64,000 bases of DNA from Styela clava (taxonomy: Eukaryota; Chordata; Ascidiacea; Stolidobranchia; Styelidae): assembly GCF_964204865.1 (NCBI RefSeq), contig NC_135263.1, positions 15,669,426 through 15,733,425 of the forward strand. The letters are read 5' to 3'. Below are positions 1 to 64,000 of this stretch, piece by piece; position 1 is the stretch's first letter, and each line of letters starts with the position of its first letter. The position numbers were made by a program, and so were the translations under genes. The notes beneath the pieces are model-generated. The model worked only from the letters and a program-made list of their open reading frames with translations. It was not told where the DNA came from and did not search any database.

Positions 1-57
1 AAAATGAATATTTTTAATGAATTATAACATGCTGTATTAATTAATCCATATTGTTAC

Positions 58-3000
58 CTGACAATTCACAGCCCGTTGTCTTATGTCTTCTCCTGGGCCT
101 TCCCTAGATGACCAGACTTCAAACTTACTGACTAAAATTCCATGAATATACAAGTCGCTGATGCATGGTGCAGGGAAACCCATGCACATTTTTGCTTCTG
201 CCAATACACGGAACACCTGTGGAAAAACATCATTTATTAGAGCAATTCACAAAATAACCTCTGAAATGGTTCTGGGTTAGGATATACGATAGTTCACCTT
301 GCTCAAACTAGAAGAAGTTTTCTCCAAATCTGTAATGCCACCCAGGTCATTGGGATACACTCTTCGTCCAAGAGCATGAATGACAACAGTCCAATCATCG
401 TAAATCTTAATTTCCCTCAACGCTCTTTGTCCATTTACAAGCCATTGACCAGAAAATAGAAACCATTCTACAAATTTAGCGGATCTTCCTCCATCAATTT
501 CATTGTTTCTTCGATTACTGCAAGATGTGCTGGATGATTTCAGCCAGCCATATCTTTGAGCTGCAAAATTCTATGAACAAAGTAGTGTTATTTCAATACC
601 AATTTAGGAAAACTTGAAATATCCTTCCATTGCAATATGTTACCATTTCTACTAGTACACAAACATGCACAGAGAAAACAAGCAAGATTGAACATGAATT
701 GCCTTCATCAAGGCCTATCATATATTTTACCTTTATGCAATTCTACACTATACTGAAAATTTGTATTTTTCTTACCTGAAGAGAGTTCCAAGTGATTGGA
801 ATATCATTATTATAACTTCCACCCACATCCACATATGCCCTTTTGGTAGCAGTGCTGCTATCAGCCTTTGGAATTATCAATGGTTTTTTGATTGAATCAG
901 CAGAATGGCGCCGACCATTGCTCCCAATAACAACAGTTTTACCTTGTAGATTTTTTTGAATTTTCAGTGTTATTAAAGATTCTGGCTTATAATGTATCGT
1001 TTGAGATGTGGGAGGCTTTGACAGAACAGTCTGTATGCTTGTTTTCGTAGCGATTGGTTTGGAAAGGTTTAATATTCCCGATGGAGTGGAAAATTCAGAT
1101 GTAGTTTCAGATTTTCCCATTACAGTCAGTTTCTGTGGCTCAGTCTGAATAACATCAGAGACTTGCACTTCACGTTTGATACTGAGATCCAAACCATTCG
1201 ATAAATTAATATCTGTTTTTGTCTGTCCATCTGCTTGATCAGAGTCCAATGTAGCACATAGACGAAGCCTCTTTGATGCCCAACAATCATCCCCAGTTGT
1301 TTGAAATTCAGTAGATTGTGCAGCATCAGTGTTACTGCTCATAGTGATACTTGCTTGACTGAAAACTATGCCAGATGATGGATTCGTTAGCATCTTTCTA
1401 TTATCAGGATTTTGGCTAGTACAGCTTGCTACGTAATTCTTCAAATTTACATTGAACCTCTTTAACGATCTTGAATCGTCTGAATGTTGGGATGTTTTTG
1501 CAAAGGGAGCGAAAAGATCACGCTCAAGCTCCATTGGAGCGCCAGTCATTTCACTATTTTCAGGGGGAACTGAATTTTTATTATACAACACAATTTGGGT
1601 TTTATTGGGTGAGTTCTCATTCATTTGAGGAGAGTTTGAATCTTGGGTCGGAATTACAGTAGGGCTTCGGCTTATCACAAGTTTGCTTCCATCCACACGA
1701 GATACACTGTGGTAGAAATTAGGTTTCGACTTGAACAAAGAGCTTGGTACCATTGATAAAGGATTGTGAGACATATTTGCTCTCTCGTCATTCCAGCTTG
1801 ACAACTGGCTGCGCATATTGCTATCAAAAATTGAAGTACTGAAAGCTGCAGCAGAACGTCTAAGTGTCGGCATCAACATTTTCTTTCCTTCTTCGCTATC
1901 ACTATCTACATCAATTGGCTTTATATTCAAATAAACCCATTCACGTTTTCCACCTTTAAATGACCTTGAAAATACAAACATACTTGTTTTAACGAAATAC
2001 TTAGATGAAATTACGAAATGGAGACCTCACAAAGAAATTTGAAAACTTTTAGAAAAGGCTGCATAAAATGAGCAGTGATGTATAAGCAGTTTAAATTTGG
2101 CAAATAAAGTCATCGAAATGGAAAATCCAATTCATTTACAATAATATTAATATACACATAATTTTTTACTTACTTTCTTAGATGCCTAACTGATGGAAAA
2201 ACATGCTTCATTACTCTTCCAACTTGACTAAGGTATTTGACCATTTCATCTCTACCATGATTATATTGCCTCAATAAATCCATGCTCTTCACATAATAAC
2301 CTGGTTTGAATTTATAATTTTCCTGCAACCTGTTGAATATTATAACCAAATTTTATTATTTGTGCAATCCACATATTTTCAGTTGGTATAATGAGTGGCA
2401 AATGAATATAAGATTAATTCATGCAATTGCAATCCATGTGGTCAATGTAGGCTCTCGTAATATAAAAAGAATATTGGTTCGCCACATGGAAGCCAACATT
2501 GAATAAAATTTTACAGATGTTATGGATCAAAAATGTGGATATTATCTACATATCATTACATACATATTGCACACCATAGTTATAGTAAGTAGCATATCTT
2601 AATCGATCTGTGAATCTAGACTTGAATACAGATATGGTCATTTTTGATGACAAGAGTACATGTCTTTGGTTGTTTAGATTCTTATACTTACCATTCCATA
2701 ACTTCACTGTCTCTCTTTTTTTTAGGTTGCAAACCATCATCGGCGATATTTCTGTGGCCCATTTCTAAATATGATTGTTCTTTCTTTTCATCTGCATTGA
2801 AAAGTTCTTTTATTCCAAAAGATGTGGGTGAATCAGCTTCAGTTTTGATTCCATTGCCCAACAGTTCAAGCAAAATGGTGTTGCTTTTCTGTTTGTTCTC
2901 TGCATCAACACCTTGACTGTCTTCCTCCATACTTATAGGACTGGGACTGTTTGAATCTTCATAATTTGACATTGGAGAATCTGAAGCCCTGTAAATTATT

Positions 3001-6000
3001 TTATATTCCATTATATTATACCAAGGTTGCTTCCACAGGCCAATACGAAGCTATATATCAGGAGTGGGCAAGGTTTTCTGATCATGTCCCAAACATTTTG
3101 TCTACCTAGGCTAGCGGGCCATCTAAGTGTGATGTAAAAAGTTCGAAATGAACGATATTTACAGTGTTCCAAAAGCAAAAGTGGATAACAATGAGCCTCG
3201 TGTCAAAATTGAATTTAACCGCAATCTCACCAAGTTCCTTGGGCTATTTTTTTTTGTGAAACGTGACACTTTGGATTTTAGTTTGGTTTTGGCAGTATCA
3301 GGTGGGCCAGATTGAATTACCCAACGAGTCTGATTTGGCCAGCGGGCTGTAGTTTGCCCATGTCAGCTATATATAGATCAGTTTCAAGAGTTTAATTTGC
3401 AGTTCAGGATTGTGAAGGTGAACACTCAATCGCTCAGCTGATGCTTTTTTAAGAAATGCTTCAAATATTTGGCAACATACCACAAATTAGGTATGTATCT
3501 AATCTATGTATTGTGGCAGACTGGCAGCACACAGTTTTTGAACCTATCAGTTTCAAATTTTAGACACAGACAAACCAGCAGCGTTAATTTGACTTAATAT
3601 GACTTCGGATGAATCTCAAAATTCTCACACAAATAAATAAAAAAACAAGACTTCACCTGCAATTGTCATCTACTGAAAGATCCACTCCAGAAATCCCATT
3701 TTCTGTAAACAAATATATTAAGTGATAAACATTCAAATACTCATTCAATATACTTGATTTGAAAATAAGTGAGTTATGTTTTTCGAATTATTTAATTCAC
3801 ATGACATTTAACTTCTAAACAGAGGCAAAATCCTATGGTCGAGTGCAGCAAAATAACATATTTTAATAACCTATCTTAATTTATTATTTTTATTTATCCT
3901 CACTTTTTAAATAATTTTCAAAAATAAATTGAGGTTTAAAAACATCAATGATAAACAGATTTACAAATGACAACTTTCAATTTGTTGATTTTCCTTGCCC
4001 ATATTACTTAACTTTTAAATGGTTTGAATTATAGTTTCTTATTAATGACTCACAACCAGTTTCACGCACATACCTGGGCTTTCTACGTCCAATGAAAATT
4101 TTTGCTCCTCAAACAGATCAGCTGGTGGATTTTCACGAAGATTAAGATGCCTATAAATCCACAATCTCTTGCTGTTGACAGTGATCTTTGCACGAGATAT
4201 ATTTGGAAACACTCGTCGTAGAAGCTGACCAACCTGAATTGTATGTGAACTATGATGAGATGGTATAAATTAAATGAAAATCAACTAAAAGTGTTTGAAA
4301 TACATTTTCATTACTATTTAATCAAGTGTCATCTGCCCCCCATTTGTATACACTAGGAATATTTCTATAATTTGTATGCATCAATGAATTTGATGTTTTA
4401 AATAACTGGGGAAGATAATCATTTAAATGTTGACTTCTACTGTTAACTATTAGGTTTAGTAGTTGCATGCATTTACTATCACAAACGATTACTATAAAGA
4501 GCGCAAACTGCTACCTGATAATTCTGTAGTCCAGGTGGTGGATCTGGAAGGTCTTTTGTATCAGATTGGTACAATAATATAATATCAGATGCAGATATTC
4601 TGCCTCCTGGTCTAAGTTGGAAACGGTTTTTCATCCTGAAATTTACAAAAAAATATTTGGAAATGGAGGTCAAAATAAGTATTCTTTCTACAGTAAGTAA
4701 TAAAATTTATAGACGAATAGAATAGCATTGGCTTTCCAATTCAGTTAAACCTACTGTGGAACTTTGTTACAACATGATATTTTTCCTGAAACAAAATATT
4801 TAGCAGGGAATAGTTTTGCATTCTCTGGTGTACTGATTTATAATGCATACCATATCATCACTTTGGGGTTCAGCATTCCGGGTGACGTACTTTTCGGTCT
4901 TTTGATTTCCATTGGTGACGTTTTTGGAGTAAATCTACCCAAGGTAGATTTGGAAGCTCGCATTGAATAAACTAAACTAGCGCGACTTGATTGCTTAGGC
5001 AAGGATGGGCGGAAAGTAGGCAAATGCATTGGTTCTAAATTGGGTTTGTCGGTCGATTTCTGATTTCCATGCTGTTTGTCGCTGTGGCCGTCGAGTTCAA
5101 CGCCGTTATCCAATGGGATGAATGTATTGTCCACCGGCTCAAATTTATTACTCTCGTTAAACGCGGAAAATCTTGCAGTCGGTGTCGCTGTTATAGGTGA
5201 ATCATGTGACAAAGTTTCCATCTGTGATGTCTGCTGGTTTTCGCATTTTTCAAACAATGTGGCTTCTTGAACTGCGGCAGATGTTTCGCCGATATCATGA
5301 GGATCTGAAGATGGCGAGTCGGCTAGACGGGCTGAATGATCTACGTCGACATCTCCAATAGCATCTGATACAGAATTAGCAAATGATCAAAAAAGGATTG
5401 TCAGTAGAATCATTTCATACGATAACAATTTTGTTAATTTATGATAGAAATTACACGTTTAGAATCATTGTCGGTAACGGCGGGGAACAAATTCAATATA
5501 GTGGCGTAACAATGGTTCAATACAGGTTTGTGCAACCTTTAATACAGGTGGGCCAGATAAAATATCTGGGTGGAACCGCGGGTCGCACCTTCATATAGGC
5601 TACCTAGTAGTTTAATTAAGACACAAAAAAATATTGGTTATTGATCTTATGACATGCGTGTTTCGCACAAGCTAGCTGTTAAGGCATTGTAAAGTCATAG
5701 ACATATATAAACATAGGTATAGCTTCGCAACGCAAAAGATTGGAATTACTCGCAGGTACCAAATTGAATTAAATTAAAAACTTGTTTCGCGGGGCGCACA
5801 TCATTCAAAATTGGCACTTCTCCGCGGGTCACATTTGGCCCTCGGGCCGCAGGTTGCACACCCCTGGTTTAGTAGATAGATATCGGTGATGGCCGGTTGT
5901 CGCCCGTTCAATAACCAAATTTCAATATCGTGTCTATGAACTTTGCGTCTTTCGTCTAAAGACACATGGGACATTCGATCGTGGCTCAAATATCGACCCA

Positions 6001-6785
6001 ATTCAATCCCATCGAGGGTATTGGAGCAAAATGCATAAGCCTAGCACATGATTTCTGTCTTTGTGCGAATGTTACACGTAAATAATTTTCGTTCCGATAC
6101 CTGGGCTTATTAACAGAGATGGACAGCGCACAATATATTAATTATTATATCGCAAATCAAGTTACTCGTGGAAAATATAGACTATAACTTCTAAAAAATG
6201 CAGCGTTGAGGTTGCAATTAAATCAAACGTAGCCACAGCAGCGGGCAACAAACCTGTTTTTACAAGTTCAAAACGAGACATGCGGTATCACGAGCATTAA
6301 CAAAAAGCGAAATTTACTGTTTTTTTTGTGTAAATCCACACGTCGTGAGTTGCGACCAAATTTTGGGCTCGCCTCAAGATAAGCTATTGATTACCAAGCA
6401 GTGTGAAACTGACCCAAAAGTAATTAGCCAAACTAAAAATATAAGCTTGAATGAGACTCTAATAATTTACTGCAAACTATCCGACATTCACGTGAAGCGC
6501 GACTGAATGGGTTAATCTTTGCGGTGCTATACGCATAAAAAATTGTAGTTATAATAAAACCAGTACTGCAGTAGATTTAGGTCTACGCAATAATTCCTGC
6601 ACGGAGACAACTTCAATATATCACGTGACTTCGCAAATTATGTAGCGGTTAGTAATACGATGCATAGTCTTTTTCAGTACACAATTTAAATATTTTTATG
6701 AATATTGTGATGAAGAAATGAAATACTCACTGTTGTCTTCGCCTTCAGTAACTTGACGAGGATTTGGATTCTTTAAACGTGGCAT
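58..6785 (-). CDS. Unrecognised ten-exon gene (5' part) with two RFX-like repeats; runs off left edge
   Basis: Ten exons join with matching phases: 6731-6785 (ATG at 6785), 4851-5364, 4515-4635, 4074-4233, 3657-3702, 2692-2988, 2174-2329, 776-1964, 298-570, 58-216. The last ends at a GT donor, so the protein continues beyond 990 codons off the left edge. The N-terminal ~190 residues are polar and probably disordered. Two related ~70-residue blocks follow (4074-4635 and about 1915-2329). Each has a basic-F-x-(L/F)-(K/R)-P-G start, a V-G-x-x-x-x-x-V-F-P core and a K-R-x-W-(I/V)-Y end. The pattern resembles a divergent RFX winged helix, which would suggest a nuclear DNA-binding protein; that is inference. 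The long exon 776-1964 codes a Ser/Thr/Lys-rich, low-complexity middle. Exons 298-570 and 58-216 code a denser, Trp/Cys-containing region that I cannot assign. I do not recognise the family. Confidence 0.75.
1915..2329 (-). other. Second RFX-like repeat of the left gene (exons 7 and start of 8)
   Basis: Exon 2174-2329 carries YKFKPGYYVKSMDLL and VGRVMKHVFPSVRHLRK. After a phase-2 intron, exon 8 starts at 1964 with SFKGGKREWVYLNIKP. The order of blocks is the same as in the first repeat, but the intron positions differ. The acceptor at 1964 was preferred over an upstream AG because it follows a pyrimidine-rich tract and keeps the frame. Confidence 0.5.
3059..3366. mobile_element. Small non-autonomous hAT-like element in intron 5 of the left gene
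   Basis: 308 bp flanked by a perfect 8-bp duplication, CTATATAT, at 3051-3058 and 3367-3374. The ends are imperfect inverted repeats built on a GGGCAA core, and subterminal GC-rich 'gccagcgggc' type sequence is present. There is no coding capacity. The 8-bp duplication fits the hAT superfamily. The element lies wholly within the intron 2989-3656. Confidence 0.75.
4074..4635 (-). other. First RFX-like repeat of the left gene (exons 3 and 4)
   Basis: Exons 4515-4635 and 4074-4233 join in phase 0 between Q and VGQLLRRVFP. Key residues are FQLRPGG at the start, VGQLLRRVFPNIS in the middle and SKRLWIYRHLNL at the end. It matches the second repeat in order and spacing. The alignment was made by eye and no profile search was possible. 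The RFX assignment rests on the core helix pattern (G-x-L-x-R-x-V-F) and the aromatic pair near the end. Confidence 0.5.
5523..5866. mobile_element. Small non-autonomous hAT-like element in intron 1 of the left gene
   Basis: 344 bp with inverted ends CAGGTTTGTGCAACCT (left) and the reverse complement of CAGGGGTGTGCAACCT (right), which differ at two positions. The flanks, GTTCAATA (5515-5522) and GTTTAGTA (5867-5874), form an 8-bp duplication with two mismatches, so this is an older insertion. The right end holds the 'gggccgcaggttg' sequence common in hAT-derived miniature elements. It has no ORF of its own. Confidence 0.7.
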
Positions 6786-9700
6786 ACCAAAAGTTATATA
6801 TATTATTTATTTCTAAGATTATACCATATGCAGGTGTATACTGGTTATCATGAGGCAAAATATAAAATCAAAAAAGTAAGATTTAGAACAGCATATTGTA
6901 ACAGGATAACCTCGAAACGCCTGAGACGCACAACGCGAATTCAGAACATGTGGGACAGGAAGGTGTAAGATTGTACATAGTGTAACGATGCGCGATTAGG
7001 CTAACAGGCAGGGCACCGTCATCCGTGTCTTGGCATAAGTGGCAGCGCATGTGTGCGCAACACACACACAAAATAGGTGCAAGCCATTCTTCATAATCGA
7101 CGCAGTCTCGAACGCCGTATGTAGTCATTCGTGGTGCTAGCCGAAAGCCTGGACTGTTGAGCAAAGATTACACCGAAACCGTGCCCGATTTGATTTCATT
7201 TGCTTGGCCGTGTTATCAATACTAGCCATGTGTCATCTTGCTGTGTTGTACGAGTTCCAAATTCAGGCGAATGTGTGCATAGTCATTATATGACTACCAA
7301 AATATGTTGGTAAGCGCAATGGAATATATCCCGACCGAATTCGCCGTCATCTCGTCTATCGCAAGAACATTTTAAACATGACCTGATTAATTTCGGAAGT
7401 GGTGGTGAATGTCGAAACCATAGCAAATTGACCGCTCATGTGTTGGTTTTTCTAATTTCTGGAATAAAAATAAAGGCTAACGCCGCCCCGTCCTACGATA
7501 AACGTTTTGGGCTTTTTCTAGAATAGTTCAGCGATTCGGAGAGTATAGGAAAAAATAAAAAGGCCAATTTTAAATACAGGTTATCAGAGGATTTTCAATG
7601 GCCCGGAAGCGATCATGCGGTAACGGACTCGACGGCCGTTGTCTACGCCGAACTACAAACCACGCTATTGCAAAAATACCCAGCGGGGTTGTTTCTTTGT
7701 TTACGACTGGAATATCGACCCCTCGTTAGGTCGGCTTGAGCCATTCGTGCTGATATGAGGTCGATCGATTAAATTAATTACGATTCGCTGGCGCGATTAG
7801 TAATTATCACCTGTGAATATTTCGCGCGAAACTTAATTGTGCTATTTCGAAAAGCAAATAGATACTCGATTATTGCGAGGTTTAAATTTCTCACTGGTCA
7901 ATGACGGAGACGAAACAACAAACATAGACACATAGAAGTCTGGGGAAATATACATTAAATCATCGCCCCAGAGCAACATTTGCTCGATGCTACTCTGTAT
8001 TATGTCAACATCTCTGCCGTTGTACTGGCGCAGAATATGGCCCTTGAAAACCTTGGTAAATCATGATTCATCTACAGTTATCCAGCCAGCCGTCTGACAA
8101 ATTCCAGACAAATTACTATCTTATGGGTGGTTAAACCATAAAGCACGTACCCGCCTTCGTGACGTTATGAAAATCCCGCCGTTGCGCCAGAAAATTTCCG
8201 CTTTCGCCAGTTTCGCTTAGGGGCAGATTCAAAAGCAAACCAGACAAGCTTTATCTGTCCCATCCGATAAACAATACTTCTAGTGCTGATTACTTATTTA
8301 CAATGTGTGTCCCAGAGCCTCACAGTTATATTCAATGTTTATCCATTTTTGCCTGATCAATTATACACAAAGTTCACCGACGTATTTTCAAAATACCGCC
8401 TCGATTTTAACTCTGCCATGCCTGCCCAATAACATTTCTTTCAAAGGTTTTTACCGTGCTTCTGTCTGACAAGGCAACTATTTTGTTGCCAAAGGCCATC
8501 TACGTGTCACCGGATACACGCGACGCCTCAGAGCGCACTCTAAAATGGTACAGTCAACCAGTGTCCCAGACATATTCGCTCGCTCCCTTTTTCCCTCGAG
8601 TCGTTTATCTTTTGAAATACGATTTAGCATCTCGCAACGACGAAGCCTGGTACTTCACGCGAATCGCGCACAGCTGTCTCGGCCATCTGGTTCGTGCCTT
8701 GAATACAACGGTTTATGCAGTCCAGGCCCTCTTCTCTCCGATATGACGTTCTGTTTTGTGGCTTGGACGAGTGGGAGAACGTCTGACGTTTCAAAAAGAA
8801 ACAGACGCGACGAGTTTTGAATCGGTCAGGCCATCAGGTTCTTCGCAAGAGTATGCACATGCAGATCAGTGGTAATAAATTATTTTGCCGCTAGAAAGAC
8901 AAAAATGGTGAACTGTCGTATGGCGTGTAGACATTTATGCTTGCAAACATTCTTTTCAAAAACGTATATTTTCATCATCGAACATTATACATAACAAGAT
9001 TTAGCGTCCAATAAAAAGCGCGACGAAAAAAAAAATTCTCATTTTGGCAAGAAAATATCATGGCAGCGCGGCACATACCCGATTTCTGCCACCGTTTGGA
9101 CTGACATACATTAGGTTTATTATTGAATTTATTGTACTTGAAAATGTAGATCAGTCGGTAATACTAGTTAGAGGTGTATTTAGTTTCAAATGTTATTTAA
9201 AATGTTTTATTTTAGGTTTATTCTTGCGTAGCTTCATTAAAATTATTGGCATATCAAAAGTGATGGACTGCGACATTTGTCTCCTCATTCGGAATCCAAA
9301 ATGGTCACAAGTACACACATACAGCCTTGCGAAGTAAAGGGAATTTAATAATAAATGGGTAACAACTTGAATTTTATATTTGTGAATACGTAACTGAACA
9401 AAATTTACGTTAAAGGAAACTGATGAAATGAACAACTTGAAATAGTTAACATGCCTCAATTTATAGATGTGTGTATATGTAATTAGGTTCACCGTGCAAG
9501 GTCCAGCTGAATACTGAATATATATGACTGCTCGTGCTCAGGAATGAAACGTACGCGTTTCCCCCGCAGTGTACATGCGGTCACGAATATTGATGACTCG
9601 AGCTGAAATACGAGTTGTTGTAACCATGTTATAATAGGTCTGTAGCTCCTTAATGCGGATATGCGAATTGTTCTGACGTGCATTAAAAGAGCTCTCGCAC

Positions 9701-11544
9701 AAGGTGGTGACGAGAGGCTCAGTATTATGTTATTATCAATAGTACAAAAGATAGATTTAACGTTTTAAATATATTATCTGTGTGATAATGCTAACGGATA
9801 TGTACCAGACTTTATGCTTATTTGTATAGCTATAGAAATCATCATCATGAATATCCACATTGGGTATAAACTGCTGCAGTAAGCTTTAACATCGAAGGGT
9901 TCACGTAGATTAGAATTGGGGGAATAGGAATTTCAATGAACACACTTTAACCAACCATGATTGGCCCGTTTATCATAGAAACAAGAAATGGTCACCTGTT
10001 GGTGTCAAATGCGCGGCTTTGAAGATGGGATGTCACGAAAAACCCTTGTGGTGAATTATATTCTATGTAATTTGTTAATCAAAACTTTTTTAAAAGTTTT
10101 GTCATTCACCGCTTATATAAAGTGGAATTTATTTGTGAGACTCGAATTTTCAAAAGTCATCCCTGCGTAAATCGATCACAAATTAGTATGGTCCGCTGAT
10201 GACGTAGTATTGTGAACTCGTGGGCGTAATTTTTATCAGGTTTGAGGCATCTAGTGCGCTCCTTGTTCTTTTTGGACACGGATTGGACCTATGGATCGTT
10301 TTGGTATTATGTTGCGCATTTGGCAACTCGCCACGATGAACCCATTGGATACCGCTCCATTACACCGTTTTTCATTATCAATTTTACCCTTTCATTTTTT
10401 GCTGTTCCGCGAGGCGAGATAATAAGTGTAAGTGTTCCGTGGCCGAAGAAGTTTGGGAAACGCTAATCTATATAGAATATATACTCAATGTGGGCGGCTC
10501 TATGTCCGCTCCTCTGATACTGCAATCAGACCTTTTGTAACATTGTATATAGATTATAGACTATAAAGTATATTGGAATCAGCCTATATATATATATTAT
10601 ATATCCATATATATTATATTCGAATGCCTAGTCGATGTGTAGTTGCAGAATTCACAGTGACAACATATGAATTCATTAGGCATCAAACAATATGAAAACA
10701 ATGAGTCTAATTTGTTCAACTAACCCTTTCTGATTTTCCCCACAGAAGACTCCACAGCCCAAAACAACAATACCGGACTCAGTTTGTCAAATCAAGTTTA
10801 TATTTATTTTTATCATTTTCTGGTCTATGACTTTGAACCAAGCGAGTACACGTTTTTGGATCTCCGCTCTAGGAGACCCTTATTCTCAGTTGTTCAATCC
10901 GTTTGTTTGTCTGATTTTCGAAGCTGTAGCCTCCAACGGGCTGGATCGATTTATATGAGATTTCACGCGTGGGTTATCCTGTTACCTTAGTAATGTGCGT
11001 TTTATCGAAAGTCCAGATTGAAGTTTCGTTTCCATGGGCGCAGCGAAAAAACTAGCCGTTCGTTGGAAAATTTACGTTTTCCCCGAAACGTATCGCCATT
11101 TTCTCGTCAACTAAGTCGAAAATTGAGATTCCAACAAACTTTCGGAGAAGAAAACACTCTTTCGAACGAGTCATCTCCAGTATTACCACGCACGCAAGGT
11201 TGCCGACGATACGCATGGCTCAACGAAGTCAGTCTCAGTAACAAGCTGACTGTGGTACGCTAGCGCAATATGCAATTTTGTGTACTCCCGTAGCATGTGA
11301 ACCAAGATTGCGGACCAAAATTTTAAAACAATTGGTCCAGTATTCGAAGAGAAAAGCGATTCTTTTTCATAACGATAAAATTCTATGACAAAGAACAACA
11401 ACATATTAACAAAACTATCCATAGATCAACTTCCTGTCTAATTTTGAGGTCAAGGTGTAGCAGTTCATGAGAGCTGGACTGTGTTGTTGATAGCAGCGTG
11501 AGCGGGGAAAACATTAGTATACACATGAAGAAATAAAATTGACA
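6786..11544. other. Intergenic; no gene seen
   Basis: About 4.8 kb upstream of the left gene's start codon. The short open frames here (for example the overlapping ones at 8456-8820 and 10242-10466) have no recognisable domain, splice context or composition. An AT-rich, near-palindromic tract lies at 10583-10620. The left gene's promoter probably lies just above 6785, but I see no diagnostic element. Confidence 0.5.
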
Positions 11545-11695
11545 TGTAGGAGCAGTGGCGTAACAACGCAATGTGGCGCCCCTGGATCTTTTCGCGAAAT
11601 GCCGCCTCCTCAATACCGTCGTAAAAGCTGAATAAAATTCCACACAACAGAAGAATTAAAGCATTAAATATTAAATTTTATCGAAAGTTTCAAAT

Positions 11696-11881
11696 TCAAT
11701 GTCTAGTTTTAATTGAAGCAAATTCAGAAATTATATCGTCAACGGATAATGTTTCGACTAAATCACTTTCAATGGGCAGCATTGCTGGCACAGACAGCCT
11801 TTGCTGTTCTCTCATAATCGATCTCGAGTAAAATTTTATCAACTTAGGTTTTGACTTCTTTATTCGCAGCTTGTGAAAGAA
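11696..11881 (-). pseudogene. hAT transposase C-terminal fragment
   Basis: About 61 codons read openly to a TGA at 11696-11698. They show the hallmark of the hAT C-terminal dimerisation region: a basic stretch with SRSIMREQQRLS, then PAMLPIES, then DDIISEFASIKTR at the end. In hAT transposases this block follows the catalytic domain and closes the protein. Upstream sequence has no continuation, so the gene is truncated. It belongs to the outer hAT-a by position and orientation. Confidence 0.75.
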
Positions 11882-12248
11882 ACGGCAACAGTTAGATAAA
11901 GCTTGAGACTCATGAATAAATAAGGTGTTGATTTATATAAACGATGTTTGCAAACCACTGCAGGACGTCCAGTGGTTCTCATCCGGGTGCTCCCTACGGG
12001 GGCACGAAGCAGCTCGAGGGGGGCCACGACACAAGATTAATAATTTATTATGAAGCGACTTCGTTTGCATACTTTCCACGGCAGTTTCATTACCTGAATA
12101 GGATTATTCGCGATCACAGGGTGTATTCACTTTCTTGAGCGTGAATTATTTGATCATAATGGAATTTAAAATCTACCAATGAAAATAGTTCGCCGGTAAG
12201 CCGTCTGGTCTCACCTACAAATGGCCGTTCCACCCGACTGCAAGATAA

Positions 12249-12984
12249 TGAGACGACCACGTCTATAACTCTGTTTTATTCTGTTCGCCCATATTTATTC
12301 TTACCACTTGAGTCACTAGTGAACTACTGTGTAACTTTCTCTTGTAGCTGGTTTGTCAGACTGCCGGCAGTGTAGATATTCCTCTGTATATTAGGTTATT
12401 ATTATAGTGTTTTAATGCCGTAAATCTATGTAATTTTTGTTGTAAAATGATATTAGTAGTGCAGGTTTACTATTTCTCCAGTTTGGCATAGCTCTGTTCA
12501 CTAGTTAGCTTGTATTTAACACTTCCGTAACTAGTCTATTTTCGCAGTTTATTTCCTGTGTGATTTCCATATTTCTATGCGTATTTCCATGTATATTACG
12601 TGTTTGTCGGTAAGATAGGATTTGTGTTGTATCTTTAGTGTCATACTAGTTATTCTTATGTATATCTAGGTATGTTTTACCCGGTTTTTCATATCCCATT
12701 ATAAGTATATAGTTCATGACTGTGACGTCATAGACCAATTCCGTATCTTGTGTTACGTATGTATCCTACGGTATTTGTACTGGGTTTTTATTTGTTTATT
12801 GTATTTCTTATTGGAGTATTTGGTTGTATTAAGTTCTTACAGGTGTATAATTAATCTAGTTAGTTACTCTGCTGTGGTTGGAACCGCAAGAAGATTATTT
12901 TGTGATCGACATCTATTGCAACTTCAGTGTCCAAGAAGCTGGCAGAAAGAACCTGAGTGGTGATATCAATTTTGGTACGCCACA
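12249..12984 (+). repeat. 5' long terminal repeat
   Basis: 736 bp, starting TGAGACGACC and ending TACGCCACA. Differs from the 3' LTR by T versus A within 'gtgaac(t/a)actg' and by lacking 9 bp near its end. It should hold the element's promoter; I did not identify a definite TATA box. Confidence 0.95.
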
Positions 12985-12996
12985 TATACGAATTTT

Positions 12997-13014
12997 TGGC
13001 GAGCACACGCCAGG
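12997..13014 (+). promoter_or_regulatory. Candidate tRNA primer-binding site
   Basis: A TGG-initiated stretch (TGGCGAGCAC...) lies 12 bp after the 5' LTR. Primer sites usually start with TGG because they pair with the tRNA CCA tail. The gap is a little long and I cannot name the tRNA. Confidence 0.3.
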
Positions 13015-13151
13015 ATATATTATTCGACACAAGGAGTATTAAGACTAAGCCGATTAAGTAGGCTTGTCTGTGACGGATAATATTTGGACAATATTGGACA
13101 TTTGAGGTTGCCGAATTTTTTTTAATTGCGGTTGCCTGATATCTTGGAAAA

Positions 13152-14735
13152 ATGGTTAAGAGAAGAAAGATTGTACCGGCACCAAAGGAAGCAAAGGAGA
13201 ATGAACTTTTGCATCTGCAAATACAGATATTAAAAGCAAAACTGAAGGAATCAGAAGAAAAACAAGAGGAAATGTTGGAAAAGCAAGAGGAGACTGACAG
13301 TCGTTTGCAACTGATAGACAGTCGTGTGCAACAGATTGGAAGTCAACTAGAATCAGTTGAACTCCAGAATGCGAAAATTGGCTCATCTTTTGAACATGTT
13401 TACAACATGCTGCAAGATATTTCTGGCGTGGTTAAAACAGGAAAAGTTGCTGATTCTGAAGAAACGCAGCCCATGTCACATGTCCCAGATGTCAGCTTGA
13501 TCACTTCAACACCCGCAACGGTTGTTCCAAAAGCAGCGCCTGTTCTCAAGCATGATGAAATTTCTGATTTTGGATCAGAAGATGGACAGCCAGAAGGGAA
13601 GCGGAACGCGTTCTCACAGACATTAGAGGTGAAATTTTTGGAGAATGGTCATGTGAGTAACCTTGCACCTACAATTCCTTTTTTGAATGATAATGGTAAT
13701 GAGGGCACAAATGTCAGAAGGCAACTTAGTACTAGGCCGAAAATGATTACAGTGGCTACACAATCAGCTCCTCCAGTGAGCGCTAGTAGTGTCTCGAATG
13801 CCAATGTCAGCCGTAGTGTTCTCAATAGCACAGCTAATGCTACGATGATGGCAAGAAATGCCAAAAAGCCAATGTATTTCGATGGATCCACTGTCATGAC
13901 ATGGCCCAGTTATTTATGCCATTTTGAATTGGTTACCAGTTATAATCAGTGGGATGACGACACTGCAGGATTAGAATTGGCTACTTGCATGACAGGTCAA
14001 GCTCTAAATGTGTTGAAAGATTTACCAGAAATGAAACGTACTAGCTATCGTGATATTGTGGCTCATTTTAATCATTATTTCAAACCTGCCGGAAATGCGA
14101 GCTCATATCGTACTACATTTCATTGTCGTAGGATTAAGCCAAATGAAGCGCCACGGGATTATGGTAACAAATTGAAAGAGCTTGTTATTCTTGCTTACCC
14201 AAATCTTGATATTGCTGGTCAAGATGATATTTTGAAATCGCAGTTTCTCGCGGGTTTAACCGATGAAAGCATGATCAAACATGTTACCATGCAACAGCCT
14301 GATACTTTTGAAAGTGCACTGTCTCTTGCAACGCTGTATTACTCTGTTGATACTAACCACTCTGAGAGAAGAGACATGCCTAAACCTCGCATTGCCGCAG
14401 TGAAACAGAGTAACACTGGTGATGCAGCTAATCAGCAAACCGACCTTTTTCAGTTTCTCGAGAGCAGTTTTGAGCGACTTGTAGCAAAACTGGATGAGAT
14501 CATAGGATATGTTAAGCCACGCGCTAACAACAATCGCAATTTTGATGGTGTACCACGCAACCCGTGTCCTCGATGTGGTAAACATGGTCATTGGGGCAGG
14601 GATTGCAAGGCATGTTTTAATTGCAAGCAGACTGGTCATCTTAAACGGGATTGTCCACATCTTCAGAATCCCGCTGATCCTGCAACAGCTGCTTCCTCTT
14701 CGACCGCAAATTTAAACGACACTCAGCGGGCTTGA
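13152..14735 (+). CDS. gag: Gag polyprotein of the gypsy element
   Basis: 527 aa from ATG 13152 to TGA 14733-14735. It forms the particle and packages element RNA in the cytoplasm. Residues ~17-75 are Glu/Gln/Lys-rich and predicted coiled coil. The middle (~240-400) looks like a retrotransposon Gag capsid region, with F-x-x-x-F/W-rich helices around YRTTFHCRRIKP. Two CCHC zinc knuckles close to the C-terminus, CPRCGKHGHWGRDC and CFNCKQTGHLKRDC, both fit C-x2-C-x4-H-x4-C and should bind RNA. Pol follows in the -1 frame, so ribosomes reach it by frameshifting just before the stop. The frame is undamaged. Confidence 0.92.
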   Translation: MVKRRKIVPAPKEAKENELLHLQIQILKAKLKESEEKQEEMLEKQEETDSRLQLIDSRVQQIGSQLESVELQNAKIGSSFEHVYNMLQDISGVVKTGKVADSEETQPMSHVPDVSLITSTPATVVPKAAPVLKHDEISDFGSEDGQPEGKRNAFSQTLEVKFLENGHVSNLAPTIPFLNDNGNEGTNVRRQLSTRPKMITVATQSAPPVSASSVSNANVSRSVLNSTANATMMARNAKKPMYFDGSTVMTWPSYLCHFELVTSYNQWDDDTAGLELATCMTGQALNVLKDLPEMKRTSYRDIVAHFNHYFKPAGNASSYRTTFHCRRIKPNEAPRDYGNKLKELVILAYPNLDIAGQDDILKSQFLAGLTDESMIKHVTMQQPDTFESALSLATLYYSVDTNHSERRDMPKPRIAAVKQSNTGDAANQQTDLFQFLESSFERLVAKLDEIIGYVKPRANNNRNFDGVPRNPCPRCGKHGHWGRDCKACFNCKQTGHLKRDCPHLQNPADPATAASSSTANLNDTQRA

Positions 14736-14754
14736 GGTCCTCAGTGTCCGCTGA
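14708..14754 (+). promoter_or_regulatory. Gag-Pol -1 ribosomal frameshift signal
   Basis: Two overlapping canonical slippery heptamers lie in the correct gag phase: A AAT TTA (14708-14714) and T TTA AAC (14711-14717). The gag stop is 16 nt downstream. A perfect 7-bp stem, TCAGCGG (14723-14729) with CCGCTGA (14748-14754), starts 5 nt after the slip site, which is normal spacing for -1 signals. The -1 frame is open from the slip site into pol, and pol has no in-frame ATG near its start. Confidence 0.8.
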
Positions 14755-17700
14755 ATTATTACTTGATGACGGACCAACGAACCAGAATATAGACCTGAAT
14801 ATTTGTTCCTTGCAATATGACAATAGTTGGCATGCGAAGGTACTTGTAAACAATCAACCGTTCAATTTTCTTGTAGATAGTGGTGCTATGACTACTCTGA
14901 TCGACATTTCCATCTTTGAGGCTATAGGTGGGAAAGAAGCACATTTAGCACCGCTCGAAGAATCTCTTGTTGCAGTGGGAGGACATGATTTATCACCACT
15001 GGGTACATTGGAAGTTGATTTGTCTATTGATTCTTTTGCATCGCGACGCACGGTTGTTGTTGCCAACCTAGGTATGTCTAATGGTATTTTGGGCATGGAC
15101 TATCTCCGAGAACATGATTGCGTTCTTTACTTATCATCTGGACACATGATGATAGAGGGTCATGAAATCAAACTGTTTACTGAAAAGTCTGTACCGTGTT
15201 GTCGTGTAACGGTTCGAGAAGATATTACTATACCGCCATATTCTAAGGTTGTTATCCCTGCACAACTTAGTCGTCCTTGGACGAAAAGCAATTTGTCTGA
15301 CGTTGCTGCTCTTGTTGAACCGCTGAATTCTTCTTTCCTTGCTGATGGCGTTCAGCTGATTTCTTCTGTAGTGGATCCAGGAAAGTCCACTGTTCCTGTT
15401 CTAGCGGTGAACCAAAAAGGCAGACAACTTAAGATCAGGGCTGGATCTTTGCTTGGTATTGCACATCCTCAACTTGTAGCACAAATTCAAGTTGACGAAT
15501 CCGATAATCGGGTTATAGCTTCTGAATTACCAGAACATCTACATGACATGGTCAATTCCGTTGAGGATCTAACCCCGAGTCAACGTGAGCAGTTGGTCAA
15601 CTTGATTTGTGAATTCCATGATGTATTTGTAGGGCCAGATGGTGAACTTGGCCGTACTTCAGCAGCAAAGCATAGGATCATCACAACCACACCACAGCCG
15701 ATTCGGCAGGCTCCTCGTCGAATGGGGTGGGCGCGTAGGAAGATAGCCGAAGAAGCTGTTGATAATATGCTGGCTCAGGGTGTCATAGAACCCAGCGATT
15801 CCCCATATTCTTCTCCCAATGTCCTAGTTCCCAAAAAGGATGGTTCTACCAGATTTTGCGTGGATTTTAGATTGCTCAATGACGTCACATACAAGGACGC
15901 ATATCCCTTGCCGCGTATTGAGGATATCATTGAGTCCTTAAACGGAGCACAATGGTTCTCAACTCTTGATCTCGCTAGCGGATATTGGCAAGTGGAGGTT
16001 GATCCTGCAGACCGTGAAAAGACAGCATTCAGCATCCCAGGCCGTGGTCATTTTCACTTTGTAGTGATGCCTTTCGGTTTGGCGAATGCTCCCGCAACAT
16101 TCGAACGGATGATGGACAATATCCTTGGTGATCTCCTGTGGAACGGGTGTTTCAATTTCCTTGATGATGTTTTGGCTCATGGTAGTGATTTCTCAATGGC
16201 ACTCTCAAATCTTCGGGAAGTTTTTATAAGACTTCGCCGTGCCGGTTTACGCTTGAAGCCCTCGAAATGTAAACTTTTCCGTCGGAGCACCTCTTATCTT
16301 GGTTATCTTATTTCATCTGACGGTGTCTGTTGCGACCCTGGAAATGTTGCGGCTATTAAAGAATGGAAAACGCCAAATTCTGTCAGCGATATTCGTAGTT
16401 TTCTAGGCACAGCGAACTACTACCGGAAGTTTGTTCAAGATTATTCAACAATTGCTGGACCTCTTATTCGATTGACCAGGAAGAATATTTCCTTTGTATG
16501 GAGTACTGAATGTCAAGAGGCTTTTGAAACTTTGAAGCATTGTCTGACATCTGCCCCAATTCTTAGCTTTCCGAGGACAATCGGCGAATTTGTATTGGAT
16601 ACTGATGCCAGTGGTTTTGGGATTGGTGCAGTGTTATCTCAAGTTCAGGACGACAATGAACGTGTACTTTCTTATGCCAGTAAGACTATGTCCAAGTCTC
16701 AACGTAGATACTGTGCTACACACCGGGAACTATTAGCTGTGGTGTGGGCTGTTCGTCATTGCAGTCATTTTCTTCTCGGGAGACCGTTCAGAATTCGCAC
16801 AGATCATGCTGCTCTGAAATGGTTGATCAATTTTCGTGAACCTCAAGGAATGTTAGCAAGATGGATATTAACACTTGGTGCTTATGACTTTAAGATTGAA
16901 CACAGACCGGGCGTGAAACATGGCAATGCTGATGGATTGTCACGCCAAGTTCGCAAATGCAAACGAGAAGATTGTTCTGATTGTGGTACCAATGGTGATG
17001 TGGCTGTGAGCAATGTTATTGTAAGTGCAATATCAAAACGGCCCGGTCAATCATCGTCAGACTGTTCCGATTGTAATTGGCTAGATACCTACACAGATGA
17101 ACAAATTAAATCTTGGCAAAGTGAAGATCCAGATATTTCTGCTGTTTTGAAATGGAAACAACTTACTGCTCAGAAACCTGACATTCAAGAATACATGCCT
17201 GAATCAACAGTGACCAAACGTTTGATGTCACAATGGGATTTGATTTTTGTAGATAATGGACTTCTCTATCGTCGTTGGATTCCTGATTGTAAATCGGAGG
17301 AATCGCATATCCAATTGATTGTTCCATCAAATTTGAGGCAGGATTTGTTCCATAAGCTACATTCTTTGCGCACTGCAGGTCATCTTGGTGCTAATCGAAC
17401 TTTCAAGAGTATAAGGCGCAGATTTTATTGGCCTGGTTTCAAAAGGGACATTCTGAAATGGTGCAAATTTTGCAAGTCTTGTGCTTCAACAAAGATGCTT
17501 TACGGAAGAAGACAGGGAGATTTGAAACAACTTATATCTGAAGCTCCTATGGAAAGGATTGCCATTGATTTTCTTGGACCATTGCCTGTAACTGAAAATG
17601 GGAATGAACACATTTTGGTTTTGTCGGACTATTTCTCTAAATGGGTGGAATGTTTTGCTTTACCAAATCAGCGAGCTGACACCACTGCTGATGCATTGGT

Positions 17701-18598
17701 TACTCAATTCTTTTCGAGATTTGGGGTACCAAGAATTCTCCACTCAGATCAAGGAAGAGACTTTGAATCAAAATTATTTTCAGAAATGTGTCAATTGTAC
17801 GGGATTCAAAAGACTCGAACAACTCCATATCATCCTCGTTCAGATGGACAAGTTGAACGTTTCAACAGGACCATACAGCAGATGTTGAAAGCTTTTGTAA
17901 ATGAGAATCGAAATGATTGGGACGACCATCTCCCATATCTTTGTATGGCATATCGCTCCACTGTACATGATAGTACAGGATATTCACCGAACAAGTTAAT
18001 GCTTGGACGAGAAATCGAGATACCTGTTGATGTTATGTTTGGCAAACCAGAGTCATCAACTCATCCTTGTTACACTGAGTTTGTCGAATGGTTTTCCTGT
18101 GCAACGAAAAAAGCTTTTCTTCATGCTAGGCAACATCTAAATGCTGCTGCAACCAGACAAAAGCGAAATTTTGATCTGGGTGTAAAACCACTTACTTTCC
18201 AGAGAGATGAATTGGTGTGGTATTATTATCCACCAAAGCATCGCAAGCTGAGTATTCCTTGGATTGGGCCTTATCGAATTGTGGACTGTTTACCTAATCA
18301 CTTGTATAGGATTCAGAAGAATTCGGGAACACGTTCTCGAATCGTGCATGTTGACAAACTGAGACCTTACCTTCATGAAGATGAAGAAGACAACGACATT
18401 GACTTAACCGGATTTGACATTTTACCTGATGTGGAACCTATTATGGAAAATAATGAGCAGGCTGCTCATGATATTTTTGATGAATTACCTTTCTCTTCAA
18501 GGCCAGACACTGTACCAGAAGAAGTTACAGTTGATGCGAACTCTGATAATGGCCAACGTACTAGGCGAAGGCCTAGATATTTGGATGATTACATTTGA
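14732..18598 (+). CDS. pol: Pol polyprotein of the gypsy element (PR-RT-RNaseH-IN)
   Basis: An open frame of 1288 codons in the -1 frame relative to gag. It has no ATG at its beginning (the listed first codon is TTG), in keeping with synthesis as a Gag-Pol fusion. Aspartic protease: DSGA at residues 49-52. Reverse transcriptase: VPKKDGSTRFCVDFR near 365, LDLASGYW near 412, and FLDD at 476-479, where most relatives have YxDD. RNase H: DTDASGFGIG near 622 and a TDH motif. Integrase: an H-x-H...C-x2-C zinc finger (about 873-920), then catalytic D946, D1006 and E1042, a D,D35E triad. A GPY/F module (WIGPYRIVD) lies near 1178 and there is no chromodomain. All catalytic residues appear present. Confidence 0.95.
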   Translation: MRSSVSAELLLDDGPTNQNIDLNICSLQYDNSWHAKVLVNNQPFNFLVDSGAMTTLIDISIFEAIGGKEAHLAPLEESLVAVGGHDLSPLGTLEVDLSIDSFASRRTVVVANLGMSNGILGMDYLREHDCVLYLSSGHMMIEGHEIKLFTEKSVPCCRVTVREDITIPPYSKVVIPAQLSRPWTKSNLSDVAALVEPLNSSFLADGVQLISSVVDPGKSTVPVLAVNQKGRQLKIRAGSLLGIAHPQLVAQIQVDESDNRVIASELPEHLHDMVNSVEDLTPSQREQLVNLICEFHDVFVGPDGELGRTSAAKHRIITTTPQPIRQAPRRMGWARRKIAEEAVDNMLAQGVIEPSDSPYSSPNVLVPKKDGSTRFCVDFRLLNDVTYKDAYPLPRIEDIIESLNGAQWFSTLDLASGYWQVEVDPADREKTAFSIPGRGHFHFVVMPFGLANAPATFERMMDNILGDLLWNGCFNFLDDVLAHGSDFSMALSNLREVFIRLRRAGLRLKPSKCKLFRRSTSYLGYLISSDGVCCDPGNVAAIKEWKTPNSVSDIRSFLGTANYYRKFVQDYSTIAGPLIRLTRKNISFVWSTECQEAFETLKHCLTSAPILSFPRTIGEFVLDTDASGFGIGAVLSQVQDDNERVLSYASKTMSKSQRRYCATHRELLAVVWAVRHCSHFLLGRPFRIRTDHAALKWLINFREPQGMLARWILTLGAYDFKIEHRPGVKHGNADGLSRQVRKCKREDCSDCGTNGDVAVSNVIVSAISKRPGQSSSDCSDCNWLDTYTDEQIKSWQSEDPDISAVLKWKQLTAQKPDIQEYMPESTVTKRLMSQWDLIFVDNGLLYRRWIPDCKSEESHIQLIVPSNLRQDLFHKLHSLRTAGHLGANRTFKSIRRRFYWPGFKRDILKWCKFCKSCASTKMLYGRRQGDLKQLISEAPMERIAIDFLGPLPVTENGNEHILVLSDYFSKWVECFALPNQRADTTADALVTQFFSRFGVPRILHSDQGRDFESKLFSEMCQLYGIQKTRTTPYHPRSDGQVERFNRTIQQMLKAFVNENRNDWDDHLPYLCMAYRSTVHDSTGYSPNKLMLGREIEIPVDVMFGKPESSTHPCYTEFVEWFSCATKKAFLHARQHLNAAATRQKRNFDLGVKPLTFQRDELVWYYYPPKHRKLSIPWIGPYRIVDCLPNHLYRIQKNSGTRSRIVHVDKLRPYLHEDEEDNDIDLTGFDILPDVEPIMENNEQAAHDIFDELPFSSRPDTVPEEVTVDANSDNGQRTRRRPRYLDDYI

Positions 18599-18742
18599 TT
18601 TGATTGTGATAGTGCTTTTAACAATTGATTGTTTTGATTTTAGATATACATTTCATTTGAGTGTACAGTTCTTTGCAGTTTCTTCACATTTTTATGGTTT
18701 TTCAATTTTGAAGATGGAAAATTTCTTTGTAATTTCCCATCT

Positions 18743-18756
18743 GAAAAAGGGGGGAG
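18743..18756 (+). promoter_or_regulatory. Polypurine tract for plus-strand priming
   Basis: GAAAAAGGGGGGAG lies three bases before the 3' LTR. A purine run at this place is the usual plus-strand primer of LTR elements. Confidence 0.85.
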
Positions 18757-18759
18757 TAA

Positions 18760-19504
18760 TGAGACGACCACGTCTATAACTCTGTTTTATTCTGTTCGCC
18801 CATATTTATTCTTACCACTTGAGTCACTAGTGAACAACTGTGTAACTTTCTCTTGTAGCTGGTTTGTCAGACTGCCGGCAGTGTAGATATTCCTCTGTAT
18901 ATTAGGTTATTATTATAGTGTTTTAATGCCGTAAATCTATGTAATTTTTGTTGTAAAATGATATTAGTAGTGCAGGTTTACTATTTCTCCAGTTTGGCAT
19001 AGCTCTGTTCACTAGTTAGCTTGTATTTAACACTTCCGTAACTAGTCTATTTTCGCAGTTTATTTCCTGTGTGATTTCCATATTTCTATGCGTATTTCCA
19101 TGTATATTACGTGTTTGTCGGTAAGATAGGATTTGTGTTGTATCTTTAGTGTCATACTAGTTATTCTTATGTATATCTAGGTATGTTTTACCCGGTTTTT
19201 CATATCCCATTATAAGTATATAGTTCATGACTGTGACGTCATAGACCAATTCCGTATCTTGTGTTACGTATGTATCCTACGGTATTTGTACTGGGTTTTT
19301 ATTTGTTTATTGTATTTCTTATTGGAGTATTTGGTTGTATTAAGTTCTTACAGGTGTATAATTAATCTAGTTAGTTAACTTAGTTACTCTGCTGTGGTTG
19401 GAACCGCAAGAAGATTATTTTGTGATCGACATCTATTGCAACTTCAGTGTCCAAGAAGCTGGCAGAAAGAACCTGAGTGGTGATATCAATTTTGGTACGC
19501 CACA
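18760..19504 (+). repeat. 3' long terminal repeat
   Basis: 745 bp. Nearly identical to the 5' copy; the extra 9 bp is a local duplication giving 'gttagttaacttagttac' near position 19372. A cleavage/polyadenylation signal is expected here but was not pinned down. Confidence 0.95.
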
Positions 19505-20311
19505 ATAACCTTCGGTAGCGTATTATAGACGCAATTACGAAAATGGAACTACAGTTCCGTTTTGGCTGAACACATGAATAGCTGCGTTCCCGGGCCTTCA
19601 AGCACAGACAGATGACCTAACAACAACAATAACAGTTCCGTTGACTTTACCAAAGTAAATTGAGATGTCAGAGAATGTGATTAATGCTGGCATTGCTCGT
19701 ATGTAATTAGCAATAAATCATTACGTCCATCTGAACGCCAAAATACCGCGCCAAAAATCACCCCCGGTGAAAGACGTTGGCATCGGTTTCTTTGCTGCCA
19801 AGCGTGTTAGATTTGACAGGAACAGGAAAAAACAAAATTTATTAACCGTCTTGATGTTGACATTGGCATTCGTCTAGCTATAAAAAAGCCTGCGCCTAAT
19901 ACGAGAAACCTTGTCAGACAGGCCTAAGCACAAGATTCCCTTTGATTGTGTACTGGAGAGCGTTTACTTTCTTATCTGTGGTTTGCTTTTGCATTTCATA
20001 ATAGGTCGTAAACACATAATACAATTCAACACGTTTCGTTTTTTGGAATGGCGAACGCGGAGACCGCGAGTGCAAATAGGCGCTGGAAGGGACCACGAGC
20101 CATAAAACATCTGGTTTAGACGTATATCTTGTGTAATTTATTTTTTTGCTTCAGTGGTAAATTAGGTCGTTTAATGTGACTGCCTTGGTTCATTTAAAAC
20201 GTGTTTCCGCTTCGTTTATAACGTTTTTCCACATTTTGCCGCCCTTCAGCAACGGGCCGCCCTTGGATTTAGCCACAAGATCCAATGGGTAGTTACGCCA
20301 CTGTGTAGGAG

Positions 20312-20814
20312 TCCGGGATGAGATCGACAGACATACTGTATAAGGGTATAGCGGAGGCGCTAGATAGGTGGATACCGTCCATTGTTCAGCCTGCAACGCC
20401 GTCTTGTTGCGTAATAATGTTGAATGAATACAAGTTTGAATAACTGACTGTGTAAGTGGATGCGTATTATGAAAGGAACGCATCTACAAATTCAACAATT
20501 CAAACAAAATCACTCTTAAATGAAACCGACTGAAATTTATATAAATCCTTTACCCCGGCATGGACTCCGCGAACGCTGTTGTCGTGGTTTTGGGGAAACT
20601 GACCAAGGACAGGATATTCATTATTCAACAACCAGACCTGACTTCCCTGTTGTTCTTGGCTTCCCACTTTTTTTTTCTCAGTTAGACACAAAGTTATTAT
20701 TTGGTAACCAATATATATATGTACATGCTATCGCTTTTCTTGTCATAGTCGGAATAATGGTCAGGCGAACCTTACACAAATACATTTGTGTTAGAGTGCA
20801 GCATGACTCTTGAA
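20312..20814. other. Intergenic spacer
   Basis: Lies between the outer hAT target duplication and the first receptor duplication unit. Open frames at 20520-20813 and 20500-20691 show no recognisable product. Confidence 0.45.
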
Positions 20815-22560
20815 TAAAACAGAACAACATGGAAAACAACAATTTTACTCCATATCACAGCTTCGTTTACAAAAATATTTAAATGTTCATATACCTTTTG
20901 GTAAATATTATTTACATATAAGTTTTGAATGCTTCCAGAGAAGATAGTCCATGCTAACTTTTTTCATGCTGATGCATCTATTCTATACTATCTGTGTATG
21001 TGCAAATCGAATTTTCATTATTTTTAAATAAACTTAACTCTGATCCTTTGTGGGCTCAAATAAAGTGTTTCCTACTTGCCATTGATATAATACATCATTC
21101 GTGTTATGAATATATCCCACGCGCAAATATATTCAGAAACTAGATCTTGATGACACGATACATAACCATAATATGCGTGGTGAAACAAATAATGATGATG
21201 AACTGCAGCTAGTATTCGTTTTCATCTCGCAGTGAAGAGGAAAGGTGGCATAGCAGTATTACTAAATTTACTCGATTTCGTAATTCGTTTAACTTTTTTA
21301 TTTCATAAAGTAATTTTTGAAGATGGTTGGCTTCCATATTGTAATATGCGACATATTGGTTTTTTAATAAGGCGCCGTGAACAATTGAGATCAGTCAGAT
21401 ATACTTTTGAAAAACACGAGACATCGGACCTAGTAGACAACTACAAATTATATGCTCTTCAACTGTTAAGAGAGATGTCAGTTTGTTGAAACATGGCCTA
21501 TAAGATCAACTAATTGTGGACAATTTTGAGAGTGATACATTAAATACACACAAAAAAAAATTTTAAGTTTCGAATTAGTCAGCTTACGTGATCAAGAGCT
21601 GATTTGATGCATCGTATCAATGCAATTATCCGATAAACATTGCTTCATTTGTGATGTGCTCTTTTTTCTGTTCGGTGATAAAATTTGGCTTGCTCTGAAA
21701 ATCATTGTCACCGTTGTTTCCACTATGGGCGTGGCCACAACAATTGTCGATTATATACATTTCTGTTCCATCCGATAGAAATTTATGCCTGCTCCACCTC
21801 ACCCCATTTTGGTTTAGTGTCTACTTCATAGGCCTCCGTACAGACAAACATACAAAACGACATCATTTGCTAACTTTAAAATTCGAAGTATCGTTTAACT
21901 ATGACAATTCAGTATTATTCTGGCATTCCTATTCTATTTCTGAGTCACTCTGCTCATTCAACAAAATATCAATTTCCTGCTCATGTGTTTCTCGCTTTAA
22001 ATTAATAATATGGTGGTGCTCCATCTTAATGAAAAAAAGTTTATCATCGTTTTGTTGCACCACCATTACAAATAAATGTTTACGAGATAAAAAGACGTCA
22101 CTCCCAGAAGCCAGACGTTGACCTAAGAGATTGTAAAATTAGGGGTGACATCTTTGATACTATTTCTGTAGCTTGTATCTCAATATGATAATTAGCCATT
22201 TGTTTACCAATGTATTACGATATATTCATTATTAAGAAGGTTGAAAATAATAATAATAAATTTGGACTGCTTGCCAATACCTCCGTCACGATTTACATTG
22301 AACAAGCCAAAAGTCCACAAAATATTTCTTTTTTACATTATTACCAAACGATAAAGCAAGTTTAAGAATTTTGCCATGGTTTTGATATTGAAAATAATAG
22401 TTTTCAATTTCATTTTGTGTTCTAGGTCTCATACGTTTTTGGACTAGTATTTACAGCTGATATAAATCTGATCAAATATCAAGAAAACAATTAAACAGTT
22501 TATGCAATATATCAACTATTATTTGTTGTCTTATTTCGCATTGATGAACTTACATATGAG

Positions 22561-25500
22561 ATGATAGTTTGGATTATAATTTTCTTGCTGCAGCCATCAC
22601 CTTCAGGTATATATCACAAAGAACAGTAATCTTGTATCTGCGCATTATTTGCAAGTATTCTTCGGAGTTGGGCTTAAAATTATTTTTATGATTCAGTTGA
22701 AAGGGGAACTTGGAATGCAAGTGGAAGCCATGAATACTATGTTTCGAAGGCTGGTATATGGAACTCATATGATAAATCCTCGGAATATTGCAGTGAACGA
22801 TATGGACGATTAGCTCTAGTAAAATCAAAACATATCCAAGAATTTATACAGACATTGGTCACGGATGGTTCAGGTTAGTCGTTTGATCGCTTATATATAT
22901 CAATTCCGATTAGGTCAGAGTTTGCATGTGATAAACGAAAAAGATCGGTAGTGCAATATGACACACACTGTTTAGAATTTAGATTCTAGAACATGCATAT
23001 ATACACATGCAATTGTGCCAAACATTTCATATAAACGTGCACAAAGAGTAAATTGACTTATAAGATGGGAGGGTTCTAGGGAATACAGGGCAACGAATAA
23101 GCCCGGTTAATTTATGCACATGCAATATCATCAATAAGTGCCCACAAACTTATTGGTGTGGAAACTTCTCATCCCAAATCAAAAGTACGGCGAAAATTGA
23201 CACTCGGAAACAAATGAATACCGTCTCTGTTTCAGGATCACCATATGGTTTTTTTATCGGTTTACGTGATATGTTCGGGAACAATACTTTCACCTGGGAT
23301 GATGGATCAGCATTAACATACAGCAATTGGCCTAATTCTGGCTCTGAGCCAAATAACGTCAATGAGACATGTGTAATTATGGGATGGATACATGTTTTTT
23401 ATGCCAATTTACCGTGGTTCGATAGAAAATGCCAAACACGACACGGATTTGTATGCCAAAGAGGCATAGGTATATATATCACATTATATAAATGAAGGAA
23501 TTTTACTGAAACCGAGTAGCTGTTTTTTAATATATTTTCACTCTCATAATCACTAGGTCTATATTGGAATGAGTGGAGTAGATTTTCATCGTGCAACTGC
23601 AGCGGTCTTCAGCAACGTACACGGACATGTATAGACTCTGAGCGAGAAGGACCAAACAACTGCTCCACTGCAGATATAGTTGATATAAATGTACACAAAA
23701 TAGATTTTAAAATATGTTAGCGATTAGTAAATATTATCTCAACAGTACCTACTTCTGTTTTTGTTTTAGATCTTGGAGTCTTTGAGGTCAGACTAAGCAT
23801 GTGAATGCTAATGAAACAAACATTTTTCGAATTATATTGCATTTTTGATTTCTCTCTAGATCCAAAATTGTTCAATTCCAACGGAATGCCCAACAACAAC
23901 AGCATCCAGTCCAGCAACTACAACAGAACTTACATCAAAACTTATAACCACATCTCTCTCCAAAATAACAACTTGTAAATAAATATACAACATTTTTTAA
24001 AATGTAGAATTTGAACCAGAAATTTATTCGATAGAATTGTTATTTCAATGAGTACAATTTTAACCGAAAATTAACGAGTTCCTGAAATCGTTTATAATTT
24101 ATTTGATTTAGTTTATTTGATAAAATCCACTTTAATGTTAATAGTTTTGCATAATATTTTGTTGTAAAAATATGTCTAGTGAATGTCAAGCAGTAATCAA
24201 ATATAAAAAAAAATAAAGATTATGAATATTTCGTTTGGGGAAATTCACAACATCTTGATAAACCAAATTTCACGGCCTTTCGATTACACATTTAGTATAA
24301 CTCCACGTATTTTCATTACGCAGTTACAACACAAGATTCCATGTCAACCTCCACAACCTCTGTATCCGGTAAGCTATCGTTAGGAGTAATATTTTGAATA
24401 TTGCTGGCTTGTTATGGGTGCATGACAATGGAGTTTTTTGTCTTTATTTTGATTACATACAATTTTGCGATAATAACAATAGACCCCATCCACTTCTGAT
24501 CCAACGTTATTATATGTGTATTCACACTGAATATTGAAGAAATTGTTCTTGCTGATTGCTTTAAATATAATAAGATAATAAAGACTAAAAAATGGAAATA
24601 ATATTCTACAATATGATATTTTGATAGTATTTTAAATCAGTGCGTAGTGCAATGACTTATTCTTTTCAGAAACAACACCACTTGTTTATATTGCAATAGG
24701 AGGAGCAGTAATCTCAACCACTGTTGTTTTGTTAGTTGTGTATTTGGTCCGTAAAAAACGGTAAGTCAATTGTCACAAAGTGATGCGATTAGTTTTGAAT
24801 AGTTAAATAGTGTGAATTTCAATATAAGACAACTAAAATATTGAACATTTTTCATAAAAACCGATGGGGCAAGTATAAGTCCTGATTGCAATATAACAAC
24901 TAGGTCAAATTGACAAAAAAATATATTGATATTATGCTTGCCTGTAATTTGTATAAAAGTTAACGATACATCGAAAAAGACCTTAGCAGTAGACTGAAGT
25001 ACAACATGAAACAACTCGGTTAAAGACATTAATTAAACATCTAACTCGACAAACTTTATTTTGAACAACCGACTCAAAAATGAATATTAGTAAAATGTTA
25101 TTTTAAAAGATCCACTAAAAACGAAAATTCCAATGTTGAAACTCGGAATGGCGAAACACCGTTCGGAGAACCAGAATATGCAACTATTGCTGACACTAAT
25201 ATTGAAGGTAAAGTTGTCCTACCATATGTAATTTTATACCAAATGTTTGATTCCTAATTTGTCATGATAAAATATTAACCTCTGCCTCAAGTCCAAGGAT
25301 CATGCTAGCTGTGTACTCTTTCATTCGTGTCTTTCTTGTCATGTGAATAATTTTATGTATATTTATATTACAGAATCTATATGAAATAAAAAGTTGTATC
25401 CTAGATCTGTTACTAGCTTATTATAATCATTCCGTGCTAAACTTGGCTCTTGACCTAGTACATGGTTGATTTGACTTTCTCGACATGGGCTCGCTAGTCG

Positions 25501-27225
25501 TGAGCTAGTTTTTCTAGCAACCAAAACCAGAGGTATATGACAACGTTTACCAGACAAACCCAGAACCCCAATTATAGCTAGTTATTTCACATCTAAACTT
25601 TTCACAATTCTTGGCACATTTTTCATCAATTTTCATTGAGTCTAGAGACATTTGATAACAGTAAAACAATAAGTCAGAAAATAAAAACCGCACTTGATTG
25701 ACAATACAATCTTGTGTAGTCCATTATAAACAGACATCGCAATTTTACCCTCTAGGAAAGAGGATATTCAAATGGTGATCGGAACCTTATACCCATCCAT
25801 TGATGCTATTTCTGAAATTTTCTTTCATTGTATTAGTCTGTAGGTATGCTCTTACAGCATGCATAATTTCAAAAGTGTCAAAACATCCAATCCTATTGAT
25901 GTATACTATTTTTAGCTTCTCCTGGAGGAGAATATACAAACATAGGATCAACAAATCCCCCTTATAGTGAACAAGGCCTCCACGGAAGAACTCAAAATCA
26001 GGGCAAACTCAGCGTGAAAATTACTAACAAAGCGAACGTCAGAACAGGTATGACAAAAGGAAAATTGGCTTACCAGATTACCAAAAATTGAAACCTATTT
26101 AGAAGTATGCAGTAGAAGTATGTTCTCGTGCCATATATATATATATATATATATTCTAGTCCAGTTTTAATACATATAATATCAGATTGACTTTTCTGTC
26201 AACGTTGACCTTTATAACTTTTCTACGTATATTTTAATATGGTTGAAACTTCATAAGACATAAAGAATATTTATGGATCATTTCGAACTTTGCACCCTTC
26301 CATTTGATAAGTTAAACTAAAAAGTTCTACAATTTCGACATTCCTTCAGGACATGATTTGTTTTCCACATATTTTTTTCTTTGAAAAATTTGTCACCGCT
26401 TTGATTGTCTTCCCATTTATTTATAACTTTTTTCGGTCTTCTTTCTTTCCAAGTAATGCGTTAGGGCAGGGATCGACTCGGGGTAATATAATCCGGTCCG
26501 CGATGCTCCACTGAATTATAGTAACAAAACAACTGTTTTGACGAATGTTTTCCTTACGTAACAGAATTTATTGTGCGACACGTGTACACTAAATTATATT
26601 ATAATCTAACAAGAATAAAATTCACAATTACTCGTTTAATGAGCCCATAACTTAATTATAATTAGACTAATGGCAACAAAACGCAGAAAAGTTGATGCTA
26701 AGTGCAAAGGGTTCAATGGCACCGAAAATGTTCAAATGGGATGTTTTGAGATGCAATGCTATGAGGAAATAAATGTATATTTTATTCGAGGGATTTACCA
26801 CTGCTTGATTTGTATTATAAAAAGTACCATCCGTTCGGTTTTCAAGTTTCTAAAAATATGTGCGGCCCGCCAATGACTTGCAAGCCTTAATTTTAGCCCG
26901 CAAGCGACAAAATGTTGCCGACCCTTGAGTTAGGGTATCATTGCGCGCGCAATTATAACTATTGGGTGTAAATTTTGATTTTTCGTTCTACATATTCGTT
27001 TTTCTCTTTAATACTACAGGACCAAATGTTGAGTACGTCAATATATTAAACAGTACCAAAAAGACGGCAAAAGTTTCCGATAGCAAATATACTGTTAAGC
27101 CTGGTACTTCAAAAGAAAATCCAGTGATTATAAATCGAAATGAACAACTCCAAACCCAGGATAAGACAAAGGAATCTGAAATCATTTACATGAATACGAA
27201 AAATATTTCACATGAAACTGCTTGA
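22561..27225 (+). CDS. Receptor A: C-type lectin / TSP1 / TM protein with multi-tyrosine tail
   Basis: Ten phase-consistent exons: 22561-22606, 22697-22873, 23236-23469, 23557-23690, 23860-23974, 24324-24368, 24670-24760, 25110-25207, 25916-26047, 27020-27225, giving 425 aa. Predicted layout: signal peptide (1-16), four-cysteine C-type lectin domain (~17-152), thrombospondin type-1 repeat (~153-206), Ser/Thr-rich stalk (~207-250), transmembrane helix (~253-277) followed by RKKR, cytoplasmic tail (281-425). Tail tyrosines lie in EYATI (Y304), EYTNI (Y320), PPYSE (Y330), VEYVNI (Y363, a strict ITIM match), KYTV (Y381) and IIYMN (Y414). It is probably a plasma-membrane receptor signalling through SH2 proteins; the ligand is unknown. 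The domain combination is read directly from sequence; an immune or self-recognition role is inference. The paralog at 32222-36962 has the same exon plan. Confidence 0.87.
22697..23469 (+). other. Receptor A lectin-domain exons
   Basis: Exons 22697-22873 and 23236-23469 code a short-form CTLD with its four standard cysteines (SEYCSE, NETC, RKC, FVC), the WDDGSALTYSNW core and an EPNN motif. EPN normally marks mannose-type calcium site 2. The partner WND motif is replaced by WFD (LPWFDRKC), so sugar binding by calcium is doubtful. The intron between the exons has stops in frame. Confidence 0.88.
23557..23974 (+). other. Receptor A thrombospondin type-1 repeat and stalk exons
   Basis: Exon 23557-23690 starts with LYWNEWSRFSSCNCSG and continues with QQRTRTC and GPNNC; exon 23860-23974 adds IQNCSIPTEC. 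This is the W-x-x-W-S...C-x-C...R-T-R-x-C...C pattern of a TSP1 repeat with six cysteines. The rest of the second exon is a Thr/Ser-rich mucin-like stalk. The phase-0 boundary (donor GTACAC at 23691) is the weakest splice site in the gene. Confidence 0.8.
24670..24760 (+). other. Receptor A transmembrane exon
   Basis: Codes about 20 hydrophobic residues (YIAIGGAVISTTVVLLVVYL) followed by VRKKR, a stop-transfer signature that puts the C-terminus in the cytoplasm. Unit B's copy is 9 nt longer (three extra residues). There is no charged residue in the helix, so pairing with a charged adaptor is not suggested. Confidence 0.85.
26467..26927 (+). mobile_element. hAT element in intron 9 of receptor A
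   Basis: 461 bp with inverted ends CAGGGATCGAC and, from the right, CAAGGGTCGGC. The flanks are CGTTAGGG (26459-26466) and AGTTAGGG (26928-26935), an 8-bp duplication with one mismatch. Unit B has the uninterrupted site GAGTTAGGGTATC at about 36658, so the insertion postdates the duplication or was lost from B. The interior keeps the start of a transposase gene. Confidence 0.88.
26670..26876 (+). pseudogene. Decayed N-terminus of a hAT transposase
   Basis: A 68-codon open frame beginning MATKRRKVDAKCKGFN. This is the familiar start (K-R-K-V-D-x-E-C-x-x-F) of SPIN/Charlie-like hAT transposases and their domesticated relatives. After this the match fades and the element ends 50 bp later, so the rest is deleted. 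It is not functional. Confidence 0.65.
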
Positions 27226-28566
27226 TTTCAAAAAAGCTCACCGAACATCATTTAAAAAAGAGAAAGTATTCGCTCAGACATTCAGAAGTCGGTGATAACC
27301 AAATTCAAACCAGTAATTGAAGAAATAAACAATTTTCCCGTCAATGATTTTGTTAGCAATGATTGATCTGACACCACCAGGCGACTTAGAACGATTGCAT
27401 GACGTTTTGAATTTGCAGCTTGGTGTATCAATTAAAGTTCCTTCAAAAATATTCAATGCCCTCCGTTCATAACCAACACGATACAAACAACCACAAAGCA
27501 ATTTTGAACTTACGAGACATATCCAAAATGAAAGCAAGTAATCAATCAAAAGAAAAAAACGCTGACGCCGAAGAAGCCATGAATTTTCTTCATCGGATGA
27601 TGCACCCACCGCAAGAGCAACTTCGATTTCACCCAATTCTGAAAAACCATGACAAGAAAAATAAAATTGGAATGTGACGCATCATCATTGAAAACAGATC
27701 CTGATGCTAACAACACAAACGAAAAAAACGTGATTTTCAGAAATTATGAAAAAAGACTAAAAATTTTGGTATTTTTCTAAAGAGGGGCAATGTAAATATA
27801 ACTTGATTGATATCGTTCATCATTTTTCATGAATTATTTAATATATATATGTGTGTGCACTTATAATATAACTATTAAAAATTGGTTGATAGATATCAAA
27901 GGTGAAACTAGCCTCTGCCTGAGAATGTGTAATAGTATTGGCGGATTTATTACGAACTTAACTGTGATTTTATAAGTACTTTCCAAAGTAAATCGACGAT
28001 CGAAAACCTTTTAGAGAAAACCTCGAAATCATTTTTAGAGCTTTTCTGCAAGCATTCTGAATCCGACTGATTGTAATATTTTATGTAGTATTTGGGAATT
28101 TCCTTTTTTAATTTTCAAAACGTACATTCTACTTTATTCTTTTCTGTGTATAATTTTGTCAGTACTGTTTCGCATGAATAGCTAAAAACGTTTGAACAAT
28201 TTGCTAGAAAAAAATTTACCGATTTCCACCTTCCAACATTATTGCACTTTTAACTACCTGTTATTATAATACGTTCTGCAGTTTTGATTTGAAGTTTTGT
28301 CAATGATAGGAAACGGGTAAAACATTCGGCACAGGATACATAGTGGTGGTAAAAAGACGACACATTTCTTTTTCTAATTATATATCATTTTTTGTTTACT
28401 GCACTTTTATATGAATGGGAGAAAATGTTGACTGTGCTGGATAATAGGTTGAATATTGATGACGGATGAATCATTTTCTGGCATGATGGGATAGGGAGTA
28501 GGTGCAACAGTGGATGTGTTATTCAAACCAGCTTGGGCGGGGTAAGGCTCCCTTGTCTGCAAATTA
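27226..28566 (+). other. 3' flank / probable 3' UTR of receptor A
   Basis: Follows the stop at 27225; an AATAAA-like hexamer occurs near 27660. Open frames at 27274-27636 (minus) and 27420-27677 (plus) have counterparts in unit B only at DNA level, with the frames broken, so I read them as untranslated. Confidence 0.5.
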
Positions 28567-28872
28567 CCATGTTTACCCGAAAATAAGTTAGTTACAAATA
28601 TTTTTAAACTAGTAGATACTAAGAAATCTCTCCTACACGTTTTAAATGGATGTTTATGATAATCTATGTTTGGCAGTTATTTTCAAATAAAAACGTGTTA
28701 TTTATAAATAAATGGTATCGGTTTTCATATTTTGTATATTTGAAAATATCGTAACTTTGTAATTTTGTTTTTGATAAATGAAAATATAAGACATCCCCCG
28801 AAAATAATCCCTGGTGTTATTTTTCGGAAGAAAATTGGAATAAGAACACGTTTTATTTTAGGGGAAACACGG
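28567..28872. mobile_element. Mariner-like miniature element in unit A
   Basis: 306 bp between TA dinucleotides at 28565-28566 and 28873-28874. Inverted ends are CCATGTTTACCCGAAAATAA and, from the right, CCGTGTTTCCCCTAAAATAA (three differences in 20). Unit B has the empty site TGCAAAGTAGGTC at about 37950. The TA duplication fits Tc1/mariner. No ORF. Confidence 0.85.
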
Positions 28873-29330
28873 TAGGTCATATGCCGTATGAGTTAGTTGT
28901 CCTCCTATTCCTATTGACCTATTAAAAATTGTACACTTGCGATAGCTTAAATATTATGTAAATATCATATTACTGATCTCACTAATCTTCTCAACTTCTT
29001 ATTAGGCTACTTATGACAAAGGATGATTTTTGCATTTCTTGTGCATTATTCATTCAACCAAATTTATGCATCGTGCATCTGTATGAGTGATTACCGTACC
29101 ACACGGTACTGGCACCAGTATTTCTGTAACTGGTTCAATTTAGTGTTTCTATTCAATGCTATGAGAATTAAATTACCAGTTTCTTTATTGTTTCCTCGTG
29201 TCTTTCAATGCATCCAACACACCACCCCTGGATCTAATTGAATAACAGTGTCAGCAACCAGGTTCTCGTAATCATCGATAACCAGTTTTGGTTCCCCGCG
29301 ACTCAACTTCCCCAGTAAAAATGTGTGTTG

Positions 29331-30629
29331 AAATTTATTTTCTTATGTCGCCACAAAATGTGATATATATTTATATATATATATCAGTGTTGGGTAAGAG
29401 AAGCTAGCTTTGGGTCTAGCAATTCACAGTCGAATCCTTGTCGTGAAATTTGTGTGGCAAATCTAATCGCTAAGTCCCTGGATAGTGTCGGGCTAAACAT
29501 GAAAGTTTTTGCAAATGTTTTTCCCGAAGATGTTATATTATGGCTAGGTCCGGATATAACTATATAGTGAAGACAAATTGAAGCCTGGGGCCACAAATTC
29601 CATAGGAACGTCACCAATCAATTTGAAATTGACGGCACACTTGCACTCGAGTATATTTGCACCCGTAGTCTGCACCCAGGTCATTTTGCATTCACATTTT
29701 TGCATCAATAGTACCCATGGACATTTGCACTGACGGACGTTTGTACCCGCGGACATTTGCACCTAGGACGTTTGGACCTACGTAACTTTGAAGTACTACA
29801 TAAAAAGGATCTTCAAAGCGAGCGACAGTGTGCGAAACAGTGTGGTGTGCAGTTGCAAGTCTTGGAGTTTGGGGTCCTCACTTTTTTTAAAAGGATGAAA
29901 GATGCGGTTTCAGTCACTTAGACACGTTATGAGCAGATGCTGTATGATGCCAAAACTCAAGAATCTTGGAAAAAATGCAACGGTATCCGTCGCTATAGTT
30001 GTATTTTCATCTGTTCGTGGTTTTGCTTCTACTACGTTGATGGATGGAAATCCTAATTATGGGTACGCAACTGTAAAGAAGGTGCTCTTAACTATTCATA
30101 CATAATACTGTCATGCGGTGGTCGGTTGTTGTGGAATCAAATTTGTTTTTCCGTAAAATAATATCTTAGACCAAGTCGTGTCCTGTCAAGATTTTTTGTG
30201 AGTACTCATGACAAAATTATTGGATTTTTCAACTTTGTAGATGTTGTCGATGGAACGAATCACATTAAAAAATAATAGTAGACAATGATGTTTCGCCTCT
30301 GCAAATTAAAAACATGAGTTTTTCACGGTGACCGTACATTTGAACCCACGTACATTTGAACCCATGCGTATATCCACGGGTTCAATCTATATGCGGGTGC
30401 TAAAACCCATGGGTTAGCGTTAGTATGGGTTTAACTATCCGTGAAACAAAAAAAATTCCATAGGTGCAATAGCATACAGGTGCAATTGTCATGGGTTCAA
30501 ATGTACGTGGGTTCAAATGTAATGGAACCGTTTTTCACTGGACTGCTTCGGGCTCATTAGGCAATTATATTTTATTAGTATATATGGCACGCAAGCTTCA
30601 GGTTTAAGCCGGTTCAGTTATCTCCTACC
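29331..30629. repeat. Spacer between duplication units, full of repeat arms
   Basis: 29640-29790 contains several copies of a motif like 'acatttgcacc' with variants, and 30335-30521 contains 'acatttgaaccc' in both orientations. They may be the two ends of one ~0.9-kb unclassified DNA transposon. The open frame at 29902-30105 between them is unrecognised. Confidence 0.5.
30335..30521. repeat. Perfect ~32-bp inverted repeat (fold-back)
   Basis: The left arm, about 30335-30366, reads TACATTTGAACCC twice, separated by ACG. The right arm, 30490-30521, is its reverse complement. The arms are separated by about 120 bp that also contains 'gggtgctaaaaccc'-type short inverted motifs. It could form a hairpin and is probably a transposon end or MITE. 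Confidence 0.7.
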
Positions 30630-31206
30630 GTCATGAAAACGTGACAACCATACATATTTGTCAACGCTGATGGTGATTTGAAATGATGACACCATTGAAT
30701 TCTACAACGATTCTCTCTTTAAGCCTCGACTTCCTTGTTTACTTCCCCCTGTGAAAAAATCATTGGCTTCAAATCGACATATCGTTGGTGAACAGGCAAC
30801 ACAAAAAACAACAATTTTGCTAAACGATCCATATTCCAGCTCGATGTACAAAAATGTTTAAATGTTAATATAGCTTTTAGTAAAGTTTTAGTTTTGAGTG
30901 CTTCATGAGAAGATAGATAGTTCATGAGAAAGTTTTTCATGTTGATGTATCTACCATCTGTGTATGTGCAAATCGAGATTTTATTATTTTTAAATAAATC
31001 CTTTTGGCCCCAAATAAAGCGTTTCCTACTTGCCATTGATATAATACATCACACGTGTCATTGACATAGCCCACTGACAAATATGAAATTATATTCAGGA
31101 ACTAGATCTCGATGACGCGTACATACCAAAATATTCGTGGTAAAAAGAATAACGATGATGAACTGCAGCTGGTATTCGTTTGAAGAAGGAAGTTGGAATG
31201 GAAGTA

Positions 31207-31472
31207 TTACTATTTTTTTTTTCCATTTGGTGATCCGTATATACGTTTTTATTATATACAGTAATTGGTACTCACGTATAGGGTGTGTACCAGGTTAGGG
31301 TTAGGCCATAATTTTATTCCGATACTCCTCATTATAGTTCTATTACGAGTTTGGGGACTGTCTGTGTTAGCCAAGTGAATATACCCCCTGCCAATAGGTT
31401 TCAGTCCCTTCATACAACTTGATGTGAAATAGGCAAACAAAATTAGTTACCTGGAGTTCTGGAGCGCCCAGT
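31207..31472. mobile_element. Unclassified insertion specific to unit B
   Basis: Compared with unit A (21255-21310), about 0.2 kb of extra sequence is present. It includes 'ggttagggttaggccataat' and a run of T at its left. It may be a dispersed repeat such as a SINE. I could not find clear ends or a target duplication. Confidence 0.4.
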
Positions 31473-32221
31473 AAATTTTTGAAGATGGTTCGCAGACAAA
31501 TTACAAATTCTGTGCTTTTTAATACAATGCTTTTTCAACTGTTAATAGAGACGTCAGTTCTAAAGATCAATTAACTGCAGAAATTTAAAGAGTGATTTTA
31601 GTAATAGATATATAAATTAGTTAGCTCACGTAATAATAGGATTAAGATTAAAGATTTTATTCATCGTGTCGATGCCGGATAATTGTCCGATCAACTTTGC
31701 TGCACTAGTGGTGTGATGTGTTTTTTGTTTAATGATATAATTTGGCTTCTTCCCAAAAGCGTTATCTTCGTTGTTTTCACTGTGGGCGTGGCGCGTGGCA
31801 CAAATCCCGATTTTCCCTGATTTCGGCACTCAAGTCGTTGATGTCTTTTTCAATTCGATGCATTTGTTTACCAATGTATTACGATATAATCATTATTAAG
31901 ATGATTAAAAATAATCAATAATCAATTTGCATGCTTGTCAATACCTCCGTCACGATTTACATTAAACAAGCCAAAAGTCCACAAAATATTTCTTTTTACA
32001 TTATTACCAAACGATAAAGCAAGTTTAAGAATTCTGCTTGGTTTTGATATTGAAAATAATAGTTTTCAATTTCATTTTGTGTTCTAGGTCTCATAGGTTT
32101 TTGGACTAGTATTTACAGCTGATATAAATCTGATCAAATATCAAGAAAACAAATAAATAGTTTATGCAATAGATCAACTATTATTTGATGTCTTATTTCG
32201 CATTGTTGGGTTACATATAAA

Positions 32222-35200
32222 ATGATAGTTTGGATTGCAATTTTCTTGTTGCAGCCATCACCTTCAGGTATCCTAAAAACAGTAATCTGTATCTGTGCAT
32301 TATTTGCAAGTATTCTTCGAAGTTATTTTTATCATTTAGTTCAAAGGGGAACTTGGAATGCAAGTGGAAGCTATGAATACTATGTTTCAAAGGCTGGTAT
32401 ATTGAACTCATATAATGAATCCTCGGAATATTGCAGTGAACAAGGTGGACGACTAGCTCTAGTAAAATCAAAAAATATCCAAGAATTCATACAGACATTG
32501 GTCGCAGATGGTTCAGGTTAGTCGTTTGAGCGCCTATATATATCAATTCTGATTAGATTAGTTTGTAGGGACAAACGAAGAAGAATTGTAATGCAATAGG
32601 ATACACACTGTTTAGATTCTAAAAGATGCATATATACCCATGCAACACGCGCGCAATAAAGTCAATTAACTTATAAGATGGACAATTCATTTGAACATCG
32701 GGAAACGAGTGAGTTCTGATAATTTATGCACATGCATATTAATCATTAATCAGCGCCAACAAAATAACGTTAATCATTGCGTCTTGATATATTTTGATTT
32801 GTTGTTTTCAAAATGGTACAATTTTAAACCCAACATTCCCCCGATGTCTTGTCGTTTTAAAACCGATGGTCTTGTGAGATAGAGATGTCAAACCTTTTAG
32901 AATTAATACCTCGTGAGAAATCATATGCTGATTCTACAGAACAATAAGTGTAGTAAAGGAGTGGAAACTTCTCATCCCAAATAAAAGGTGCAGTGAAAAT
33001 CGATACTTGAGAAACAAATGAATACCGACTCTTTTTCAGGAACACCTTATGGGTTTTTAATTGGTTTACGAGATAAGTTTGGGAACAATACTTTCACTTG
33101 GGATGATGGATCAGCATTAACATACAGCAATTGGCTTAATTTGGGGTCTGAGCCAAATAATGTCAATGAAACCTGTGCTGCGATGGGGTGGACACATTCT
33201 TTTTTGGCCAATTTACCGTGGTATGACATGAAATGCCAAGGCCGGAATGGATTTGTATGCCAAAGAGGCATAGGTATATATATATATATATATATATATA
33301 TCACACAATATATAAATGAATGTAGTTTTGAAGCAATACATGATAAGTAATAGTAGTAAAATAAAGTTATATCATTCTGAGCAAATGTCGTACACCGAGT
33401 TTTAGTTCAGAGATTTTTACAAACAATAACTATGCAGCGAAGTATATAATACCACCGATTAGTTATTATGGCTTTCAACGTCTTTTCACTATCAGACGCT
33501 AATAATATTAAAATGAAATGTGATAAAACTTGTAACTCTTTTTGAATATATTTTCTTTCAATAAACCCTAGGTCTATATTGGAGTGACTGGAGTAAATTT
33601 TCATCTTGCAACTGCAGCGTCAACGTCTTTTCACTATCAGACGCTAATAATATTAAAATGAAATGTGATAAAACTTGTAACTCTTTTTGAATATATTTTC
33701 TTTCAATAAACCCTAGGTCTATATTGGAGTGACTGGAGTAAATTTTCATCTTGCAACTGCAGCGGTCTTCAGCAACGTACACGGAGATGTATAGACTCTC
33801 AGCGTGAAGGACCAAACAACTGCTCCACTGCAGATATAGTTGATATAAATGTACACAAAATAGATTTTAAAATATCTTAGCGATTAGTAATTAGTATCTA
33901 CACAATACCTACTTCTGTTTTTGTATTAGATCTTGGAGTCTTTGGGCTCAGAATAAGCATAGGCACGTGAATGAAACAAATAATTTCTGAATTATATTGA
34001 ACTATTTACTTATTTCTAGAACCAGAGTTGTTCAATTCCAACGGAATGTCAAACAACAACGAGATCGAGTCCTGCAACAACGGCAGAACTTACATCTAAA
34101 CTTCTAACAACAGCTATCTCTACGATTGCAACTTGTAAATAAAAATACAGGATTTTCTAAAATGGAGAATTTGAACCATAAATTTATTCTAACCCAATGA
34201 TTACGATTTTAACTGAAAATCAATGAGTTTCTGAAAACTATGGTACTTAAATTTATTTGATAAAATCGATTATTTTTCAACTTATTTACTGGAGTAATTT
34301 TGTATGTATTATTTAAGAAAATCAACTCTAATATCCAGGGTTTTGCATAGTATTTTGTTGTAAAAATATGGCTAGTGAGTGTCAGGCAGAAACAATGTAA
34401 AGAAATGAAGATTATTATTATTGCGTCTGAGGGAATTTACAACAACAAAATCTCTTAAACCAAATTCCACAGCTTTTTGATTACACATTTGGTTTAATTT
34501 AATTAGGTTAACAAGTATTTTATTATACACACTTTTGCAGTTACGACGCAAGTGTCCATGTCGACTTCCACAACCTTTGTATCAGGTAAGGTATCCTTAT
34601 GAGTAATATATTTGAATATTGTTGGCTTATTATGAATGATTTACAATGCACTTTTTCGATATATTTTGATTACGTAAAATTTTGCGATAACAGCAATAGA
34701 TTCCATGCTGATCTCCACTTCTGATACATCATTATGCATATTTACCTTGAATATTGGAGGAATTGTTCTTGCTGATTGCTTTACATATATTAAGAAAATT
34801 GGAAAATAAATTATGCAATTTGATATTTTGATCACAAATTTAATCAGTGCGTAGTGAAATGACCTATTCTTTTCAGGAACAACACCACTTCTTTATTTTG
34901 CGATAGGAAGTGTAGGTGGAGCAGTAATTTCACTTACTGTTGTTGCTTTAGTTGTCTATTTGATTCGTAATAAACGGTAAGTGAAATGTCAAAAAGTGAT
35001 ATGATTACTTTTGAATACTTATTTGATTAACGTTTTTGCAGTGTGATATCCAATATAACTGAAATATTGAACATTTTTCAAACAAACCGATGGGGCAAGT
35101 CAAAAACGTCAACAATTAAGTCAAATATTCGAAAATATGTAGATATTTCGATGGGCTGTAACTTGTTAAAAAGTACACCATACACCAATGAAGGCTTAGA

Positions 35201-36962
35201 CTTGAGTATAATATACTTTAATGTGCTCCAATTAAAAACATAAAAATAAAACATCTATATATATGAGCAACATCATTACAAATTTATTACGAAATTATTA
35301 CAACGAATCTGCTCATATGACAATGGGAATAATTGCTCATGAAATGTTATTTTGAAGAGCCGCTAAAAACAAAAATTCCAATGAAAATACTCAAAAGGCC
35401 GGAACACCGTTGGGAGATCCAGAATACGCAATTATTGCTGGCACCAATATTGAAGGTATAAAGTTGTCTTATATAAAATTTATATTTCAGAAATTTGATT
35501 CCTAATATTTCGTGATGAAGTATTAACTTCCGCAACAAGTCCAATGACCATGGTGGCGTTCTTGTCATGTGTATAATTTTATGTATATTTATATCATAGA
35601 ATCTCTATGAAGAGGAAAGTTGTATCCTAAATCTGTTATTAGCTTTTTATAGGCATTTCGTGCTAAGGTTGGCTCTTAGCTTATGGTGCTAAATGGATTT
35701 TCATGGCTTGGGCTCGCTAGTCGTGCGCTAGTTTTTGAAGAAACCAAAATGTTATGTGACATCGTTTATCAGACAATGTCATCAATTTGAGTCTGGGGAC
35801 ATTTGATAACAGTAAAAAGACAAGTCAGAAAATAAAACACCGAACTTGATTGGCAATACAATCTTGTGTAGCTTCCAATATAATCAGAAAGCGCAATAGA
35901 AAGAGGATATTCAAATGGCGATCGGGACCTTATACCCATCCATTAATGTTGTACCTGCTATTCCTGAATTTTTTGCATTGTATTAGTCTGTATGCTCGTA
36001 CATCATGCATACTTTCAAAAGTATCAAAACATTCAACTATATCAATGTATACACTTTTTAGCTTCTCCTGAAGGAGAATATACAAGCATGGGATCAACAA
36101 GTCCCCCTCATAATAAACAGGACCTCCCCAAAAGAACCCCAAATCAGGGCAAACTCAGTTTAAAGATTACTGACAAAGCGAACGCCAAAACAGGTACGGC
36201 TAAAGGAAATTTAGATAACCAAAAATTGAAACCTATTTACAAGTATTCAGTCTACAGTTTTATGAACTCTAACAATTTGGAAATTTTCTCGTGTTATTTT
36301 GTGCATTCTGATATATATATATATATATATATTCTAGTCCAGTTTTGATACATATATTACCAGATTGACTTTTTTTTGAATGTTGAACTTCATACCTTGT
36401 CTTCGTAATTTTAATATGGTCATTACATTTAATCATTAGACATCAAGAATATTCATGGATCTTTTCGAACTTTGTACGCCTCCAAATATTAAGTTAAACT
36501 AGAAAGTTCTTAAGGCCGATAATTCTACAATTTCGACATTCCTTCAAGACATGCGTTGCATAACCACATATTTTGCAGTTTGAAAAGTTTGGTACCGCTT
36601 GGATTGTCTTCCCATTTATTAACAATTTTTTTCGGTCTCCTTCCTTTCCAAGTAATGAGTTAGGGTATCATTGCGCAAATATCATAAGTCTTTTGTGCTC
36701 GGGTATTAATTTTAATTTTTTGTTCTACATATTCGTTTTTCTCTTTAAAGCAACAGGACCAAATGTTGAGTATGTCAATATATTGAACATTACCAAAAAG
36801 ACGGCAAAAATGTCCGACAGCAAATATACTGTTAAGCCTGGTAGTTCAAAAGAAGATAAAGGGATTTTAAATCGAAATGAACAACTCCAAACTCTAGATA
36901 AGACAAAGGGATCTGAAATTATTTATATGAACACGAAGAATATCTCACCGGATACTGCTTAG
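32222..36962 (+). CDS. Receptor B: paralog of receptor A
   Basis: Exons 32222-32267, 32340-32516, 33040-33273, 33717-33850, 34020-34134, 34541-34585, 34877-34976, 35358-35455, 36062-36193, 36757-36962 give 428 aa. Every exon equals receptor A's length except the transmembrane exon (+9 nt). Layout is the same: signal peptide (MIVWIAIFLLQPSPS), CTLD with EPNN and WYD (LPWYDMKC), TSP1 repeat (WSDWSKFSSCNCSG), Ser/Thr-rich stalk, transmembrane helix, tail. Tail tyrosines are EYAII, EYTSM, VEYVNI, KYTV and IIYMN. The NPPY tyrosine of A is PPH here and YTNI has become YTSM. The start of the TSP1 exon is duplicated in tandem upstream (33475-33764). The acceptor of exon 8 is slightly shifted by a 1-nt deletion but the frame is kept. 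Confidence 0.87.
33275..33301. repeat. (TA)n microsatellite at the start of receptor B intron 3
   Basis: Uninterrupted TA repeats directly after the GT donor at 33274. Similar AT-dinucleotide runs occur in intron 9 of both genes at 26133-26154 and 36311-36332. Confidence 0.9.
33475..33764 (+). repeat. Perfect 145-bp tandem duplication over the TSP1 exon start of receptor B
   Basis: 33475-33619 and 33620-33764 are identical by eye. Each unit contains the end of intron 3, its AG acceptor and the first 48 nt of the TSP1 exon. The second acceptor (exon start 33717) gives the full exon. Use of the first (33572) reads about 33 codons and stops at a TGA near 33668, before the transmembrane exon. 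Receptor A has one copy only. Confidence 0.9.
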
Positions 36963-38349
36963 ATTCTAAAAGCTAACCGAACATCTTTTAAATAAGGAAA
37001 AAAGTATTTGCGCATACATTCTGAAGTCGGTGATAACCAAATTTAAACCAGTAATTTCAAAAATAAAAAAAATTCCCGTGAATGATTTGTGTTAGTAATG
37101 ATTGATCCAACACCAGCTAGCGCTCTAGGCCCTTCAGAACAATTTCATGAAGATTTGAATTTTCAACTTGAAAGTATCAATTAAAGTTCAAAATGTTCAA
37201 TGTCCTCCGTTCATATCCAACACAATACAAACAACGAGGAAACAATTTTGAACTTAGGAATCATACCCGAAATGAAAGCAAGTAATCAACCAAATAAAAA
37301 ACGCCGACGCCGAAGAAGCCATGCATTTTCTTCATTGACTCATGGATCCACCACAGCAAAGCGCAACTCTGGCAAAAAAAAATGTACGTGGAATGTCAAC
37401 TCAGTGAGTTTACAAGTACTTACACAAGTACACCGACGATCTTGAACTTTTATTATTTTAGAGATTTTCTGCATACTAAACTCGGCTGATTGTAATATTT
37501 TATGTAGTATTCTATGTAGTATTAGTTGGGAATTCGCTTATCTATTTTTAAAACGTACGTTCTACTATGTTTTTTTGTGTATAGTTTTATACCGTTTTGA
37601 ATCAATAGCTCAAAACGTTTGATTAATTTGTTAGAAAGACACTATTACCGAGGCACTTTTAACTTCCTGTTATTGTAATGAGTTTTGATTCGATGATGAC
37701 AAGAAACAGGCAAAACATTCGGTACAGGATACAAGGTGGTGGTAAAATGAAGACACCTTTTCTTTTTTAATTGTCATTTTTTGGTCACTGCACTTTTATA
37801 TGAAAGGGATAAAATGTTGACTGTGCTATATAATATAATAATATGTTAAATATTGATGAATCATTTTCTGGCATAATGAAATAAGGAGTAGATGCACCAG
37901 TGGATGTGTTATTTATACCAGTTTGGGTGGGGTAACGCCCACTTGTCTGCAAAGTAGGTCCCATGCCGTATTGAGTTGGCTGTCCTCCTATTCCTAATGA
38001 CTTAGTAAATATTGTATATTTGTGATAGTTTATATATTATGTAATTAATATATTACTGATCACACTAATCTTCTCAACTTCTTATTACTTGTCTCCCTTT
38101 ATGACAAAGGATGATTTTTGTATTCCTTGTACATTATTCATTCAACCAAATTTAGGTATCGTGCATCTGTACGAGTGATTACCGTACCACATACTGGTAC
38201 CAGTATTTCTGTAACTGGTGTAGTTTATTGTATCTATTCAATGCTATGAGGATTATATTAACAGTTTCTCTATTATTTCTTCATGTCTTTCAATGCCTCC
38301 AACACACCCCTGGATCGCACTGAATAACAGCGTTAGCAACCAGGCTATC
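36963..38349 (+). other. 3' flank of receptor B
   Basis: Homologous to 27226-29260 of unit A without the mariner-like element. The Lys/Arg-rich frame at 37200-37445 is not conserved in A and is taken as noncoding. Confidence 0.5.
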
Positions 38350-39062
38350 TCCACCAATTCACCTGTTTAGCATTTTTGAATTTCGTTCAACTGATCATTC
38401 GGGGAATACCCCACGAGCTATCTGGGGCCATCTCATATAACTGGGGTTACCATATTTTTGTGACTTCAAATCGGGACGCCTCAAAAGACAACGACCCTTT
38501 AGCTGTGATTTTGTAACTTCACATTTTCGGATTTTATTACATAGGCCTACATTCCTATATTTAAAGATGTCTCGGCTATCTTTATTGACCATATTGTTAT
38601 CGAAATTTCATGCGCATATTCTCTGTCCAAATATCGGGTTCAGTTCGAAAAATAAGAAGGAATTGACGTTAACGATACCAATTTAGACTAATTAGTATTG
38701 GTTTTACATGCGATATGTCTGCCATCAATGGGAATCAGCGGGAAACGAACGCATTCATCTTCAGTAAGAAAGCTAGCGCTGCGCTACACAGAAACAACAG
38801 CAACGAGAACATGTTTGTGTATTATGCTGGAAAAGCGGGACTTTTGGTTGACTTATCGGAACGGCGGGACAAATCGCTGAAAAGCGGGACTGTCCCGCCT
38901 AAAGCGGGACGTATGGTAAGCCTACATATAACCTCTGTGTCCCGTGGGCGAATGCTCTTGGTGGTTCAGCTGCCAGTCATACTCACCAGCGATACCAGTG
39001 TTCTAAAAACTCAATTTCCTACTTCACAAACGTAATTAGATATCAACCCTTGGGTGTCGCGG
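38350..39062. mobile_element. Insertion in unit B with 'gcgggac' repeats
   Basis: Unit A goes directly from 'agcaaccagg' to 'cgataaccag' (29255-29285). Here about 0.7 kb intervenes. Inside, 38443-38928 has weak inverted ends (GGTTACCATA on the left, TATGGTAAGCC on the right) and internal repeats of 'aaagcgggac'. It looks like a degenerate DNA transposon; the superfamily is not determined. Confidence 0.5.
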
Positions 39063-39692
39063 CTCGATAACCAGTTTTGGTTTCCCGAGACTTCCCTTCC
39101 CGAGTAAAAGTGTATATATGTTATAAATTTTTTTTATAATTGTCAGTTGGAATGTTTGTTATTTGAAGTAGACGAATGAAAGTTGTAACAGAAATGGTAT
39201 GAGACAGAACAAAAGTTTTCTTATCCAAATTTTGTGGTCATGGAGTCGGAAACTTTGTCAGTCCAGATTCGAAAGTTGGATTTTTGTTACCTGGGAGTTG
39301 TTGGGCTTAATGAAAATGTCCTTTGACTTTACTGCCTTGCCTACTCCAAATTAGCTTCGTTACTTTAAATTCAAAGTATGTGTGAAAATAGCAAGGATTC
39401 ATTGTAAATTTGCATTCCAATAAATCATAAAAATATAAATCGGCTCTCTCTTCGCCGCCCGCATTTTTATCTGTGGGAGTATTCAAAGGGCAATGTGTAG
39501 CCTGTGAGAACAATCATCAAACAATTGGTCAACTCATGGCTACAATTTCAAGGAAAATCAGGGAAATGTGCATAGAAGAGTGGGTATGAGTGATTGACAA
39601 TCTGGTCCAGCAAGTCTGCCTTCAACGCCGAGGAGGTCACTTGGAAAATATTTTCAGTTGAGAGTATAATTTTTGTGCAAAACGACCTAGAT

Positions 39693-40476
39693 CAGGGTGG
39701 TCCAAAGATGCGAGGTTGAAGGGCTGCAAACACGTTTGAGAAGGTCTCGCGTGTCGCAGTTTTGAGGGATATATATAAAGCCTTTATTTAGTTTAAAATT
39801 GATTTCCGAGAAGTATCATCATGGTATTTTTCGTATCTTTTCTCGTGTTTGGTTTTGTAATGTCGCTTCAAATTATATTCTGTCGTGACATATATTACTG
39901 GAAACCACACCAGACACTGTTGTTGGTCGTTTTAGTGGGCAAGGAAATACGTTTCCTCCCAGTTTTCCTCTGTTACCTTTTTTTGTGATGAATTGTTATA
40001 TTTGACTAATTTAATAATTTAAAGCGTGAGCAGGCCTAGTGCTATCGTCAAAGAACAACCAAGTCCGTCTAAGTTGGGATTTCGGCACCTAGCCAAAAAA
40101 TGGATTGAGCGGTACCAAGTCAGCTCAGCGTTTTGCCACTGCTTTCACAAGGCCCACGCTCGAAAATATAGAGGTGTTTTCACAATAATGAAGGCATAAA
40201 CGTCTCTCCAAATAAGGAGTTGGCGCGAGCTTAATTAAAGTGTGAAGTTGAGATGAAAACTTATCTCATCGAGTCAATTCGTTCTCTTTGCACCGTCATA
40301 CTGAAATTCCGTGATTTTAACAAACATCATTCCCAACATCGGGATTAGGAAAAGGGTTTAAATCTCGGGATCCCAACCCCTGTTGGAACTGCTGAAAAAA
40401 CTCAAAAATGTCCTGCCAATAAATACAAATATACGCTAAAATTGCTCTGCATGGTGCCATGGTTTGGACCTCCCTG
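39693..40476. mobile_element. Non-autonomous hAT-like element
   Basis: 784 bp. Inverted ends are CAGGGTGGTCCAAA and, from the right, CAGGGAGGTCCAAA. The 8-bp flanks ACCTAGAT (39685-39692) and ACTTAGAT (40477-40484) differ at one base. No transposase is recognisable inside. Confidence 0.85.
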
Positions 40477-40719
40477 ACTTAGATTATTAAAACTTAGGGT
40501 ACAATTATACAAAAACATCATTTGAGGCGCAAACAAAATTGAATAAATTTCCTTATTTTTGTAGAAGTAATAAATTCATAGGTTCTGTTTTTGGGTTCAC
40601 TCTGTAATATGATATACTAATGCTTATGGTTTTTATGGTAAAACAAGCGATGCAAGTGACGGACGCGTGTGGTGAAATGAGAGAAATGAATGATACAAAA
40701 GGGACATGAAATTACCTCC

Positions 40720-40885
40720 TGTATGTAAACGTGACTATCATGCATATTTGTTAACAGTGATGATGACACCATTGAATTCTACAACGAGTCTCTTTTCAAG
40801 CATCTACTTCCTGGTTTACTTCCTGCTGTGAAAAAATCATTGGCCTCAAATCGATATATCGTTGGTGAACAGAACCGATAACTTT
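40720..40885 (+). repeat. Stub of a third receptor unit
   Basis: Matches 30640-30800, the start of unit B, including 'tgaaaaaatcattgg' and 'atatcgttggtgaacag'. The similarity stops at about 40880. It is about 10.09 kb from the matching point in unit B, the same period as A to B, so the array once extended further or the sequence was left by unequal exchange. Confidence 0.75.
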
Positions 40886-43800
40886 CATGTGCGATGCAAA
40901 TTTAGGCTTTGTTTGCCTATCAAGAATCTGGTAGTCACGACACCAGCTTAAATTTTTCAACTCGATGTGTTTATTTCATGTTCTAATGGAGGCGACATAG
41001 AACACAAAAATACATTTTCAGCAATCAATACACACGCGGCAGATACCGCAGAGTGATATATTTTCCAGTAGTTCTTTGTTGTCACACGAATCACTACTTT
41101 GGCTGACTGTATGAGGTTCGTTATGACCTGATTTGAACAACACACTCCAATTTGGAAATATTTCAAAATTGTATATATGCCTTCAGATATCAGAAAAATA
41201 GCAAAAAGTCTTATAGCTTTATCTCTTGAAATACATAAATAACGGTCTGAATTTCAATTGTGATGTAATACCAATGTAACAATGATTTATGTTCACAACA
41301 ATCCATTCCTATTTGTTAAAATTGAATTTCCAATCGATTCTCATATTGTCTTTATAATATACCCGGAGGAATGAAGTAGCAAATAACACACTGTCAGAAA
41401 AAAACTATTTATTGATTTTAGTTTCGATGCAAAATAGGAATTGCAGGTAAATGCCATGGGGAAATGTCATTTACTTAATACTCATCACGCTATAATTTCT
41501 GTTATTTGTCTTTATATTGGGGGGAGATTTCCTGAATCCAGCGACATGAAAATCGATAGTCATCGGCAAAATTTCAGGTCACAGCTAAAAGCAAACCAAG
41601 CGATATAAAAGTAGAGTAATATGCAAGCAAAATATATTCCCATTCACATCATCATCCATGTATATTCCATAAATGGAAAAAGCCATACTACTGGTCACTC
41701 ACTACATTTGAGAATATGCAAAACTGCATGGTAATATATAATGAAAAAAATATATATATAAAATGGAAATAAGCAAAATACGATATGTAATATACAAGCT
41801 AATGTGAAAATTAGTTACATCGTGTCCGATTTTTGAAGATGAAATGATTGCGAAATACGAATATTACTGCATGTTATTTTCTAAAGAAAGAAAGGTTATA
41901 ACAATGCGTTTATCTTATCTTGTGACGTCTATAAAACACATGTACAATATTATTTGTAAAATCGGGTATAAAGGATTGTCAAAGAAATGCATATTGGATA
42001 TTTTGTAAAATTTTGCTCAATACGGTTACAAGTACATCCACACCCAAAACACAAACCCATTTACATAGCATATCAGAGCAATGCTGAACAACTGGGAAAT
42101 GAAAAAGGACTAAGAACTATGTCCTAAGCCAACGGTTTCCAAACTGTGGGGCCCATGGCCCTCGCGGAGCAATTGAAAAGGGCCACAATGCCAGGCGCAA
42201 AACTGATTTTACTTTTGACTTCACAAAAAAAATCCCCATTCTTCCTAGTTTCATTGCTTGATCAGGTTATTTCACAGGTGTTTTCACTTTGTTGAGCATG
42301 AATTATTTGAACACAATGGGATTTGGAATTTACCAACCATAATAACACTATGAATGTCACTGGAATGATAGACAGGGGGCCATGAATGCTAATAGCCTCT
42401 GGAAGGGGGCCACGAGCCATGGAAGGTTGGGAACCACTGTCCTAAGCAAATAAGCTTGCGATTATATTGCAAAGAATTACCGGTATATCTAAATATCGAA
42501 CAGTATTTTTGTCGTTTTGTGCTCGTTGATTGTCGAGGGTTGATGCTATGCAACGCCGCGTCATACTTGGATGGTGATTGACGAAGAACGATTTTTTATT
42601 ATATTTAACAACCGATGTACGGATTGGAATAACCTCGTACCTACTGTGAGTAAACCCGCAAATACATTCGCGAAAAGTCGAGCATGCCCGCAACAATGAA
42701 ATTGCTCTGTGAACAGGGCGTAGTTAAAATATAACGAACAATAAATCGTTGTGCAAATAAAGATACGAAAACCACACACAAAAAATACATAGCATGGAAT
42801 GGGGTGCACGCCCAAGCAAAAGTCAACGGTATGTCAAAACAATTTAAATTTTATAACTAGTTGCCAATTTAATTTGATAATATATCTGCGCACTTTGGGA
42901 ATTACCAATACCGGTACAAAAATAATTAAAAATTGATTATAATATTATTCTGGTGATCTTATTGATTGTATCCGATAATAAATATAAAAAATGTAATAGG
43001 AGTAAATTCTGTTATCGGGCACAATCTTACATTAATTAATCATTTACTAAACTATGATTTCCTTATCATGTTGTGTTTACGAAGTATCAAATTATCATGT
43101 ATGTATGTAGCCACGTACATTCAGAAATGAGAATTGAAGATCAATCTCACCAAAATATATTCCGGAGGGATACTAATGGAGTCACTGAAACGCAGCAACC
43201 TCATAAAAGATTCAAAGCCAAAATCAGTCACTGTCAACTCGAAATGGGATCAGTTTTATAATCCTGTTCCGACGATAGTTATCCGAATTAAAATAAATGA
43301 GACGAATAAATTTCTCATAAAAGGATAAATCAAGCGTTGAAAATACAGTTACGATTTGGTATAACAATTAGATTTTGGAAATTTTATTCAGATCATTACC
43401 TTTAATGTTACGCTTTTGTCGGATAACTTTAAAAATTATTTATTATTGCAGGCGCTCATTTTGTATTGAATAAAAGCTTTAATCATGAAAATACCTTTTC
43501 GGAAAACAAATAAAATTTACAACTTGCCGAGATTTCAAGTCGCCGAGTGACCTCGATGAATGAAACAAAAATAATTCCTTAATGCGTGAAAACTACACGT
43601 ATAATCAAAATAAAAATGAAATAATTTTTTGTCATAAATATCTGAATACGTGTTGTTGATGAAACACGAACGACGACTTTTAAGCTTGAACGGATATTAT
43701 GCAACCCTGTTTATGACGCTTATTTATTTATGTCTACTTACAGCGTGATGAAAAACTTAATTAGGATTGTTTGACGACAACTCGAACTCTATCGATATAT

Positions 43801-44357
43801 ATGTCTATACCGGGTAGCGGTAACTGTTACATGGTATACATACCACAATGCATAAACTTATAATAAAAGGGCATATGATGACAATTTTTTTGTATGACGA
43901 GGCGCTGCATTACTCGGTAAAATGCAGCGATCACATAGCGTTATATACTGTGCTACTATTTCCTTCATGATTCATAATAAATGAAATTAGTGTAAAACAA
44001 TGATACAGAGTTGACAGCCGGATGACATTATCATAGCAGAACAACCAACGAATCGTGTGAGAACGGGAAGTTGTATCAAATTATAAATATAATTGAATTC
44101 AACGTTTGGACATTATAATTCTAATAAAACAATCAAATAATCTATAATATTTGTAAAAAAGCAAGCAATCTCACCAAATTAGAATATACAAAATGCACAG
44201 CCATCAAAATTTGCTCCGTTTTATATAAGACAAACGAGGTTATTATTCATCTCATGGTATATTCATCAAAAAAATTACAGTACGTTCGACTGCAACAACT
44301 ACCCGTTTGTTTTCCACAGCGATTTTAAACAATCAATAGAAATGTTACCCCACAATG
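40886..44357. other. Intergenic; only a small hAT element seen
   Basis: AT-rich sequence between the receptor array and the 3' end of the calcium pump. Short open frames (for example 42442-42826, 43073-43328) are unsupported. TTTATT (AATAAA on the minus strand) near 43733 could serve the pump's transcript. Confidence 0.45.
42130..42439. mobile_element. Miniature hAT element, same family as hAT-b
   Basis: 310 bp with a perfect 8-bp duplication TCCTAAGC at 42122-42129 and 42440-42447. The right end reads CAGTGGTTCCCAACC on the minus strand; the left is CAACGGTTTCCAAAC. Shares internal blocks with the element at 11970 and 20070-20117. Confidence 0.88.
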
Positions 44358-49419
<5,062 letters not shown>

Positions 49420-49560
49420 ATGGAGTTACAATCAATAATATTCGTATTATCGATGACAATTCAATTAACCAATACCCAAGCGAACGAGATCGATAATGGG
49501 GGCCAGGATCATATTGAGATAGCGAACAGCCAAGAAAAGACACGTTCATTGCGGAATCAG
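49420..49560 (+). CDS. Candidate first exon (or tiny gene) for a secreted peptide
   Basis: ATG at 49420 opens 47 codons ending at CAG|GTATTTTC. The first ~21 residues (MELQSIIFVLSMTIQLTNTQA) resemble a cleavable signal peptide, followed by a polar segment (NEIDNGGQDHIEIANS). Without splicing the frame continues 12 more codons to a TAG at 49597-49599, giving 59 aa. I could not find the following exon. It is not similar to any family I recognise and could be chance. Confidence 0.3.
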
Positions 49561-49599
49561 GTATTTTCAAGCTTAAGAAATGAATATTTCAGAGACTAG

Positions 49600-51624
49600 C
49601 CAACCTGTCAACGCTACTCTAGCAACGTATTGCTATACTTCTTGATTACATTCGCCCGATTGGTGTTTGAAGCTGCTTAAAGTGGCGGCTATCCAATTGC
49701 GAATGGATTATATATCTTTCCTTATCTCACAAATTAACAAAACCTTTGAATGGTGATTCTGCCACCTTGAAGTAATTTTACCCAAATCATAACAGCGTGT
49801 ATGCAAGTGTGCAATATATTGCATATTTGCCTCCAAGCAGAATCATTCAAAGATCTGCAACAAGCCTATTGAAAATGCAAGTAATTGACATCTTTGTTCC
49901 TGACTGGTGAAACGACTTCAGTATCTGCCTTTGACAAACAATACAAAATCGCACGGCTATTTGCTCCCTACTTTGGGTCATAAAAGAGCGGTTGGTGGCA
50001 GATGTGATGTTTCTTCGAATTACGTTAGCTTCGTGTTCCTGCGATTTGATTTCTAACTTATATTCCGTATTGTCTAATATAATTGGGCTTCTGTTCAAGC
50101 TGTTTAATTTTTAATGTACTTTGCCCAGTTAATAAAAGCAGAATATTTTATTCTCGTTTACATCACTCTTGTAGACAGGTATTCCATAACATTAAGGGAA
50201 CACCCTCCTCAAAGAAATATATCCGAAACACTCAACCTTCACGTTACAGACAAGAGCGTACGCTTGAATTATCATCTAAAGGCCGCGCTTAAGAATACAT
50301 CTCTTAATATATTTATACGAGTAGAAGTAACTAAGCTACAAATCAATTTCATAGCTAGGCAACTCACCTTAATTTGCTGGTATGCTTCCTTCGTAATTTT
50401 TATCACTATAAACTACCGCTATTATATTTCCCATCATGATTCATATGTACAATTATAAGCTTTGCGACTATCGTGCAGCAACGAAGAGAAACGTATAGGC
50501 TACCTCACGCAAAAGCTTTTGCCACCGCGTAACGTAATGACATTTTCATTGTACTAGACGGGAAAGCGTCCATGCGTGAGTGCATTTTTTTCATTTACGG
50601 CATTTCTTGGTACAACATCAGTGGTCCCAATGCACCGTACGAAATTACTTTTCCCCGTAACGAATAAAATATAACATGTAGCTCTTTTGACCAAATGAAA
50701 TATATTATAATTTGTAGTAATTTTATCTTTGAGCATTTAATATTATTTTAGTCGACATAAGTTATCTTGTTGTGTTTACAACGTGAACACGTTGAACGCT
50801 TTACATTACGTCAATATACAACGTATCAAATAACATTGCGCAGTACGTCGAATACATAGAGAAAGATTATTTATAGAAAATTGAATAACGATTATAAAAT
50901 AGTAAGTAGCAGACGTAGAGCGAATGAAAAGTGAGTTATATCTCGTTTATACAAAAAAACGACAATTTACAACAATGCTATATTATTGTTGCTTTGTGCT
51001 AATTCAGTCGGTCATTCTTATTTATCCAGCCAAACAATTTTACAGATCTACAGATTATCACTTTACATTACATGTTGAATTATTTAGTATATCTATCTGT
51101 ACGAACTAGCCGCTGTCTCGAATCGTCCAGAAAAGGGAAAAAAGTTTTTCATTTCAAAATTTACTTTTATAGGTTCTACGTACGAATAAGATATTCTGAT
51201 TTTAAATGGGACTGTGCATATACCACCGATCCAAACTTTACAAATATCAATTTCAAGAGGGCATAAACGTCATTTGTTATGTTTATATTTCACTCCGCCA
51301 ACAAAATTACGTGAGATGGAGGTCATAGACCAGAACGCCTGTTCGTTCAAACGGTAAAATATGACGCAAATTCATTTTTTTCATCATGTTATGGAGTACG
51401 AGACAAACTTATGCATGTTCGATGATCGTTTAACCTGAAAGGGTAAACGAAAGGATTAACACTGACGCAGGCAAAATTAGGCACAATTGGTGCGTGCTAT
51501 GCATATTCAACAAAGTAAGAGTAGATAACGCATGGCAGTTATTGGCGATGAATTGATACAATGCTCCCGAGTTGAGTGTTTATAGTCATCAATATTAATT
51601 CACGAAGGTCCGCCAATACGCATC
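49600..51624. other. Intergenic; no gene seen
   Basis: AT-rich. The 114-codon frame at 50114-50458 and others lack recognisable features or splice context. Confidence 0.45.
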
Positions 51625-52905
51625 CAGGGATGGCAAACCTTTTTCAATGACTGGGTCAAAAATTATATTTTTATCGCGGAACAGAAGAGAGTGGGTCACA
51701 GATATTAAATCAATGTTTTATCTATAAGAAAAATCTGAAACAAATCTTATAAGCTTCTGTTGGTGTTGGTGTAGTTTTGGGCTCTACTTATGCAGCATTT
51801 CTATCAGGGACTTTTTATGGCACTCGAATTTATGAAATTAGAGTACGAAAATACGCATATGAATTACAAAAAACGTTTAGGATGATGCGGCAAATTATTT
51901 TACGGTTCCAAAGAGAACTTTATTCTAATAGTGTTATATTTTTTGATCAGCCTTCAACTGTAGAGAATGTGCATTGTGTAACTATGGATTATACTGTATT
52001 TAACCCTTTCATTTTAATAGTGTGTTCCACATCACACAATAGGTCATTTTTTCTGTCGCAACACTGATTACTGATTACATGTACTGCCTTTCTCAATCGT
52101 ATTGACCAATTTGATGACGTTTCGTTCCGACTTGCCGAGAGGGAGAGGGAAGCATAATATCGTGTTTTGATTCACTTCTGATTACTTATCGATCTTAAGA
52201 TCGGTAAGTATGTTGATAGGTATTTGTCTGTCTGTTTGTTTGTCTGTTAGATGGACGCGATATCTCCCGAAGGTTGAATCTGCTCCAAATTTTGCATGTA
52301 CATTCATCATATCTCGGACCAGAAGCCTATTGATTTTGAATGAATTATGTCGTATAATTGGCGAGTTATTAATTAATTAGCGATGGGACACGCGGTGTTA
52401 CTATAGAGTCACGAATCGAAACCGCAGTTTCGATCGATAAGTCTTCGGTCTCAGACCGATATTCTCGTTCAGTTATTGGCTCTGACATCGTTAATGACAT
52501 AACAATGCAATTGATCAGTTCATTTCTTGCAACATCTTGTCTCTTTCGGAAGTGCATCTGCAGACATCTAACAGACAGACAAACAGACAAATACCTATCA
52601 ACATACTTACCGATCAAGATCGATAAGTAATAACAGTACACAGCGGTTCCAACATGCGTCCCAGGTTAGGGGTTCTGAAAATTACCACACCGGCCCAAAA
52701 ATTAACAATTTAAATATGAGCGATCGCAGCCCTGACTGCCCAACTGACGGTACATTATAATAGTTTAGCTATTGTTAGATTAATTTAAGGCCGTTTTTAT
52801 CAATTTTTATCACTGATATGTTAGCATTTTTCGTGCCTAGGCGGGTCACGAATAAAACGCGGTGGGTCACTTTGTGACCCGCGGGTCAGTGGTTCGCCAT
52901 CCCTG
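51625..52905. mobile_element. hAT-like TIR element with a nested fold-back element
   Basis: Inverted ends CAGGGATGGCAAACC and, from the right, CAGGGATGGCGAACC. Subterminal 'gtgacccgcgggtca' is palindromic. No convincing 8-bp target duplication (TACGCATC versus CATAGTCT). The 96-codon frame at 51777-52067 is inside but unrecognised. A second repeat sits at 52182-52630. Confidence 0.7.
52182..52630. mobile_element. Fold-back element with long inverted arms
   Basis: About 449 bp. The left arm 52182-52253 (TTACTTATCGATCTT..., with the TGTCTGTCTGTTTGTTTGTC stretch) is nearly the exact reverse complement of 52562-52630. The arms are about 65-70 bp and differ by a few bases near 52196. The centre is a unique AT-rich spacer containing 'cgcgatatctcccgaaggtt'. 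Probably a MITE; superfamily unknown. Confidence 0.8.
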
Positions 52906-53649
52906 CATAGTCTACTGCTGTCCTCTGGAACTTGCTACAATGTTGTGGTCCAGTCCTGTTAAGAGATGAGTGAAATATGCTACGTTGATGTTTTATTAAA
53001 CACGAAATGGACCTATGGATCGTCTTGATAATAATATGTTGTTGTTAGAATTTTTTTTCTTGTTATTATGAAAAAATCGCCTTTTTTTCTAATTACTGGA
53101 CCAATTGATTTGAAATTATCAGTGGTTAAATGTTGTTGAGGTTGCTATTACTTATATTTATTTCAAAACTTTCTGTGGGCTCTATTTGATTCGTTTTTTA
53201 CTTTGAAATTGTGTGTGGTGACGTCATAAAAATTAAAAATTATTTGTAGCGTTCCAACGCCAGCGGATCTTGTGCTATGCGGAAGTCGAAGTTTTTTGAC
53301 CGTACAGTACAACAGATTAAGTACGGTAAGGTATTGTAAATGGTAAGGTACGCTATTATAAAAGATATGATAATTAAATCATTTGATATTTTGATTCACG
53401 TTGAGGCTAGACGCATGGATCATCATTATCACAAACCCAAATAAGCCAGGACAGTTCAGTAAATATTAGGAACAGTTACTGAGTCTTAAATGTTGTTCAA
53501 CCTAATAAAATCGCTTTGAAAAAACTGCGTGAGCCCTACAATTCGAATATTAGGTTCAAATATGAAACATATTCTGTTGGACTCCAAAATTACGAATATA
53601 TATATCATTTTGTTCAGCGCTGAAGCAATTGATACATCCAGCATACCTC

Positions 53650-53812
53650 GTATATATAGAGCATGCAAATGCGTGATGACTAGTGTGATGTTAATGATTA
53701 AGATAATGACCAACATGATTGTGGTTTGACCGACATCAAAAGGTTTTTGCATGGTTTGGGATTGATTTCTCCTGTGTCCCAACCACATTCTCCTCTTTTT
53801 CAGGTCTTTCAA
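53650..53812 (-). pseudogene. Possible GPCR-like exon or remnant (TM5 end to TM6)
   Basis: A minus-strand frame reads DLKKRRMWLGHRRNQSQ, a short linker, then QTTIMLVIILIINITL, which resembles the third intracellular loop and sixth helix of a class A (peptide/FMRFamide type) GPCR. A plausible donor (CGAG|GTATGC) follows ALYIRG near 53653. I found no exons for the other helices, so it may be a pseudogene or chance. Confidence 0.25.
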
Positions 53813-56432
53813 ATAGCAGTTTAATGATAGTTAATTAATATTGATCAATATTTACACAAATCAACAACGTCTTCTCAAAAATGTAGGGTAGTCTTCTATT
53901 GATTCCTCATTTGCAATCATTGAATATTGTACTCGCAGATATATTTTTCGTTTTTCAGGACGTCATGGTGATCAATTTAAAAGCTAGCTAATTCAACATA
54001 AAAGGTGTATACATCAACAAAACTTGCAGACTGCATCATCCGTGGTGTATTTGAACTGACCGCAATGATCAACAATCTCAATAGAATTTGCTTGCCTATA
54101 ATCCATGACTTTATAAACCTTACTCGAACCTTTAATAACCTATATATTCCAGTAACTAATTTTCCGACCTCTGTATCATACCGCCTTAATTAATTTTAAT
54201 TATAATTACCGGTTATTTTATTGATTAATAGTATTTACATTAATTTGGACGTTAGTTTGGCTTCTATCTGGTGAGTGAAGCAGGTCTAGCCCACCTCTTC
54301 ATGCATCTAACTTGGCAATTCTGATTGGGCAATTTGGCATTAGGTGACTCCAATTATAATCAGCTTGACGATATCTTATGAGAAATATTTTTCTATCCAC
54401 AGTATATATAACTCGTTGAATAGTTCGGTATCCAATGCGGCAATCCTCATAAAATTATTTATTGGAGGGGGCAAAAGAATTTATTCATTTTTTTTAATTG
54501 TTTGTATATTTTTCTTTTTACGGAGTAATTGATTTTATGTATCGCTTTTTTCTCCCCGACCTTATCATGTCTTCATGATTGTATGTTTGTGTGTGTGTGT
54601 GCGTGCCTTAATTAGTTTTAATACTTATGGGTGATCGAACAGGTACTACTGCTTTTATCAATACCTTTCCACCAACCCGATTCTATCAGTTTTATTTATG
54701 TTATTTTTATCAATTATTTTATCGTCTATTGCTGATTATGGAGTCGAAATAAACTTATACTTATACACCAAGCAAAATCTTTCACTATGTTTTATGTCAT
54801 ACGCCTAGTATATGATTTACAGTACATACGAGAAAATTAAATTATTCTGTCTGTAGCCTACTCTTGTCATTATAGATTTGAAATCCCATGTTACAGTAAT
54901 TTCATTCGTAAACAACGGAAATGGCGCATTATTAAATCTCACGGTACCGTGCAACCTTTAAATTTATCGAATAACATCATAATGACCTCAATTGTTATAT
55001 TGTGCTGTCTTTAATATAAACGTTGCTATCAATTTTCTCTATGCAGCTGCCATACTATGTAATAACGCCCCATTAACCACTGTGCCAAGTGATTTGCAAA
55101 TAAACCGTATTTGATCATGTTGAGTTTTGATCATCCGGCCCAGTAATCAAGTCTATTATCCGAATCCGGCCCACTCAGGAAAGTAATTGCCCACCCCTAA
55201 TCTACTATTTTATATTCAGGGGGTTTAATTTTTCAAGGCTGTAACTTTTGTCAACCAGATAAGTAAAAGATAAGCATGGCTTCGAGCAGGGTTTCTCATC
55301 CGCTGGTAGCTGTTCATAGTTTTTTCCTCCTTGCTCATGTTTATACGGATGTCATACACTAATACTTTAAGCATATAAAAGATTGCCTACAGATAACCCG
55401 ACGGGTATCGTGGTTCTCTATGTTGGTAATGTTACTGCGGGAATATAATAATATGCTAAAAGCAGTAGGGCAGTTTTCCAAACTCGGAAAGAGCAGTTAA
55501 GTTTTTTTCAACTGAAAATTATAATGAAGGTCCGAAATAAACAGGAACCTAATTTTGTTCGAGAACGCTTGGTTCAAAATCTGTCGATGATCAACATTGA
55601 TGGCTGATGTCAATTTGGGTGAACGCTATTTGCGTTTCAAGAAACCCCTGACGACCAATAAAATTTTAAAAATGTTTCAAAAGTTACGTGGATCATAATT
55701 TAGTGCTTCATAGTGGCATTTATCTCTAGTTTTCCTCAGATTCGTGAATACAAATTTTTGGCGATTCGGTTTCCGGCCAACGAATATAATTCACGAACCA
55801 TGACCAAATTGAATGAAGCCTTTCTACGAACAAAATTTTAGTTCCCAAAACTATGCGATGGCATAGAATACTTAGCCTTAATCTGGACATCCAATTGCGC
55901 CCAACTAGTCATTAATAGATCATTTCGAATTTTCTATATATTCAATGATAAAATCCTCGAACAGCACGCCCGTTCTCCAGTTGGGCAGCTCAATGATAAT
56001 CCTTTGCACCAAAAACATCAAATCTGTGACAGACAATGAATGAAGAAGTTGTATTCGAAAGTAATCCGGATTAGAGAGCAGCACCGAGAAACGGCAATAA
56101 GAATAACACTGCGATTAACAATTCTAACTACTCGTGCAAAAATCAAAAATACTATAACAAGTAACAGCATGAACAGATATACTTAATACATTATATATAA
56201 ATTTAACGTCTTTTGACACCAAGGTGCAATGACATGATAACCGACACATAACTATCAAATATTGAAGAAAAAATGAAAGCGTCCATTCAAAACAGAAAAC
56301 AGTACATGATTTGATCCAATTGAAGATATTTACCGCGGTTGATAATGTACGGCGTGTAGTAACATGAGAGGCGAAGCACACGATTTGATCTAATTGAAGA
56401 TATTACCACGGTTAATAATGTACAGAACACGA
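53813..56432. other. Intergenic; no gene seen, one hAT end fragment
   Basis: A hAT-like terminal fragment lies at about 55127-55200, where the minus strand reads TTAGGGGTGGGCAATTAC with GGGCCGGAT repeats. A (GT)n run lies at 54587-54602. No coding exon recognised. Confidence 0.5.
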
Positions 56433-56671
56433 CTAACTAAAACTGATGGACGATTTTCCTCCCGGAGGCTGAGCACAACGTACCCCAGACGTGTTAATCA
56501 CAGGACCTAGATGTGGATTCAGATTTTTTACGTTCTTCACATCAGCAGCGGGGTCGCTTGTTTTCTTTCCTTCGTTTGCTTTAGCTCCGCTATTTTCCTT
56601 TGGGATCTGCTCTTGGTTAGGCTGATTATGGCCCAATATCCCTCCTGTGATCGGATCCGACCGCGATCCCT
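56433..56671 (-). CDS. JPT: JPT gene: classical 3'-terminal exon
   Basis: 78 codons plus stop, acceptor TATTTAG|AGGG in phase 1. Begins EGSRSDPITGG, includes LNPHLGPVINTSGVRC and ends PPGGKSSISFS, the closing motif of vertebrate JPT2. It is related to the exon at 57593-57825 (shared PITG, LGPV-x-N-x-x-G-x-R-C and GG-(K/R)-S). Confidence 0.8.
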
Positions 56672-59600
56672 CTAAATACAAAAGATAATGATAAATATTA
56701 AAACTTAGAACCTAGTTACTCAAAACAATGATCATTTAAAAAGAGAATGATTTTTTTACCATTAAATATCCCACTCGTTAAAAGAGAAAGGAAAAGATGA
56801 ACATCGTCCCATGTTATAGAAGAGACCACGGGACGACGGTAACCAAGAGTTTTCCGCGTGATCTTGACAATGGAAATTGAAAGCTTAACAATTTCAGACC
56901 ATGTGTATATATATATGTATATACACAAAGTTGGTGAGTACCGCAAAGTCATCAAACAATTACATTTGCATATAACATAAAATGCAGTTTAAAAGAATAA
57001 ATAATCTATAATGGGTTTAAATACGCTTAACAGTATTAATGCGAACTTCATAATATTTCAAACACCCCATCTTCCCTTCTTTGCCTCTGAGATTAAGTTA
57101 TTACAACCCTTCCCAGTCATTTGGTGATGGCATTTCGAGAACATGTTGATCAACCACCGAACAAAAATAGAAGTATGTGACGATGGCAATTATAATCACA
57201 GGTGGCGGAATATTAACCGGACAATACACTGTTATATGTATACATACAAAACTCGCAGTAGCCTACTTACAGTTGATACATACAAACTAACAAAGCAAGG
57301 ATAGCAACACCTCCACTAGCCGCTATCATTTTGGCCAGATCACGGAGCAAAACGTCCTGTCAAAATTTCACTTGCAGGCACGGTACGACACTATGAGACA
57401 TACATAAAATCTTATATTTAATATATATTTATATCATGAATAATAATATAGGTATATATATATTGCACAGAATATCGCACAGATACGAGTTATTGCATAT
57501 TGTTATAAGTTATAACACAATAGTAAATTTATATACAGTATATAGGAGATTCAGATCTGTATATTTTGACACGGGAAAACAATCCAGTGCTTTTAAGGCC
57601 TTGGTGAAGTTTCGCAACCCCCAAAAGTGGATCTTCCGCCAGCCGAATGCAATTTGTAGCACCGCATTCCAGTAACATTTTTCACTGGCCCCAGTCTAGG
57701 CTTATGCAATTCCACGCCATTTCCGGACTGGCAGAAAGCTGGTCGACGTCCTCTAACAATCTGCGGAATTTCAATTCCTTCTCCAGTAATTGGATTACGG
57801 CGAACTTTCGATATCGTTGCAGTTACTGAAAAAAATACGATCTGACGTTTCATGGACAACAAATAGTGGATTCAGATATATTCAGGCACAATTACCTTCC
57901 TCCGGTGGCTGAAAAATCGAAGATCGTAGGTGTCTGCCGAATTTTCGTCGAAATGAGGGTGAAACATCGGATTCGACATCAGTGTTCAATGAAAATATGG
58001 AGCTTGTCGATCTTCTCGAGTAAACTGTTTAGTATTGACAAATGTATCGATCAAGAGTTAATTCATAGGAATTTACAAAAAATGACTTCCAGACATCACA
58101 AAACAACATGACGTGCGGCAAACCAGAGAAACTACACACATCCTACCGCTCGCTCAGAGTTCCAGACGCAAAAACCAAATATGAACCAGTAGCTATAATC
58201 TGTTCCATTTCTCAAATGCATAGAGACATCTCTTTACAGCTCACTGCTACTGCCGTTACTATGTAATGCAGCCTCATACCTTGGGAGTATAAAATGTGTT
58301 AACAACATCTGACATCGTACAATAGCGACATTATTTTATTCCCAGATACTGTTTTCGTGACGGGCTATCTCGGATTCTATACTTCACTTTTGGACTCTTA
58401 AATTACTGTATTAACTCTTTTTTGAGATCTACTGTGAATCTGATTGTCGTATCAGGTATTTTATATATTTGTGTTCTTTTTGTTTTTGCTTATGTTTTTA
58501 TATCGACCGTTTTTATAATAAACGAAATGAATAGAAATAATGTGAGCTTACGTTGGGAAAATGCCCAGAAAGCGTATTCGATGATTTCTCATAATCTTCT
58601 TATTTGGCTGTATCTGGGATTCTTATAATAGGAGATTCGTTGATATAGGAAGGATATAATATGCGAGATGCAAAATTATGGTCACGTCACCTCCACAGGA
58701 TGAGTGTATGTTAATGTTTTATTCCCTATTTATGTGAATGAAAATCGCCACCCAAACCTTTAATTTCGGCAAGTTCTATTAGTCAATATTGATTCAGCCA
58801 AAATTACCAAGATCAAATGATTGAAAGCATGCTATCCTATTGGATAACATAATGAAGAAAGATAAAACTAAATAATTTTAGTCGGATTTCCAGAGGCTCG
58901 AGACAAATGAACTCCAATTTTGTAAATTAGAATATTCAAAAAAATTATCCCTAAAATCGAGAATAAATTATGCTGATTATAACGAGTTCTGAATGTATTC
59001 GAATAGCTCATTTATTCTGGACATGTGTAATCCCAGCAGGCACCGTTCCGGATATCAAAGTACCTCTTGTTATTCGATTCCAGCATAGCTTACATATTTA
59101 GTCAGACGATGATAAATCAAAAGCATTCTAAATCAGAGTTGAATGCCTCTAGTTTTCCGAGCGCAGACCTAATTATTTTTAATCATAAACGCTATGTTGT
59201 TGATGTTATTCCATTGCGAAAAAAACAGAATATAAATGCATAAATTGTACTTTTATATTGCATTCAACAAGGATAAAATATATCAAATAATTCTTATTTT
59301 GATGCACCAAATATGGGTTTATATAGCTCAAGTGTAGTTTCACACAGTGCTAATACTGTGAACATAATTGTTTAGTAAATAAATATATCATATTTTCTTA
59401 AAAATAAAGTATAAAATGTAGTTTCAATTTTTAAAATTATAATCTAGAGTTGAATTGATTGACGCGGAAGAAACTGCATCGCAAGTATCATTTATAACAC
59501 TTTCTGGGCAATTTGGTATTGAATATTCAGCTGTATTTATCATATCATTAGCAATACTAGGAGATAAGGATTCATCATTCACAGTGCTTTCCGATTCATC

Positions 59601-62600
59601 ATTGGGATAACAATTATTGGCACGCCAGGTGCTTTTGTGATCTGGGGAAAACACTGTTGATTTATAAGTATCATTGGAAACTGCACTATGCACTGATTTG
59701 CATGATGACATGTTATGATCGGAGGACCATAGAGGTGGGGTGTAACCTTGCTGCTCTTCTTTGAAAAGTGACGATTCTGACATCTTTTTCGAATTAGAAC
59801 ATTGTGCTCGACGTGGGCAGCCCACCAAACTGTAATCTGCCGTAGACCAAAGTTGTTGCGGCGGCTGAGCTATTTCACTGTAGCTTGACATAAATGACTG
59901 TGTATCGCTCATATTGTGGACTGACTTCTGTTTTGTAAGACAAACCATGCTACCATCTGCTGAGAATATGTCTCGCTCAAATCTTTCATCGCTAGCATTG
60001 TCTTGATCTTGAAATACATGTGATTGATAAGTGTCGCTAACTGGCCTTACTTCATTATTTATCACTTGGCCTTGTGCAAATACTGAGGATATCTCATTTC
60101 TGTGAAAAGGTCTGGATCTGTGGGGTTCCAGACCCCCTGAACTGCTAAATATCTTTGAACGATAGGTAGCACTCATAGGTCTTTTCTGACAATCATTTTT
60201 AATCTGAACAAAGTCATTGACTGGAAAGAGAGAAGACATCTCATTTCTATGTAGGGGTTTTGTCTTAACTCTCGGCATATCAGGAATATCCATCAATGTC
60301 GGTTTAAATGAAAACTGAGGGTAATGCTGTCGGCCAATCCTTTCCTTCTCCTTTTGTAAATTAAAAACTGATGATCTGAGATTTGCATTGGCCGGCTTAT
60401 ACCCTGAACAAAACAAACATTCATCAAAACTTTCTAACCACATAAATTATATGGACATAACACTTTCATTCTTATGCTCAAAATTAGTATATATTCATTA
60501 ACTACACTGCCAAGCATGCTAACCACAATTACATTTAATCAAACCATGCAAAGAATCATACCATCTAAATTTATTTGCCCAAATTACGATTCAATTCAGA
60601 CCTGTACGTGTTATAGTCTTCTCTCCTGGCCCTGGTTTGTTATCTGTAGCATGGTTCATTGTTGAAAATAAGTTGAGGGAAGATCCCTGTGGCATGTGAG
60701 TTGGCGCTGTAACTGGACGTCTAATAGGAGATTTTGCCTCCTCCGGAGAATTTGCATTAAACATTGGTATGTTGCTGATATTATTTTTCATAGCAGCTGA
60801 ATAGCAAATTTAAAACAAAATGATTCAACAAATTTGATTCGTTATTTCTGTAATCTGCCAGCACTGGTTACATTTCAAAACATCAATAAATCAAAAAGTA
60901 TGGCTTTGACTAAAATTTGAGTGTCATACAAAGAGTTTTTATGTAGAGTAATGAAACACACTAGATATTTGGAGTATTTGGAGCACACTGACAAGAAAAG
61001 AAACTGTACAGAACAGGGGACTAAAATTGACACAAAATCAAGGGTTTATTTTTTCACCATACTGAAAAAATACATTGCACAGCCTACATATAAAGAATAA
61101 AGTAAAAAATTGCATTTCAGGTGGAGGGAAGACCATTAAACCAGCACTGGTTATCAATCAGCAATATCTAAAAAATATTCTAACTGAAAAATCATACATC
61201 AAATTACTAACTAAACCTGACGTATGAATAGGTTTAAGTGACCTGATGTTACTCACTTCAGAAGATAAGGACTATGAGCACTGACACGTGTGGTAACCAT
61301 GGCAATACAGAGAATACAAAAAGTCGGTAATACTAGCAATTACATTCTAATTCAACAACATTGTATTATTCCTTATTCTTATGAACCTTACCTATTGACG
61401 ATGAGAGGATTTATTTGTAAATAATCCTAATAACTGATTTACATTAATTCACATTGCTGTTGCAAATTTCCTGGTTTATTCAATTAATATATGCACTTAA
61501 CAGCGTGTACACCTAATAGATTTCTTCTTCTAGATTGAACCTACTTTTCAATAGTATTCTCATCTCAATTTCCCATAATACTTGATGCAATGTATAGTGA
61601 GTTACATGTAAAGGTTGAAAACCACAGATTGGTTCGCTAGTGATGCATGTTGTTGTTAACATTACTCTGACATTCTGACAACTTAATAAGAGTCAATGCA
61701 TAGTGTGACATATACACTATTACATATACACCATCATCTCAATGAATACCATATGTATACAGAGATACCAACTTGACATGTATTTAATTTCATATCGAGT
61801 TGCAATGGTATTTCAAACAAAAGTAAAGATGAAAAATGCTAGACATAGTATGTACAAGTCGAGTAACTCTAAAAAAGTTTAAGATAAAACATATTTTCAT
61901 TGGTTATGACTATGAGCTTCAACAGTTCAATAAAATTAGCGAGTACCGTATATTACATAAAATAGCATGAAGGATCAGTTCTGGCAGCACAGTGGATGAA
62001 TTCGATTATTTGAGGTAACATACCAGGAATGACACATTTATGAGTGCATCAAAAACAGTGCTTCTCAGTTTATTCACTAAGCTTCGTTACTATCACATTG
62101 AATACGATTAATAGCCTATTCGAATATCATGAAAGCGAGAATATTCAGCGATATTCGAGGCTATGAGACAAATAGGCTAAATTTAATAAAAAAATTGAAA
62201 ATATAGTTAGTTAATCAGAAATATTCAGTTATTGTGGACCAATATTTTCTGCCTATAAGAAGCAAGCAGATTATTCTATAGAAATTAATAATTCAAAGTT
62301 TGCTTCAATGTACCAGTCATAAACTTTAAACACTAAAACACAACACACAGTGCACAAACAAGAATAAAAATAAATCTTACCTTTTTTCTTCTCTTCACTT
62401 AAAGGTTCAGGCTCTTGAAACAGAGACGATTGGTGCGTTTTGCTTACTTTTTTCGCGTTTGTAGAGGTTTGGTTGTCATTGTTGTCTGTGCCGAATATAT
62501 TACTAGACATACGATCTGAATGAAGGGTTTAAAATAATCTATCCCATGAAAATGACACTGCACCAACAAGTGTTAAAAAAACGCCATGCATCTTGTGATG

Positions 62601-62791
62601 TGCTCAAATTAAAAAAAAAATACCAAAAATATTTACCGGGACGGGTGGCAGATTTCGGCTTCTCAGGTTCTAGACCACTGCTGAATACAGAACTTTGATA
62701 AGTTGGTTTAGCGTTTGGACTTTTCTTAGTTGAACTGTTGTCAGTCTCTCCAAATATATTGCTCGATCCACCTCCAGGAGGTCGGAGAACT
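56433..62791 (-). CDS. JPT: Jupiter/HN1 (JPT) family microtubule-associated protein, 5' exon outside window
   Basis: Seven exons on the minus strand: 62637-62791, 62381-62515, 60602-60796, then either 59424-60403 (own stop), or 57896-58024 followed by 57593-57825 (stop) or 56433-56671 (stop). The first visible exon starts with the family signature RVLRPPGGGSSNIFG; the second has DRMSSNIFG; the last ends PPGGKSSISFS, the usual JPT C-terminus. JPT proteins are small, disordered and microtubule/signalling-related, mostly cytosolic and nuclear. All downstream junctions are phase 1, so the exons can be skipped or swapped without breaking the frame. Many repeats of S-(S/K/H/T)-(I/V/L)-F occur. The long terminal exon (325 aa) is unusual; typical JPT proteins are 150-190 aa. 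The start codon exon is beyond 62791, probably beyond 64000. Confidence 0.85.
57593..57825 (-). CDS. JPT: JPT gene: alternative 3'-terminal exon
   Basis: 76 codons plus TAA; acceptor TTTTTTCAG|TAAC in phase 1. Contains RRNPITGEGIEIPQ, RLGPVKNVTGMRC and SAGGRSTFGG. It is paralogous to the exon at 56433-56671, so it probably arose by exon duplication. A GT in 'ggggg|ttgcg' could act as a weak phase-1 donor and make it internal. Confidence 0.7.
57896..58024 (-). CDS. JPT: JPT gene: internal cassette exon
   Basis: 129 nt, acceptor TAAACAG|TTTA and donor GAAG|GTAATT, phase 1 on both sides. Codes VYSRRSTSSIFSL, a Ser/Asp-rich linker and RHLRSSIFQPPEE. Two copies of the SSIF motif and the matching phase identify it as part of this gene. 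Confidence 0.7.
59424..60403 (-). CDS. JPT: JPT gene: long alternative terminal exon
   Basis: 325 codons plus stop, acceptor TTTTGTTCAG|GGTA in phase 1. Low-complexity and Ser-rich, with repeated short units: LRSSVF, NEMSSLF, TYRSKIF, NEISSVF, TYQSHVF, ESSLF, TYKSTVF. Paired HRNE(M/I)SS(L/V)F units follow (K/R)P(L/F). No globular domain is visible. If used, translation stops here and the PITG/PPGGKSS C-termini are excluded. Confidence 0.75.
60602..60796 (-). CDS. JPT: JPT gene: internal exon
   Basis: 195 nt, phase 1 at both ends (acceptor CTATTCAG|CTGC; donor ACAG|GTCTGA, a weak donor). Codes AAMKNNISNIPMF, a PIRRPVTAPTHMP segment and SSLNLFSTMNHAT. Confidence 0.7.
62381..62515 (-). CDS. JPT: JPT gene: second visible exon
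   Basis: 135 nt, phase 1 at both ends. Codes DRMSSNIFGTDNND and KTHQSSLFQEPEPLSEEKKK. The SSNIFG is the family's second signature copy. Confidence 0.82.
62637..62791 (-). CDS. JPT: JPT gene: first visible exon
   Basis: 155 nt; the acceptor follows a run of T (TTTTCAAG|AGTT), entering in phase 2, donor CCCG|GTAAAT in phase 1. Codes the JPT hallmark VLRPPGGGSSNIFGE and then TYQSSVFSSGLEPEK. An upstream exon carrying the ATG is needed and was not seen in 62792-64000. Confidence 0.87.
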
Positions 62792-64000
62792 CTTGAAAAA
62801 AAAATATGCTGAAAATTACAACCAGCATCACAGTGTCATTTGCAATCATGTGTTGCCAATTTTGGGTAAGAGTTGGGTACAACATAGGCAGATGATATTA
62901 TACTGGTATTTATTAAGCAGATACAACAGTATAAATGTCTTGATAAATAGACAGAATATTTCAGGCATAATAAGTGGCGGGGTTCAAAATTTTAAGAAAT
63001 GTATCGAAGCCACTAACAACAAGTTTCTCGTTTTGAATAACTGTGGCAAACTAAAAGAAAACAGGGAAATAATGGGTTCGCTGATTATCACAACATTCCA
63101 ACAACTGGTTCGCTGATTATCACGATTTCACAAAGTTTCGGAATAATAATTTGGATACATAATGAACAAATTTTGACAGACTACAAAATATAGGGTATGA
63201 TCATGATTGCCAGTTTCAGTAATTTATGGAAAGACTGAAGTGGCATAGATGGGTAGAAAGGGATTATGTAGTGTTGGATTTTATTCATTGGTGACAATAC
63301 TTTATACAAACTTTACCATTTATGCATTTTAGGCAGGCCAGGAATAGAGAATGTGCTAAAATTTTCTTGGAACTTTTTGCTCTTATACCTTTTCCCATGA
63401 ATAATTCTTGTAAAATTTTCATTTGAGCGTTCATCTTATAGAAAATGTTTTATTTTTTTAATTTTCAAAAAATATCCCCGACCCTGTAAACCTCTTAATT
63501 TAGTGGTTCTGGCAACATGTTTGAAAATGAATCAATCATTATAAACAGCATATTTTAGTGATTTGTATGGCATTCATTTTAAGATCATTCGGAATAAAGG
63601 CAGAACCCCAGCAAATGGTGCTCTGTAACTTCTATCTGAAGTATGTCCCAGTTTTTTTTTCAACTCTATACGAAGATTTCTATTGGATACCAACATACAA
63701 AACAAAATCTAGTTATATGACTGTTATAACATGACAGTTGAATGAGAAAGCAAGAGTTTGGTAAACCATCCTGGTGAAATGTTACAGATGTTGTTTTTCA
63801 GTTTGAAAGATAAAAATACAAGTCAGCAAGTGTATGATTCCTAAACATTAACTTCAATAGGCTATTGACCATTTCTAAGCAAGTTTACGGAAGCATCGGG
63901 GATCAATAGTGTTTTGCTTTGTAATAAGAAAATCACACCATTTCAGAGAGTCAGACGATCAAGTCTATAAAATTTTTTTTAACTGTATGATAGAATTTTC
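62792..64000. other. Probably the JPT intron 1; nothing else recognised
   Basis: AT-rich. A 17-bp direct repeat (ggttcgctgattatcac) occurs at about 63075 and 63108. The 128-codon plus-strand frame at 62730-63116 overlaps the JPT exon antisense and is not considered real. Confidence 0.45.

Follow-up and report, generated by a model that had tools for sequence, protein, structure and literature searches.

Two neighboring genes of the ascidian Styela clava, lying in the 64,000-nucleotide stretch of DNA analyzed here (the window), join a C-type lectin domain (CTLD) and a thrombospondin type-1 repeat (TSP1) to a tail with several tyrosine motifs. What is such a receptor for, and does the pair stand alone?

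A tandem pair of genes

The two genes lie in a tandem duplication, gene A in unit 1 (20849..29324) and gene B in unit 2 (30828..39113), stretches of which align at about 76-89%; beyond the units, a 113-bp extra match (30683-30795 vs. 40760-40872) is 91% alike. All gene features below are on the plus strand. Our splice models have ten exons each, for gene A (LOC144432167, 22561..27225) at 22561-22606, 22697-22873, 23236-23469, 23557-23690, 23860-23974, 24324-24368, 24670-24760, 25110-25207, 25916-26047 and 27020-27225, and for gene B (LOC120340458 isoform X2, 32222..36962) at 32222-32267, 32340-32516, 33040-33273, 33717-33850, 34020-34134, 34541-34585, 34877-34976, 35358-35455, 36062-36193 and 36751-36962. 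All 18 introns of the two genes follow the GT-AG rule, and A and B enter each of their ten exons in the same phase. The translations, of 425 aa for A (identical to P0001) and 430 aa for B (identical to P0002), agree letter for letter with NCBI predicted S. clava proteins, bearing out the original prediction of a tandem ten-exon pair; the 428 aa that it gave for B are obtained if the last exon begins at an AG six bases downstream. NCBI labels A, B and their relatives only 'uncharacterized protein'. Part of the TSP1-exon stretch occurs a second time in intron 3 of B (33532..33619, 85.6% to A 23516-23604).

A and B are real genes beyond chance, with purifying selection on both copies: dN/dS between them is 0.39 (site bootstrap 0.28-0.54), with regional values of 0.30 for the CTLD, 0.27 for the last tail exon and 1.06 for tail exons 8-9. 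On the CTLD value we reject diversifying selection for the lectin domain of the pair itself.

Ectodomain and orientation

Both products are predicted to run CTLD, TSP1, Ser/Thr-rich stalk, transmembrane helix and multi-tyrosine tail, which is a type I order, and this architecture, as originally proposed, was found in the annotated relatives as well. Exon 1 of A (22561..22606) encodes a hydrophobic leader, called a signal peptide by eye. Exons 2-3 encode the CTLD (A, 22697..23469, residues 39-150; B, 32340..33273), which scores 64.7 bits in A and 64.5 bits in B against PF00059 (Pfam cut-off 22.6) and has the four conserved cysteines at 47, 120, 140 and 148. The calcium-dependent mannose-type signature (EPN plus WND) is incomplete, with EPN at 112 but, at 135, WFD in A and WYD in B; sugar binding by A and B is thus doubtful, as the WND asparagine is missing from the calcium site. 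The loop EPNNVNETC is identical in A, B and the family proteins P0003 and P0004.

Exons 4-5 encode the TSP1 and the start of the Ser/Thr-rich stalk (A, 23557..23974; B, 33717..34134). Domain search of the two products confirmed only half of the predicted lectin-TSP1 combination by score, since PF00090 reached 13.5 bits in A and 12.9 in B, under its cut-off of 21.6; the hallmarks of TSP1 are nonetheless present, namely WxxW at 156 (WNEW in A, WSDW in B) and cysteines at 165, 167, 177, 188, 201 and 207. In a 16-member alignment these stand in register with the relatives and are invariant or nearly so, and PF00090 matched 9 of the 16 members at E ≤ 0.01. A genome-wide TSP_1 search, in which 150 of 1060 candidates were scored, did not have the window's TSP1 exons among its matches. 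The rest of the stalk and the transmembrane helix fall in exons 6-7 (A, 24324..24760; B, 34541..34976); Ser plus Thr make up 28 of 47 stalk residues in A and 25 of 47 in B, and the helix of A has its hydropathy maximum at residue 256, with charged residues at the inner end only. Pfam found no Ig or sushi domain in A or B (E ≤ 1), and neither type figures in the Pfam matches of the 16 members (E ≤ 0.01).

Vertebrate NK-complex lectin receptors, brought up for comparison in the original prediction, are type II proteins. With the CTLD at 39-150, the helix from about 256 and the tail thereafter, A and B have an N-terminal head, and on this orientation we reject a kinship with those receptors as unsupported.

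Cytoplasmic tails

The tails, encoded by exons 8-10 (A, 25110..27225; B, 35358..36962), carry four tyrosine motifs each: PEYATI, GEYTNI, VEYVNI and IIYMNT in A, and PEYAII, GEYTSM, VEYVNI and IIYMNT in B. The PEYA, GEY/GDY, VEYVNI and IIYMNT positions are retained in A, B and P0003, and VEYVNI, at 361 in A and 366 in B, is the one strict ITIM ([SIVL]xYxx[ILV]) of each tail and recurs in P0003, as anticipated. The description of these tails as rich in SH2-type motifs is not borne out by motif number alone, since the YxxI/L/V counts of A (3 vs. 1.07 expected, p=0.07) and B (2 vs. 0.68, p=0.14) are within chance; we therefore dropped motif density as proof for these two. Of the 16 proteins, 7 had more such motifs than their shuffles at p<0.01; the long-tailed paralogue P0004 has 8 vs. 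2.07 expected, a count that none of 5000 shuffles reached, and the nine without excess include A, B, P0003 and the four YEEI-type proteins. Tail tyrosines show no more than a trend toward conservation: in four sequences, 4 of 6 are invariant vs. 53 of 139 other residues. A formal ITAM match in A (YATI-x12-YTNI) was set aside, because our criterion was a YxxI/L-x(6-12)-YxxI/L kept among relatives and the other 15 proteins lack it. The sign of the tail signal is ambiguous, since the sole strict ITIM per tail doubles as a YxN motif. Candidate partners are encoded in the same genome, where matches to SH2, SH2 and PTP exons occur in order on one strand (C8:10921780-10925824).

A larger family in Styela

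A and B form a single branch within a larger, previously undescribed S. clava family. The genome-wide search for more copies that had been proposed found relatives on contigs C18, C5 and C1, including a block of about 335 kb on C5, a chromosome other than the window's, with 16 'YEEI' and 8 'YATV' tail exons; in 7 of the 24 a stop falls inside the match. Annotated relatives are LOC120344887 and, on C5, LOC144422796, LOC144422855-857, LOC144422995-996, LOC120344507, LOC120344702 and others; they share the layout of CTLD, TSP1, stalk, transmembrane helix and tyrosine tail with A and B, but on C5 the tails are of other kinds and the number of CTLDs ranges from one to three. That the family is lineage-specific is supported by three protein searches (6, 16 and 13 rows), every row of which was from S. 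clava, although remote relatives could escape such word-based searches. In literature on ascidian and tunicate C-type lectins, ITIM and allorecognition, mostly open-access papers, we found no description of a CTLD-TSP1-tail family. Probably a single ectodomain module (CTLD plus TSP1 with the Ser/Thr-rich stalk) has been joined to several kinds of tyrosine tail in Styela.

The lectin exons on C5 differ from those of the pair in their selection pattern: dN/dS is about 0.3 in the scaffold and about 1.3 on the binding side (permutation p=0.0004, columns without synonymous sites omitted), and 22 of 23 encode distinct proteins. In single-site tests the smallest p among the sites listed was 0.032, not significant after correction. 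Exon extraction began from 28 loci, of which L056 was lost to a pattern mismatch, leaving 27 (L062 and L063 were unused); the 23 C5 exons among these that entered the selection counts include L052 and L053, with identical proteins, and L057, for which a stop is listed in the match. The lectin-exon tree has 25 rows (L056, L057 and L060 left out), and its tail labels, assigned manually, are those of the nearest downstream tail exon, the YEEI label of L051 resting on position alone; a check by eye equated L055 with P0016 (YATV tail) and L034 with P0006 (YEEI tail).

Proposed function and alternatives

In our view A and B are probably innate-immune receptors, type I and at the cell surface, belonging to a Styela family with swappable tyrosine tails; the family seems fit for the recognition of diverse targets, perhaps microbes or other individuals. 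This reading is favored by the same architecture in annotated relatives, the purifying selection, the C5 binding side that evolves unlike its scaffold and the SH2-SH2-PTP matches. Its ligand, phosphorylation, docking, cell type and sign of signal we infer. Ligands of the lectin head would sit on microbes, altered self or other cells, with TSP1 and stalk as a spacer keeping the head off the membrane; tail tyrosines would be phosphorylated by Src-type kinases, whereupon SH2 proteins would dock. We take VEYVNI to be a candidate for an SHP-type phosphatase or, as YxN, for Grb2, and YMNT and YTNI to be candidate Grb2 sites; among C5 tails, YATV is presumably suited to SHP-type and YEEI to Src-type SH2 domains. 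In Botryllus, also a styelid, homologues of shp-1, Grb2, Src and the Syk family are reported in PMC12065747 to be expressed.

Self/non-self recognition, as raised in the original prediction, is possible for this family judging by sequence patterns, which speak for it indirectly on C5 but not in the window pair, where CTLD and loop are conserved. The fullest form of the idea, a polymorphic allorecognition system in a solitary styelid, in which an individual-specific ligand is recognized by lectin heads that vary and the outcome is decided by tails that have been exchanged (paralleling Botryllus fester/FcoR with unrelated heads), we judge unlikely. It draws on the C5 binding side and on LOC120344507, whose two annotation sets differ in CTLD1 (77% identity) and CTLD2 (82%) and hardly in the two TSP1 (95% and 95%) or the tail (98%). 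Identity of the older CTLD1 to any of the 27 reference exons compared does not exceed 77.6%, making mis-joined reference exons a less likely source of the difference, with a copy beyond those 27 possible. Two versions of one gene are compared here, and reading them as alleles from two animals is a further step. At LOC120340458, P0003 and B differ along their entire length, tail included (77%), so that a separate copy fits equally well, and variable heads are expected from microbe recognition too. Concerning solitary species, the reference list of PMC5465252 holds titles on allograft rejection in Styela plicata and its text mentions contact reactions among solitary ascidian hemocytes, whereas a passage of PMC7344649 calls it unclear whether S. 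plicata tunic fusion is discriminatory. More speculatively, and in our estimate improbable, solitary styelids might have a lectin-based, NK-complex-like self/non-self system, its polymorphic CTLD-TSP1 heads recombined with tails of phosphatase type (YATV), Src type (YEEI) and other kinds, of separate origin from the FcoR of colonial styelids, with their Ig/sushi heads, and from vertebrate NK receptors, and with the window pair as a conserved short-tailed branch.

Immune receptors are also preferred over proteins for adhesion, uptake or gamete recognition, with tails that direct endocytosis or the cytoskeleton, to which we assign a low probability. YxxI/L/V also matches the general YxxPhi sorting signal, TSP1 is frequent in adhesion proteins, and endocytic receptors similar to the mannose receptor are among the top sequence matches in the PDB; strict ITIM, YATV and YEEI tails within one family, along with a variable binding side, fit immune receptors better.

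It is very unlikely that the two genes are nonfunctional duplicates in decay. Remnants of a longer tail do lie 3' of both stops, at 27256..27726 for A (tblastn pieces aligning with residues 416-622 of P0004; the search was small, its best E being 7.7e-15 and that of the last piece, 27688-27726, only 0.008) and at 36988..37355 for B (P0004 distal tail, E 1e-19, likewise a small search), and dN/dS of tail exons 8-9 is 1.06, but the frames are open, the splice sites intact and the overall dN/dS low. It is most unlikely that the head exons come from one gene and the tail exons from another, joined only in the model: identical joins yield open, phase-matched products in both A and B, matches to the exons of P0004, a C5 paralogue, are ordered on one strand, and NCBI models agree.

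Comparison with known systems

Mannose-receptor family members, which are type I and supply the best CTLD sequence matches in PDB, have many CTLDs plus FNII and ricin-type domains, whereas A and B have one CTLD, a TSP1 and a multi-tyrosine tail. CD94-like receptors of Botryllus and Ciona and the vertebrate NK-complex lectin receptors place a CTLD on a blood-cell membrane receptor, and A and B are likewise predicted to be membrane-bound. Botryllus CD94-like is described in the text of PMC5465252 as a type II membrane protein, whereas A and B have type I orientation, a TSP1 and another kind of tail. Tunicates, Styela among them, form the sister group of vertebrates. If the styelids set a second kind of head on tails like those used in Botryllus allorecognition, with binding faces that vary and a choice of tails, paired-receptor logic would have been reached independently once more, and concrete candidate genes are now named for recognition in a solitary ascidian. 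The fester co-receptors (FcoR) of Botryllus schlosseri are likewise from a styelid, type I, in a multigene family, and with a long tail bearing an ITIM or core Y-x-x-I/L/V according to the main text of PMC12065747, which does not contain the words lectin, thrombospondin or Styela; FcoR heads consist of IgV, sushi and two C2-type Ig domains where those of A and B are CTLD and TSP1, and Botryllus allorecognition, as presented there, has both ITIM and hemITAM tails on Ig/sushi heads.

A tandem pair of receptor genes

The original prediction of two neighbouring ten-exon genes held up in the window (G000:C18:15669426-15733425; assembly total 376.6 Mb): gene A (22561-27225, plus strand, product 425 aa) and gene B (32222-36962, plus strand, 430 aa) each have ten coding exons, with phases equal between the genes and all introns GT-AG, and each lies in one unit of a tandem duplication, the units being ~10 kb apart and ~76-91% alike over aligned stretches, including introns and flanks. 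Downstream of A and B the units carry similar minus-strand open frames (28407-28676 and 37785-38036), both with ...MPENDSS...; intron 3 of B holds a second, partial copy of a TSP1-exon stretch (33532-33619).

The products equal NCBI Styela clava proteins letter for letter, which identifies the window as this species, and have the predicted layout: hydrophobic leader, C-type lectin domain (CTLD), TSP1, Ser/Thr-rich stalk, one transmembrane (TM) helix and tail. The CTLD is a strong Pfam match, whereas TSP1 scores below the cut-off in A and B, though it is matched in 9 of 16 relatives. In a PDB sequence search with the ectodomain, the top matches were CTLDs of mannose-receptor-type proteins. At the calcium site EPN is retained, but WND is replaced by WFD or WYD, which makes calcium-dependent sugar binding doubtful. 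The loop EPNNVNETC is identical in A, B, P0003 (the other LOC120340458 version) and P0004 (LOC120344887). Between A and B, dN/dS (NG86) is 0.39 (site bootstrap 0.28-0.54), with 0.30 for the CTLD, 0.43 for TSP1, 0.25 for the stalk, 0.27 for tail exon 10 and 1.06 for tail exons 8-9; both genes look maintained.

A larger family on C5

The larger story is that of the relatives on contig C5, beyond the window. Among the best candidates scored, searching the genome with A yielded 101 matching exons, in the window and at C5:10.48-10.85 Mb, with a few on C1, C3 and C13, and a lectin-exon query gave at least 46, 24 of them in C5 (identity 71-96%). The closest paralogue, P0004 (622 aa), maps to C5:10481293-10491926. 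C5:10.51-10.85 Mb holds at least 16 YEEI-type and at least eight YATV-type tail exons, four and three of which, respectively, have a stop in the aligned stretch. A divergent C1 relative has CTLD and TSP1 matches starting at C1:27143443, and a TM-like and a YDDTG-rich open frame, both downstream, were assigned to it by eye. Among the best candidates scored, the two window genes, 24 tail exons, P0004, lectin-exon locus L060 and the C1 gene make at least ~29 copies, some of which are probably broken. Two neighbouring copies ~13.4 kb apart (C5:10780370-10783416 and 10793756-10796802) do not differ in the protein of their lectin exon or in their tail scores, which points to a very recent duplication.

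Protein searches of 5.8 billion sequences returned 6, 16 and 13 rows, S. clava throughout, although a hit must have 5-residue words in common with the query and be of comparable length, and remote relatives can therefore escape. The original interpretation is supported in part: the results favour the proposed lineage-specific family, which is not a member of the type II NK lectin group.

Variable lectin exons and possible tail exchange

In 23 C5 CTLD exons, pooled pairs gave a dN/dS of 0.29 for the scaffold (columns 1-32) and 1.33 for the binding side (columns 33-70), and tree counts gave 0.36 and 1.24; without columns lacking synonymous sites the values were 0.32 and 1.39 (column permutation p=0.0004). 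This contrast is shown, but it does not prove positive selection, since the binding-side bootstrap interval (0.86-2.19) includes 1 and the pooled pairs have ancestry in common.

A tree built from 25 lectin exons showed strong clustering of tail labels (shuffles as low: E 0/500, V 1/500), so head and tail are mostly inherited together. L055 (YATV tail) nevertheless pairs with L051 (YEEI label, by position) at support 97/89, and starred branches require at least two label changes; 13 of the 21 inner branches are unsupported.

LOC120344507 has two versions, P0009 (UniRef/nr) and P0010 (NCBI, on a contig of the present assembly), with identities of 77% in CTLD1, 82% in CTLD2, 95% in both TSP1s, 92% in the stalk, 100% in the TM and 98% in the tail. 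CTLD1 of P0010 is identical to L043; that of P0009 reached at best 77.6% among the 27 exons compared. P0003 and B are 77% identical overall (tail 75%), which would fit a different copy and an allele equally well. We infer that the two annotation sets derive from different animals.

Tails and putative mode of action

YxxI/L/V motifs exceeded shuffled expectation at p<0.01 in seven of 16 proteins (P0004, P0009-P0012, P0014, P0016), and showed no such excess in the other nine: A (p=0.07), B (p=0.14), P0003, P0013, P0015 and the four YEEI-type proteins. Stretches 3' of the A and B stops align with the far part of the P0004 tail (small search; best E 7.7e-15 for A, 1e-19 for B); they contain stops or frame breaks, and in rows with E<0.001 every P0004 tyrosine is replaced in A and B. 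We read this as probable tail shortening in A and B, the opposite, tail gain in P0004, being less likely.

Most likely the family comprises innate receptors whose phosphorylated tails would dock SH2 proteins. YATV would be expected to bind SH2 domains of the SHP type, YEEI those of the Src type and YxN that of Grb2. At C8:10921780-10925824, SH2, SH2 and PTP exon matches follow in order, as separate matches consistent with the SHP phosphatase layout. By analogy, the mode of action may be similar to that of the Botryllus FcoR family, to which the A/B family does not belong because its head domains differ (PMC12065747). Passages of PMC7663992 place sea-slug CTLD and TSP1 receptors in separate classes and describe no CTLD-TSP1 receptor.

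Other elements

A Gypsy-like retroelement (window 13140-18598, plus strand) has a 531-aa frame in which zinc-knuckle-like Cys/His motifs were noted by eye; the next frame, of 1306 aa, carries protease, RT, RNase H and integrase domains. A minus-strand open frame of 1016 aa (44358-47408) resembles, by eye, a SERCA-type P-type ATPase in a single uninterrupted exon. Y_phosphatase exon matches form dense clusters at C1:24.80-26.37 Mb, C2:10.87-11.45 Mb and C3:17.95-18.24 Mb; Lectin_C exons within or close to the C2 one (C2:10848122, 11270140, 11301881, 11358026 and 11487513) may indicate lectin-bearing receptor phosphatases.
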